Below, one piece after another: positions 1 through 48,225 of a stretch of 48,225 bases of DNA; position 1 is the first letter of the stretch, and each line of letters starts with the position of its first letter. The DNA lies in the NCBI RefSeq assembly GCF_012912105.1, contig NZ_QMEA01000037.1, forward strand, positions 1 to 48,225, given 5' to 3'. The notes beneath the pieces were generated by a model, which saw only the letters and a program-made list of their open reading frames with translations, made no database searches and had not been told where the DNA came from. This DNA is from Brasilonema sp. UFV-L1. GTDB taxonomy: Bacteria > Cyanobacteriota > Cyanobacteriia > Cyanobacteriales > Nostocaceae. The position numbers and the translations under genes were made by a program.

Positions 1-340
1 GTGAATAAAGCAGTTTACACACAAAGCTTGTTCCACCCGCCTTACCTATCACTAAAGTTTAGGAATCCTTGCCCGCTTCAACCCAAATCTTTGAAATTCC
101 ACCTCCCTGTTCACCTACGGCTAAAGTAGGACGACCACCCTCTTCGCCTATTGCTAAAGTAGTGAGAGTGGAACCACCTGCTACTTGCTCCATATCTTCA
201 TCCGTGAGTTCTTGCTCAGCCTCTGTTTGCTCTTGTTCAGCATTTAATTTGGCTGCTTCTTGTTCGGAAAATTCGCGTTCAAATGGATGTTGTGTCATGT
301 TTTCCTCCTAGTGGGAAAGTTTTCTCTTGAATGTTACTGC
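1..340. repeat. Direct repeat, copy A (precursor gene plus flanks)
   Basis: This segment recurs 3188 bp downstream in near-gapless alignment. It covers the 3' flank of the precursor gene, the gene itself and its 5' leader. The first 50 bases are almost identical between copies, so the duplicated unit probably starts left of the window. It marks an old duplication of a precursor (and probably precursor-plus-ligase) unit. Confidence 0.9.
59..298 (-). CDS. Graspetide-like RiPP precursor peptide (copy A)
   Basis: A 79-residue peptide with an acidic, Glu/Gln-rich leader ending EDMEQVAGG (double-Gly cleavage site) at about residue 42. The start follows a strong AGGAGG five bases upstream. The core carries TTLAIGEE, matching the TTxxxxEE pattern known from plesiocin-type graspetides, then TLAVGEQGGG, so the T-x4-E-x-GG unit occurs twice. 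In that family an ATP-grasp ligase links Thr side chains to Glu side chains as esters. The link is supported by the remnant of such a ligase next to the paralogue at 3271-3486. No ligase is seen beside this copy, but its downstream side leaves the window. Lack of Cys argues against a lanthipeptide. Confidence 0.8.
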   Translation of the reverse strand: MTQHPFEREFSEQEAAKLNAEQEQTEAEQELTDEDMEQVAGGSTLTTLAIGEEGGRPTLAVGEQGGGISKIWVEAGKDS

Positions 341-638
341 TAGTAAAATGCGGTTCCAATCACCTTTTTTTTGCTGACCATTCATGTTTTTTTAGCTTTT
401 TGCAGTTTCGGGTTAACAGGATTGCAAGCACATATTATCAATAGTTTCAGGTCAGCACTAGCAGAAGTGAAAAAGTCTAATTTTTTGCCATAAAAACCTT
501 TACAAAAGAGCGAAAAAAACATGAATCAAGAGCGGAAAATACGTGAATGCAATCACGCTACATTGACTCTATGTTTAGGTAAAGAGGCTGCCCTAGAACA
601 GCTTTCAAGCTCAAAAGCCTAAAATCGTTCTAAATTTT

Positions 639-1148
639 ATGATGACCAATCCAATCAATTCCTACGAAGCTCTTCTCGAGCGGCTATGGACCGATAAAGA
701 CTTCAAAAACCGCTTCATTGCAGACCCGAAGCCGATACTCGCTGAGGTTGGGGTTATGATTCCCGATTCCTTAAAGGTTGAAGTGCATGAAGACGGACCA
801 AACTTGCGGAATTATGTTTTGCCGAGAAAGGAGCAACTAGAAAGGTACAATCTGGAAGGACAAAATCCGATTATCAGTCAAGTCATACAACAAACTTTAG
901 TTGATGATGCCTTCAAAGCCAGATTGCTCCTGAACCCCAAGGCTTGTATCAAAGAGGTAACAAGTGAAGACATACCTGACGCTTTCACCATTTGCTTTCA
1001 TCAAGATACGCCAAGTGTCAAACACCTAGTCATTGCCACAAATCCGATCAATCAAGAACTGAGTGAGTCCGAACTGGAGATGGTTGCCGGTGGTATAACT
1101 TCCCCAAGCTTGATCAAACCTGGCGTTCTAGGTTTCGTTGCACTTTGA
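639..1148 (+). CDS. NHLP-type precursor with two tandem leader domains
   Basis: A 169-residue peptide whose leader contains two nitrile-hydratase-alpha-like (NHLP) repeats. One is near residues 5-65 (LLERLWTDKDFKNRFIADPK), the other near residues 80-135 (IQQTLVDDAFKARLLLNPK). It ends in ELEMVAGG at about residue 152. The core is ITSPSLIKPGVLGFVAL: three Ser/Thr-type residues, two Pro, no Cys, so no lanthionine can form within it. NHLP leaders normally have one such domain and total about 90-110 residues, so the doubling is unusual. No good ribosome site precedes ATG 639; ATG 642 is the alternative. No modifying gene is adjacent on this strand, so it may be served in trans by LanM or another enzyme of the island, and exported by the NHLM transporters. 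Confidence 0.85.
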   Translation: MMTNPINSYEALLERLWTDKDFKNRFIADPKPILAEVGVMIPDSLKVEVHEDGPNLRNYVLPRKEQLERYNLEGQNPIISQVIQQTLVDDAFKARLLLNPKACIKEVTSEDIPDAFTICFHQDTPSVKHLVIATNPINQELSESELEMVAGGITSPSLIKPGVLGFVAL

Positions 1149-1816
1149 TATCAAATCCGTTTAATCACTTATATGAGGTTCGGTTGATTACTTATCATTC
1201 ATTCCTGAAGAACCCCACCCCGCCAAAGCTGCGCTTAGGCTCCCCTCCCCTTAGCAAGGGGAGGGGATAAAGGGGAGCCAGCGCTGCAGGAGGGTTAGCC
1301 CGACCTAGGCGACTGGCGTGTGGGGTGCAGTCAACGTGGGAATTATAACTAATTAGCCGAACATGATATTACTGTAAATCTTCTCCGTGTCCTGCGTCCC
1401 CGCGTCTCCGTATTTGTCTTAACGATAAGTATTCAACCGGATTTTATATGACCATTTTTTGAATTCAAAATTCGCTCATTTAAAGTTCAAAATTTAAGAA
1501 AAATTTTGAATTGACAGTTGGGATACAAGCCCCTGGCTGCGGGAGCATGCCAAATGTGCAAGTTTACTGTCATGCTGAACAAAGCGAAGCGTAGTGAAGC
1601 ATCTCGCGAGATTCTTCGCTTCACTTCGTTACGCTCAGAATGACAAACAGAGGTATTTTTGCCAAATTGGGATGCTCCCCTGGATGCGCGACATGGAAAA
1701 CAAAAAAAGCGCAGCATCCTTGCTTCAAGCCCCTGGCTTTAGCCATAGGGTATTATTTTTGAATTTTGAATTTTGAATTGTTTTGACCCCATACCTTCAG
1801 CTATAGGAGTCATCCT
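1149..1816. other. Repeat-rich intergenic region
   Basis: No convincing gene. It holds a GC-rich extragenic repeat with a perfect 11-bp stem (1242-1252 with 1256-1266), a second palindromic element (about 1569-1644, beginning GTCATGCTGA and ending TCAGAATGAC), and ATTCAAA/TTGAATT-type heptamer stretches around 1461-1515 and 1755-1780. These look like dispersed cyanobacterial repeats. Confidence 0.7.
1569..1644. repeat. Imperfect palindromic dispersed repeat
   Basis: The ends GTCATGCTGA and TCAGAATGAC are imperfect inverted copies. The interior pairs GAAGCGTAGTGAAGC with GCTTCACTTCG around a CTCGCGAG centre. It resembles short non-coding dispersed elements rather than a gene; the reading frames crossing it carry only repeat sequence. 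Confidence 0.6.
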
Positions 1817-2611
1817 GTGGAACAATCAATTCTCTCATCTCAAAATCAATTGACTTACGAAACTCAGCGGATTAGGTTGGAAGAGTTAAAGCCTACTGCC
1901 CTTCAGGTTCGTAAAAGAGCGATTGAGGCTCGCTCTGTTGGTGGGATGTTCAAGTCACTCCAAGTCTCCTCCTACAACCTTGGCGGGTGGAGAAGCATGT
2001 TTGAAGAATATGTGCCGCAGCCCCTTAGCTCGAATGGCAACTCTGAAAATTCCAAAACCAGTAAGCGCCCGCTCACCAATTTAGCGCTGTCAGTAGAGAC
2101 TTCCACATCAGCCGACTCTCGCTTGAGCCTGAGTCGCCGTGAATCTACCCCATCAATCTCCGATGTAGTGACAATGCCTCTTTGCCCAAGCGGACGACCA
2201 GAAGCTGACGAAGCTGTTGTGTTTGGTGTGGTGGGAGGAACTTTAGCCGCACCCCAGGTGGGATATCTTACCGAGGCGGTACCAGTCAGTGAGGATGTCT
2301 TGGCACTATCTGGTTCCGTGGAACCCACAGAAATATTCCGCATAGCCTCCAGTTGTGCCGGTCATGATTGCAAGCACTTTGACGGCTCTCGCTGCCGCCT
2401 AGCCATGCGGATTGTGGAGCAATTACCCCCTGTTGTCGAAGCACTGCCAGCCTGTCAAATTCGCTCGCATTGCCGATGGTGGCAGCAAGAAGGAAAAGCT
2501 GCTTGCCAGCGCTGTCCTCAAGTAGTAACAGACAACTACTATGTGTCTGGTCTGGTACGGCAAGTAGCGGCTCCCAATGAATTGTCGCAGTCAGTTCAGC
2601 AGGAAAAATAA
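1817..2611 (+). CDS. Unknown protein with Cys-rich C-terminal domain
   Basis: A 264-residue protein starting at GTG with AGGAG seven bases upstream. The first ~170 residues are Ser/Thr/Pro-rich with low complexity around 70-115. The end (from Cys180) has seven Cys spaced C-x4-C-x7-C-x19-C-x5-C-x10-C-x2-C with added His, including CAGHDCKHFDGSRC and AACQRCP. This suggests a metal-binding (Zn or Fe-S) module. I do not recognise a named family with certainty; it resembles conserved cyanobacterial hypotheticals. It stands alone, followed by a hairpin-bearing intergenic stretch. Whether it belongs to the RiPP island is unclear. Confidence 0.75.
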   Translation: MEQSILSSQNQLTYETQRIRLEELKPTALQVRKRAIEARSVGGMFKSLQVSSYNLGGWRSMFEEYVPQPLSSNGNSENSKTSKRPLTNLALSVETSTSADSRLSLSRRESTPSISDVVTMPLCPSGRPEADEAVVFGVVGGTLAAPQVGYLTEAVPVSEDVLALSGSVEPTEIFRIASSCAGHDCKHFDGSRCRLAMRIVEQLPPVVEALPACQIRSHCRWWQQEGKAACQRCPQVVTDNYYVSGLVRQVAAPNELSQSVQQEK

Positions 2612-2659
2612 CGCTACTACTATTCACTTTTCATAGAGCGCGAAAATATTCTCTGAAAA

Positions 2660-2715
2660 AACGTTTTGACTGTCGAAAGTTGTTTGTCCAAAACAATTTA
2701 GGCAGTCAAAACGTT
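2660..2715. repeat. Nested hairpin element
   Basis: A 13-bp perfect inverted repeat (AACGTTTTGACTG at 2660-2672 with CAGTCAAAACGTT at 2703-2715) encloses a second perfect stem, TTGTTT/AAACAA (2680-2685 with 2691-2696). It lies about 50 bases past the stop of the preceding gene. It could be a MITE-like repeat or an RNA-processing or termination structure; there is no U-run directly after it. Confidence 0.65.
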
Positions 2716-2782
2716 GTGGTGTTAGTTTATCAAAAGCTGAACTATAGCAATCCTCCGCAGATTTGTGAGAATTGAAAGCCAC

Positions 2783-2815
2783 AGATCCCCGACTTCTTTG
2801 AGAAGTCGGGGATCT
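2783..2815. terminator. GC-rich hairpin repeat (terminator-like)
   Basis: A perfect 15-bp stem (AGATCCCCGACTTCT with AGAAGTCGGGGATCT) and a 3-base loop, followed by TGTTT. The same hairpin type is widespread between cyanobacterial genes. It lies between the plus-strand 264-residue gene and the minus-strand ligase remnant, where a bidirectional terminator would fit. Confidence 0.6.
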
Positions 2816-2857
2816 TGTTTCGTGTGCGTGTATTCTATGCAAGTAAGAATCGCTATA

Positions 2858-3113
2858 TTAGCTTATCAAAAGTTGAACTAATTTCTTAGTAATGGGAAAA
2901 CCCGTTTGTTGCTCAAAGTAGAGAAACATGGGACTGGGATTAGTCTCTAAAAATACATATTCTCGCCTAGGTTGATGACGCCAATCAATTGCTGTCCACT
3001 CCAACATGAATGCCTTGGCGATCGCCAAACACGGTGGCACTAGCTTGTGTCAGTGCAAAATGTATGTGGGCAGCATGAGCATCTTTGGCATCACCTAGAA
3101 TTAAAATATTCAT
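2858..3113 (-). pseudogene. ATP-grasp graspetide ligase remnant (internal deletion)
   Basis: Reading leftward from ATG 3113, about 28 codons give MNILILGDAKDAHAAHIHFA and on to QASATV, the usual start of MvdC/MvdD-like ATP-grasp peptide ligases. About 50 codons in a different frame then give EYVFLETNPSPMFLYFE followed by TGFPITKKLVQLL, the usual C-terminus of the same enzymes (Glu-x-Asn metal-binding motif, then the closing helix). Members of this family are roughly 320 residues, so about three quarters of the gene is deleted. The frame changes at the junction, near a GGCGATCGCC palindrome around 3017-3026. It directly follows the precursor at 3271-3486, the expected order of a graspetide operon. 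The frame 2858-3040 is open by itself (GTG start) but should not be called a functional gene. Confidence 0.75.
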
Positions 3114-3188
3114 TCACCGAAAGAATGGATTGAATAATACGACGTTTCAAACCTTGGTTACATAGAGGGATATTCCACAAGGGCGGGT

Positions 3189-3528
3189 GTGAATAAAGCA
3201 GTTTACACACAAAGCTTGTTCCACCCGCCTTACCTATCACTAAGGTTTAGGAATTTCCACCCGCTTCAACTCAAGTCTTTAAAATTCCACCTCCCTGTTC
3301 ACCTATGCCCCAAGTAAGATGACCACCCCCTTCGTTTATTCCTTTAGTAATAGCTATCGAGCCACCAGCCACTTGGTCAGTATCCTCATCCGTGAGTTCT
3401 TGTTCAGTATCTTTTGGCTCTTGTTCAGCATTTAATTTGGCTGCTTTTTGTTCGGACAATTCGTGTTCAAATGGATGTTGTGTCATGTTTTCCTCGTAAT
3501 GGAAACGTTTTCTCTTGAATGCTACTGC
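3189..3528. repeat. Direct repeat, copy B
   Basis: Second copy of the 1-340 segment at constant offset 3188. The flank, gene and leader (CTCTTGAATG, CTGCTAGTAAAAT) are retained. The core-coding part has diverged most and the coding end carries a nonsense change. Confidence 0.9.
3271..3486 (-). CDS. Graspetide-like RiPP precursor (copy B, C-terminally truncated)
   Basis: A 71-residue paralogue of the 59-298 peptide with a well conserved leader ending EDTDQVAGG. The core has ITKGINEGGG and LTWGIGEQGGG, so the two T-x4-E units survive but the doubled TT/EE of copy A is lost. Gapless comparison shows the copy-A Trp codon TGG (in SKIW) is TGA here, removing eight residues. Together with the deleted ligase just downstream, this suggests copy B is decaying, or that it relies on a ligase elsewhere. 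Start chosen at ATG 3486, preceded by GAGG. Confidence 0.75.
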   Translation of the reverse strand: MTQHPFEHELSEQKAAKLNAEQEPKDTEQELTDEDTDQVAGGSIAITKGINEGGGHLTWGIGEQGGGILKT

Positions 3529-3585
3529 TAGTAAAATTCTGTTACCATTACCTTTTTTTCAAAAAAAATCACCTTTTTGTCGCTG

Positions 3586-4191
3586 TTATTGAACAGCCTT
3601 ATACTGTATTTCAAACTCTGGAATCTGCTGAAGTCGAGATTCACTTAAATTGTACTGCTCGCAAACTAAACTGATACGAGCCTGTGAACTTTTGACTTCA
3701 TTGACTAAATGTCTTAAATTACCCCGAAAATAAAGCAGGGTGTTTGTCTGAGGCTGAATTTGTGCAACTTGATGCTCACGATTTTGAAGCACTAGTTCTC
3801 CTCCTTGCAGGTCAGGTGGTATTTGGACATAGAGCACACTCACAACATTTGGAATGGCGATAAACTTACCATAAGCAGAAAGGCTGCAATCAATATGTGG
3901 TTCTACACGAGCTCCCCCCTCTAATACCAAGGGATTAAGATAAAATGCGTTACACGTAGGCTCTAGGACTACTTTTAAATAAGGTTGGAAGAAGGGAAAG
4001 TGCCGTTCAACCTCACTGATGCTTGAGCGTTTAAAGACTACCGAGAATCCCTTAGTTTCTGCAAAGCTGTCACTTAATTGGCTCGCCGCTAAGTAGGGGG
4101 AAAACAAAATTTGTGATCGCAAAGTGTTTAGGTAGTCACGGGGAAATGTTTGTGACCTGAGTTGGTAATACTTATTTGTAGTTATTTGCAT
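3586..4191 (-). CDS. 2OG-Fe(II) dioxygenase-type protein
   Basis: A 201-residue protein with the double-stranded beta-helix oxygenase signature. The Fe ligands are the His and Asp of VEPHIDCSL (about residues 98-100) and the distal His of LRHLVNEV (about 161), with the 2-oxoglutarate-binding Arg in ARISLV ten residues later. The stretch PPDLQGGELVL is typical of prolyl-4-hydroxylase-like members. Such enzymes hydroxylate an unactivated carbon using O2 and 2-oxoglutarate. Its start overlaps the end of the MBL-fold gene by 20 bases with GGAG ten bases upstream, indicating a co-translated pair. In this setting it is probably a RiPP tailoring hydroxylase; the substrate cannot be told from the sequence. 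Confidence 0.85.
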   Translation of the reverse strand: MQITTNKYYQLRSQTFPRDYLNTLRSQILFSPYLAASQLSDSFAETKGFSVVFKRSSISEVERHFPFFQPYLKVVLEPTCNAFYLNPLVLEGGARVEPHIDCSLSAYGKFIAIPNVVSVLYVQIPPDLQGGELVLQNREHQVAQIQPQTNTLLYFRGNLRHLVNEVKSSQARISLVCEQYNLSESRLQQIPEFEIQYKAVQ

Positions 4192-5650
4192 TGCTGTTAC
4201 TCTCTCCGTTTTTTATTTTTTTTCTCCTTACAAGAGTATTTCCCATGTTCATCATCAAGGTATTACTTTCATATAAACCGACACCATTGACATGGGTTTG
4301 TGCCCATTTGTCTACTTCTTTATAACGAACACTTTCAAAAATATCATTGTAAGGAAATCTTAAAGAGAGAGGTTCTTCGATTTTAAGTTCCTTGGGATTC
4401 AAGATTCCATGATTAGTAGCAACATAAATTTTTTTAAAGCTGCGATAGTTACCACCACCTTGAGCATAATCCCATCCTTTTATCCGTTTCAAAATGTTGT
4501 AAAAACTTGAAGCTGTAATGCTGGTAAAGAAATTAGCCAAAGGATTGCGACCTGGTCTTGCTTGAATATTTTCTTTGGAAAAGTCAAAATAAAATATGCT
4601 ATAAAAATTAGGAAAAACTACTTCAAGTTGATAAATTACTTGCCAACGGCAATGCTCTATAAATAAAGAAGCTTTATTCTCCATAAAGAATTTTGGCAGA
4701 TTTAAACAGACTTCTTCATTAATTGCTTCTTTCATCTCATCAAGACTATAATTCTCTGGATTGTCGTCAACTAGCTTACTTTCTACCTTCACAGGCGAAA
4801 AATCTAAGCTGTCTCTATTATCTTCAACCTTCTTGACAAATTGACACATTTCTTGAAAATGGCAAAATTCGCCATTTTTAAAGGCTAGTATGTCTCCTGG
4901 GTCTAAAGCAAAGATGTTTTCTCCTATTTCTGGAAAAACCATCCTTACATCTTTACAAAATTGTTCTCGTGATACTGGGAATACAATTTGGTTCAGCCAA
5001 GATGAACCATTGATAAATTTAACGCCATTGGCTCCTGGAGCAATTGCCTTTGGTCGAATTAAACCGACTTTTTCAAGTAACTCGTTGTATTGGGAGTAAG
5101 GAAAAGATAAACTATAATTATTTTGGTAGTTGATTTCTAACATTGGTTGCCAAGCTGCTAATAAAAAATCAATATTCGGATAGCGAGATTTTACAAAACG
5201 AATTGTATCTAGACTGACTATCGTGTCTACTTGATTCCAGAAAACTCCAGATTCATCAGCAAATACTATGCCATATTCAGGTACGCGGTTTTCTGAGCGG
5301 GTTGCCATTAGACGGGTGGAACCAAGCTGAACTTCGCTAAAATCTCTCAAATAATAAATTTGCGAATATCCTAATTTACGGAGACAACTCTCCAACAGTT
5401 GGTCCTTAGGAATCAAGACATCAACTGTTTTTGGTAAATAAGCAAGAGAGCGAATGTCAAAGTGATCCAAATGCCGATGAGATATGATGAGCAGATCAAA
5501 TTCCGGAAGTTGTTCGTGAATCACTTCTCGCTTTGGACATACATCCTCTATACCTTCGCCGTGTGAATCCCAAAGCACGGGGTCTATGAGAATCTTAGAA
5601 TCTTGCGTTTCTACAAATATCGAAGCATGTCCAATCATGTGAATTTTCAT
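4172..5650 (-). CDS. MBL-fold metallohydrolase-like protein (paralogue 1)
   Basis: A 492-residue protein. The first ~250 residues are a metallo-beta-lactamase fold of the UlaG-like type: GHASIF near residue 8 and H58-x-H60-x-D62-H63 in SHRHLDHF. The second half (about 270-492) is a separate conserved region with FIEHCRWQVIYQLE and a C-terminal SNTLMMNMGNTLV. A GAGGTG site precedes ATG 5650. The paralogue at 38184-39623 has the same architecture but is paired with a peptide-arginase-like gene, while this one is coupled to a 2OG oxygenase. The substrate is unknown; hydrolase or oxidase chemistry at a dinuclear metal site is what the fold predicts. Confidence 0.85.
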   Translation of the reverse strand: MKIHMIGHASIFVETQDSKILIDPVLWDSHGEGIEDVCPKREVIHEQLPEFDLLIISHRHLDHFDIRSLAYLPKTVDVLIPKDQLLESCLRKLGYSQIYYLRDFSEVQLGSTRLMATRSENRVPEYGIVFADESGVFWNQVDTIVSLDTIRFVKSRYPNIDFLLAAWQPMLEINYQNNYSLSFPYSQYNELLEKVGLIRPKAIAPGANGVKFINGSSWLNQIVFPVSREQFCKDVRMVFPEIGENIFALDPGDILAFKNGEFCHFQEMCQFVKKVEDNRDSLDFSPVKVESKLVDDNPENYSLDEMKEAINEEVCLNLPKFFMENKASLFIEHCRWQVIYQLEVVFPNFYSIFYFDFSKENIQARPGRNPLANFFTSITASSFYNILKRIKGWDYAQGGGNYRSFKKIYVATNHGILNPKELKIEEPLSLRFPYNDIFESVRYKEVDKWAQTHVNGVGLYESNTLMMNMGNTLVRRKKIKNGESNSNANNYK

Positions 5651-6128
5651 GGTTCACCTCTGTTATTATTAGGGTTCTTCTCTTTAAAAGAAAGCCGAAC
5701 AGGACAGTAACGTGGCGCTGAATAGTGTAACGATGCATGAATATCTAATTCAGCCTAGTAAATGTATGAACCCTGTTACAATACAGAATTTTTCGTTAAT
5801 ACTGGCAATTTTTCAGGTGTTATCACAAAAGCGTTATTTTAGAGCACATCTAGAAAATATCAGGAGTTGACAAGACCAAATCGAACAAGTCACTAGCTGA
5901 ACAAATTCCGCGTAATTCTTCAAAGTATAAACAGAGCAATCTCTACTAAAACTTAAATTAATAGCAAGGTAGTAACAGAAAAAATGTGAGTCAAACTGAA
6001 AAATTGTGCATTGTAATCGAGTGTTGTATCCCACAAACTAATAAACAGTAAAGCGCTGTAAGGAGAGCTTCAAATAACTCTCGGGTGCAGCGGAGATTCA
6101 ACTAAATCAAACTACAGGAGATACTCAA
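5651..6128. other. Divergent promoter region
   Basis: This region separates the leftward MBL/oxygenase pair from the rightward lanthipeptide unit. No credible coding frame. It includes the shared 49-bp element (5984-6032), and CAGGAG at 6115-6120 serves the 6129 start. Confidence 0.6.
5984..6032 (+). promoter_or_regulatory. Shared upstream element, copy 1
   Basis: Begins ATGTGAGTC, has a centre ATTGTGCATTGT and ends GTGTTGTATCCC. It aligns without gaps to 11212-11260 and 26615-26663 and lies 96 bases before the lanthipeptide precursor start. Whether it is a promoter, an activator site or a transcribed leader cannot be decided here. Confidence 0.65.
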
Positions 6129-6455
6129 ATGTCAGAAATGAATCAACAACCTAGTGATGGAATGAGCAAACATGCTCTGGAAAGAGAACTAATTGCCCGT
6201 GCCTATAAAGATACAACATTTAAGCAAAAGCTGCTGAGTAATCCTAAGGCAACGGTAGGAGAGATTTTAGGGGTAGAGTTTCCAGAATACTATGAAGTCA
6301 AAGTGTTTGAACAGCCTACAAACTCCCTCTACTTGGTGATTCCTCAAAATATTGAGAGTAATTCAGCAAATGCAGAGTTGAGTGAAGAAGAATTGGAAGC
6401 AGTCGCCGGTGGCTGTAGCTTCAAAGTCCTTTGGAGTGGACTTTGTGTAGATTAA
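6129..6455 (+). CDS. NHLP-type lanthipeptide precursor (LanA)
   Basis: A 108-residue peptide with a NHLP/nitrile-hydratase-like leader (LIARAYKDTTFKQKLLSNPK, then the FPEYYEVKVFE and NSLYLVIPQN strands) ending SEEELEAVAGG. The core is CSFKVLWSGLCVD: two Cys and two Ser in 13 residues, which suits up to two lanthionine rings. It is the only precursor in the window with a balanced Ser/Cys core, and the LanM gene starts 265 bases downstream, so the pairing is strong. CAGGAG lies eight bases before the ATG. Cleavage after GG by the C39 exporter is expected. Confidence 0.92.
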   Translation: MSEMNQQPSDGMSKHALERELIARAYKDTTFKQKLLSNPKATVGEILGVEFPEYYEVKVFEQPTNSLYLVIPQNIESNSANAELSEEELEAVAGGCSFKVLWSGLCVD

Positions 6456-6519
6456 TAGGCAACGCTCGATTATTGCTCTTGGCTACTTTGTTGTAGCACC
6501 TGCACAGTTATCAGATCTC

Positions 6520-6676
6520 AGAGGATATCTATCTTTAAGCCAAAGAACTTACTACTGTTTAGATATCCTCTCATTCTTTAGCTTGGAAATAAACCAAGTT
6601 AGTCAAGTTCAGCGCCAAAGTGTTGGAACCGGCTCAATTTATCGATTTCTAGCTTGATACTGTTTAGATATCCTCT
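6520..6676 (+). promoter_or_regulatory. Inverted and direct repeats between lanA and lanM
   Basis: AGAGGATATCT (6520-6530) pairs perfectly with AGATATCCTCT (6561-6571). A 19-base direct repeat, TACTGTTTAGATATCCTCT, occurs at 6553-6571 and 6658-6676, so the right arm has two alternative copies. Mutually exclusive pairings could attenuate read-through and set the precursor-to-synthetase ratio. Confidence 0.5.
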
Positions 6677-6720
6677 TCCTAAAAAGGATAATAAATCAAA
6701 GTCAGTTAAACAATATTATT

Positions 6721-9700
6721 ATGATTACAATTTCAACTAATAAAAAATATTTCATTAAAGTAGTAGAGAAAGCAAGCACAATTGCTGAACGCCTTAGCTC
6801 TGGATTTGTTTTCAACGAAGCTCAACAAAATGATGGCATCACGAATTCCAAGGTTGAAGAGTGGTGCCAGGTTGTCGCGCAGGGAAATAAAGAGCAATTG
6901 GAAAAGCGTCTTGCATTGGATGGTCTTGATTTAAGTAAGGTACGTCGAGTGCTGGATTCTGTAAGCATAACTGATAAGCAGCATTTACCGATCTGGGTAA
7001 AAACTTTACACGAAGTCATACAAGCCACTGCCTTAGTTAGTCTGGAGAGGTTAGAAGAAGGTACTTTTCAGAAACACGGTTTTTTAAATTCTCAAAAACC
7101 TATACCCTTTGAAGAAATCTTTTTGCCGTTCATTCATGTTGCCAAGCAAAGGTTAATCGCTCGCACTGGTTCCAGTTACCATCTTCTTTTAGAAGAATCA
7201 CACGCTCTTCTAGAACGTGACCTCTTACGACAACTGTCTTATATCTGCTCGCAATCGCTATACTTAGAGTTTTCAATTTTTCGTAATTTTACGCAGCATA
7301 CATTAGTTGGTATGCTTGGGCAACTTTCTGGCAGTCATTCCAGACAGCTTTACAAAAAGTTTATTAAGGATATGTTGGAAGGAGGTCTGCTCTCATTCTT
7401 CCAAGAATATAGTGTATTAGCCAGACTGGCTGCAACAGCAACTGATTTGTGGGTTGATGCCACTTTTGAATTTATTCTTCGACTAGCATCAGACTGGTCT
7501 GAAATTCAGACGACTTTTCAACCAGAAAAAGAACTGGGTCAAGTTGTTGCTGTAAAACCTAGTCTCTCTGATCCACATAGGGGTAGACGCTCAGTTATCA
7601 AAATAACGTTTGCATCTGGCTTAAACCTGATTTATAAACCCAGGAATTTAGGTATTGAGGAAGCGTATTTTAAGTTATTAGCCTGGTTTAATCAGCACGG
7701 TGTACCTTTACCATTCAAGTTACTCAATGTAATAAACTATTCAACTCATGGTTGGGTTGAGTTTGTAGAATCTTTAGTTTGTAAAGATGAACAAGAAGTC
7801 AAGCAATACTATCGGCAAGCCGGTATGCTTTTATGTTTGTTGTACGTCCTGCAAGCAACCGACTGCCATTTTGAAAATATTATTGCTTGCGGTAAACACC
7901 CTGTCCTGATTGATATGGAAACGCTATTGCAGCATCGCGTCTGGGAAGATGTTAATGCAGAGAGCGAATCTCTGGGAAATCGGCAGCTTCAGGATTCTGT
8001 ACTGCGTACTGGTTTATTACCACGTTGGGAGTTTGGACTTACAGGCGAGAGTTTTGATTTCAGCGGGTTAGGGGGAGTTGGTGAACAGCAGACATCTTCT
8101 CGCGTGCTGAAGTGGAATAACATTAACACTGACAGCATGATGTCCAGTTATGAGTATGGAAAAACTCCCCTGCGATCCAATTTACCTTCATTAAATGGTG
8201 TAACTCTGCCACTCGATAATTATACTGAAGAGCTTATTAATGGTTTTCAGCAAATGTACCGTTTCCTTATGGAACACAGAGAATTAATCTTAGCTTCAGA
8301 CGGTCCTTTGAAAGCTCTAGCACATCAGCCAACTCGCTTTATTTTCCGCAACACTCAGACTTATCATTCTATTCTGGAAAAAACGCTAAACCCAAAATAT
8401 TTGCGGGATGGTGCTGATAGAAGCGTTCAGCTCGACATTCTTAGCAGAGCGATGCTCTCATCAGATTCCAAATGTTCATTTTGGCCACTACTTAAAATAG
8501 AGCAGCAGGCGCTGGAGCAGATGGATATTCCTTTATTCACATCTTATCCAGACAGCGATGCTTTGACGCTCGCCCCCAATGAGACGGTTGAAAAATATTT
8601 TAAGGAACCTAGTTTGAATCGTATCATTGCTTGTCTGAACAATCTCAATGATGAAGATTTAGAAAAACAGATTGGTTTTATTAAGGGGTCATTGTATTCG
8701 CGTACCGCTAGCAAGGACAGCAGTTCATCCTTATCTGATAACGTTGGTTTAAATCTCGATGCTGTCACTCCTTTAACAACAGAAGAGATGGTGCAGCAGG
8801 CAATTGCGATCGCCTTAGACCTTGAGAAACGCGCAATTTGCTCTGCTGAGGGTAGTGTTGGCTGGATTACATTTGCACATATTGTAAAAGCACAGCGATT
8901 CCAACTTCAGCCAATGGAGTTTGGTTTGTATGACGGAAGTTGTGGAGTGGCATTATTTCTGGCTGCATTGGAAGCAGTCACTGGCGATAATGGATTTCGC
9001 AAATTGACCGTAGGAGCTTTGCAGCCCCTTCGCAAGGTTTTGCACAACTCAAATTCTAAATCTGGGCAAAAAATCACCAAGCGAATTGGTATTGGTGGAG
9101 CTATGGGGATAGGCTCAATCCTCTACGCCCTGGTGCGAATCAGTCAATTGCTAGGCGAACCAGCACTTTTGCAAGATGCCAAAATAGCAGCTTTGTTAAT
9201 CACACCAGAGTGCATTGCTGCCGATAGTGACTTGGACGTTATGTTAGGGGCTGCGGGTGCCATTTTGGGATTATTAGCCTTACATAGGGCTACTGCGAAC
9301 TCAACAGTTTTAGAGCAAGCCATTATCTGTGGTCATCATCTACTAAATAACCGCACGCCAAGCGACGCTGGATTCAGAACCTGGGCAACCCTAAATGGAA
9401 AACTGTTGACTGGATTTTCTCACGGTGCTGCTGGCATTGCCTACGCCTTGCTACAGTTATATGAAACCACTCAAGATACAGTATTTCTAGAAGCTGCCCA
9501 AGAAGCGATTGCATATGAGCGCAGTGTGTTTTCCTCAGAAGCGATAAACTGGCCTGACTTGCGGTGGGAAAAAGCCTCATTCACTGCAAGAAGCTGGTGT
9601 CATGGCGCTCCGGGTATCGGACTAGCACGCTTAGGTAGTTTAAAGATTCTCGATACGCCTGAGATCCGGCAAGAGATTGAAGTTGCCTTAAAAAAGACAC

Positions 9701-9993
9701 AACAATTTGGTTTGCAGGGGGTGGATAACATCTGCTGTGGCAACTTTGGCAAAATGGAGGTTCTAATAGTAGCAGCCCAACAACTGTCACGTCCGGAATT
9801 ACTTCAAACAGTCAAAAGGCAAGCGTCCTCGCTTGTCGCAAAAGCACAACAAATAGGTTCTTTTTACCTCTCTCACCATCTTCCTAAAGATGCTTATATC
9901 CCTAGTTTGTTTATGGGAACAGCCGGAATCGGTTATGAACTACTGAGAATAGCCTACCCCGACCGTCTTTCCTCAGTTCTACTGTTCAATTAA
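6721..9993 (+). CDS. lanM: Class II lanthipeptide synthetase LanM (CCG type)
   Basis: A 1090-residue two-domain synthetase. The N-terminal kinase-like dehydratase (about 130-620) has IYKPRNLGIEEAYF, then D381-C-H383-F-E-N386 and D398-M-E400. It phosphorylates and eliminates Ser/Thr to Dha/Dhb. The LanC-like cyclase (about 710-1090) has the GxxG repeat helices (GLYDGSCG, GFSHGAAG, SLFMGTAG). Its zinc ligands are Cys960 in WCHG and Cys1005-Cys1006 in NICCGN, so the usual Cys-His-Gly is Cys-Cys-Gly, as in ProcM-type three-Cys sites. That clade is known for relaxed substrate choice. The length is normal. The start lacks a clear Shine-Dalgarno sequence. The partner substrate is the 6129 precursor; action on other leaders in the island is possible. 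Confidence 0.95.
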   Translation: MITISTNKKYFIKVVEKASTIAERLSSGFVFNEAQQNDGITNSKVEEWCQVVAQGNKEQLEKRLALDGLDLSKVRRVLDSVSITDKQHLPIWVKTLHEVIQATALVSLERLEEGTFQKHGFLNSQKPIPFEEIFLPFIHVAKQRLIARTGSSYHLLLEESHALLERDLLRQLSYICSQSLYLEFSIFRNFTQHTLVGMLGQLSGSHSRQLYKKFIKDMLEGGLLSFFQEYSVLARLAATATDLWVDATFEFILRLASDWSEIQTTFQPEKELGQVVAVKPSLSDPHRGRRSVIKITFASGLNLIYKPRNLGIEEAYFKLLAWFNQHGVPLPFKLLNVINYSTHGWVEFVESLVCKDEQEVKQYYRQAGMLLCLLYVLQATDCHFENIIACGKHPVLIDMETLLQHRVWEDVNAESESLGNRQLQDSVLRTGLLPRWEFGLTGESFDFSGLGGVGEQQTSSRVLKWNNINTDSMMSSYEYGKTPLRSNLPSLNGVTLPLDNYTEELINGFQQMYRFLMEHRELILASDGPLKALAHQPTRFIFRNTQTYHSILEKTLNPKYLRDGADRSVQLDILSRAMLSSDSKCSFWPLLKIEQQALEQMDIPLFTSYPDSDALTLAPNETVEKYFKEPSLNRIIACLNNLNDEDLEKQIGFIKGSLYSRTASKDSSSSLSDNVGLNLDAVTPLTTEEMVQQAIAIALDLEKRAICSAEGSVGWITFAHIVKAQRFQLQPMEFGLYDGSCGVALFLAALEAVTGDNGFRKLTVGALQPLRKVLHNSNSKSGQKITKRIGIGGAMGIGSILYALVRISQLLGEPALLQDAKIAALLITPECIAADSDLDVMLGAAGAILGLLALHRATANSTVLEQAIICGHHLLNNRTPSDAGFRTWATLNGKLLTGFSHGAAGIAYALLQLYETTQDTVFLEAAQEAIAYERSVFSSEAINWPDLRWEKASFTARSWCHGAPGIGLARLGSLKILDTPEIRQEIEVALKKTQQFGLQGVDNICCGNFGKMEVLIVAAQQLSRPELLQTVKRQASSLVAKAQQIGSFYLSHHLPKDAYIPSLFMGTAGIGYELLRIAYPDRLSSVLLFN

Positions 9994-10023
9994 TAACTCA
10001 GTCATCAATACAACGCGTATTTT

Positions 10024-10287
10024 GTGACATCAAGCTGTGAGGAAATAGCTGAGGTTTGTAATGTAGCCAAATTACGATATTTTCTGCTCTACGCTCATGG
10101 TTTTCGCGGCATTGGACGTGATCCTATGGAACGAAAATCCATGACTGATGTGAAAGTAGCTACGAGAGTTGCGGAATGTTTAAAAACGAGAAGCCCGAGC
10201 ACACATGCGGTTAACTGGAACCCTGGTGATATGGTTCTATTCAAAGACGGCAAGATTGTTGTACAACAATTTCCTGTAAGGAGATGA
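10024..10287 (+). CDS. Small hypothetical protein
   Basis: An 87-residue frame starting at GTG 30 bases after LanM. The N-terminal part has YAHGFRGIGRDPMERKSM and the end has WNPGDMVLFKDGKIVVQQF, which looks like a small beta-rich fold. I recognise no family. It could be a genuine short gene co-transcribed with LanM, or a fragment of a longer one. The terminator at 10481-10510 lies downstream. Confidence 0.45.
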   Translation: MTSSCEEIAEVCNVAKLRYFLLYAHGFRGIGRDPMERKSMTDVKVATRVAECLKTRSPSTHAVNWNPGDMVLFKDGKIVVQQFPVRR

Positions 10288-10480
10288 TTGGGTAGAAATT
10301 GACGATAAATTTAACATGAAAAGATCAGCTATCTCTGCTCTCATAAACGCCATTTAACTAGTCAAAAAATCCAGCATTTTGGGTCAAACATAAAGCTGTT
10401 TTTCGTGAGTTTTAACGGTTTTTAGTAATTAGTATACTGACTGAAATCTTACACATTATCCGCAAAATTAAGTCATTTTT

Positions 10481-10510
10481 AAAGCCCAAATGCTAGCATT
10501 TGGGCTTTTT
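10481..10510 (+). terminator. Rho-independent terminator after the LanM unit
   Basis: A perfect palindrome, AAAGCCCAAATGC with GCATTTGGGCTTT, around a central TA, running straight into TTTTTATT. It ends the 6129-10287 transcription unit and separates it from the Nif11 gene at 10707. Confidence 0.85.
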
Positions 10511-10613
10511 ATTGGGTGGTACAGGATTTTAGAAAAGCTGTCAATTGTGCCAAAGATTGGCAAACAAAAAATCAGCTATCAATGAGCGAAAAATAAGAGA
10601 TTAACAAAAGTTT

Positions 10614-10664
10614 TAAATGTCTTGTACATTTAGATTAACAAACGAAGTAAGTAGTTTGTTAATC
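10614..10664. promoter_or_regulatory. Two adjacent inverted repeats upstream of a Nif11 gene
   Basis: TAAATGT/ACATTTA (10614-10620 with 10626-10632) is followed at once by GATTAACAAAC/GTTTGTTAATC (10633-10643 with 10654-10664). They end 42 bases before the start codon. They may be an operator pair or 5' UTR hairpins. Confidence 0.5.
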
Positions 10665-10706
10665 CATCTAACGCTCTACTAAATTTAGAAGATAGGAGAT
10701 TGAACC

Positions 10707-10988
10707 ATGTCAAAGCAAAACGTTTTGGATTTCTTCACCCAAGTTGAAAATAATTCGACATTAAAACAAAAAGTCCAGGCAGCAGCTAACAAAGAAGATT
10801 TGTTGAAAATTGCTCAAGAATCAGGTTACAGCTTTACTGCTGAGGATATAAAGGCTATTGCTGAAACAACCGAGTCTGAAGAATTGAAAGAAGAAGAATT
10901 GGAAGCAGTTGCAGGCGGCGGTGTAAAGCAAATTGCACGTGAGGTTGTGAAAACTGCTAAGGATGTGTGGAATGCATTTTGGGGGTAA
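10707..10988 (+). CDS. Nif11-type precursor with amphipathic-helix-like core
   Basis: A 93-residue peptide with a Nif11 leader (VLDFFTQVENNSTLKQKV, GYSFTAEDIKAI) ending KEEELEAVAGG. The 22-residue core begins GVKQIAREVVKTAKDVW and ends NAFWG. It has a 3-4 periodicity of Val/Ile/Ala and Lys/Arg/Asp, so it could form an amphipathic helix. There is no Cys and one Thr, so lanthionine formation is ruled out. GGAG precedes the ATG. It sits between two terminators as a single-gene unit. It may be a precursor modified in trans or a bacteriocin exported with little change. Confidence 0.88.
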   Translation: MSKQNVLDFFTQVENNSTLKQKVQAAANKEDLLKIAQESGYSFTAEDIKAIAETTESEELKEEELEAVAGGGVKQIAREVVKTAKDVWNAFWG

Positions 10989-11091
10989 TAGTCCACTGGT
11001 TGTGACGTCATTGGTTACACCATGCCCACGCATTGTATGGTCTAGATAGAGGCAATCCTATTCACTTTCCACAAGCAAAAGTCAGCCAACC

Positions 11092-11125
11092 AGCCCAACT
11101 GCTAACAGCAGTTGGGCTTTGTTTT
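11092..11125 (+). terminator. Rho-independent terminator
   Basis: A perfect 12-bp stem, AGCCCAACTGCT with AGCAGTTGGGCT, and loop AAC, followed by TTGTTTTG. It ends the single-gene Nif11 unit. Confidence 0.82.
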
Positions 11126-11211
11126 GAGTGGGATAGGATTTTGAAAAAGCTTTGAACTGATTTGCCTGACATCCAAGCCCCTTACAGTCTGCATCCGCAG
11201 AACCCGAAAAA

Positions 11212-11260
11212 TTGCGAGTTTCACAGAAATATTGTGCATTGTGGTCAGAGTTTTACTCCC
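11212..11260 (+). promoter_or_regulatory. Shared upstream element, copy 2
   Basis: Starts TTGCGAGTTTCAC, has the centre ATTGTGCATTGTGG and ends AGTTTTACTCCC. It lies 32 bases before the first XYG-type precursor and aligns gaplessly with copies 1 and 3. Confidence 0.65.
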
Positions 11261-11292
11261 CTAAGCTCTAGTTATCAACAGGAGAAAGCTAT

Positions 11293-11574
11293 ATGTCCAT
11301 TGAAAGCGCAAGCGCCTTTTATCAAAGAGTAACTACAGATGAAGCGTTCCGCACTCAACTCCAGAATACTGCCAGTGAAGAACGCACAGCAATCATACAA
11401 GCAGCAGGATACGATTTCACTCCAGAAGAATGGGAAGCCGCTACTGTTGAAATTTTAAAGACAGCTGAAACTAACACAGAACTCAACGATGCTCAGCTAG
11501 AGGCGATCGCTGGTGGGATTACAATGGTTGCTTTGTACGGTCTACCGCGTGACCTTCGTTGGCCAGTAGTATAA
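11293..11574 (+). CDS. Nif11-type precursor with X-Tyr-Gly core motif (1)
   Basis: A 93-residue peptide. The Nif11-like leader (SIESASAFYQRVTTDEAF, GYDFTPEEWEAA) ends DAQLEAIAGG. The core is ITMVALYGLPRDLRWPVV. It contains Leu-Tyr-Gly followed by a Pro, the X-Y-G pattern known as the target of radical SAM spliceases (PlpX type), which excise the Tyr as a tyramine unit to leave an alpha-keto-beta-amino acid. The second precursor shares the leader, LYGxP and a WP-I/V pair. A radical SAM/SPASM gene follows both. There is no Cys. GGAG precedes the ATG, and the shared regulatory element sits just upstream. Confidence 0.88.
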   Translation: MSIESASAFYQRVTTDEAFRTQLQNTASEERTAIIQAAGYDFTPEEWEAATVEILKTAETNTELNDAQLEAIAGGITMVALYGLPRDLRWPVV

Positions 11575-11646
11575 CTTGTCTCTGGTCTAAGAACAGTTGG
11601 ATATCAGGTATCAAGTTACACCACTTAAATGTCACAGGAGGAATGT

Positions 11647-11940
11647 ATGTCTATTGAAAGCGCAAAAGCCTTTTACGACAGGATTGTTACCGATGAAGCA
11701 TTCAAAACTCAGTACCAAAGTGCTGTCAGTGATGATGAACGCCGAGAAATTGTACTAGCTGCTGGCTATAACTTTACCCCGGAAGAATGGGAAGCCGCCA
11801 TGACTCAAATCTCAGAGTCCTCTGATGAAGAACTCAGCGACGCAGAACTAACAGCGGTTAGCGGTGGATCGTCATTGCTCCCAGGCAAGCCACCGAAATG
11901 GCCAATTGTGTATCCTTTGTACGGCGCGCCAATATCTTAG
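11647..11940 (+). CDS. Nif11-type precursor with X-Tyr-Gly core motif (2)
   Basis: A 97-residue peptide. I chose ATG 11647, with AGGAGG five bases upstream, over the in-frame ATG 11629, because the protein then starts MSIESAKAFYDR like its neighbour. The leader ends DAELTAVSGG. The Pro-rich core begins SSLLPGKPPKWP and ends IVYPLYGAPIS, with the LYGxP motif near the C-terminus rather than the middle as in precursor 1. It ends 23 bases before the radical SAM start, so the three genes form one operon. Confidence 0.88.
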   Translation: MSIESAKAFYDRIVTDEAFKTQYQSAVSDDERREIVLAAGYNFTPEEWEAAMTQISESSDEELSDAELTAVSGGSSLLPGKPPKWPIVYPLYGAPIS

Positions 11941-11963
11941 AACCTTTTGGGCAGGGTGAAACA

Positions 11964-13226
11964 ATGTCTAAAGAGTACCAACGAATCAGTTATGCTGTTT
12001 GGGAAATTACCCTCAAGTGCAACCTTGCTTGCAGCCACTGTGGTTCGCGAGCAGGGCAAGCTCGTACTAAAGAACTCTCAACAGAGGAAGCGCTTGACCT
12101 TGTTCAGCAGTTAGCCGAAGTTGGCATTAAGGAAGTAACTCTGATTGGGGGAGAAGCGTTTTTGCGCCCCGACTGGCTGGAAATTGCTCGTGCCATCACT
12201 CAGGCAGGTATGCTCTGCGGCATGACTACCGGGGGGTATGGCATATCACTGGACATGGCACGCCGGATGAAGGAAGCGGGAATTTCTATGGTTTCCGTCT
12301 CAACGGATGGAATGGAGGCGACTCATGACCGCCTTCGTGGTCGAAAAGGCTCTTGGAAGTCCGGATTGAGAACCATGGGCTACCTCAAGGAAGTTGGCAT
12401 ACCGTTCGGCTGCAACACCCAGATCAACCGCCTGTCTGCCCCTGAATTTCCGCTCATCTACGAGCATATCCGTGATGCTGGCGCGTGTGCATGGCAAATC
12501 CAACTGACTGTTCCGATGGGAAACGCAGCAGACAACGCAGACATCCTGCTCCAGCCGTCCGAACTATTAGATATCTACCCGATGCTGGCTCGTGTTACCC
12601 AGCGAGCCAGCCGTGAAGGAGTCAAGGTACGTGCTGGTAATAACATCGGTTACTACGGTCCTTATGAACGGCTGCTGCGTGGGGGAGGCAATGAATGGGG
12701 ATTTTGGCAGGGTTGCGGTGCTGGGCTGTCTACACTGGGGCTTGAAGCAGATGGTGCAATTAAAGGCTGTCCTTCACTACCTACTACAGCATATACCGGT
12801 GGTAACATCAGAGACCGCTCTCTGCGCGAAATTATTGAACAAACAGAAGAGCTGCGGTTTAACCTCGGTGCCGATACTCCCCAAGGTACGAAACATTTGT
12901 GGGGATTCTGTAAGACCTGCAAGTTCGCTGAACTATGCCGTGGGGGCTGCACTTGGACGGCTCACGTATTCTTCAACCGCAGAGGTAACAATCCTTACTG
13001 CCATCACCGAGCATTAGAGCAGGCAAAGCGCGGGAAACGAGAGCGTGTCTACCCTAAAGTACGGGCGCAAGGACTTCCCTTTGATAACGGTGAGTTTGCC
13101 TTGATTGAGGAGCCACTTGACGCTCCTTGGCCTCTCGACGATCCACTTCATTTTACTGCTGATAGCATTCAATGGTCAGACAGTTGGCAAGAAGAACCTG
13201 AATACACTTACTCCCTAGCAAGATAA
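11964..13226 (+). CDS. Radical SAM/SPASM RiPP maturase, candidate splicease
   Basis: 420 residues from ATG 11964; the frame is open further upstream, but that part overlaps the precursor. The [4Fe-4S]-SAM motif is C19-x3-C23-x2-C26 (CNLACSHC), with GGEAFLRPD as the SAM-contacting strand. A C-terminal SPASM region has CGAG...GCPSL, then CKTCKFAELCRGGC and a last Cys in NNPYCHH, enough for two auxiliary clusters. SPASM enzymes of this layout modify RiPP cores. The adjoining XYG precursors suggest PlpX-type splicing, although other C-C or C-X bond chemistry on Trp or Pro-rich cores is possible. The small downstream gene is not obviously the PlpY partner. Confidence 0.92.
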   Translation: MSKEYQRISYAVWEITLKCNLACSHCGSRAGQARTKELSTEEALDLVQQLAEVGIKEVTLIGGEAFLRPDWLEIARAITQAGMLCGMTTGGYGISLDMARRMKEAGISMVSVSTDGMEATHDRLRGRKGSWKSGLRTMGYLKEVGIPFGCNTQINRLSAPEFPLIYEHIRDAGACAWQIQLTVPMGNAADNADILLQPSELLDIYPMLARVTQRASREGVKVRAGNNIGYYGPYERLLRGGGNEWGFWQGCGAGLSTLGLEADGAIKGCPSLPTTAYTGGNIRDRSLREIIEQTEELRFNLGADTPQGTKHLWGFCKTCKFAELCRGGCTWTAHVFFNRRGNNPYCHHRALEQAKRGKRERVYPKVRAQGLPFDNGEFALIEEPLDAPWPLDDPLHFTADSIQWSDSWQEEPEYTYSLAR

Positions 13227-13231
13227 ATACT

Positions 13232-13459
13232 GTGAACGAAACAACTAGTGAATTCTCAGTTCCAGAGAACAACTCCGTCGATTCTGAAAAGACTGAGCAT
13301 CAAGAGTGGTCGAAAAGTGTCTCTGAAGGTCAATTGGGTTCTGCGTCTCCCCTTTTACCTCGCTCTGCTTGGCAGAATCAACAAGCTTTTTTAAGGGTTC
13401 TGATTAAGGCAAAGCAAGCCCTCGATATGGCAGAAATTACTGCCACTCTCTGGGGTTGA
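13232..13459 (+). CDS. Small unknown protein downstream of the radical SAM gene
   Basis: A 75-residue frame starting at GTG five bases after the radical SAM stop and overlapping the next start by four bases. The first ~45 residues are polar and probably disordered. The end forms a helix, AWQNQQAFLRVLIKAKQALD, then MAEITATLWG. No double-Gly motif, so it is probably not a precursor. Its position suggests a partner or chaperone of the radical SAM enzyme, but no RRE-like winged helix is visible. Function unknown. Confidence 0.55.
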   Translation: MNETTSEFSVPENNSVDSEKTEHQEWSKSVSEGQLGSASPLLPRSAWQNQQAFLRVLIKAKQALDMAEITATLWG

Positions 13460-14982
13460 ACCAGCTTATTAATCCAATTCTGTTGAAAAAATTCTACACC
13501 CAAATGAAGCTTACACATCGGTTACTTTACCCCCCAGCCTGGTCGATCGCCGCCAAAATTTCGGCAGCATTGCTCTGTGCTGCAATTATACCGATGAGCT
13601 TCATCGCCTGCTACAATCTGCGACAGAGCTTAGAAAGTGTGGAGGCGAGCGAATACCGCAAACTCGAGTTGTCAGCCACCAGTACTGCTAGTCGTCTTGA
13701 CCAACTCATTATCGATATCCAGCGCGTTTTGGTTCAAGTTAGCAGCGATCGCAATGTCGTAAGTTTCCTAACTTCTACCACGCCTGCAAAGCGAGGAGCC
13801 TTGCGTCCCAACCTACAACAGACGCTGTTGAACGTCTTCCGCTCTAACCCAGACTTTGATGCTGTCTTTCTCATAAACAGACAGGGTGAATGTCTCGCTT
13901 CCACCGATCCAAAATTCGTTGGTCAAAACTACGCTTTCCGCGAATACTTCCGTTCCAGCATCCAAGGAAATTCCTACATTTCTAGCATTTTGGTAGGTCA
14001 AACGACTAAACGACCAGGGCTTTTCCTCTCCAACCCCGTGCGTTCTGACAATGGCGAGATTGTGGGAGTGACGGTACTCAAGATTAGGGGAGAAGATATC
14101 TGGGCGATCGTTAATGCATTGCCAGTTGGCTCCCACAGCTACGCCTTCCTCGTTGACCAGCATGGAGTCATCATTAGCCATCCCGATCAATCCCTCCTGT
14201 ATAAGAGTCTCAATCCCTTGCCGCAAAAAACCCGAAAGCAGGTGCTGACCGACAGACGTTACGGTGTTGATGAGATTAAGAGCTTGAACATTCGAGAGTT
14301 GAAGGTGATGGTCACAGCAGAAGAGCCGGGACACACCAGCTATCGCTTTGGGATAGAGCAGATACCCAGGATAGTTGGCTTTGCACCCTTGAAAGAGCAA
14401 CCTTGGGTGTTGGGGGTTAGCCAACCCAAAACACAGTTTGACGTTCCCTTGAATCGCCTAATTTGGCAGTATGGTAGTAGCGTGTTGTTGGTGGGGGGAA
14501 TCACCGCAATCATCGCGCTGTTCCTAGCACGGAGTATTTCTCGACCAATTCGCGCCCTCACCGCCGCAGCCCAAGCACTGGAACAGGGGAATTTCAATCT
14601 TCAAGAGTTGGCTGTTGTGTCTCGCACTCAGGACGACATGGGACGACTAGTGCGTGTGTTTTTACACATGGCTCGTGAAGTTAAAGCTAGAGAGCAGAAC
14701 TTGAAACAGCAGGTAACCGCGTTGCGAATTGAGATTGACGAAACTAAAAGAGTCAACCAGGTTGCGGAAATTACGGAAAATGAACACTTTAAGCAGTTGC
14801 AGAAAAAAATACAAAAGCTTAAACAGCAAACGGTAAGCTCAGGCGAAACAGAGACGGAGTACTTCCAGCGATTGCATGGCAAAGTGCAATCCCTTAAGGA
14901 GCGGTCAACCCCTTCGCTTAATTCAAAATTCAAAATTCAAAATTCAAAATTGAAGACCCCACGGATAAATCCGGGGGCTTGA
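13456..14982 (+). CDS. Cache-HAMP membrane sensor without output domain
   Basis: 508 residues from TTG 13456, which overlaps the preceding stop; ATG 13504 is an alternative. TM1 lies near residues 27-50. An extracytoplasmic double-Cache-like domain follows (about 55-340; NPDFDAVFLINRQGECLAS, HSYAFLVDQHGVIISHP), then TM2 (about 340-358), HAMP (SISRPIRALTAAAQALEQG) and a coiled coil rich in Gln/Lys. It has no histidine kinase, GGDEF or methyl-accepting region, so it would signal through a partner or be a truncated receptor. The last ~20 residues (NSKFKIQNSKLK and on) are encoded by an ATTCAAA tandem repeat, so the native C-terminus may have been lost or extended. Confidence 0.85.
   Translation: MNQLINPILLKKFYTQMKLTHRLLYPPAWSIAAKISAALLCAAIIPMSFIACYNLRQSLESVEASEYRKLELSATSTASRLDQLIIDIQRVLVQVSSDRNVVSFLTSTTPAKRGALRPNLQQTLLNVFRSNPDFDAVFLINRQGECLASTDPKFVGQNYAFREYFRSSIQGNSYISSILVGQTTKRPGLFLSNPVRSDNGEIVGVTVLKIRGEDIWAIVNALPVGSHSYAFLVDQHGVIISHPDQSLLYKSLNPLPQKTRKQVLTDRRYGVDEIKSLNIRELKVMVTAEEPGHTSYRFGIEQIPRIVGFAPLKEQPWVLGVSQPKTQFDVPLNRLIWQYGSSVLLVGGITAIIALFLARSISRPIRALTAAAQALEQGNFNLQELAVVSRTQDDMGRLVRVFLHMAREVKAREQNLKQQVTALRIEIDETKRVNQVAEITENEHFKQLQKKIQKLKQQTVSSGETETEYFQRLHGKVQSLKERSTPSLNSKFKIQNSKLKTPRINPGA
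14921..14948. repeat. Heptamer tandem repeat (ATTCAAA)4 inside a coding end
   Basis: Four exact ATTCAAA units plus a partial one, within the last codons of the Cache-HAMP gene. Related stretches occur near 1461-1515, 1755-1780, 29717-29737, 30520-30570, 33920-33950 and 35925-35955. This is an STRR-type repeat of filamentous cyanobacteria. Confidence 0.85.
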
Positions 14983-15226
14983 ATAATTAGCTTGTGCATT
15001 TTTTCTTCTCCATGCCATAAGTTGGGGGCTTGTATCCTTTTCTTTTTCGGTCACGAAAGATTGCTCCATAAAACCAGGAATGCACTAGACAAATTAACAA
15101 AAATGTGTATGAGAAAATTTCTTGGCAAATTCTACAGTCTACAGCAATCATCAAAGCCTAACAGCAATGAAGAGGAAATTTACTTAACGGCGCTGTCACT
15201 ATCAAATACTCACAAACAGAATAATT
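14983..15226. other. Intergenic region
   Basis: AT-rich, without a convincing gene. A frame from 14992 to 15261 is open but has unlikely composition and no ribosome site; a shorter start near 15103 cannot be excluded. Confidence 0.5.
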
Positions 15227-15379
15227 ATGATTTTAACTACCCCAAGACTGACACAAGCTAAGGCTGTTGTTGCTAAACAAATGTCTAATCTGGAGATGGC
15301 AGCAACAGCCATAGTAGTTCTGATCCTTATTTATTATGGAACTTTGCTGGATTTGTTATCTGGCACACAAGAAGACTAA
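15227..15379 (+). CDS. Small single-pass membrane peptide (50 aa)
   Basis: A 50-codon frame: an N-terminal basic/polar part (MILTTPRLTQAKAVVAKQMS), one hydrophobic span (MAATAIVVLILIYYGTLLDL) and an acidic end, SGTQED. No double-Gly site and no Cys. The clear tripartite layout is unlike a random frame, but the ribosome site is weak. It lies about 80 bases before the permease-like gene and could be a small membrane subunit, or a class II bacteriocin-like or toxin-like peptide. Not recognised. Confidence 0.5.
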   Translation: MILTTPRLTQAKAVVAKQMSNLEMAATAIVVLILIYYGTLLDLLSGTQED

Positions 15380-15460
15380 ACAAAGAAGTGGCAAGCGCTA
15401 ACCAGGTAGCCGCCGCGTAAGTCCTAAAAACTTTAATTTCACAATCAGGAGGTGAGAAAT

Positions 15461-18079
15461 ATGTCATCTGACGAGGAATTAATCTCGCGTGAGGAGGTGC
15501 TGGCGGGTTTTCCAGCCAGACGAGCAAATACTTTGCTGTTTTTGATAGAGAGCCGGACAGCGCAGATAGTGGCGCGATCGCGCGTGGAGTTTTCCCTCAC
15601 GGAGCAAGCTGCATCAGAGCGCGACTTGGCTTTCTTGGAAGCCTTTGCCTTAGGAAATGCGCCTCCACTCCACCCCACCATCCAACACTTGGAACGCTAT
15701 GCCCTTCAATGGACACCCTTAGTGCCGGAAAACACCAGACTGAAAGCCGCTGTTGTCCACGCTCTGAGCGAGAAATACACTTTCACATATCAGACAGTGC
15801 CTAATATCCGGGCAGCTTTGGGTTTGGATGAGAAAGCGGTACAAGTGGCTTATTCCCGCCTGTACAAAAGACACTTAGTAAAAATATTTGCAACAAAACT
15901 GCCGCTCACGGAACAATTGCGGTGGAATTTATCTGCGATCGCCCAACGACTAGAGTCTTTGCCACCCTTCTGGCTCGCCTCCTTAATCACCGTTGCTTTG
16001 GGTTTGCCCCAAGCCTTCTTAGCTTTGCCCATTGCTGTCGCCGATATCGGTCCTCTGGCTACTGTTGCTTTTATTCTCATCATCGGCACTATCAACATAC
16101 TGACTATGGCTTGTATGGCTGAGGCTGTTGGTCGCAGCGGTGACTTTCGTTACGGTAATCCTTTTATCAAACAATTAGTCTCCAATTATTTAGGAAATAC
16201 TGGCTCCTTTATACTTTCGATAGCCGTGGGCATCCGTGTTTTTCTCATAGCCTTAGCTTGTTACATCGGTTTATCAACGACTCTAGCAAACTTCACCCAC
16301 ATAAGCGCAGCGCTCTGGGCGATGTTGCTTTTCTTCGCTGGGTTGTACTTGCTGTCGCGTCAATCCCTAAATTTTACCGTTGCCGTGATGGTATTGCTTG
16401 CAGCAATCAACGTGAGTTTACTCCTGATTCTCTCAATTCTTGCCTTGAGCCATGTGCAACTGGACAACCTTTTTTATCTAAACTTGCCTTTCCTCAATGG
16501 TCATCCTTTCCAACCCTGGATGCTACAGCAGGTACTTGGTGTTAGCCTGATGCTTTACTTTGGGCATGTTTATGTGGGAGAATGTGCTAAGGTCATACTT
16601 CCTCGCGACCCAAGCGCCTCATCACTGATTTGGGGTAGCGTAGCGGGAACTGCTTTTTTAACTGTTCTTTTTTGCATCTGGGTGTTGGCAGTCAACGGAG
16701 CTATTTCACCGCAGTTGCTAGCTGGACAGTCAGGCACTGCCTTGGAGCCACTGGCGCTTCAGGTTGGTTCCATCGTCTCAGTCTTGGGGGCAGTTTTAGT
16801 CACCCTTCTTTTAGGAATGGCTTGGCTGCGTAGTTCGAGTCTCCTGCTTAACTTAGCGCGGGAGTGGTTACCTGTGCGACCTCGACCCGTTTTGATGTTG
16901 CCTCGCAAGCAAGGAACATTGATAATGCACCCCTGTGGCGAGCGCAGTCGTGTTCCCCATATTGGTTTAACCTACCTGGGACTGGAAGAAACTAAACCAA
17001 GGTTTCGCCTAGATGTTCAATCGAACGGCAAAATCAGTCATGCAGAGATAGCAGTGACTGAGCGTTGGGAGATAAAAGAACTACTTGAGCAGTTTCCAGA
17101 CCTCCGCAAGTGGGACATTCACCTAACTTTAGACGTACGTTCGGCAAACCAAGATAGTGTCTGTCTACAAGTCACTTCACCAATGCTGATAGCCTACGAA
17201 GGATGGTTGAAGGCAGATGTCAGCAATGCTACTGATAATAATGTCAATATGCCAACAATGGCACGACGGTTTTGGGCAACTCTGCTCAATCAACGTCGCT
17301 TCCTGCTATCCATCAGCCCGTTAGTGCTAGTCTTTCTGCTGACTGAGTGGCTTTTCCTTACTGGTGTACAATCGTTTACTGGCGTACTTGCCTTTGCTGG
17401 TGTCCTGGGTAACTCCTTGGTTGGTGGTATTTTCCCAGTTTTACTGTTGCTTTCCAGCCGACGCAAAGGCGAGTTGGTACCCGGAGTCGTCTTGGAAATT
17501 CTCAACCATCCATTTTTCAGCGTCGGTATCTACAGCCTGTTTTTAGCCATTTTATTTGTCCACGGTTTGTTCATATGGTCGAATCCTGTGGCGCGTATCA
17601 GCGCATTGTGCATCGCCTTGCTATCGCTAGGAGCAACCTTTGTGATGAAGCGCTATGGAGCTTTTGCTTCTCGCGTGGTTGTAGAGTTGCGAGAGGAGCA
17701 GCATTTGGGAGGGCGATCGCTCTTCACGATCACTGCTGGCGGACAACCAAAAATGGCAGAGGTCTGTCTGGGATATGCTGAGGGTGAGCAACACCATCAA
17801 GCTGCTAGTGTTGAAATTCCATCCCTAAAGACGCTGCGTTATGCCATTTTCCGATTACCAACCAAGCGCGAAGAAGAATTGAGAGTGTGGGCACACAGTA
17901 GCAATTTCAGCGGGGACTCGAAGAGTCTACCTGCATTTGTAGAAGTTGAGAGTGGAAACAAGAATATGCAGTTTGATTTGAAGCTATCCAGTGGACGAGT
18001 TTTGCTACCTCTGTTTAGCAACGCGTGCTGGTTAAAATTGACATTTCCCGCAGATGAGGGGTTTGTGGCTAGTGGTTAG
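15461..18079 (+). CDS. Amino-acid-permease-like multi-pass membrane protein
   Basis: 872 residues from ATG 15461. GTG 15452 lies inside AGGAGG (15447-15452) and is rejected as the start. The N-terminus (1-150) is cytoplasmic with a helix-turn-helix-like stretch (VPNIRAALGLDEKAVQVAYS). About eleven TM helices (about 165-470) resemble APC-type permeases (ALGLPQAFLALPIAV, GHVYVGECAKV). A soluble segment (about 480-590) is followed by four further TM helices (about 610-730) and a C-terminal beta-rich domain. This is much longer than ordinary ~450-residue permeases, so it is a multidomain fusion. It may move or sense an amino acid or peptide. Its role in the island is unknown. Confidence 0.8.
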   Translation: MSSDEELISREEVLAGFPARRANTLLFLIESRTAQIVARSRVEFSLTEQAASERDLAFLEAFALGNAPPLHPTIQHLERYALQWTPLVPENTRLKAAVVHALSEKYTFTYQTVPNIRAALGLDEKAVQVAYSRLYKRHLVKIFATKLPLTEQLRWNLSAIAQRLESLPPFWLASLITVALGLPQAFLALPIAVADIGPLATVAFILIIGTINILTMACMAEAVGRSGDFRYGNPFIKQLVSNYLGNTGSFILSIAVGIRVFLIALACYIGLSTTLANFTHISAALWAMLLFFAGLYLLSRQSLNFTVAVMVLLAAINVSLLLILSILALSHVQLDNLFYLNLPFLNGHPFQPWMLQQVLGVSLMLYFGHVYVGECAKVILPRDPSASSLIWGSVAGTAFLTVLFCIWVLAVNGAISPQLLAGQSGTALEPLALQVGSIVSVLGAVLVTLLLGMAWLRSSSLLLNLAREWLPVRPRPVLMLPRKQGTLIMHPCGERSRVPHIGLTYLGLEETKPRFRLDVQSNGKISHAEIAVTERWEIKELLEQFPDLRKWDIHLTLDVRSANQDSVCLQVTSPMLIAYEGWLKADVSNATDNNVNMPTMARRFWATLLNQRRFLLSISPLVLVFLLTEWLFLTGVQSFTGVLAFAGVLGNSLVGGIFPVLLLLSSRRKGELVPGVVLEILNHPFFSVGIYSLFLAILFVHGLFIWSNPVARISALCIALLSLGATFVMKRYGAFASRVVVELREEQHLGGRSLFTITAGGQPKMAEVCLGYAEGEQHHQAASVEIPSLKTLRYAIFRLPTKREEELRVWAHSSNFSGDSKSLPAFVEVESGNKNMQFDLKLSSGRVLLPLFSNACWLKLTFPADEGFVASG

Positions 18080-18111
18080 TGGTATTTTTTGACAACTAAC
18101 AACTAACAACT

Positions 18112-18270
18112 ACTCCTTTCCCGCCCAAAAAATACCTAATTTAACGAACCGCATTAGCGCAGCGTGTCCGCAGGACATAGACGCTAAGGACACGTTAGCG
18201 CAGCGTGCGCCCTTGGCGCATAGGAAGAAGAAAAAGAAGATAGGTAATCTTACATCGGGAAGCGAGTAAC
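18112..18270. repeat. MITE-like element, copy 1
   Basis: The left end ACTCCTTTCCCG...ATACCTA is an imperfect inverted copy of the right end TAGGTA...CGGGAAGCGAGT. The interior is made of GC-rich cyanobacterial repeats (CATTAGCGCAGCGTG, GTTAGCGCAGCGTG). It lies between the permease-like and MinD-like genes and is flanked by AACTAACAACTAACA heptamer tracts. Confidence 0.6.
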
Positions 18271-18310
18271 ATCCAACAACTAACAACTAACAAATGACTA
18301 GAGGTAAATT

Positions 18311-19096
18311 ATGGCACAAATCGTAGCGGTTCACTCTTTCCGTGGTGGTACTGGCAAATCAAACTTGATTGCTAACGTTGCTGCTACTATGGTGCGTCAG
18401 GGACAACGGGTAGGTATTGTTGATACTGACATTCAGTCCCCTGGAGTTCACGTTCTTTTCGGTCTTAATGAGGAAAACATGACCTACTCCCTGAATGACT
18501 ATCTGTGGGGACGCTGTGATATTAAAGACACTGCTTACGACGTGAGTCCTATTCTCATGGCACAGGGGGAGACAAGTATGGTAAAGGGTAGTCTTTACCT
18601 GATTCCTTCTAGTATTAAGGCTAGTGAAATCGCCAGGGTTCTGCGCGAGGGGTATGATGTAGTTCGGCTCAACGATGGTTTTCAAGAACTCATCCGCTGT
18701 CTGAACTTAGACTATCTGCTAATTGATACTCACCCCGGTCTTAATGAAGAAACTTTACTTTCTATTGGGATATCTCATGTTCTAATCGTCATTCTGCGTC
18801 CAGATCACCAAGACTTTCAAGGTACTGCGGTGACAGTGGATGTGGCTCGAAAGCTGAAGGTACCCAAAATGATGCTAGTGGTTAATAAGGTGCTATCAGC
18901 TTTCGATTTTGCAGACTTGCGCCAACAAGTGGAGACAACTTACAATGTGCCTGTAGCTGGTATTTTGCCTTTGTCTGAAGAGATGGTGCAGCTAGCCAGC
19001 AAAGGTATCTTCTGTCTGCGCTATTCCCAGCATCCCATAAGTCAGACTATGAAAGGGATTGTTGACGAGATTTGTGGTTTAGTCGTATGTCAGTAG
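18311..19096 (+). CDS. MinD/ParA-type P-loop ATPase
   Basis: A 261-residue protein. The deviant Walker A is FRGGTGKSN with Lys16; the signature Lys of KGG is replaced by Arg11. Switch I has VDTDIQSPGVHVLFG, and LLIDTHPGLNEETL is the Walker B/switch II region. Such ATPases form dimers on membranes or DNA and position or load partners. There is no ParB-like partner beside it. In this setting it may act with the membrane protein upstream or the cNMP-fold protein downstream. It starts at ATG with GAGG upstream and is flanked by MITE copies on both sides, so it is probably a separate unit. Confidence 0.9.
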   Translation: MAQIVAVHSFRGGTGKSNLIANVAATMVRQGQRVGIVDTDIQSPGVHVLFGLNEENMTYSLNDYLWGRCDIKDTAYDVSPILMAQGETSMVKGSLYLIPSSIKASEIARVLREGYDVVRLNDGFQELIRCLNLDYLLIDTHPGLNEETLLSIGISHVLIVILRPDHQDFQGTAVTVDVARKLKVPKMMLVVNKVLSAFDFADLRQQVETTYNVPVAGILPLSEEMVQLASKGIFCLRYSQHPISQTMKGIVDEICGLVVCQ

Positions 19097-19102
19097 CGAG
19101 GA

Positions 19103-19300
19103 GTTACTCCTATCCCGCCGGAAGAATACCTAATTTTTTTTTAACGTAGACGCGCAGCGGTGAGACAGCGCTCTTTGGAGGGTTTCCCTCGGTAGGCGAC
19201 TGCGAATCCGAAGGGCTTCCCGCAGGGTACCGCCAAGGACGCCAAGGACGCCAAGGAGGAGAGAGAAGAATAAATAGGTAATCTTCCAGCACCGAAGGCA
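19103..19300. repeat. MITE-like element, copy 2
   Basis: Same end structure as copy 1 (GTTACTCCTATCCCG...ATACCTA on the left, TAGGTAATCTTCC on the right) with a different GC-rich interior that includes the GCCAAGGAC triplication. Confidence 0.55.
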
Positions 19301-19394
19301 GTAGTAGTTAGTTGTTAATTGTCAAAAAGTACCACTAATTATTAACCACTAAGTACTAACCACTCCCCTTGTCAGTTTCTAGTGACGATGTCCT

Positions 19395-20603
19395 ATGCTT
19401 GCTCAAGAATCATTTCGCGCTGATGTCCTTGCCAGTTTCGCAGCCAGCGCAAAAGAAGTAGAAGAACTACTGGCTTACAATCAAAACGTCTTTGCTCGCA
19501 ACACGTTTACCCATCCCGTCAAATTTCCACTTGCACCTGAAGCTCATGTGGTAGCTTGGGAGGAGTACGCTGTTGCAGCAATTGACGGAGCATTTGAAGC
19601 ACTCAAGCAACGGCTTGTACAGTTTCGGTTTCCCATACTCGAAGGTATCAGCCAAACTGAGGTATATCGCGCTGCTACTCGTAAGGGTGTTCCAACCGAT
19701 GGCATAAGCGAGGCGACTGGTTTGGTTTTGAAGCAACCTGAGAAACTCCAGCTGATTATACATCAAAGCGTAGCTGGAGCCATCCCGGTTTTAGTTGCCC
19801 CAAATCGAGAGGACTTTGTTTCTCTGGTACAAGCGCTGACTATGCGGAATGAACCACTACCAGTTCCTGCTTCTATGGGAGCGTGCATAGTCGGCGGGTA
19901 CAACAACTGGGATAGAATTCGCTCTTATCGGCAGCAATGGGAAGCTCAAAATCCTGGCAATTGCTCTGAAAGTAGTTGGGCAGCAGAGTTTAAGCGGATA
20001 ATACCGCAAAAAGAGCTCTATCAGGATCGGTTCATTATTTTGAGTGACGGTCCCTATAGTAACGTTTCAGCAAAGGACGTGGGACTAGAGGAACCCGAAT
20101 GGCGACGCTTATCTCTAAGCATTCGGCTGGAACATGAATGTACCCACTACTTCACACGTCGTTTGTTTAACTCAATGCGAAACAATATGCTCGACGAACT
20201 CATTGCTGACTACAGGGGCATTGTAGCGGCTTGCGGGCACTATCGAGCCGATTGGTTCTTGCGCTTTGTGGGGTTGGAGTCGTTTCCAAATTACCGAAAA
20301 GGAGGTAGGCTCGAAAACTACCTGGGTCAGCCTCCACTTTCCGATGGCGCTTTTAAGATTCTACAGGCGTTAGTGAAAGCTGCCGCCGAAAATTTGCAGC
20401 GCTTTGATGCTGAGTATGCAGATGAGTTAAGAACCGTTAATGGTCAAACCTTTATGTTGATGGCACTGACCTATTTGACATTGGAAGAATTGGCTTCACC
20501 TGAAGCTCACTCACGTATCCAAAATACCATAAATCAATTGCAGACAGCTATGTTCTTTGAAACAAATCCGCTCCCTCCAACCCCCCTTATTAAGGAGGCC
20601 TAG
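19395..20603 (+). CDS. HExxH zinc metalloprotease candidate
   Basis: A 402-residue cytoplasmic protein with no signal peptide. It has H247-E-C-T-H251 in RLEHECTHYF and, 17 residues on, E268 in DELIADYRG, fitting a gluzincin-like zinc site (His, His, Glu) with E248 as base. The N-terminal 230 residues are helical with no known domain I can name. In a RiPP island a soluble metalloprotease could remove or trim leaders, or clear failed precursors, although the C39 exporter already offers double-Gly cleavage. The last ~12 residues (NPLPPTPLIKEA) are encoded by a common extragenic repeat (CCCCCTTATTAAGGAGG), so the C-terminus is repeat-derived. Confidence 0.75.
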   Translation: MLAQESFRADVLASFAASAKEVEELLAYNQNVFARNTFTHPVKFPLAPEAHVVAWEEYAVAAIDGAFEALKQRLVQFRFPILEGISQTEVYRAATRKGVPTDGISEATGLVLKQPEKLQLIIHQSVAGAIPVLVAPNREDFVSLVQALTMRNEPLPVPASMGACIVGGYNNWDRIRSYRQQWEAQNPGNCSESSWAAEFKRIIPQKELYQDRFIILSDGPYSNVSAKDVGLEEPEWRRLSLSIRLEHECTHYFTRRLFNSMRNNMLDELIADYRGIVAACGHYRADWFLRFVGLESFPNYRKGGRLENYLGQPPLSDGAFKILQALVKAAAENLQRFDAEYADELRTVNGQTFMLMALTYLTLEELASPEAHSRIQNTINQLQTAMFFETNPLPPTPLIKEA

Positions 20604-20929
20604 CTAGGCATTGCCTACCTAGCTCTGTCAAAGTGGCTCAAAAATTAGGAAAATTATGCCAACTCTTCGACATCTTACCTTCGCGTTCTTCGCGTCTTTG
20701 CGGTTCAAAAATATTTTTTAACCACGAAGACGCTAAGAGCACAAACAGAAGAGCAGAGGTTGAATGACGTTATCCACCTTGATAGGACTAGCAATGCCTA
20801 CTTTACTATCTGTATATAGCAACCAAAAATAACAACAAACAATATACGCGGATACACGCAGGCATAACCGAAAATTATCTGTGTCCATCTGCACTTCAAA
20901 ATTCACGCATCCTATTAGAGGTATGAGTT
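20604..20929. other. Intergenic repeat region
   Basis: No gene. It holds CCTAGCTAGGC and a repeat pair, TTCGCGTCTTTGCGGTT with AACCACGAAGACGC, that can form an imperfect hairpin; both are dispersed cyanobacterial repeat types. The last ~50 bases presumably hold the promoter of the next gene. Confidence 0.55.
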
Positions 20930-22030
20930 ATGACAGAAGTTCTCCTACAAGAATTGAGTAACAGTGACATCGATTGGATGATTGCTACGGGGCGTCAGCG
21001 AGAAATAGCACCTGGTACTGTACTCGTTCACCCAGGAAAAGCTGCTGATAGCCTGCACATCCTACTGGATGGAAATTTAACAGTTACCGTCTCTGGTACT
21101 GACAACAATCCTCTGGCTCGTGCTTTTGCGGCCATAGAGGGTGGTGAAACTTCAGGACGGGAGATTGCTCGCTTATCGAGTGGTGAGGTTGTGGGAGAAA
21201 TTCCCTTTGTGGGTGTCCGTCCGTCTGCTACTACGGTTAGGGCTACTGAAAAGTCACTGGTGATGTCAATTCCCCAGCAGCATTTGGCAGCAAAATTGCA
21301 GCAGGATGTGGGTTTTGCTTCACGCTTTTATCGGGCGATCGCCATTCTATTTTCAGACAGACTGCAAAGCATCATCAATCGGTTTGGTCGTAGCAACTTT
21401 GCACAAGGTAAGCCCCTAAGGGACGTGCTGTTTATTTTGAGCGAATTGCATGACAGTGACATCGATTGGATCATGGCATATGGAACTCAGCAAAGAATTC
21501 CAGCTAACACAGTACTCATTCATGAAGGAGGAGTTGTGGATGCGCTATATATTCTATTTGGTGGAACAATGTCACTCTCTGTTTCTGGTGACTCGCGCAA
21601 TCCCTTAACTCGTGCTTTTGCAGCTATAGAAGGTGATGAATTTTCTGGTTTTGAGATAGCGAGATTATCCAAAGGCGAAATCGTGGGAGAAACACCCTTT
21701 ATCGATGGTCGTTTACCCTCTGCAACCGTCAAAACCCTTGAAGATTCATTTGTGTTGTCGATTTCGCGCCAGCAATTAGCAGCAAAATTGCTGCAGGATA
21801 TCGGTTTTGGATCCCGCTTTTATCGAGTGATTGCAACTTTGCTTTCACATAGATTGCAAGGAATGCTCAGCAGCCTTGGTTATGGTAGGCGGGTTTATAG
21901 CAAAGGTCAATCATTGGGGGAAAATGTTGAATATGAGGATGAACTGGATGTCAGTGTTTTAGATGGTCTGGCGCTGGCTGGAACTAGATTTGATTGGATG
22001 CAGAGACGCTTGAGAATTTCCTCCGTTTGA
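20930..22030 (+). CDS. Tandem cNMP-binding-fold (CRP-like) protein without DNA-binding domain
   Basis: 366 residues forming two copies of a ~165-residue unit. Each starts with SNSDIDWMIA/HDSDIDWIMA, then the cupin-like strands (PGTVLVHPGKAADSLHILL; ANTVLIHEGGVVDALYILF), then GEVVGEIPFVG...SATTVRA or GEIVGETPFIDG...SATVKT at the phosphate-binding cassette. The canonical PBC Arg-Ser-Ala is only partly kept, so cyclic nucleotide binding is uncertain. Both units carry the same insertion with ARAFAAIEG. There is no HTH domain. Similar cNMP-fold modules accompany NHLM exporters, and the second exporter here has an extra N-terminal region too, so a role in exporter control is plausible. Confidence 0.85.
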   Translation: MTEVLLQELSNSDIDWMIATGRQREIAPGTVLVHPGKAADSLHILLDGNLTVTVSGTDNNPLARAFAAIEGGETSGREIARLSSGEVVGEIPFVGVRPSATTVRATEKSLVMSIPQQHLAAKLQQDVGFASRFYRAIAILFSDRLQSIINRFGRSNFAQGKPLRDVLFILSELHDSDIDWIMAYGTQQRIPANTVLIHEGGVVDALYILFGGTMSLSVSGDSRNPLTRAFAAIEGDEFSGFEIARLSKGEIVGETPFIDGRLPSATVKTLEDSFVLSISRQQLAAKLLQDIGFGSRFYRVIATLLSHRLQGMLSSLGYGRRVYSKGQSLGENVEYEDELDVSVLDGLALAGTRFDWMQRRLRISSV

Positions 22031-22508
22031 TATTAACGGATTTCTCAAACATAAGGTTCTTTACACGCATAATTTTTGTAAGATAGGCTCTGTTAACAAC
22101 AGCTTGCCTATCTTTTTATTGATTAATTTTAAATTGACACTCCGATGTTTTGAAATTATCAGACCATCAATTGGGTGCATCCCATTTTTGCAAATTTTAT
22201 GCTGGCGATTATAAACCACCGCGCCTACACAAACTAAACTCGCTCGCCTACGCTGGTTCAATGAGGCTTGCGTAGGTAGCTTTGTCTGTGTAGCTCCAGA
22301 ATTCTATTCTAAGGGGCGCAGGTAGACTTTGTTTGCCCTGCTCTGCACCTGTGTCAGGTATTTTTACAAAAGTGAAATGCTTGCCATCAATTGATAAACG
22401 TCATCGAAAAAAATATGACTTCCATCTAAATATTGTGCAGTGTTATTATTTTTTATTGAACTTACTATTGAAATTGTGAACATTAATTCTTCCAAAAAGG
22501 AGATAAAA
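22031..22508. other. Intergenic region upstream of an NHLP precursor
   Basis: No credible gene. It contains a GC-rich repeat near 22230-22330 and the weaker fourth copy of the shared upstream element at 22413-22461. Confidence 0.55.
22413..22461 (+). promoter_or_regulatory. Shared upstream element, weak copy 4
   Basis: The first 30 bases match copy 2 at 21 positions without gaps, including AAATATTGTGCA; the second half is AT-rich and diverged. It lies 47 bases before the NHLP precursor start. Confidence 0.45.
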
Positions 22509-22796
22509 ATGAGTACAGCAATGACAAGAAAAGAAATCGAAGAAAAACTTATTACTCGGGCTTGGCAAGATGCGTCGTTTAAGCAGGAGTTACTCAGCAA
22601 TCCTCAGGCTGCTTTTGAGAAAGAAGGCATCACTCTACCTGAAAGTATTAAAGTCACGGTTGTTGAGGAAAGTCCCAGCTCTTTCTACTTAGTTTTGCCT
22701 ACACAGCCTAGCGAAACCGCAGAACTGTCTGAGACAGAACTAGAATCAGTTGCAGGAGGAAAATTCATTGATGTTGACGTTTGGAAGTGTAAGTAA
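22509..22796 (+). CDS. NHLP-type precursor with short WKC core
   Basis: 95 residues from ATG 22509, preceded by AAGGAG; an upstream in-frame start at 22440 lacks a ribosome site. The NHLP leader (LITRAWQDASFKQELLSNPQ, then FYLVLPTQPS) ends SETELESVAGG. The core is only KFIDVDVWKCK: one Cys, one Trp, three Lys, no Ser or Thr. Lanthionines cannot form, so the radical SAM gene in the same cluster (24303) is the likelier modifier, for example thioether or Trp/Lys cross-link chemistry. A hairpin terminator follows directly, so the precursor may be expressed well above the downstream enzymes. Confidence 0.9.
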   Translation: MSTAMTRKEIEEKLITRAWQDASFKQELLSNPQAAFEKEGITLPESIKVTVVEESPSSFYLVLPTQPSETAELSETELESVAGGKFIDVDVWKCK

Positions 22797-22804
22797 TTGA
22801 TAAA

Positions 22805-22841
22805 TAGGAAACCTAAATTTCTGAAGGTTTCCTAATTTTTT
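22805..22841 (+). terminator. Rho-independent terminator after the NHLP precursor
   Basis: A perfect 10-bp stem, TAGGAAACCT with AGGTTTCCTA, and a 10-base loop followed by ATTTTTT. It sits nine bases after the stop codon. Confidence 0.82.
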
Positions 22842-22857
22842 AATGTAGTTATTTGTC

Positions 22858-22950
22858 GTCAAACAGAAACATTTCTACCCTTTTTATTTAGTTCTGCCTA
22901 GACAACCTAGCAAAACAGAGAAAATGTCTTAGGCAGAGCTATAATTTCTG
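22858..22950 (+). pseudogene. Remnant of a second NHLP precursor
   Basis: The frame reads HFYPFYLVLPRQPSKT, then EKMS-stop-AEL-stop. This matches SSFYLVLPTQPSETAELSETEL of the intact precursor just upstream but with two in-frame stops and no VAGG or core. It is a decayed tandem duplicate. Confidence 0.75.
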
Positions 22951-23046
22951 ATAAAAAAAGTTTTACACAGAGAGTAATTTTATCTATGCAGCTAAGAAAA
23001 ATCTTCACATTTTTTAATTTTGTAATTTGATTGAGGACTGTTATTT

Positions 23047-24177
23047 ATGAATAATTCTTTGAAAAATGTTCTACAGTTTGCTGGCTCTTATCTCAATGAT
23101 GAGCTTGTTTCTTCTGAGTCCATTTTCCAAATGAGTCAAATAGCAAATTTATTACCAACTATTCCTGCCGTATCAGAGGCTGTTTTAGAATGTCATTTGG
23201 GTTCATCTGCACCTAGAACAGATTTCTCAATATCTTTCACTCCCTTAAATCAAGGTAGGGAAGCTTTAACTGGTTATTGCGAGCCTTTAGCAAACTTGCT
23301 CTGCACTAATCCTGTTTGGAACCGTGTGCGTGATTTTTGCGCTTGCTGGGCAGATATAGAATCTCCTCTTTACAAGAATGTAGCCCATATATGGCTAGAG
23401 TTTGATTTAGATAGACAAGCTTCAGAGGTTCCAGAACCTAGCTTCTTTTTTTATCCTATAAGCATTACAGGAGAGGAGGAAAAGCTATCTCTAACTAAAA
23501 ACATTTCTCTCACAAAAAATTGGGTTACTGATGAAGCTCTTAGATTATTGTTAGGTAATTCTTTGCCAGAGCAAGTTAAAAAAAACGTATTAATTTGTTT
23601 TAATGCGCTACCTGCTAGTGGGGAAGTTTATCAAATTGGTGTCATGTTGCCTAGAAAATCTGAGTCCCAAGCTGTAAGACTATGTGTCAAAGGTATTACC
23701 CCTGAACAGATATTAGAATATTTGAGAAGTATAGGTTGGTCAGATTCTATTAGTCAATTAAGTTATATCTTGTCTGAGTTATCTTCTTTTGTTGATGTTA
23801 TCATGCTTAGTTTTTCTGTAGAAAAAAATGTACATTCCAAAATTGGATTTGAGTGTTATTTTGACAAGCAACCTCAAAATTCATCTAGGTGGCACTTATT
23901 TTTAGATTATCTCATAAAACATCAATTATGTACTTTAGAGGAAGCTAAGGCACTATTGAAGTGGTCTGGATATTCAATAGAAAATTGTAATCAAGAACTG
24001 TGGCCAAGTAACTTTACTAAAGCATCAGCATTTGTTGGAACTAGTTTTAAGAGTACTATTATCAGACTCTTAAACCATATCAAGATTGTTTATGAGCCTC
24101 ATCAACCTCTACAGGCAAAAGCTTATTTATGGCTTGGTCATCGTTGGTTTTCTCCTAGCATTTTGTTGGAAAAATAA
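23047..24177 (+). CDS. Unknown protein paired with a radical SAM gene
   Basis: A 376-residue soluble protein with a mixed alpha/beta pattern, no signal peptide and no TM segment. Notable stretches are GFECYFDKQPQNSSRW, LDYLIKHQLCTLEEAKALL and the C-terminal HIKIVYEPHQPLQAKAYL. I recognise these as features of a conserved cyanobacterial family without a function I can name. Several Cys occur (DFCACW) but no complete metal motif. It lies between the NHLP precursor and the radical SAM gene on the same strand, so it may be a scaffold, a recognition partner or a second modifying enzyme. Codon use is AT-rich like the radical SAM neighbour. Confidence 0.8.
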   Translation: MNNSLKNVLQFAGSYLNDELVSSESIFQMSQIANLLPTIPAVSEAVLECHLGSSAPRTDFSISFTPLNQGREALTGYCEPLANLLCTNPVWNRVRDFCACWADIESPLYKNVAHIWLEFDLDRQASEVPEPSFFFYPISITGEEEKLSLTKNISLTKNWVTDEALRLLLGNSLPEQVKKNVLICFNALPASGEVYQIGVMLPRKSESQAVRLCVKGITPEQILEYLRSIGWSDSISQLSYILSELSSFVDVIMLSFSVEKNVHSKIGFECYFDKQPQNSSRWHLFLDYLIKHQLCTLEEAKALLKWSGYSIENCNQELWPSNFTKASAFVGTSFKSTIIRLLNHIKIVYEPHQPLQAKAYLWLGHRWFSPSILLEK

Positions 24178-24302
24178 CAAATATAAAATCTATGATTTTG
24201 TATTAATGCACACTAAAATGAGAGTTCTATCTGTATGTTATTACAAAAATAGTCTTTTTGATATATTTTAAAAAAGAAAATACACTCAGTATGAAGGAGT
24301 AG

Positions 24303-25409
24303 ATGCAAATGATGCTTAATACAAATGCCAAAACTGATTTTCCAAATCTCAATAACGATAGTTTAACTATTAACAACACTGGAGAAGTTTTAGTTAGGAG
24401 TAATTTGGATAGTAATTTAGTGAGGAGGGGTATAGTATCAAATCGGTACTTTAACCTGATTATACTACCAACGGAAAATTGTAATTTTCGCTGCACTTAT
24501 TGTTATGAAGACTTTGCAGTAGGTCGGATGAAATCAGAGACAATTTTGGGAATTAAAGCATTACTTGAGAGGCGTTGTGCTGATTTAAGTTATTTGAATA
24601 TTGAATGGTTTGGTGGCGAACCTCTGACTGCTAAAGATATCGTCTTGGAAATTTCTAAGTACGCTAGCTCATTAGTCTACAGGTATCCCCAATTACGTTA
24701 TTTGGGTAGTATGACGACAAATGCATACTTATTAAATTACAACACAATTACATCTCTAGCAAATGTTGGTGTTCGACATTATCAAATTTCTCTTGATGGA
24801 CCTCGTGATGTCCATAATAAAAGTCGAATTCGTGCTGATGGTGCCAGTACATTTGACCGAATTTGGGCTAATTTATTAGCAATCCGCGATAGCTCACTAT
24901 CAGTTTCTATTCTGCTGCGTATTCACTTTAGTGTAGATACTTTTGAACTCATTGATCCATTGATTGAGGACATTAGAAGAGAATTTTTAGATGATTCAAG
25001 ATTTTCTGTTGTTTTCAGACCAATTGAACGCTTTGGTAGTCCTAAAAACGCATCACTCAAAATATTTTCGGAGACAGAAAAAAAGGAAGCAGTTAAATCT
25101 CTACAAACTAAGTTGTTTGGCGAAAATTTTGCCTCACCGCAAAATCTCTGTGAGCCGGATGATTATGTCTGTTACGCATCACGACCCAACTCTTTGGTCA
25201 TTCGTTCTAATGGTGATGTAGGCAAGTGTACCGTGGCTCTCTACGATGAGCGGAATAAGATTGCTTCTTTACAACCGGATGGAACGCTAAAGTTAATACC
25301 AGGTCGTCTTGCTCCTTGGCTGCGTGGCATTGAAACCCTTGATCCCGAAACGCTAGGGTGTCCCCTTGTTGGTCTACCGTCAAACAACGAAGTTAGTTCT
25401 AATTCATAA
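24303..25409 (+). CDS. Radical SAM RiPP maturase (second)
   Basis: A 368-residue protein. The SAM-cluster motif is C60-x3-C64-x2-C67 (CNFRCTYC) and the next strand is WFGGEPL. The C-terminal Cys are few (VCYAS...GKCTVAL...LGCPL), so the SPASM region looks reduced and perhaps binds one auxiliary cluster. ATG 24303 is only three bases after AAGGAG; ATG 24309 gives better spacing and may be the true start. With the NHLP precursor (core KFIDVDVWKCK) and the 376-residue partner it forms a compact RiPP unit. Expected chemistry is radical cross-linking at Trp, Lys or Cys, but the exact bond cannot be read from the sequence. Confidence 0.9.
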   Translation: MQMMLNTNAKTDFPNLNNDSLTINNTGEVLVRSNLDSNLVRRGIVSNRYFNLIILPTENCNFRCTYCYEDFAVGRMKSETILGIKALLERRCADLSYLNIEWFGGEPLTAKDIVLEISKYASSLVYRYPQLRYLGSMTTNAYLLNYNTITSLANVGVRHYQISLDGPRDVHNKSRIRADGASTFDRIWANLLAIRDSSLSVSILLRIHFSVDTFELIDPLIEDIRREFLDDSRFSVVFRPIERFGSPKNASLKIFSETEKKEAVKSLQTKLFGENFASPQNLCEPDDYVCYASRPNSLVIRSNGDVGKCTVALYDERNKIASLQPDGTLKLIPGRLAPWLRGIETLDPETLGCPLVGLPSNNEVSSNS

Positions 25410-25493
25410 GAAAAAGCATTGTCTAGGTAATCAAAACACCTGGCTTTGACGATCTAAAGAATTGTAAACAGATTATATTCCCAAGCAAAAACA

Positions 25494-26552
25494 GTGTTCA
25501 GTACGCCCTGTCAGTCAATAACTGATTCCTACAATAAACTTGTACAGACTACTCTGGAGTATTATCGGCGTGGTTGTGCAAAGCCCATTCAGATGACATC
25601 AGAGTTTTCTGGTGACTCAGCCCAGCAAATGGTGCAAACCTTTATACAAACCCGCTTGCCACTCGCCGACCAACTGCTCATGCGTAGGTTTGAGAATGCT
25701 CGGACTCGAGGACTGATTGCTACTCGTCAAGGAAACCTCATAGCGGCTGAACGTGCATTTGCAGTAGCGCATACACCTCTTCAATTAGGAAAGCTTTCGT
25801 CTGAGGGAAATCTGCTTTACCAATCTCTCTTAGAACAGGCAGAAGCTTACCTTGACTATCGCCGTGGTGATTTTGACCAAGCTCGTAACCGAACGTTTGA
25901 GGCGATAAGAATTGATGTAGTGTTGGAGGAAAAATACGGGTATGACTTTCTTCTTTTACATCGTATTCAACTCGTCCATAATCTTGTGCGTATTGACGCA
26001 CGTTGTCTGTGGTTTGATCGCGCTATTGGACTTGCCTGTCAAATTCTCAACTACTTGGAAGGAGCATTGGAGGCTTTACCAATTCTAGGTTCTTGGGATT
26101 ACGAACGTGTTGCGCGTCAATCTCCTAAGCTTGTCGCTGCCATGTTTGCTCAAGTGACCAATGAGCTTGCTCTGATTTTGGCAGGGAAGAACCGTCAGCT
26201 TGATCGCGATCTGTTTGAAGTTACTTCCACTCACTTGCACTTACCAACTAATAGTAACTGCCACTGCCACCCACGTGCTTACGCATGGTTGCTTATTAAG
26301 CAGGCATTCATAAATAACGATGTTGTCACTTTCCTAGAACGAGCGTCTCACTTCCTTAGTGAGGGACGTTCTGACACCCCATTGCTTTGGTACGCAACTG
26401 TCATCGATTTGATTAGCCTGTGCAATGAGCTTGATATTCCAGAATCTGAGTTGGTAAGGCAGGAGGTCGCTAGAGAAGCGGTAACCTGGGAATATTGCCC
26501 ACAAAAGCTTTTACCCCTACTTGGTGTCTGTTCAAAGACTGAGAGAGCATAA
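25494..26552 (+). CDS. TPR-like helical repeat protein, unknown
   Basis: 352 residues from GTG 25494; ATG 25594 is an alternative. It is almost wholly helical, with TPR-like units such as GLIATRQGNLIAAERAFAVA and EQAEAYLDYRRGDFDQARNR. No catalytic motif is seen. It contains a Cys/His cluster, NCHCHPRAYAW. It lies between the second radical SAM gene and the export module and may act as a scaffold or peptide-binding adaptor. I do not recognise a named family. Confidence 0.7.
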   Translation: MFSTPCQSITDSYNKLVQTTLEYYRRGCAKPIQMTSEFSGDSAQQMVQTFIQTRLPLADQLLMRRFENARTRGLIATRQGNLIAAERAFAVAHTPLQLGKLSSEGNLLYQSLLEQAEAYLDYRRGDFDQARNRTFEAIRIDVVLEEKYGYDFLLLHRIQLVHNLVRIDARCLWFDRAIGLACQILNYLEGALEALPILGSWDYERVARQSPKLVAAMFAQVTNELALILAGKNRQLDRDLFEVTSTHLHLPTNSNCHCHPRAYAWLLIKQAFINNDVVTFLERASHFLSEGRSDTPLLWYATVIDLISLCNELDIPESELVRQEVAREAVTWEYCPQKLLPLLGVCSKTERA

Positions 26553-26614
26553 CAGTCACACTTATTGAATCACAGGCGATCGCACTCCTTTAACACCAAG
26601 CAGCACCGAAAATA

Positions 26615-26663
26615 TTGCGATTTTTACCAAAAGATTCTGCATTGTGGGCGGGTGTTGCACTTT
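26615..26663 (+). promoter_or_regulatory. Shared upstream element, copy 3
   Basis: TTGCGATTTTTAC...ATTCTGCATTGTGGGC...GTTGCACTTTC, about 100 bases upstream of the HlyD-like gene. It aligns gaplessly to copies 1 and 2, placing the exporter and two precursor units under one shared element. Confidence 0.65.
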
Positions 26664-26763
26664 CTAAGCTAGCAATTACAAATCCTTGTTAGAGAACTTG
26701 ACATATCTGGAGCTACAAAACAAGGGATATCTTTAAGCATAAGCAATTCTCAAGGCACTTTCA

Positions 26764-28209
26764 ATGTTAGACCAAAAGCGCAGCTTATTCCGAAAAGAAT
26801 CAATCGAGCGGCTATCTTCCCCTGAAAGACTAGACCAACTCATGCAGGTGGTCAGTCCTAAAAGCTGGCTACCTCTAGCCGCCTTAGGTTCCTTGGTAGC
26901 AGTTGCCATCGTCTGGAGTATTTATGGACGTATCCCCATCACTGTCGAAGGTCGAGGAGTAGTGATTTACCCCCGCAAAGTTGTGCCGCTGCAATCGAAA
27001 AGCGCAGGGCAGTTACTTGCTCTCGATGTCAAAGTTGGGGATGTCGTCAAAAAGGGACAGGTGCTGGCGACAATTGACCAAGCTGAACTGCGCAAGCAAC
27101 TACAACAGCAACGCGCTAAACTGAGGGAACTAGAATCGCAAGACCAAGCGGTTGGTTCGTTGCAAGGACAAAGGCTCGAACAGGAAAAACTCTCAATGCA
27201 GCAGCAACGGCTGTATCTCCAGCAACGCATCCGGGAACTTCATGCCCTGACACCTCTGGTAAAAACCAAAGGCAAGGACTCTATTAAGCAGCAACGCCAG
27301 GGCTTGCAACAACGTATCCGGGAAGCCCAAACTCTGACTCCCGTTTTTAAGCAGAGACTGGAAATCCGCAGACAGCTACGCGAAAAAGAAAGAGCAATTT
27401 CAGGTGATGAAGTTCTCAAAGCAGAACAGGAATATCTAGAAAACTTGCAAAAAATTTCTGAACTCCAAGCTCAGTTGAAGGAATTGGACGTTAAGGAGAC
27501 TGAACAAGAAAAAGTCTATCGTGAAAACCTCAGTACAATGTCTGACTTGCAAGCTCAGTTGAAACAACTTGACAGCAAACAAGCTTCTCAAGCTCAACAA
27601 GACTTAGAAAATGCAACTGTCCGCAAAAAAGAGATTCAAGAAGTCAATCGAGAAATTGTCAAACTAGAACTGCAACTAGGCAATAACAGCCAGATTATTA
27701 GTCAACATAATGGACGCATTCTCGAACTCACTGTTACGCCTGGGCAAGTCGTCAATGCAGGAACCCGCTTGGCAACCGTGGAGGTGGAGAATCCATCCAA
27801 CAAGCTGGTTGGCGTCACCTATTTTCCGGTTGCGGAAGGCAAGAAAATTCAGTCGGGTATGGCAATCCAAATTACCCCCCAAACCATTAAACGAGAACGC
27901 TTTGGTGGCATTGTCGGTACTGTAACTAGTATCTCACGGTTTCCCATTACAAAAGAGGCAGCCGCTAATGAGGTGGGCAATTCAGAAGTCGTAGAAGGTT
28001 TAGTATCTCAAAAACAAGAAGGTCTGATGCAAGTATTCGCTGAGCTACAGACGGATTCCACCTTCAGCGGCTACAAGTGGTCTTCTTCCACCGGACCACG
28101 CCTAAAAATCTCTCCTGGAACTACCACTGTTGTTCGAGTCAAGGTGGATGAACGCGCTCCCATCACCTTCGTTTTACCTATCTTGAGGTCCTTCAGTGGT
28201 ATCTACTAA
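26764..28209 (+). CDS. HlyD-family NHLM-system secretion adaptor
   Basis: A 481-residue membrane-fusion protein. It has a short cytoplasmic N-terminus, one TM helix (about 37-58, WLPLAALGSLVAVAIVWSIY) and a lipoyl-like half (SKSAGQLLALDVKVGDVVKKGQVLATID). A long coiled-coil hairpin follows (about 110-310, rich in Gln/Leu/Glu), then the second lipoyl half (ILELTVTPGQVVNAGTRLATVE) and a beta-barrel. It matches the NHLM bacteriocin-system secretion protein type. It bridges the inner-membrane exporters to the envelope. Its end overlaps the next gene by 14 bases, so it is made with the C39 exporter. Confidence 0.93.
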   Translation: MLDQKRSLFRKESIERLSSPERLDQLMQVVSPKSWLPLAALGSLVAVAIVWSIYGRIPITVEGRGVVIYPRKVVPLQSKSAGQLLALDVKVGDVVKKGQVLATIDQAELRKQLQQQRAKLRELESQDQAVGSLQGQRLEQEKLSMQQQRLYLQQRIRELHALTPLVKTKGKDSIKQQRQGLQQRIREAQTLTPVFKQRLEIRRQLREKERAISGDEVLKAEQEYLENLQKISELQAQLKELDVKETEQEKVYRENLSTMSDLQAQLKQLDSKQASQAQQDLENATVRKKEIQEVNREIVKLELQLGNNSQIISQHNGRILELTVTPGQVVNAGTRLATVEVENPSNKLVGVTYFPVAEGKKIQSGMAIQITPQTIKRERFGGIVGTVTSISRFPITKEAAANEVGNSEVVEGLVSQKQEGLMQVFAELQTDSTFSGYKWSSSTGPRLKISPGTTTVVRVKVDERAPITFVLPILRSFSGIY

Positions 28210-30517
28210 TCCAACTTTAGAAACACCTATTAATCCTTTGCGGTACTTGCAAACACTTCTCAAAAGCAGAGGCAGGCGGCGCGTCAAAACCCCCACTCTC
28301 CTACAAATGGAGGCTGTGGAATGTGGAGCTGCTGCGTTAGGAATTATTTTAGGTTACTACCGTCGAGTTGTACCACTGCCAGAACTGCGTCGAGAATGCG
28401 GAGTTTCCCGCGATGGTAGCAAGGCGTCTAATGTGCTGAAAGCTGCCAGAAGCTACGGACTCCAAGCGAAAGGTTTTAAAAAAGAACTGAAGCAACTGCA
28501 AGACCTACGCCCTCCTTATATTGTCTTCTGGAATTTCAACCACTTCCTGGTAGTGGAGGGATTTGGCAAAGAACGCGTTTATCTCAATGACCCCGGTACT
28601 GGTCCGCGTACTGTGTCCCAACAGGAATTTGACGAGGGGTATACCGGAGTGGTGCTGGTGATGGAACCAGGCACTGAGTTCACTAAAGGTGGTCGCAAAC
28701 CCAGTATGGTAACAGCACTGTGGGAACGGCTACAAGGTGCTGCTGGTGCTTTAGTTTACTGTATAATCGCGGGTTTTTTCTTAACTCTTATCGGGCTAGT
28801 GGTACCGGTATTTAGCCAAGTATTTGTAGATGATATATTAGTGCAGCAACGGCAACACTGGCTGCGTCCTCTGCTTTTAGGAATGGCGATCGCAGCCGTA
28901 CTCCAAGGGTCACTAACGTTACTGCGGTTGCGCTACCTACGCCGCCTGAAAATCAAGCTGTCTGTCGGCATGTCCAGCCGTTTTCTCTGGCACATCCTGC
29001 GTTTACCTGTTGGTTTTTACGCCCAACGATTTGCTGGAGAAATCAGCAATCGTACCAGTCTCAACGACCAAGTTGCTGATGTCCTTTCCGGAAAGTTGGC
29101 GACTACAGGCATCGATACGGTAATGGTGATTTTTTACGCCGCAGTCATGTTCCAGTATGACTGGGTACTGACCTTGATTGTAGTTACTTTTGCTGCTGTG
29201 AATGTCTTAACATTACAGTGGATTTCCCGACAACGGGTAGACGCGAATCAGCGATTGATACAAGAGTATGGCAAAGCTGCTGGCGCGTCGATAGCTGCTC
29301 TCCAAAGTATAGAAACACTCAAGGCATCTGGGTTAGAGTCGGATTTCTTTTCCCGATGGTCAGGTTACTACACCAAGGCTATCAATTCCCAGCAAGAACT
29401 TGGTGTCACAAACCAGATTTTCTCAGTATTACCCACGCTCTTATCAGCCCTCTCGTCTATGCTCTTGTTGGTTGTAGGCGGTTTACGGGTAATGGGTGGA
29501 CACCTTAGCATTGGGATGCTTATAGCTTTTCAAGGTCTAATGCACAGTTTTCAGGAGCCTGTAAACAATCTTGTCAACTTTGGTAGTACTCTTCAAGAAC
29601 TGGAGGGCAATTTAATTCGCCTAGATGATGTGCTGGACAACCCGATAGATCCGATAGTAGAGCATAGGAGAGAGGGAGAAAACAATTCAAAATGGACTGC
29701 GTCCCGCTGCGCTAACAAAATTCAAAATTCAAAATTAGAAATCTCTTCCTCATCTTCCTCATCTTCCTCATCTGTTCTGCCTAGATTACAGGGGTATGTT
29801 GAGCTGCGGAACATCACATTTGGCTATAGCCGCTTAGATCCCCCCCTAATTGAAAACTTGAACCTCTCGGTTAAACCCGGACAGCGAGTCGCTTTGGTCG
29901 GTGGGAGTGGTTCTGGCAAATCTACTGTAGCCAAAGTGGTCAGTGGGCTTTATCAACCTTGGGCGGGAGAAATTTTGTTTGATGGTAAACCCAGAGAGGA
30001 GATTCCGCATCAAGTACTTACTAACTCGGTTGCAATGGTAGAACAGGATATCCTGCTGTTTGGCGGAACTGTCAGGGATAATTTAACTTTATGGGATACT
30101 ACGGTATCAGACAAAAGCTTGATTCGAGCTTGTCAGGATGCAGCGATCGCTGATGTAATTCTTTCCATGTCTGGCGGGTTCGATGGAGAACTGATAGAAG
30201 GTGCTGCTAATTTAAGTGGAGGTCAGCGACAGCGGCTGGAAATAGCACGCGCTTTGGTCAACAACCCCTCTATACTCGTTATGGATGAAGCTACTAGCGC
30301 CTTGGATGCGGAAACCGAAAAAATTATTGATGAGAATCTGCGGCGACGGGGATGCACCTGCATAATTGTCGCACACCGCTTAAGCACTATCCGGGACTGT
30401 GATGAAATCATTGTCCTAGAACGAGGAAAGGTGGTACAACGAGGCACTCACCAACAATTGTGGCACGTTGAGGGTGTGTACTCGCGATTAATTCGCACTG
30501 AAGGTGAAGCGCTTTAG
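28196..30517 (+). CDS. NHLM peptidase-C39/ABC bacteriocin exporter
   Basis: A 773-residue three-domain transporter. The C39 peptidase comprises residues ~30-150, with catalytic Cys43 in MEAVECGAA, His116 in NFNHFLVVEG, Asp132 in LNDPGTG and oxyanion Gln37. It cuts after double-Gly leaders. Six TM helices lie at ~180-470. The nucleotide-binding domain (~530-773) has Walker A Lys575 in GGSGSGKST, signature LSGGQRQR and Walker B ILVMDEATSALD. GTG 28196 has GAGG seven bases upstream. The linker (~490-530) is extended by an in-frame repeat that encodes NSKWTASRCANKIQNSKLE and a run of ten Ser. It is the expected leader peptidase/exporter for all the VAGG/IAGG/SGG precursors here. Confidence 0.95.
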   Translation: MVSTNPTLETPINPLRYLQTLLKSRGRRRVKTPTLLQMEAVECGAAALGIILGYYRRVVPLPELRRECGVSRDGSKASNVLKAARSYGLQAKGFKKELKQLQDLRPPYIVFWNFNHFLVVEGFGKERVYLNDPGTGPRTVSQQEFDEGYTGVVLVMEPGTEFTKGGRKPSMVTALWERLQGAAGALVYCIIAGFFLTLIGLVVPVFSQVFVDDILVQQRQHWLRPLLLGMAIAAVLQGSLTLLRLRYLRRLKIKLSVGMSSRFLWHILRLPVGFYAQRFAGEISNRTSLNDQVADVLSGKLATTGIDTVMVIFYAAVMFQYDWVLTLIVVTFAAVNVLTLQWISRQRVDANQRLIQEYGKAAGASIAALQSIETLKASGLESDFFSRWSGYYTKAINSQQELGVTNQIFSVLPTLLSALSSMLLLVVGGLRVMGGHLSIGMLIAFQGLMHSFQEPVNNLVNFGSTLQELEGNLIRLDDVLDNPIDPIVEHRREGENNSKWTASRCANKIQNSKLEISSSSSSSSSSVLPRLQGYVELRNITFGYSRLDPPLIENLNLSVKPGQRVALVGGSGSGKSTVAKVVSGLYQPWAGEILFDGKPREEIPHQVLTNSVAMVEQDILLFGGTVRDNLTLWDTTVSDKSLIRACQDAAIADVILSMSGGFDGELIEGAANLSGGQRQRLEIARALVNNPSILVMDEATSALDAETEKIIDENLRRRGCTCIIVAHRLSTIRDCDEIIVLERGKVVQRGTHQQLWHVEGVYSRLIRTEGEAL
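29684..29770. repeat. Extragenic repeat inserted in the exporter linker
   Basis: AATTCAAAATGGACTGCGTCCC, read in overlapping parts, leads into ATTCAAA heptamers (29717-29737) and three exact copies of TCTTCCTCA (29744-29770). The GGACTGCGTCCCGC/ATTCAAA combination recurs in the intergenic region after this gene (30520-30570). The insertion length keeps the frame. Confidence 0.75.
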
Positions 30518-30607
30518 GAAATTCAAAATTCAATCCGGGACTGCGTCCCGCAGAGCGATCAAAATTCAAAAAAGCAATTTTTAATTTTTAATTGGAGCAA
30601 GGCGACA
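30518..30607. repeat. Intergenic ATTCAAA / GGACTGCGTCCCGC repeat
   Basis: A non-coding counterpart of the repeat in the preceding gene: AAATTCAAAATTCAAT, then GGGACTGCGTCCCGC (self-complementary) and more ATTCAAAA. It separates the two exporter genes, which probably remain co-transcribed. Confidence 0.7.
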
Positions 30608-33493
30608 ATGGAGGGGCAAGTTTATATAGTTAAGGGTAATGAGCCGATACTGCTGGATGACCTAGATAAGGTTTGGATAATTCAGTCTGGGTCTATGGCG
30701 TTGTTTGCGGTTACAGTCAAAGATGGTGTTATAGAAGGTACTCGCCGTTATCTATGCACGGTGAATCAGGGTGAAGCACTTTTCGGAACTTATGTCAACT
30801 CTTTTGTCCCACAAGGCCAGATTTTGGCAGTACCGATTGGGGAAACGCAGTTGTTACAAGTAGATCACGAATGTTGGGAGCAGCTGTTAAGCAATGGAGA
30901 TGCGAGGGCGATTACTTGGATAGAAAGTTGGCTGCTGCAACTCGCCAGTACACTCTCCCATGTTGCGACACCAGCAATTCAAGTGAGGGCTTCTGCAGCA
31001 GCACGATTTTCTTTGAACAATGGTCAGACTTTCCAACCTGAATCAGATGTTGTTTGTTGGGTACAGTTGACTCAAGGAAGTGTCCGTTTCTTGGGGTTTG
31101 AGGAACTGACTTTGACAAGTGCAGCACAAACTTTTCCCGTCAATGACAGAATGTGGTTAGAAGCTGTAGAGGGGGTTCAGCTTACCACTGTGACCACTTC
31201 AGAAATCCAAAATCCAGATATCATCAAAGCAGGGCTATCCCAGCTTCATACTCAACTCCTACACTGCATTTACCTGCTGGATGAACGGGAAGCACACGAA
31301 GAACTACAGCGGTTGCGCGATCGCCAACGTCTTAATCGTCAAGTCACAGCGGAAGCTTTAGGGGAATTAGCATCAACCCTGAACTACCAAGACGGGAACT
31401 TTTTCCTGGAAGGTACACCTTTGTTAGTTGCTGCTGGTGCAGTCGGAAGAGCTATGGGTGTGAAAATTCGCCCTCCTGCTCGTTCAGAAAACCTCAAGCG
31501 GGTAAAAGAGCCACTAGAGGCAATTGTTCGGGCTTCGCGCATCCGGATGCGGCGGGTGCTGTTGCGGGACAACTGGTGGGAGAAAGATTGTGGTCCAATG
31601 GTTGCCTATACTCAAGAAGATAACCGACCTGTAGCGCTGCTGAGCGTTTCTGCAACTTCCTATGAAATGTTTGACCCAATTGAGCAGACTCGTGTAAGAG
31701 TAGATGAGCAGATAGCTGTAACATTAACTCCAGTCGCTTATATGTTTTATCGGTCTTTGCCCGATAAAGCTCTCAAAGCTTTGGATCTACTACAGTTTGC
31801 ACTTAAAGGACGTGGCAGGGAACTACTTGCCATTTTAGTTACAGGAATTGCTGTCACGCTTCTGGGGATGGTTACACCTCAAGCGACTGCAATTCTCATG
31901 GACAATGCGATTCCAGATAGTGACAGAGGATTATTGCTGCAAGTAGGATTAGGGCTGTTGGCTGCAGCTTTAGGCACAGCTTTATTTCAGCTAGCTCAAG
32001 GCTTTGCTATTTTGCGTCTGGAATCAGCTTCTGACGCTTCCACTCAAGCCGCTGTATGGGACCGATTATTGAACCTACCAGTATCCTTTTTCCGCCAGTA
32101 CACAACAGGTGATCTTCAGTCGCGGGTATCATCAATTAGTACAATCCGTCGCCAACTTAGTGGCAGGACTTTGATAAATCTTATTACTAGCCTGTTTGCA
32201 CTGTTTTACTTAGGGCAATTGTTTTATTACAACTTCAAATTAGCCCTCGTTGCTGTTGGTGTGGCAGTAGTTGCGATCGCTATCACTACAATCTCTGGCA
32301 CACTCCTCGTTCGTAAGGTTCGTCCACTGCTGGAATTGCAGGGAAATATTTTTGGACAGACGGTGCAGCTCATCAATGGCATTTCTAAATTGCATATTGC
32401 TGGGGCTGAGGAACGCGCTTTTGCCTGTTGGAGTAAAAACTACAGTCGGCAAGTTAAGCTTGAACTGAGCACACAGCAAGTTGAAGATTTTGTTGCACTT
32501 TTCAATACTGTGATGCCTACACTGACGAATGGAGTCCTTTTTTGGTTTACTATCAGCTTGCTTGAGGAGGCTAAAACTTCAGGAGGTATCGGACTATCCC
32601 TTGGCACCTTCTTAGCTTTCAATACAGCTTTTGGCAATTTTATTCAAGGAGCCACAAACCTGAGCAATACAGTTACTGAAGTTTTGCAAGTCATTCCTCA
32701 GTGGAAACGCACTCAGCCAATTCTGGGAAGCATACCAGAAGTGGATCTGAGTAAAGCTGATCCTGGTAAGCTCGTAGGTAGGATTGTTGTGGATCATGTG
32801 ACCTTCCGCTACCGGAGTGATGGACCACTGACGCTGGATGATGTAAGTATTTATGCAGAGCCTGGGGAGTTTATTGCGTTGGTAGGAGGCTCTGGCAGCG
32901 GTAAATCAACGATATTCCGATTATTGCTGGGGTTTGAAACTCCGGAAGCTGGTAGCATTTACTACGATGGTCAAGATTTGTCTGGGTTAGATGTTGACGC
33001 AGTACGCCGACAGTTGGGTGTGGTCTTGCAGGGTGGTCAACTGACATCAGCTTCCATTTTTGATAATATCGCTGGCGGTGCTCAGATTACTCTGGATGAA
33101 GCTTGGGAAGCAGCCCGAATGTCTGGGTTTGCTGACGATGTTGCAGCCATGCCAATGGAAATGCATACAGTGATTAGTGAAGGCGGAGGTAATCTTTCTG
33201 GGGGACAACGACAGCGGCTGCTGATTGCTCGCGCTTTGGCATTGAAACCTCGAATTTTGCTATTCGATGAGGCGACTAGTGCTTTAGATAACAAAACTCA
33301 GGCAATTGTCAGTGAAAGCTTGGAAAAGCTGCAAGTTACTAGGATAGCGATCGCCCACCGCCTCAGTACTATCCGCAACGCTCACCGTATTTATGTACTC
33401 CAAGCAGGTCGAACTTTGCAGCAGGGTAGTTTTGAGGAACTGGCTAGAGTTGAGGGGCTGTTTGCTCAGTTAATGGCTCGGCAGATGACGTGA
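30608..33493 (+). CDS. NHLM ABC exporter with N-terminal sensor-like region
   Basis: A 961-residue protein lacking a C39 peptidase. The first ~400 residues include cNMP/cupin-like strands (ILLDDLDKVWIIQSGSMALF, QTFQPESDVVCWVQLTQGSV) and a basic stretch that matches the NHLM permease/ATP-binding family layout. Six TM helices lie at ~400-680. The NBD (~720-961) has Walker A Lys766 in GGSGSGKST, signature NLSGGQRQR and Walker B ILLFDEATSALD. It probably pairs with the upstream C39 exporter as a heterodimer, or acts as a second exporter using the same HlyD adaptor. An ordinary length for its family. It is the last gene of the export operon. Confidence 0.93.
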   Translation: MEGQVYIVKGNEPILLDDLDKVWIIQSGSMALFAVTVKDGVIEGTRRYLCTVNQGEALFGTYVNSFVPQGQILAVPIGETQLLQVDHECWEQLLSNGDARAITWIESWLLQLASTLSHVATPAIQVRASAAARFSLNNGQTFQPESDVVCWVQLTQGSVRFLGFEELTLTSAAQTFPVNDRMWLEAVEGVQLTTVTTSEIQNPDIIKAGLSQLHTQLLHCIYLLDEREAHEELQRLRDRQRLNRQVTAEALGELASTLNYQDGNFFLEGTPLLVAAGAVGRAMGVKIRPPARSENLKRVKEPLEAIVRASRIRMRRVLLRDNWWEKDCGPMVAYTQEDNRPVALLSVSATSYEMFDPIEQTRVRVDEQIAVTLTPVAYMFYRSLPDKALKALDLLQFALKGRGRELLAILVTGIAVTLLGMVTPQATAILMDNAIPDSDRGLLLQVGLGLLAAALGTALFQLAQGFAILRLESASDASTQAAVWDRLLNLPVSFFRQYTTGDLQSRVSSISTIRRQLSGRTLINLITSLFALFYLGQLFYYNFKLALVAVGVAVVAIAITTISGTLLVRKVRPLLELQGNIFGQTVQLINGISKLHIAGAEERAFACWSKNYSRQVKLELSTQQVEDFVALFNTVMPTLTNGVLFWFTISLLEEAKTSGGIGLSLGTFLAFNTAFGNFIQGATNLSNTVTEVLQVIPQWKRTQPILGSIPEVDLSKADPGKLVGRIVVDHVTFRYRSDGPLTLDDVSIYAEPGEFIALVGGSGSGKSTIFRLLLGFETPEAGSIYYDGQDLSGLDVDAVRRQLGVVLQGGQLTSASIFDNIAGGAQITLDEAWEAARMSGFADDVAAMPMEMHTVISEGGGNLSGGQRQRLLIARALALKPRILLFDEATSALDNKTQAIVSESLEKLQVTRIAIAHRLSTIRNAHRIYVLQAGRTLQQGSFEELARVEGLFAQLMARQMT

Positions 33494-33667
33494 TTTTAAC
33501 CCAAATCTTCCATGTTGCTTTCTGTTGGCTTTTTTTTGAGCCACTCCGCGCGAGCGCATAGACGCGGATTCAGGCGGAGGTATTCTAGCGACTGACGCCT
33601 CTGTTGTGAGTTCTTTTTGTTTTTGCTGTTAGTAGCTTCGCCAGTCCATTCGTAAGCTCCGACAAAA

Positions 33668-33820
33668 CGTGTCACCTGCACTATACCCGAATGGACAATA
33701 CCTGAAACCGATATCTCTGCAATCTTAGCAGCAGGACGCCATATTTCTTTTAAAACTCAAGTCTTTGTAGATTTCTTTGCCAATCGATTTCGTGGAGTTC
33801 CTTATTGGGATGCGAACTGA
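33668..33820 (+). pseudogene. LysR-type regulator C-terminal remnant
   Basis: About 50 codons read CTIPEWTIPETDISAI, then AAGRHISFKTQVFVDFFANR, then FRGVPYWDAN and a TGA stop. This is the usual tail of LysR-family effector domains. No HTH or upstream effector part is found; the DNA just before is GC-rich repeat. It is a truncated relic, with no start codon of its own. Confidence 0.6.
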
Positions 33821-33947
33821 TCGATTCTTTATAGTCTTAGCCCGTCTCAATTCATAAGTTCACCCTAAACGCAATAGTAATATTACATTTATTAACAAAA
33901 AATGCCAGAATATGTTTGTGAATTTTGAATGGGCGAATTTTGAATTT

Positions 33948-34721
33948 TCAAAGTCTTTTTTCTACCATCAACATTCGTCGATAAGATAACCATCCACCGA
34001 TAACCATAAGCACAGAAAATACTGTTAAAAATTGAAAGTGATATGCAATATCTGAGACTGTATAACTTTGAGCAGATACTCCCGAAAGAGCTTCATTCAT
34101 ATGATAAATTGGATTAAAATTTGCGATATCCAGTAGTCTTTTAGGAAACAATGAACTCGGCAAGAAGACGCCACCTAAAATTAATAAAGGAACTCCAAAC
34201 GCAGCTACCAAAGCGTTAACATCTTCAGTACGACGAGCTAATTGTGTACCTAAAATAAACCCTAAACCTACATAAGCGACTATACTCATAATAATAATGA
34301 TAAGTCCTAAAAATATAGAACCTTGAAAAGTAGCACCCCAAAATCCAGCAATAGTATAAACAAGCAGTGTTTGCCCAAAGCCAATGCAGCTATGAGCAAG
34401 AAAAATTCCTAAAAAATAAGAGATACCACTCAATGGTGAAATAAAAAGGCGTTTGAGAGTTTGCTGTTCTCGTTCTGCTACTACAGTTGCGACACTACCA
34501 CCCAAGCAGCTAAAAAATAATGCTGCACCAACTAAAGTTGAAGGCGCGGCATTTTCAAAAGCACGAGCCATCGACAATTTTGCCCGTTCTGCCAAAATCA
34601 TTCCATTAAGGATTAAAACTGAAATTGGAAAAATACTCCAAAAAATCAAGCTACGTTTCCGACGCAATAACTCAATTAAAATGCGTTGAGTCACAGCTAT
34701 TGTTTCACGCCAATACTTCAT
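33948..34721 (-). CDS. ABC-2 type permease (orphan)
   Basis: A 257-residue membrane protein with six predicted TM helices and the ABC-2 pattern. It has an amphipathic N-terminus (RILIELLRRKRSLIFW), VAEREQQTLKRLFISPLSG after TM2, and RRTEDVNALVAAFGVPLLILGGVFLP before the last helices. Such permeases need an ATPase partner, and none is encoded nearby. The upstream TetR gene is on the same strand (203 bases away) and may regulate it. A decayed N-terminal copy lies at 35714-35834, so two tandem permeases, and perhaps an ATPase, may once have been here. Confidence 0.88.
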   Translation of the reverse strand: MKYWRETIAVTQRILIELLRRKRSLIFWSIFPISVLILNGMILAERAKLSMARAFENAAPSTLVGAALFFSCLGGSVATVVAEREQQTLKRLFISPLSGISYFLGIFLAHSCIGFGQTLLVYTIAGFWGATFQGSIFLGLIIIIMSIVAYVGLGFILGTQLARRTEDVNALVAAFGVPLLILGGVFLPSSLFPKRLLDIANFNPIYHMNEALSGVSAQSYTVSDIAYHFQFLTVFSVLMVIGGWLSYRRMLMVEKRL

Positions 34722-34760
34722 CTTGAGTCGTGTTATAGGTAAAACAAAAACTATTAAACC

Positions 34761-34790
34761 AGTTACCAGTTATCAGTTATCAGTTATCAG
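34761..34790. repeat. Heptamer tandem repeat (AGTTATC)
   Basis: AGTTACC followed by three exact AGTTATC units, then an AGGAGTC-like tract (about 34798-34825). STRR-type repeats between the permease and TetR genes. Confidence 0.75.
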
Positions 34791-34924
34791 AAAGAACTCA
34801 GAAGTCAGGAATCAGGAGTCAGGAGGAAATGCTGGATTCTTTATTTCTTTATTCTGAATCAAGAATTGCTGACCGGAGGCGGAGCGGCTCCGGCTCCGCT
34901 CCTGAATTCTTCATTGTGTACTGT

Positions 34925-35533
34925 TCACTGTTGAGGTTTGATTCCATTTAGCAAGACGGAAATGATTTCATTCACTATCACTTCACCAGAAGCAGTATCT
35001 GGAAGCTTTGTGACATAGGGAATGCTTTCAAGACAAGACAAAAAGAATCCTGTTAACATTTTTGGACGAACGTCGTCTCGAATCTCTGTTCTTTCTTGCG
35101 CCTCGGTAAAGACTTGTCGAATTGGCTCAAAGATAGATTGTTCAGCACAAGCCGATAGCCTTTTGATATTTTCTTCCCCTAATAATGGCATATCTGTGTG
35201 GAACATACTCAAGAAATGGATGGGAGGCTGAGAGAGAAACCACGTAGAAACTGCATGAAGTTGCGTTTGCAACTCACCTCCTGCATCCTGAATTGCTTGT
35301 TGTAAACCTGTTCGATGGCGCTCAAACATTCGCTCAGTGACTCCCACAAAAAGTTGCTCCTTGCTGGAAAAATGGTAGTATAACGATGCCTGACGAATTC
35401 CCGCCTCACGAGCAATATCCCTCATGGTGACTGTATTGTAGCCTTGTGTGCGAAATAAGCGTTCTGCCTGATCGAGAATACGCTCGCGTCCATTACAGGA
35501 GACTTCTTTGGGAGAGAGGGAGTCATCTGGCAA
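34925..35533 (-). CDS. TetR/AcrR-family transcriptional regulator
   Basis: 202 residues. The N-terminal helix-turn-helix (about 17-63) has RILDQAERLFRTQGYNTVTM and IAREAGIRQASLYYHFSSKE, the classic TetR signature. The C-terminal ligand domain contains a stretch, PPIHFLSMFHTDMP, typical of AcrR-like members. It likely represses itself and the permease downstream (to the left) in response to a small molecule. The upstream region holds the decayed permease copy and AT-rich DNA where its operator should lie. Confidence 0.93.
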   Translation of the reverse strand: MPDDSLSPKEVSCNGRERILDQAERLFRTQGYNTVTMRDIAREAGIRQASLYYHFSSKEQLFVGVTERMFERHRTGLQQAIQDAGGELQTQLHAVSTWFLSQPPIHFLSMFHTDMPLLGEENIKRLSACAEQSIFEPIRQVFTEAQERTEIRDDVRPKMLTGFFLSCLESIPYVTKLPDTASGEVIVNEIISVLLNGIKPQQ

Positions 35534-35713
35534 TCTGGAACCTACCTAACGTTTAGTAGTCAACTATTAAAGATTATATTACACTGGCAAGTGATGTTCT
35601 CTTTTTTTACCCAAATCTCGCAGTTTTCTTGTTTATTCGGCTAAAAACTCGTCGGCGATTACAGTTGAGGATGCAGCATTCTTAACGGAGTATCCTTTTG
35701 AGAATTTTGTCGA

Positions 35714-35834
35714 TTGCTCAAAATCAATCCGTTGAGAATTCATACTGATATTGGAAAAAAACTCCAAAATATTAGGCTGTATCTATATTGCAACAATTCT
35801 ATTAAAATGCCCTCTTGTTACAGCCATTGTGTCA
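35714..35834 (-). pseudogene. Decayed N-terminal copy of the ABC-2 permease
   Basis: The reverse strand reads LIFWSFFPISV-stop-ILNGLIL in one frame and MAVTRGHFNRIVA in another. These match AVTQRILIEL and LIFWSIFPISVLILNGMIL of the permease at 33948-34721. It has a frameshift and a nonsense codon, and only the first ~45 residues remain. Confidence 0.75.
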
Positions 35835-36027
35835 CATCAGAAGAATTCAGAATACACGAGTCAGGCTTCAGAATCATCCAAGAATTTGTAACCCCCGACT
35901 CAACCCCCAGAATTCAAATACCCAAGCTGAATTTTGAATTCTGAATTTTGAGTTCTGTTAGCGTAGCGGGGCGCAGCCCGTTCTTCTTCAGTTAGTACTT
36001 CATGGTGAGGAGTTAATTGAGTAACGC
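35835..36027. other. Upstream region of the FAD-Rieske gene with repeats
   Basis: Contains AATTTTGAATTCTGAATTTTGAG heptamer-type repeats in pieces (about 35928-35957) and GCGTAGCGGGGCGCAGCCCG. No gene seen. GAGGAG near 36006-36011 is the closest ribosome-site-like run, rather far from ATG 36028. Confidence 0.5.
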
Positions 36028-37980
36028 ATGAGTCAAGTATTCAATTCCCCAGAATCATCTACTATTTCTCGTCGCACATTACTAAAATTATTTGGTGTAG
36101 GTGCGATGACAGGAGTCTTAGGATACTCTCGGTTTACTAGACCAAAACCAACAGTTTTTCAACAAGATACCTTAAGTTTGCCACAGTTATTGAATCAACA
36201 AAAAAGTGTTGTTGTCGTTGGAGGTGGACTAGCTGGTTTAGCTTGTGCTTATGAATTGAGTCAGAGAGGATTTGCAGTTACACTGTTAGAAAAATCTGCC
36301 CAACTTGGTGGCAAAATTGCCAGCTGGGAAATTCAAGTCAAGGGTGAAACCTTCAGGATGGAGCATGGCTTTCATGGCTTTTTCCCTCAGTACTATAATC
36401 TGAATCATTTAGTCACAGAATTAGGCATTTATGAAAATTTCAAGTCATTAAATTTTTACTCTGTTGTTTATCGTGATACCAAGTACAAACCAGAGGTATT
36501 TCGTCCCAGTCGTTCTGCTTTTCCTTGGAATATTGTAGATTTAGCTATAGCCTCTCCCAATCGCTTTCAGTGGGGCATTAATCTCACAAAATGGAAACAT
36601 TTACAAGTTTTCCAAGCGATTGGTGGTTTTGAGAGAGAAAAAAATTATCGGCGTTTTGATAATATATCAGTTGCTGATTGGGTAGAGAAAGAATTTCCCA
36701 GGGGTTTATACGATTTGTATTTTTTACCTTTTGCCAAATCGAGTTTGAATGCACCAGACATGATGAGTGTTGCTGAACTTATGCAGTTCTTCCACTTTTA
36801 TTTTTTTGGTAATCCAGAAGGACTCGCTTTTAATGGTACTAAAGACGATATGGGAACAAGTTTAGTGCAACCCATTGCTAAAGCTATTCAAAGTAAAGGT
36901 GGTAAAATTATTACAGAAGCAATGGTGAGTGAAGTTCAAGCAACACAAAGCAAAATAAATTCACTCAGCTATCAGATTGGTAATCATACAAATAACGTTC
37001 CTTTTTGGGTTAAGCGTAATCAGACTTTAGAGACGCATCCGATTAGCACGTCTTTACAATATTTTGGCGCAGCTGATGAAGTCTTTACCTTATCAGATGA
37101 TAGTCAAGAAGCTATTTCTCTGACCTGCACTCACCAAGGTTGTACAGTGAAAATGGCAGAAGATGGCAAATTTCATTGCCCTTGTCATGGAGCAGTGTTC
37201 GCGGCTGATGGTAAAGTCTTAAAAGGTCCTGCACAACGAGATTTACCTAGATTTGAAATTGTACAACGTCAAGATGATAGTTTGCAGTTGCTCGCTGTAA
37301 ATCCTGATTCGTCCTTACCACAGACAATTCAAGCAGATTATTATGTCTTCGCTACCGATGTACCAGGTGTACAGCAGTTGTTTCGCAAAATCAATAGTGA
37401 TGTGGATGTATCAGTGCAATCGCAAATCAAAAAACTGAACGTTGCTGATCCATTCGCTGTCTGTCGCTTCTGGTTTGACAAAGATTTTGAGTGGGAGCAC
37501 AGTCATTTTACTTCTTTGTCTGGCTATCAGCTCACTGACAGCATCACTCTCTATCACCGTATTCAGGAACAATTCATTGAGTGGGCAAAACGCACTGGTG
37601 GTAGTGTGGTAGAGTTACACGCTTACTGCTACAAAGAAAAACAATTTCCCACCCAAGAAGCCTTGTTAACAACTTTTGAGCAAGAACTCTACGAAATTGT
37701 TCCTCAGTTAAAACAAGCAAACATGTTGCATAGAGAATTGGTAAATCAAAAAAACTTTTCTGGATATCCTCCAAATAGTTACGCTGAACGTCCAGAAACG
37801 AGTACCAATATTTCTAACTTGGTGTTTGCAGGAGATTGGGTAAAAATGCCATTTCCTTGCGGTTTGATGGAACGAGCTGTAAGCAGTGGCTTATTAGCTG
37901 CTAATGAAATTTTACATCGGGAGGGTTTGCAAAGGCGAACACTTTTGTCAGTCAATCCAGAGGGGTTGTTGCAGATTTAA
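36028..37980 (+). CDS. Tat-targeted FAD oxidoreductase with inserted Rieske domain
   Basis: 650 residues. The N-terminal twin-Arg signal is SRRTLLK (14-20) with a hydrophobic stretch after it. The FAD site is VVVVGGGLAGLACAYELSQRG (read about 61-81) then LLEKSAQLGGKI, as in carotenoid/phytoene desaturase-like amine-oxidase-fold enzymes. A Rieske [2Fe-2S] insert occupies ~350-420, with C367-T-H369 and C384-P-C-H387. The C-terminal FAD loop is VFAGDWVKMPFPCGLMERAVSSG. It probably oxidises a lipid or isoprenoid with electrons routed through the Rieske centre, outside the cytoplasm (periplasm or thylakoid lumen). It is a single gene, convergent with the MBL-fold gene. A link to the RiPPs is not shown. 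Confidence 0.88.
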   Translation: MSQVFNSPESSTISRRTLLKLFGVGAMTGVLGYSRFTRPKPTVFQQDTLSLPQLLNQQKSVVVVGGGLAGLACAYELSQRGFAVTLLEKSAQLGGKIASWEIQVKGETFRMEHGFHGFFPQYYNLNHLVTELGIYENFKSLNFYSVVYRDTKYKPEVFRPSRSAFPWNIVDLAIASPNRFQWGINLTKWKHLQVFQAIGGFEREKNYRRFDNISVADWVEKEFPRGLYDLYFLPFAKSSLNAPDMMSVAELMQFFHFYFFGNPEGLAFNGTKDDMGTSLVQPIAKAIQSKGGKIITEAMVSEVQATQSKINSLSYQIGNHTNNVPFWVKRNQTLETHPISTSLQYFGAADEVFTLSDDSQEAISLTCTHQGCTVKMAEDGKFHCPCHGAVFAADGKVLKGPAQRDLPRFEIVQRQDDSLQLLAVNPDSSLPQTIQADYYVFATDVPGVQQLFRKINSDVDVSVQSQIKKLNVADPFAVCRFWFDKDFEWEHSHFTSLSGYQLTDSITLYHRIQEQFIEWAKRTGGSVVELHAYCYKEKQFPTQEALLTTFEQELYEIVPQLKQANMLHRELVNQKNFSGYPPNSYAERPETSTNISNLVFAGDWVKMPFPCGLMERAVSSGLLAANEILHREGLQRRTLLSVNPEGLLQI

Positions 37981-38183
37981 ACCTGAACGAAGAAAAAAGC
38001 TTAGTACTGCTCGCTCGCTGCTTTGGAATTTAAAATCACCGCCCTATGGCTCTTGCCACGCCAAAAGGCGATCGCAGCGGGCAAGAGAGCGGTTAATATG
38101 TACTGAAAAACCACTATTACTAAGCCAAAGATTGTTGCATGAAATAGAGTGTTTTGAGCATAGAAAACTGATAGTTTTTGTTG

Positions 38184-39623
38184 TCACCGAGCTAGCTTCA
38201 CAAGGGTATTGCCCATCTGCATCATCAGCGTTCTAGGTTCCTGGGGTTTTGCTCTATTATTATTTTCATGACTCCATTGAGCGATTTCATTCTGTAAAAT
38301 TCTCTTGAGGACTTCGCGGTAAGGAAATTTCAAAGCCAGCGGCTCGGAAATTCGCTCTTGTTCGTCTGGTTTGGTTATTCCTTGAGGAGTTGGGATATAT
38401 AATTTTTGAAACCCGCGATAGTAACCGCCAAGATTAGCATAATCCCAACCTTTTAGTCCTTGGAAAATTCCATAAAGACTAGAAGCAGTCATATAAGTAA
38501 ACAAATTCGCCAAAGGATTTCTACCTTCTTGAGCTTGAATTTCAGTTTGAGAAAAATCAAAATTCCAAATTTTTGAGCCGTCAGGGAAGACTATTTCTAA
38601 TTGATAAATGACTTGCCAGCGACAATGTTCTATAAATAAAACATTTCGATTTTTGGTGATAAATTTGGGCAGGTTAACGCTAATTTCTTTACAAATTGCC
38701 TCCTTCATCTCATCAAGATGATAATTATCGGGATTATTATCTATCATTTCATTGCCAACTCGAACGGGTGAAAAATCTAAATCCTCTCGGTTGTCGCTAA
38801 TCTTGTGGACAAATGGGCACTTACCTTTTAAATGACTGAATTCACCGCCGTCAAAAGTTAACACGTCGCCAGGATATAAAGGAAATACATTGTTGCCTAT
38901 TTCTGGACAAGCATTTTTGACATCGTGACAAAAACGTTCTGTCGTCACCGGAAATAAGATTTTATTCAACCAAGCCGAACCTCCAATACATCTAAAACCA
39001 TTAGAACCTGGAGCGACTGCTTGGGGTTGAATTGTACTAATAGTTTGGAGAATCTTGCTATAGATGGAATCAGGAAAATTCAAACTCATATTCATCTGAT
39101 AGTTCATCTCTAGCATGGGTTGCCACATAGCTAAGAGAAAATTAATTTTTTCATAGCGAGATTTAATGAAACGAATGGTATTCAGGCTGACGATAGTATC
39201 GACTTGATTCCAAAAAACTCCCGATGCGTCAGCAAAGATAACGCCGTATTCGGGTACGCGGTTTTCCGAACGAGTTGTCAGTAAACTAGTTGCACCAAAT
39301 TTAACTTTATTAAAATCTTTTAAGGGATATATATGTGAATATCCTAATTGGCGCAGACAGTCTTCTATCAACTTGTCTTCAGGAATGAGAACATCGACGG
39401 TTTTAGGTAAATAAGCCAGAGAACGAATATGAAAGTGATCCAAATGTTGATGGGAAATAATCAGTAGGTCGAATTCGGGAATGTTCTCATGAATGACTTC
39501 TCGTTGCGGACAAATATCAAATAAGCCTTCTTGGTGAGGATCCCAGAGAACCGGATCCATCAAAATTTGACAATCTTGGGTTTTGACAAAAATAGAAGCA
39601 TGTCCGATGAAATTAATTTCCAT
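38184..39623 (-). CDS. MBL-fold metallohydrolase-like protein (paralogue 2)
   Basis: 479 residues from ATG 39623, where it aligns with the start of paralogue 1; a TTG 15 bases upstream is less likely. It has GHASIF, then SHQHLDHF (H-x-H-x-D-H metal site), NRVPEYGVIFAD, VFWNQVDTIVSL and IEHCRWQVIYQLE, all shared with the 4172-5650 protein over the whole length. The C-terminus TLMMQMGNTLVK is shared too. It follows the UPF0489-TPR gene by 17 bases on the same strand, an operon divergent from four Nif11 precursors. It is therefore probably a tailoring or accessory protein of that RiPP unit; its reaction is unknown. Confidence 0.87.
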   Translation of the reverse strand: MEINFIGHASIFVKTQDCQILMDPVLWDPHQEGLFDICPQREVIHENIPEFDLLIISHQHLDHFHIRSLAYLPKTVDVLIPEDKLIEDCLRQLGYSHIYPLKDFNKVKFGATSLLTTRSENRVPEYGVIFADASGVFWNQVDTIVSLNTIRFIKSRYEKINFLLAMWQPMLEMNYQMNMSLNFPDSIYSKILQTISTIQPQAVAPGSNGFRCIGGSAWLNKILFPVTTERFCHDVKNACPEIGNNVFPLYPGDVLTFDGGEFSHLKGKCPFVHKISDNREDLDFSPVRVGNEMIDNNPDNYHLDEMKEAICKEISVNLPKFITKNRNVLFIEHCRWQVIYQLEIVFPDGSKIWNFDFSQTEIQAQEGRNPLANLFTYMTASSLYGIFQGLKGWDYANLGGYYRGFQKLYIPTPQGITKPDEQERISEPLALKFPYREVLKRILQNEIAQWSHENNNRAKPQEPRTLMMQMGNTLVKLAR

Positions 39624-39640
39624 ATTCTGAAAGCGCAAAA

Positions 39641-41092
39641 TTAATTGGCTAATTTTTGAACTAAAATTGCAGTGGCAAGCTGGATACGTTGATATTTTTT
39701 GTACATAGCTTGAGAATTGGCCTCGTCTCCCATCTGCTTGTAAATTTTGGCGAGTACGTTCGCAGGCTGACTAAAGGCTGGCATGAGTTCGCTCACTTTT
39801 AAAAAATGCTCGGACGCTTGTTTTAAATCCCCCTGTTTGACGGAAATTCTACCAAGTAATGAATGAGCGCCACAGACAGTCATGTCATCTTGTAATGCAC
39901 CGCGCAGAAAGCTGGCTGCACGTTGGGGATATCCTGCTTGCAATAATAAATTGCCTAACCGGAAGTTGAGTTGAGGGTGTCGATCACTGATTTTCTTGTA
40001 AATTTGATGATGCTTGAACACTTGACGAAAATCACCCAATTTGCTGTATAAAAGCCCTAATGTAAAATGAGCGATCGCTAATTCCTCTTGATTCACAACG
40101 CTGGTTAAGAGTCGATTTTCTAATTCTTCCAGATTCGTCCTGTCGAATTTTAAGTCTCGACTCGCTAGTTCACTGATGGAACGCAACACACTCGGCCGAT
40201 AATTAGGATCTAAATTGGTAGCTTTGTTTTGATACTCTTGGGCGAGTTCGGCTTTGGATTCTGCTAGGCTGAGTAAGTAGTAAGTCGCGGCGCAGTCAGG
40301 GAATTTTTCTAGTTCATCAAGACAACCCGCAACCACAGCCGCTGCTTCTGTTTGTCCCAATCTCCTGTCGAGGTGAAACAAGCGCGAGTAATGGGTTGAT
40401 TTTTGGCGATCGCCTAACCACAAAGCAGCCAGATAGTCTGCGAAAAAACGATAGCGCAATGGCATGTAACCGCTACTTACCGAACGAGTTATGGTGACAA
40501 AATCGGATGTTAAAGGCAACTTTTGCAAGCTAGCAAAAACCTCTTGTGGATCAATCCAGGGTTCGTCAGCAGGCAATTCAATAAAATAGTCAATATCAAT
40601 ATCTATTAAGCTGTCTTCTGGAAGCTGCAATTGCGGGAGATCGCGATAGTCACAAATCACTACATCCAATCCCAGCAGTTTACCTTCTAAGATATTACCA
40701 ATAAGTTTTAAACTCGATAAATCTTCGAGGCTCACACCTTCCATCGATTGCAACTTGCCAAGAATTTCTTGGGTTTTTTGTTCTCGAGTTTGCTCGGATT
40801 TTTGTGGAGGATTTACCCAAATCAAACGCGAAATTATTCCCAAGCAGTAAGCTGGATATAAGAAATCTTCAATGCTATAGCTGTAACCGCGATCAGGCAG
40901 CATGTGATGGGGTTTCTCAAACTTAGCCAATTCATCAGCTGTCTGACAATTTTTCAGCGCTGCAATTCGCTCTTGACTGACCAATTGCAGGTCTATATGT
41001 GCATCTAAATAAATTAAAGTCTTTCCTTTAATTCCCCATCGCATCCATTCTGGTAATACAGAAGAATGCTCTTCAAATATGATCGTTTTCAT
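39641..41092 (-). CDS. UPF0489 peptide-arginase-like domain fused to TPRs
   Basis: 483 residues from ATG 41092; an upstream TTG is open but UPF0489 proteins begin near MKTIIFEEH. The N-terminal domain (1-~230) has the ureohydrolase metal motifs D30-A-H32-I-D34 and D164-I-D166-I-D168-YF, plus EEH at 7-9. UPF0489 includes OspR-type peptide arginases, which turn Arg in RiPP cores into ornithine. The C-terminal half (~240-483) is TPR repeats (AIAHFTLGLLYSKLGDFRQV, RISVKQGDLKQASEHFLKV). The neighbouring cores are Arg-rich, which fits Arg-to-Orn conversion with the TPRs binding precursor or partners. Known peptide arginases lack this TPR half as far as I recall. Confidence 0.85.
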   Translation of the reverse strand: MKTIIFEEHSSVLPEWMRWGIKGKTLIYLDAHIDLQLVSQERIAALKNCQTADELAKFEKPHHMLPDRGYSYSIEDFLYPAYCLGIISRLIWVNPPQKSEQTREQKTQEILGKLQSMEGVSLEDLSSLKLIGNILEGKLLGLDVVICDYRDLPQLQLPEDSLIDIDIDYFIELPADEPWIDPQEVFASLQKLPLTSDFVTITRSVSSGYMPLRYRFFADYLAALWLGDRQKSTHYSRLFHLDRRLGQTEAAAVVAGCLDELEKFPDCAATYYLLSLAESKAELAQEYQNKATNLDPNYRPSVLRSISELASRDLKFDRTNLEELENRLLTSVVNQEELAIAHFTLGLLYSKLGDFRQVFKHHQIYKKISDRHPQLNFRLGNLLLQAGYPQRAASFLRGALQDDMTVCGAHSLLGRISVKQGDLKQASEHFLKVSELMPAFSQPANVLAKIYKQMGDEANSQAMYKKYQRIQLATAILVQKLAN

Positions 41093-41562
41093 GTTTTTTA
41101 CTTTTTCAAACGCTCTTTTCGTAAATATCAACTCTTTTAGTCATATGATAATCTAAGTTTTATAAAATGTTCACAATATCTAATATGCAAACGACTAAAA
41201 AAACCAAATACTGAACTTTTCAGAACTTTTCTCTAACTCAGATCAAAAATTTTCTTTAACTCCTGAATTTTTCATAAGTTATCTGTATGGCGAGTAAAGA
41301 TGGCATAGGATATAAAAAAAATATCCAAAGTTCTGAAGTCTCAAATAAAAATCAAAAGCTCTCTTGTAGTTATGGTAATCAGCAAAGAGCATCATTTACA
41401 AAGCCTTTACAAGCTAAGGGTTTCAGCACAAACTTTTTAGGAACCTATCAGTAATGAGGCGGTTTTCCACCACAAGTGCGGGAGAGCCAAATCAAATGCA
41501 TTTTTATGTGAGTCTAAACAGATAAAAATCAACGTTCTCAAGTAATAACTAGGAGATATAAA
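41093..41562. other. Divergent promoter region of the Arg/Trp RiPP unit
   Basis: AT-rich, no gene. It separates the leftward arginase/MBL pair from the rightward Nif11 operon, so both promoters should lie here. It does not hold a clear copy of the 49-bp element found elsewhere in the island. GGAGAT just before 41563 is the ribosome site. Confidence 0.6.
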
Positions 41563-41832
41563 ATGTCTAAAGAAGCTATTGAACAAATGTTCCAAGCTGC
41601 TAGCCAAGATGTAACTTTGCAACAGCAACTAGAAAATGCCCCTGGATATGCAGAAGCTGTTAAAATCGGTGCCGATCATGGTTATCAATTTACTGAAGAG
41701 GAAGCAAAAGCTTTTCTCACCGAACGTGGCATATTAGAAGGGTCAGAAGGAGAATTATCAGACAACGCCCTAGAAGCTGTTGCTGGTGGATTGTTTGACG
41801 GCTGGAGAATTGGTGTCAGAATTGGTTGGTAA
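41563..41832 (+). CDS. Nif11-type precursor, Arg/Trp core 1
   Basis: An 89-residue peptide. The Nif11 leader (MSKEAIEQMFQAASQD, GYQFTEEEAKAFLTERG) ends NALEAVAGG. The core is LFDGWRIGVRIGW: two Arg, two Trp, no Ser, Thr or Cys, so neither lanthionine nor azoline chemistry is possible. It ends in Trp like the three following cores. GGAG precedes the ATG. First gene of a four-precursor operon leading into a flavoprotein gene. Confidence 0.92.
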   Translation: MSKEAIEQMFQAASQDVTLQQQLENAPGYAEAVKIGADHGYQFTEEEAKAFLTERGILEGSEGELSDNALEAVAGGLFDGWRIGVRIGW

Positions 41833-41890
41833 TTTCTGCTATTCTACAGCTATCGGAAAACTCCAAAGAATAAAAACAACGACTTGAAGT

Positions 41891-41945
41891 TGTTGAGTGT
41901 TGAGTGTTGAGTGTTGAATGTTGACTGTTAGCAGTCAACATTCAA
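41891..41945. repeat. Heptamer repeat and 14-bp hairpin between precursors 1 and 2
   Basis: Five TGTTGAN units (41891-41925). The last two form the left arm of a perfect stem, TTGAATGTTGACTG (41914-41927) with CAGTCAACATTCAA (41932-41945), loop TTAG. There is no U-run, so RNA processing or partial attenuation is likelier than full termination. Confidence 0.75.
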
Positions 41946-41977
41946 TGGTCAGCAGATTTTTCTGGAGGATGATAAAA

Positions 41978-42274
41978 ATGTCAAAAGAATCTGTCGAGCA
42001 ATTCATGCAAGCTGCAGGTCTTGATGCGGCTTTGCAAAAAAAACTAGAAGCCGCAGAAGGGTTTGCAGAAGTTGTTGAAATTGGAGCCGAGAAAGGCTAT
42101 CAGTTTACCGAGGAAGAAGTGCAAGCTTTTTTATCCGAACGTGGTATTACTCTTGAAGAGAGTCAAGAGGGGGAACTATCAGAAGCAGCTCTTGATGCTG
42201 TCGCTGGTGGATGGTTTGAGAATTTGAGAATTAGGTTAGGTAATGACGCGCCAATTACAATTCGTCAGTGGTAG
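41978..42274 (+). CDS. Nif11-type precursor, Arg/Trp core 2
   Basis: 98 residues from ATG 41978, with GGAGG upstream; a longer frame from 41918 begins inside the hairpin repeat and is rejected. The leader (GYQFTEEEVQAFLSERG) ends AALDAVAGG. The core is WFENLRIRLGNDAPITIRQW, the longest of the set, with three Arg and terminal Trp. The leader is very close to those of cores 3 and 4, while the cores differ strongly, the usual sign of a shared enzyme set acting on diversified products. Confidence 0.92.
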   Translation: MSKESVEQFMQAAGLDAALQKKLEAAEGFAEVVEIGAEKGYQFTEEEVQAFLSERGITLEESQEGELSEAALDAVAGGWFENLRIRLGNDAPITIRQW

Positions 42275-42313
42275 CAAGATATTTTTTCTGTATTTAAGAT
42301 TAGGAGATTTAAA

Positions 42314-42604
42314 ATGTCAATAGAAGCTGTTGATAGCCTAATACAAGCTGCTGGAAAAGATGTAGCTTTGCAACAAAAGCTAGAAGCCGCACAAGGATTT
42401 GCAGAAGTTGTTCAAATTGGAACCGAAAAAGGCTATCAGTTTACTGAGGAAGAAGTACAAGCGTTTTTAAGAGAAAGTGGTATTACTCTCGAAGGGATTC
42501 AACAAGAAGAACTATCTGAGGAAGCGTTGGATGCTGTCGCTGGGGGGTCTATTTGGGACGGAAAATGGACGGATAACGTGAGAATTAACATTCGGGGCTG
42601 GTAG
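42314..42604 (+). CDS. Nif11-type precursor, Arg/Trp core 3
   Basis: A 96-residue peptide with leader GYQFTEEEVQAFLRESG ending EALDAVAGG. The core is SIWDGKWTDNVRINIRGW: two Arg, one Lys, three Trp, terminal Trp. The pattern VRINIRGW alternates Arg or polar with Ile, as do VRIGW and LRFRDW in the siblings. GGAG lies before the ATG. Confidence 0.92.
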   Translation: MSIEAVDSLIQAAGKDVALQQKLEAAQGFAEVVQIGTEKGYQFTEEEVQAFLRESGITLEGIQQEELSEEALDAVAGGSIWDGKWTDNVRINIRGW

Positions 42605-42657
42605 TTCTGTTCAATATTATGCTTCGCTGCTGTGAAAATCATTGAGGTAATTTTACG

Positions 42658-42930
42658 ATGTCGAAAGAAGCGATCTCACAAATGATGCAATCTGCTAGTG
42701 AAAATCCTACTTTGCAACATCAACTAGAACAAGCTGGCGGATTAGCAGAAGTGGTGAAAATTGGAGCCGAAAAAGGCTATCAGTTTACTGAGGAAGAAGT
42801 GCAAGCTTTTCTATCCGAACGCGGCGTTAATTTTGAAGATAGCACAGAGGGAGAACTATCGGAGGAAACCCTGGAAACTGTCGCTGGTGGTTTTATTGTC
42901 GGGTGGGCGCTCAGGTTTAGAGATTGGTAA
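42658..42930 (+). CDS. Nif11-type precursor, Arg/Trp core 4
   Basis: A 90-residue peptide with leader GYQFTEEEVQAFLSERG ending ETLETVAGG. The core is FIVGWALRFRDW, 12 residues with two Arg and terminal Trp, the most hydrophobic of the four. The ribosome site is weaker than for the siblings (GAGGTAATTTACG). Its stop is 13 bases before the flavoprotein start, suggesting translational coupling of the last precursor with the enzyme. Confidence 0.92.
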   Translation: MSKEAISQMMQSASENPTLQHQLEQAGGLAEVVKIGAEKGYQFTEEEVQAFLSERGVNFEDSTEGELSEETLETVAGGFIVGWALRFRDW

Positions 42931-42943
42931 CACCTTGCTGATT

Positions 42944-44458
42944 ATGGATGTACTTCTAGCTTGGCAGGAACTCCTCAGTTCAGAAAATGTTTTAACCGAC
43001 GAAAAAACTATATCTGCTGTGCAAACAGCAACATTTGCAACCACACAGCGAGTGCTGGCGGTGATTCGGCCAGGCGATCGCGCAGAGGTGCAAGAATGTA
43101 TCAAAATTGCTAATCAATACCAAACACCGATTTATCCCATTAGCCGTGGTAAAAATTGGGGCTTGGGTTCGCGAGTTCCGGTTAAAGATAACTGTGTAGT
43201 GATGGATTTAAGCAGGCTTGATCGCATTGTCGATTATCATGAAAAACTTGCTTATATAACTGTTGAGCCAGGAGTTACTTTTCAACAAGTCTTTGAATAC
43301 TTGCGTGATATTCAGTCCAACTTATTTCTTTCGGTGATTGGTGGTCCTCCTGAAGGGAGTGTGATTGCAAATACGCTAGAAAGAGGTGATGGTATTGGAC
43401 CATTAGGCGATCGCATCAATTATGTTTGTGGATTTGAGGTAGTTCTACCGACGGGAGAATTAATTCACACTGGATTTGGAAGGTTTGCTAATGCCAAAAC
43501 TACGCCTGTGAGTCGTTGGGGTGTGGGGCCTTCTGTAGATGGGATATTCGCCCAATCTAACTTGGGAATAGTCACACAAATGACCGTTTGGTTAACGCCT
43601 ATCCCCAAATATTATCTATCTTTTAATTGTATAGTTAAAGATCATTCTCGTCTGCAACAACTCATAGATATTATTCAGCAATTAATTCTACAAGGCACAA
43701 TTAAGGAGAACTGTTTTAATTTTTGGAATTGCTACAAATTTTTAGCCAAAGAAGGGCGATATCCGTGGCAACTTTTAGGGGGAAAAACGCCCTTTTCGCT
43801 TCAAGAACTAAAAGGTACTGAACCTTGGTTCGGAACTGGAGATTTATATTGCGCCAGTCAAGAACAAGGATTAGCAGAACGGAAGATAATTGAGGAGGCA
43901 TTAGCCGGACGAGTAGAACAACTCATTTTTAGTGATCAAGAAGATAGCAGCAGCCCGTTAAAAGATGATATACGTCTTGGTATTCCTAGCAATATCAATA
44001 TCAAAAGTACTTATTGGCGAAAGAAAATTAAAATTCCTAAAAATCTAGATCCTGATAGAGATGCTTGTGGCGTTCTGTGGCTTTGTCTGCTTTTTCCTTT
44101 TGATGGGCAACCAATTGTTGAATCATTAAGAACTATTGAATCGACAATTAAATCTTATCAATTTGAGCCAAACATTGCCATAAATTGTTCGACAAGTAGA
44201 AGTGTAAAAATGTTTATAGCGATTATGTATGATCGCCAGGTACTCGAAGCAGATAGCCGAGCAATGGCATGTCACGATCACCTGTTACAATTGTTTGTTC
44301 AAGAAGGATATATTCCTTATCGCTTAGGCATTCAATCGATGCATTCTTTACCAACAGCACAAGATGATTATGACCAGTTAATTAGAAATATTAAAAACCA
44401 ATTAGACCCCAATAATATCCTTGCTCCTGGTCGATACGATTTTAGTAGGGATAAATGA
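42944..44458 (+). CDS. VAO/PCMH-type FAD-linked oxidase
   Basis: 504 residues from ATG 42944; the frame stays open back into the precursor, but that part is precursor sequence in another frame. The FAD-binding PCMH domain (about 50-240) has YPISRGKNWGLGS, VVMDLSRLDRIVDY and VEPGVTFQQVFEYL, then GGPPEGSVIANTLERGDG and FEVVLPTGELIHTGFG. These are close to the motifs of p-cresol methylhydroxylase and vanillyl-alcohol oxidase. The C-terminal cap (about 250-504) ends LDPNNILAPGRYD. Such enzymes oxidise benzylic positions by hydride transfer to flavin. With Trp-terminated precursors adjacent, oxidation of Trp or the C-terminus is a reasonable guess. Confidence 0.9.
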   Translation: MDVLLAWQELLSSENVLTDEKTISAVQTATFATTQRVLAVIRPGDRAEVQECIKIANQYQTPIYPISRGKNWGLGSRVPVKDNCVVMDLSRLDRIVDYHEKLAYITVEPGVTFQQVFEYLRDIQSNLFLSVIGGPPEGSVIANTLERGDGIGPLGDRINYVCGFEVVLPTGELIHTGFGRFANAKTTPVSRWGVGPSVDGIFAQSNLGIVTQMTVWLTPIPKYYLSFNCIVKDHSRLQQLIDIIQQLILQGTIKENCFNFWNCYKFLAKEGRYPWQLLGGKTPFSLQELKGTEPWFGTGDLYCASQEQGLAERKIIEEALAGRVEQLIFSDQEDSSSPLKDDIRLGIPSNINIKSTYWRKKIKIPKNLDPDRDACGVLWLCLLFPFDGQPIVESLRTIESTIKSYQFEPNIAINCSTSRSVKMFIAIMYDRQVLEADSRAMACHDHLLQLFVQEGYIPYRLGIQSMHSLPTAQDDYDQLIRNIKNQLDPNNILAPGRYDFSRDK

Positions 44459-44877
44459 ATTGGTTGAGGTATAGGTGGGGTTCCCTGTCCAAAACGATGC
44501 AAACCCTCCGTTTTTCTTGCTAGAGGGGATTTTATTATCTTTGCGATCAGCCGGAGACTTGACGCCCTTGCGTATCGCCTTCTCAAATAACTAGCAACTT
44601 GGGTTACTACCCAAACGCTGGCTGGTTGAGAGAACTTTTGGTTGGTTCAATTGGTGCCGTAGGTTGAGTAAGGACTATGAAATTTTACCTCAAACATCAG
44701 AAGCTTTTATTTACGTAGCGATGATTCGTTTGATGTTGAAGCAACTTGCGTAATTAAAGTTACCTATCTAAAACTTTTCAGACATCCTCTAAAGTTTTTT
44801 GTACTTTTTTCAAGCCGTCGAACTCAGGTTAAGATAGATGCCAAACCCTTGAAATACCCTATCCTGTTAGTTCGGTT
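44459..44877. other. Intergenic region
   Basis: No gene I can support. The first ~130 bases are GC-richer and repeat-like, the remainder AT-rich. It separates the RiPP unit from the importer genes. No ribosome-site match is seen directly before ATG 44878. Confidence 0.5.
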
Positions 44878-45906
44878 ATGAAAGTTCGTAGACGTATCGT
44901 CCTTCAAATGGGTGCAGGTGCAGTTGTTGCATCTGCAATTCATGGCTGCAATCAAAAAACGTCAAACCAACTAGTTACAAAGTCATCATCTTCAACAGAA
45001 AAAACAGAAATTGCTCCCAAAATTATTATTGGTTACTGGCCTGTATCAGCAAGTTTATCGTTCTATTTAGCTCTGGAAAAGGGATATTTTAAACAAGCCG
45101 GATTAAATGTAGACGCCAACAAATTCCCTGGAGCACAGCAGGTTGTTGAAGGGCTAATTGCTGGACGAGTTCAAGGTTCAGCGGCTATTGGATCGAGTAA
45201 TCTAGCTCTGGGGGAAATTTTACAACCTGGTTTATTTAAAATCATTGCATCCAATCCCAGCAATATTCAGAACGTGGTGGATGAGATTATTGTGGCTAAC
45301 AATAGTCCCATTAAAACAATTGACGACTTAAGAGGAAAAAAATTCGCTACAGGTCCTGGTCCTCAAAATCAAGCGTTAGCCAAAGGAATTTTAGAAAAAA
45401 TCGGTATCGATAATCCTCAAGTTATTCAATTGGAAACAAAGCAACACATTCCAGCGATTACCTCAGGTCAAATTGATGCTGCGTTTACCTTAGAGCCTAC
45501 CGGAGCGATTGGTCAACTTAAAGGAGTTACAAGGATACTCGAAACAGGGGTTATTGCCAAATACATTCTGGGAAACTCCAGTGTTCCTTGGTTTGGTGGT
45601 TCATCGACCCTGAGTACTCAATTCATTCAACAAAATCCTGAAGCCACGAAGAAATATATACAAGTTTATCGCCGCGCTATTCAAGACATTCGTAACAATC
45701 CAAATGAAGCGCGCAAATACTTGGCTGGTTACACTCCCATTGAAGGAGAATTAGCTAAAGCCGTTCCCATACCCGCCTTCAAAATGTATGATGAATTTAC
45801 AGATTCAGACTTGAAATACTTCCAAAAATTCTTCGATTATATGTATGAAAAACAAGTCTTTTCTAAAAAAGTAGACGTAACCTCTTTAATCTATAAGGAT
45901 GCCTAA
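44878..45906 (+). CDS. NMT1/SsuA-type ABC substrate-binding lipoprotein
   Basis: 342 residues. The N-terminus KVRRRIVLQMGAGAVVASAI leads to a lipobox-like HGC with Cys24, so it is probably an exported lipoprotein. The fold is the type II periplasmic binding protein of the NMT1/sulfonate/nitrate group: YWPVSASLSFYLALEKGYFK, then GPGPQNQALAKGILEKIGID and QIDAAFTLEPTGA. The ligand is unknown; sulfonate, taurine, pyrimidine precursor or another small organic ion are family options. Its stop overlaps the ATPase start by eight bases. Confidence 0.9.
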   Translation: MKVRRRIVLQMGAGAVVASAIHGCNQKTSNQLVTKSSSSTEKTEIAPKIIIGYWPVSASLSFYLALEKGYFKQAGLNVDANKFPGAQQVVEGLIAGRVQGSAAIGSSNLALGEILQPGLFKIIASNPSNIQNVVDEIIVANNSPIKTIDDLRGKKFATGPGPQNQALAKGILEKIGIDNPQVIQLETKQHIPAITSGQIDAAFTLEPTGAIGQLKGVTRILETGVIAKYILGNSSVPWFGGSSTLSTQFIQQNPEATKKYIQVYRRAIQDIRNNPNEARKYLAGYTPIEGELAKAVPIPAFKMYDEFTDSDLKYFQKFFDYMYEKQVFSKKVDVTSLIYKDA

Positions 45907-46702
45907 TGAAATGCTTGAATTCAACTCAAAGGCGAATTCTATTGATACAGAGGCAATTATCAGTATCAAAGGCTTGTGTAAGTCTTTTGCAGACCAGGTG
46001 CTGTATGAAAATTTTAATTTAGATTTACCCAAGGGATATTTCATCTCCATCTTTGGTCCCAACGGGTGTGGTAAATCCACTCTAATTAATATGATGAGTG
46101 GATTAGTGCCATTTGACAAAGGGCAGATATTAATTAATGATAAACCGATTCGTCGGGCGCGAATTGGTTATGTATTTCAGAATTATCGAGACTCACTATT
46201 TCCTTGGTTAAGTGCATTTGATAATATTGCTTATCCTCTCAAAGTAAAAGGGATATCGGAACGGGAGAGTAAACAGCGAGTTGAAAAATTAATTAGCGCT
46301 TTTGATATTAAATTAGATTTGAAACGCTATCCCTACAGTTTTTCAGGTGGACAACAACAACTAATATCAATTTTACGGGCACTAGTCGCTGAACCAGAGG
46401 TTTTGTTTCTCGATGAACCGTTCTCTGCACTGGACTTTGAAACAACTCTCTACGTTCGGGAAAAGTTACAAGAAATTTTTATGGAATCCTCACTCACAAT
46501 GGTGATGGTGGTTCATAATCTAGAAGAAGCAGTCTATCTGGCAGATATGATTCTGCTATTAAGTAAACGCCCTACCTCTTTGATTGAGATGGTTCATTAT
46601 AATGCTCCACGTCCGCGATCGCTAGAAATTCTATCTGAGCCAGACTTTATTCGTGTTAGCAGCCATTGTCTAAACGTGTTTCGCGAACAGATGCGCAAAT
46701 GA
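45899..46702 (+). CDS. ABC importer ATPase (SsuB/TauB-like)
   Basis: A 267-residue protein with Walker A GPNGCGKST (Lys59), Q-loop VFQNYRDSLFPW, signature FSGGQQQ, Walker B VLFLDEPFSALD and the switch His in MVVHNLEEA. The Q-loop RDSLFPW pattern is typical of nitrate/sulfonate/taurine importers. It is coupled to the binding protein upstream; the permease follows after 67 bases that hold a repeat arm. Confidence 0.93.
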   Translation: MPNEMLEFNSKANSIDTEAIISIKGLCKSFADQVLYENFNLDLPKGYFISIFGPNGCGKSTLINMMSGLVPFDKGQILINDKPIRRARIGYVFQNYRDSLFPWLSAFDNIAYPLKVKGISERESKQRVEKLISAFDIKLDLKRYPYSFSGGQQQLISILRALVAEPEVLFLDEPFSALDFETTLYVREKLQEIFMESSLTMVMVVHNLEEAVYLADMILLLSKRPTSLIEMVHYNAPRPRSLEILSEPDFIRVSSHCLNVFREQMRK

Positions 46703-46730
46703 TATGTATGAAGAGGGAGAGAATGGGAGA

Positions 46731-46760
46731 TAGGTAATCTTACGGCATGCAGGGAGTAAC
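46731..46760. repeat. Solo right arm of the MITE-like element
   Basis: TAGGTAATCTTAC...GGAGTAAC matches the right end of the 18112-18270 element over 30 bases. No left arm is present. It lies within the importer operon between ATPase and permease genes. Confidence 0.6.
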
Positions 46761-46769
46761 AAGCTGGCT

Positions 46770-47582
46770 ATGGCAACCCAGTCTCTACGAAACCAACAAA
46801 ATAAAACAGCTAAATCCTTAGTCTTCAAGAATATCGGTAACAAATTGCTGCCTCTGATTGGTGTTTTGTTGCTGTTTGTGATGTGGTGGTTAGTGGCTAA
46901 GTCGGGATGGATTAATCCGGTTTTGCTACCCACTCCGATTGATACTTTGGGTGAACTGTTTAAGGCAACGTTTAGTGGCACTCTGATGCAAGATTTCATC
47001 GCCACTGTGATGCGAACCTTCCAAGCGTTTCTCATTGCGGCTATCATAGGCGTTCCTTTAGGGATAGCGTTGGGAAGTTCAGAACCTGTCTATCGCAGCT
47101 TTGAGTTTTTGATTGACTTTTTTCGTTCCACGCCTGCGAGTGCTTTGATTCCGATGTTCATCCTTTTTTTCGGAATCGGTGAATTTAATAAAGTTGCGAT
47201 CGCAGCGTTTAGTGCTCTACTCATTATCGTGTTCAACAGCGCCTATGGCGTTATCCACACTACAAAGAACAGGATTTTAGCTGCGAAGGTGATGGGTGCT
47301 AATCGATTTAAGATTTTTAAAGATGTCTTGTTTTGGGAAAGTCTGCCTCAGACGTTTATTGGATTACGCAGCGCAATCAGTCTCGCCCTCGTGATTGTGA
47401 TTGTGGCAGAAATGTTTATTGGTACTGAAACCGGACTGGGTAAGCGTATCATTGATGCTCAACAAGTCCTGAATGTCAAGGATATGTATGCTTCTATTTT
47501 GATTACTGGCATTCTGGGGTATGCCCTAAATGCACTGTTCTTGCTAATTGAGAAACGATTTATTCATTGGAGTGGTAGGTAA
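46770..47582 (+). CDS. ABC importer permease (SsuC/TauC-like)
   Basis: 270 residues with six TM helices (the first at about 27-47, GNKLLPLIGVLLLFVMWWLV) and the EAA loop VMGANRFKIFKDVLFWESLP, which contacts the ATPase. FRSTPASALIPMFILFFGIG is typical of the BPD_transp_1 sulfonate/nitrate branch. It completes a three-gene importer. ATG chosen; no strong ribosome site because a repeat arm lies just upstream. Confidence 0.93.
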   Translation: MATQSLRNQQNKTAKSLVFKNIGNKLLPLIGVLLLFVMWWLVAKSGWINPVLLPTPIDTLGELFKATFSGTLMQDFIATVMRTFQAFLIAAIIGVPLGIALGSSEPVYRSFEFLIDFFRSTPASALIPMFILFFGIGEFNKVAIAAFSALLIIVFNSAYGVIHTTKNRILAAKVMGANRFKIFKDVLFWESLPQTFIGLRSAISLALVIVIVAEMFIGTETGLGKRIIDAQQVLNVKDMYASILITGILGYALNALFLLIEKRFIHWSGR

Positions 47583-47732
47583 GAAGTCAGGGGAAGCAAT
47601 GCGATTTTGTGGGATGAACCCAAAACGAGAGCGATCATCGAAGATTTTCCTCAGTACAAAAATATATTTCTAACAGAAAGTAGAGTATTAATAGGCGATC
47701 GCCTCAAGAGTTCCGGTGGAAATTAGCCAATA

Positions 47733-47752
47733 GCCCCCAACTTACTGGGGGC
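47733..47752. terminator. Short GC hairpin between convergent genes
   Basis: GCCCCCA pairs with TGGGGGC around a six-base loop, followed by GTAAATTATTG. It lies between the convergent permease and the minus-strand hypothetical gene, where a bidirectional terminator is expected; the U-run is weak. Confidence 0.55.
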
Positions 47753-47785
47753 GTAAATTATTGAATGCGGCAAACAGATAACGAG

Positions 47786-48124
47786 CTATTGTACCAAAAT
47801 CGAGCGTATCAAAATGCTCATAACCTCACCTGTATTACCAGTTGGTACAAGGGGACTCCAATCACCAATTGAAGCGTATTTGAGTTGATGCAGAACGCGA
47901 ATTGTGCTCTTTACAGCTTTCGGAGAACCAATGAGTGTGTGTTTAATGAGTTCTCTTTGTGCGGATGCTTGAGAGTTCGTTTGATTGGGGGTGGGTGTAT
48001 TTGCGTTGTCAGCACTGGACAAAAAACCTTGAGTTATCGATTGTAAAGAATAATTTCCACCATCTTTTAGCACCACCGCGCTTGCTTGACTTTGCACGTA
48101 TTGTTCTAACTGCAATTGAGTCAT
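47786..48124 (-). CDS. Conserved cyanobacterial hypothetical protein
   Basis: 112 residues from ATG 48124; a TTG at 48178 would add 18 residues. The middle is low-complexity (NANTPTPNQTNSQASAQ) and the end is well ordered: SPKAVKSTIRVLHQLKYASI, then GDWSPLVPTGNTGEVMSIL. I recall this C-terminal pattern from short cyanobacterial hypothetical proteins, but no function is known to me. It is not obviously linked to the importer or the RiPP genes. The real start is uncertain because of the low-complexity N-terminus. Confidence 0.7.
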   Translation of the reverse strand: MTQLQLEQYVQSQASAVVLKDGGNYSLQSITQGFLSSADNANTPTPNQTNSQASAQRELIKHTLIGSPKAVKSTIRVLHQLKYASIGDWSPLVPTGNTGEVMSILIRSILVQ

Positions 48125-48225
48125 TAGTTGCTCGTCATATGCGATACGCTCGCTGTCTTGCCTCTGGCTTATCGCCAATTGACTAGAAAGCCAGATAATG
48201 GAATAAATTAGTTTATAGTGGAACA

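Follow-up and report, generated by a model that had tools for sequence, protein, structure and literature searches.

Which enzymes act on a set of Arg- and Trp-containing Nif11 peptides in Brasilonema sp. UFV-L1, and on which residues? The question is raised by a gene block in the window, as we call the whole stretch of 48,225 nucleotides that was analysed (contig NZ_QMEA01000037.1). Here four tandem Nif11-leader precursors are flanked on one side by a divergently oriented arginase/MBL pair and on the other by a PCMH/VAO-type flavoprotein. A sequence-only reading had suggested ornithine formation plus flavin oxidation of Trp or the C-terminus, and all of the genes that it named are present where it had placed them. 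Homologues indicate later ATGs, showing that some of the listed open reading frames start too early; the revised starts are 41092 (arginase), 39623 (MBL), 41978 (A2) and 42962 (flavoprotein).

Results

The precursors, all on the plus strand, are A1 (41563..41832; core LFDGWRIGVRIGW), A2 (41978..42274; core WFENLRIRLGNDAPITIRQW), A3 (42314..42604; core SIWDGKWTDNVRINIRGW) and A4 (42658..42930; core FIVGWALRFRDW). All four exceed the Pfam and NCBIfam cut-offs for Nif11 (TIGR03798, 41.7, 49.2, 51.8 and 46.0 bits, respectively, against 32.3) and carry the double-Gly motif VAGG before the core; A2, A3 and A4 have counterparts in the related locus L035. The cores are as previously quoted: none contains Cys, each ends in Trp with Arg two or three residues before it, and together they hold nine Arg. 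The leaders are related, but their description as nearly identical was too strong, given a mutual identity of 59–76%. The precursors are tandem copies that have diverged from one another. Arginase, MBL protein and flavoprotein are under purifying selection (dN/dS 0.11–0.21 against two relatives), which together with the diverged precursor copies is more than chance.

The arginase gene (39641..41092, minus strand) encodes a UPF0489 peptide arginase of 483 aa fused to TPR repeats, with PF12640 at 33.5 bits (cut-off 27) and both TPR_8 and TPR_2 above cut-off. It had been described as OspR-like with intact motifs, and all six metal ligands (H9, D30, H32, D34, D164 and D166) are indeed kept and invariant in 11/11 aligned arginases. 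Inactivity through a lost His was considered and rejected: the EEH motif is intact at the N terminus and, like DxHxD and DIDxDYF, corresponds to the motifs given in the part of PMC12703449 available to us. That part also places Nif11 precursors among the substrates of UPF0489 peptide arginases, and OspR (landornamide) and FlmR/OhkR resemble the window enzyme in predicted reaction and motifs. The window enzyme is, in contrast, only 16–19% identical to five TPR-less homologues of 308–326 aa (OspR not among them), and its score of 30.3 bits against the FlmR/OhkR subfamily model NF052474 (cut-off 350) places it outside that subfamily. Its ligands equal those of PbsE minus one (PbsE H10, D31, H33, D35, D165 and D167), with the same spacing, and PbsE is likewise a TPR-containing peptide arginase according to the accessible text of PMC12257519. 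The TPR-fused architecture is thus already published and not new. With intact ligands in a TPR-fused protein that matches PbsE, the predicted conversion of Arg to Orn by the window arginase is well supported. A tblastn search of plasmids with the arginase gave no match.

The MBL-fold protein (479 aa; 38184..39623, minus strand) scored 33.4 bits against PF13483 (cut-off 24), in agreement with its earlier naming. An AlphaFold model built from 24 sequences reached a pLDDT of 85.4 and superseded a poor model from six sequences (60.3), and PDB matches were FrsH, NAPE-PLD and CmlA. Among 24 aligned homologues H58, H60, D62, H63, E125 and D132 are invariant and E120 is nearly so; the only invariant His residues are H8, H58, H60 and H63. 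We take the diiron site of CmlA and FrsH to be HxHxDH plus a Glu (E377) in place of the next His. The PDB alignment ends before this Glu. The MBL match begins at residue 7 of the window protein compared with about 252–272 in the CmlA/FrsH chains; the window protein has no large domain ahead of its MBL domain, and the extra domain is C-terminal. We rejected membership of the CmlA family because the domain order differs and the last ligand was not found. The homologue search gave 27 matches, all but G321 and G363 opened widely; RiPP precursors occur in 17 of the 22 opened loci outside the window, and a 2OG-Fe-type oxygenase of one family lies close to the MBL gene in 11 of these 22. Weak similarity suggests that this member of a RiPP-associated family may be a dimetal oxygenase. 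That it is instead a hydrolase or peptidase, removing the leader for example, has to be taken seriously, although we lean against it: in the fold search, MBL hydrolases such as NAPE-PLD and an isothiocyanate hydrolase reach scores similar to those of FrsH/CmlA, but the later His residues that are ligands of hydrolytic MBL sites are absent, CmlA tops the profile search, and the recurring oxygenase neighbour also speaks for the putative oxygenase.

The flavoprotein (498 aa; 42962..44458, plus strand), our proposed C-terminal Trp oxidase, was correctly assigned to the PCMH type: it scores 81.6 bits against PF01565 (FAD_binding_4; cut-off 26.4) and matches p-cresol methylhydroxylase (PCMH) in the PDB over nearly its whole length (E 4e-59), with the C-terminal PF02913 domain below cut-off (14.5 compared with 21.2). 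Tyr95, Tyr473 and Arg512 of PCMH are its phenolate-binding residues. In the window protein Tyr473, Arg474 and Arg512 are kept but Tyr95 is replaced by Leu, leaving this phenol oxidase set incomplete, and its context is peptide precursors. PCMH residues E380, E427 and D440 are absent from all 21 aligned homologues, and the active site therefore differs generally; Tyr384, which we take to be the covalent flavin link, pairs in both alignments with the Thr that immediately precedes Tyr in STYW.

The search of the order found 33 flavoprotein homologues, of which 31 were examined (G305 and G276 were left out); a class-wide search (281 genomes, E 1e-120) returned three genomes, all already in the set. 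Nine of the 31 loci lie near Nif11 precursors, and these nine hold the closest homologues. Residue 95 is Leu in eight of them and Phe in one, and Tyr in the other 22; the flavoproteins of L123 and L124 also lack Tyr473. The nine form one group with UFboot 100 in a 22-sequence tree that included 11 of the 22 Tyr95 homologues, and with UFboot 70 in a 31-sequence tree in which an Azospirillum homologue (L045) joins them with 73. Plasmids gave 172 records, all below 60% identity, of which nine were opened among the 20 listed: Leu95 occurs in three and Tyr95 in six. Checked once the idea already existed, L045 combines Leu95 with neighbouring NHLP exporters and with a 365-aa double-Gly protein that terminates in KKMKKW, the last residue being its only Trp. 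The other two Leu95 homologues are found on a Megaera plasmid with no recognised precursor (L044) and on a Rhizobium plasmid among catabolic-looking genes (L259), so that the Leu95 swap alone is no marker of peptide enzymes. The gene tables of the six Tyr95 homologues show no NHLP-type genes, small open reading frames having been read in L044 and L045 only; one of the six (L260) adjoins a tryptophan 7-halogenase gene.

All 16 Nif11 precursors beside the nine flavoproteins end in Trp, with cores that are otherwise largely unrelated; the nine loci are themselves related, and by our count they comprise roughly six independent types of core. The cores of L079, L121, L123 and L124 contain no Trp other than the C-terminal one. 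For comparison we examined a background of hand-picked, high-scoring Nif11 matches, not a random sample (109 loci with 107 distinct Nif11 ORFs), from which our own pattern selected 22 RiPP-like ORFs, L196 being doubtful. By hand tally a Trp-ended RiPP-like Nif11 precursor occurs in 5/14 background genomes (Fisher p 0.004 against the flavoprotein loci, with G035 in both groups). Eleven of the 22 ORFs are Trp-ended with no known flavoprotein neighbour, eight of them from two genomes; a Trp at the C-terminus is also a common feature of one other Nif11 family. The proposal of flavin oxidation at Trp or the C-terminus is supported in that this flavoprotein clade occurs together with C-terminal Trp and has lost the PCMH substrate Tyr.

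A Trp halogenase is present in six of the nine flavoprotein loci and is the flavoprotein's neighbour in L035 and L036, the two closest relatives; the window block has none. SrpI, a brominase, has the C-terminal Trp as its proven target in the accessible parts of PMC10858898 and PMC12615548. The C-terminal Trp could accordingly be the target of an SrpI-like halogenase only, while the flavoprotein has a different substrate, such as ornithine or a non-terminal residue. The window genome has PF04820 matches (best 99 bits) on contigs other than that of the window, which would fit such a division of labour, but the family also matches in 5/14 control genomes, so these proteins need not be halogenases, and the L036 halogenase as query found no match in the window genome. 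Flavoprotein and C-terminal Trp persist in the window with no local halogenase, as they do in L121 and L122 (contigs of only 5–6 kb), and the incomplete gene table for the surroundings of L045 shows no halogenase. Nor is ornithine a general flavoprotein substrate, a candidate that we rejected because the L123 core contains no Arg (cores in L123/L124 contain at most one Arg). We regard a halogenase-only role for the terminal Trp as unlikely.

The missing halogenase could also mean that the window cluster is a decaying remnant that makes no product. This is improbable: all remaining cluster genes are open and under purifying selection (dN/dS 0.11–0.39), and four precursors are kept compared with one in L036. 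Co-conservation of the components was mixed. MBL adjoins the full-length arginase in 5/5 loci, a count that omits four partial matches of nine (three covering just the TPR part and one the catalytic part, at 27% identity). In 9/9 clade loci, which make up 9 of the 31 flavoprotein loci examined and mostly lack a window-type arginase, C-terminal-Trp precursors are no more than about 4 kb from the flavoprotein; however, arginase, MBL, flavoprotein and C-terminal-Trp precursor occur together in only 3/388 genomes. One contig scan of genomes returned a single locus, on a contig of Anabaena sp. 4-3. Arginase/MBL and flavoprotein/C-terminal Trp are two separable modules. No arginase was seen next to the flavoproteins of L122 and L045. 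That flavoprotein and MBL are unrelated neighbours and the arginase alone acts on the precursors is very improbable in view of both associations, even though two less closely related arginase loci, L037 and L038, lack the flavoprotein (and the L038 precursor is not Trp-ended).

The block itself carries no LanM or radical SAM enzyme, as had been stated, but the same contig has both (6721–9993 and 11898–13226), as well as a 2OG-Fe oxygenase (3586–4191) and a second MBL paralogue (4172–5650). We rejected a lanthipeptide, since no precursor has a Cys, the block has no cyclase and LanM is ~32 kb away. An ABC exporter with a C39 peptidase domain (28196..30517, plus strand; Peptidase_C39 117.8 bits, cut-off 22) lies 11 kb from the block, and homologues adjoin flavoprotein loci L123 and L124. 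It may cleave the leaders and export the peptides for the island as a whole, and we infer that it serves the precursor block.

Discussion

From the observed gene content, motifs, co-occurrence, clade and residue swap we infer each reaction of a RiPP pathway and its export step, and we consider it reasonably probable that the cluster works in this way. Nif11-leader precursors would present short Arg/Trp cores after the double-Gly motif, in which the TPR-fused arginase would hydrolyse Arg to ornithine. PCMH/VAO enzymes abstract hydride from p-alkylphenols at their benzylic carbon; the window flavoprotein would bind the invariant C-terminal Trp and abstract hydride next to the indole ring. The most likely product would be an oxidised C-terminus that loses CO2 to give an indolyl-vinyl amide (about −46 Da), and such oxidative decarboxylation is our preferred, unproven reaction; dehydro-Trp (−2 Da) or β-hydroxy-Trp (+16 Da) would be alternative products. 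The MBL protein, as partner of the arginase, probably carries out another oxidation, for which ornithine may be the site, and the double-Gly peptidase exporter would then release the core. We extend this only tentatively to a whole branch of the PCMH/VAO family, which may consist of peptide C-terminal Trp oxidases that serve RiPP pathways in cyanobacteria and in one or more proteobacteria. With the phenol-binding Tyr replaced by Leu, they would oxidatively decarboxylate the terminal Trp to an indolyl-vinyl amide; in most loci this Trp would also be halogenated, and here it would be accompanied by ornithines.

The sequence-only reading knew of no described RiPP class that matched the block. The role of the flavoprotein is probably new, but the TPR-arginase is published, and the mpp cluster of Moorena producens already combines a Nif11-like leader, two arginases and an SrpI-like Trp halogenase, with core ACWRWSG (PMC11791876, available part). 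The window locus shares with mpp its cyanobacterial origin, leader type, arginase and Arg/Trp core, the halogenase being found only in the window's relatives. The two differ in that mpp has LanM, a prenyltransferase, a terpene synthase and an oxygenase, with no PCMH-type flavoprotein or MBL gene named in the accessible portion of that paper, and the window has neither halogenase nor Cys. In srp the enzyme target is likewise the C-terminal Trp of a long-leader precursor, but srp has a proteusin leader, YcaO thiazolines and a halogenase (PMC10858898 and PMC12615548, accessible parts), the word arginase is absent from the available text of PMC10858898, and the Trp enzyme of the window would be an oxidase-type flavoprotein. 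In pbs, a pathway in which the sequence of steps matters, Orn is hydroxylated by a partner enzyme; in contrast to the window, pbs has an MNIO, a B12 radical SAM enzyme, a cupin hydroxylase and FHAFRF precursors, and ‘Trp’ is absent from the text of PMC12257519 that was available. The plant cyclopeptide alkaloid decarboxylase carries out oxidative decarboxylation at a RiPP C-terminus to a hydroxystyrylamine and is a 2-oxoglutarate/iron enzyme (PMC12871766, in part), whereas here a flavoprotein would act on Trp.

The locus thus probably represents a new enzyme role within a variant of a RiPP cluster, with the flavoprotein as the new part. We know of no PCMH/VAO flavoenzyme that acts on peptides. 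Few flavoproteins finish RiPP C-termini, and the well-known EpiD/MibD type needs a C-terminal Cys. The proposal makes a sharp prediction, that the flavoprotein clade goes with C-terminal Trp. If true, C-terminal Trp decarboxylation would be new among RiPP modifications. A leader-guided enzyme for this residue would offer an easy way of capping peptides, and a single family of Trp/Arg peptides would then bring together halogenation, ornithine formation and C-terminal oxidation.

Precursors and gene order in the window

The window comprises all of contig C268, from a draft genome 8.3 Mb in size. At 38184-44458 the gene for the MBL-fold protein lies leftmost, with that for the arginase to its right, both on the minus strand; four Nif11 precursors and then a flavoprotein run divergently from the arginase on the plus strand. 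All four precursors passed the Nif11 cut-offs in profile searches, and their leaders are 59-76% identical. Reading the ORFs confirmed that each is free of cysteine and ends in tryptophan, as the sequence-only reading had claimed, the C-terminal ends after VAGG being LFDGWRIGVRIGW, WFENLRIRLGNDAPITIRQW, SIWDGKWTDNVRINIRGW and FIVGWALRFRDW. When compared with two related loci, L035 and L036, the dN/dS values of the block enzymes (0.11-0.21) and precursors (0.25-0.39) show that purifying selection acts on these genes.

Outside the block the contig is a RiPP island, with nitrile-hydratase-type precursors and LanM, a radical SAM gene accompanied by three further Nif11 precursors, a C39-peptidase exporter system and a second MBL paralogue (62% identical to the block protein) adjoining a 2OG-Fe oxygenase at 3586-5650. 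Six more double-Gly precursors were read on this contig; all end in a residue other than Trp. At 36028-37980 an amine-oxidase/desaturase-like domain is fused to a Rieske domain; neither L035 nor L036 has a counterpart of it in the vicinity of the block.

A flavoprotein clade found with C-terminal tryptophan

The block flavoprotein scored 81.6 bits for PF01565, and its best PDB match, over nearly the whole length, was p-cresol methylhydroxylase (PCMH; E 4e-59). Searching 388 genomes at E 1e-60 gave 33 matches in 32 genomes, and 31 were examined. Nine flavoproteins (window, L035, L036, L077, L079 and L121-L124) grouped as one clade, with UFboot 100 when the tree held 22 sequences; in a 31-sequence tree the nine alone received UFboot 70. 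Nif11 precursors lie within 1.5 kb of the flavoprotein in seven of the nine clade loci and about 4 kb away in L123 and L124. Outside the clade we found none within 1.5 kb at 22 flavoprotein loci, and none in the 12-20 kb viewed around 15 of them.

Tryptophan was the last residue in 16 of 16 Nif11 precursors beside the nine flavoproteins. The window, L035 and L036 cores are related, as are those of L123 and L124; otherwise the cores are mutually unlike (NVRINIRGW, GRIRIKKW, SLEIKGGW, SANVGGW, SSLFKKW and GGNCSQW), and in L079, L121, L123 and L124 the terminal residue is the sole Trp of the core. A radical SAM gene (L123:12341-13864, by Pfam; L124:5868-7391, by blast) has the halogenase side on one flank and the precursor FYYGSG(G/R)NCSQW, which contains Cys, on the other.

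The background consisted of 109 stretches around Nif11 matches from a search of 148 genomes. These held 107 distinct Nif11 ORFs, 22 of them RiPP-like, and 11 of the 22 were Trp-ended, eight belonging to a tandem family of two genomes that ends in KIKW or similar. C-terminal Trp alone is not rare among Nif11 precursors. Counted by genome, Trp-ended precursors were present in 8/8 with the clade versus 5/14 of the background (Fisher p 0.004, a guide only, given the relatedness of the loci and a background that was not drawn at random). Our argument for the link is the unbroken agreement among roughly six core types that are unrelated to each other, together with a residue swap and a case in Azospirillum. 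Another Nif11 family ending in KIKW or similar occurs without the flavoprotein (L081, L085-L088, L191 and L221); in L081 and L085-L088 the MBL family is its neighbour, and the accompanying genes for LanM, a second MBL-type protein, a 2OG oxygenase and a dehydrogenase differ from locus to locus. There, too, the C-terminal Trp may be a target.

Residue 95 and homologues outside the order

Position 95 of PCMH is the Tyr that binds the phenol. It is Leu in eight clade members and Phe in the ninth, versus Tyr in 22 of 22 other homologues. Of the nine, seven keep Tyr473 (L123 and L124 have Asp instead) and all keep Arg512; none of the 21 aligned homologues has E380, E427 or D440, so these losses are not clade-specific. 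We read the Tyr95 swap as pointing to a substrate change away from phenols.

As a subsequent check outside the order, nine plasmid homologues were examined, chosen among 20 matches listed, and three had Leu95. In Azospirillum oryzae (L045:1-11485, plasmid NZ_CP054617.1) the Leu95 flavoprotein gene lies near NHLP export genes, beside which a 365-aa protein has a double-Gly leader-like start (ELLVVVGG) and ends in KKMKKW, its sole Trp being the last residue; the flavoprotein joins the nine with UFboot 73 (31-sequence tree). This fits the prediction, and L045 may represent a proteobacterial version of the module with C-terminal Trp. Two other Leu95 cases do not help: no precursor was recognised at the Megaera locus (L044), and the Rhizobium gene (L259) lies among catabolic-looking genes. 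In Methylorubrum (L260) a Tyr95 flavoprotein adjoins a tryptophan 7-halogenase. Because of these three loci Leu95 alone is no mark of peptide enzymes; the pattern is the clade together with C-terminal Trp. Methyltransferase, GNAT and amidase genes accompany the Methylorubrum populi pair (L260:4044-10687, plasmid NZ_AP014813.1), perhaps a small-molecule halotryptophan pathway.

The arginase, the MBL protein and their neighbours

The block arginase matched PF12640 (33.5 bits, cut-off 27), with TPR repeats following, and an alignment of 11 homologues shows no variation in its ligands H9, D30, H32, D34, D164 and D166. The TPR-fused peptide arginase put forward earlier is thus present but not novel, because PbsE, in the portion of PMC12257519 consulted, is a TPR-containing arginase with the same ligand spacing (His10, Asp31, His33, Asp35, Asp165 and Asp167). 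Given this spacing, Arg-to-Orn conversion can soundly be predicted. A caution is that PbsE is described there as working only on precursor hydroxylated beforehand. The motifs agree with those in the relevant part of PMC12703449, which gives a mass shift of -42.02 Da per Arg. In the same order, L039:4469-12084 (G120:C1) is a biphenomycin-like cluster with an SFHAFRF precursor and radical SAM, MNIO-type (PF05114) and JmjC genes, all over cut-off; its arginase, missed by Pfam, aligns with ligands kept.

At E 1e-10 the arginase matched in nine of 388 genomes of the order, four with partial matches only and five at full length: the window, L035 (G035), L036 (G376), L037 (G297) and L038 (G111). Co-conservation of the block genes held for the MBL gene, which adjoins the arginase in all five, and only partly for the flavoprotein, which joins the pair in three (window, L035 and L036). 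The neighbours of the pair in L037 are a Trp halogenase and two precursors whose cores are rich in Arg and Trp and end in Trp; the precursor near the pair in L038 lacks a C-terminal Trp. Beside the L037 cluster, 373-570 encodes a small double-Gly peptide with many Arg and aromatic residues.

MBL matches (E 1e-20) occurred in 25 of 388 genomes. Nif11 or NHLP precursors were present in 17 of 22 MBL loci viewed outside the window, and an oxygenase of one family, judged 2OG-Fe type from its scanned member, in 11 of 22. The MBL model (pLDDT 85.4) had FrsH, NAPE-PLD and CmlA as nearest folds at nearly equal scores, and CmlA topped the sequence profile search (E 6e-6); membership was rejected because the domain order is unlike that of CmlA. 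The only invariant His are H8, H58, H60 and H63, followed by E120 (nearly invariant), E125 and D132; in hydrolytic MBL sites additional His are the rule. That the protein is an iron oxygenase is a guess that could fall either way.

Halogenases and related clusters

PF04820-type genes accompany six of the nine clade flavoproteins: L035, L036, L077 and L123 (Pfam 160-497 bits, cut-off 21), L079 (PDB match, E 1e-128) and L124 (blast only), those of L035 and L036 being shorter and more distant. None lies beside the window block, and the L036 halogenase had no match anywhere in the window's genome. As far as the sections seen describe them, SrpI is a leader-dependent brominase of C-terminal Trp (PMC12615548, PMC10858898) and the mpp cluster of Moorena combines a Nif11 precursor, two arginase genes and a Trp halogenase (PMC11791876), so ornithine with halo-Trp in a Nif11 peptide was already foreseen in print. 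One short contig (L140:42-6656, G258:C660) brings together a PF04820 halogenase, a UPF0489 arginase without TPR repeats and two NHLP precursors whose cores are rich in Arg and Trp; the same genome has L077 with its flavoprotein. L041/L214 (G042:C126), with a Nif11 precursor (core ACWRWSG), a LanM homologue and a pair of UPF0489 genes (one encoding 536 aa), resembles the published mpp cluster and may be that cluster itself or an orthologue.

A proposed reaction at the C terminus

The C-terminal position is relevant only when the carboxylate is recognised or itself participates. Enzymes of the VAO type abstract hydride from the carbon adjoining an electron-rich ring. Hydride loss from Trp would give an alkylidene-indolenine, which could lose CO2 to form a vinyl-indole amide, lose a proton to form dehydro-Trp, or take up water. 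If the flavoprotein acts on the C-terminal Trp, we favour CO2 loss, which we rate at about even odds. The hydroxystyrylamine end of a cyclopeptide alkaloid is a RiPP precedent for a similar product type, made by an enzyme of another class (PMC12871766, in the part consulted). Among open-licence full texts, which leave most subscription papers outside, the matches listed did not describe any PCMH/VAO flavoprotein as an enzyme of RiPP biosynthesis, and C-terminal tryptophan with oxidative decarboxylation gave no match. The kind of RiPP, the arginase type and the Trp theme of the window cluster are already known; the enzyme role of its flavoprotein is probably new.
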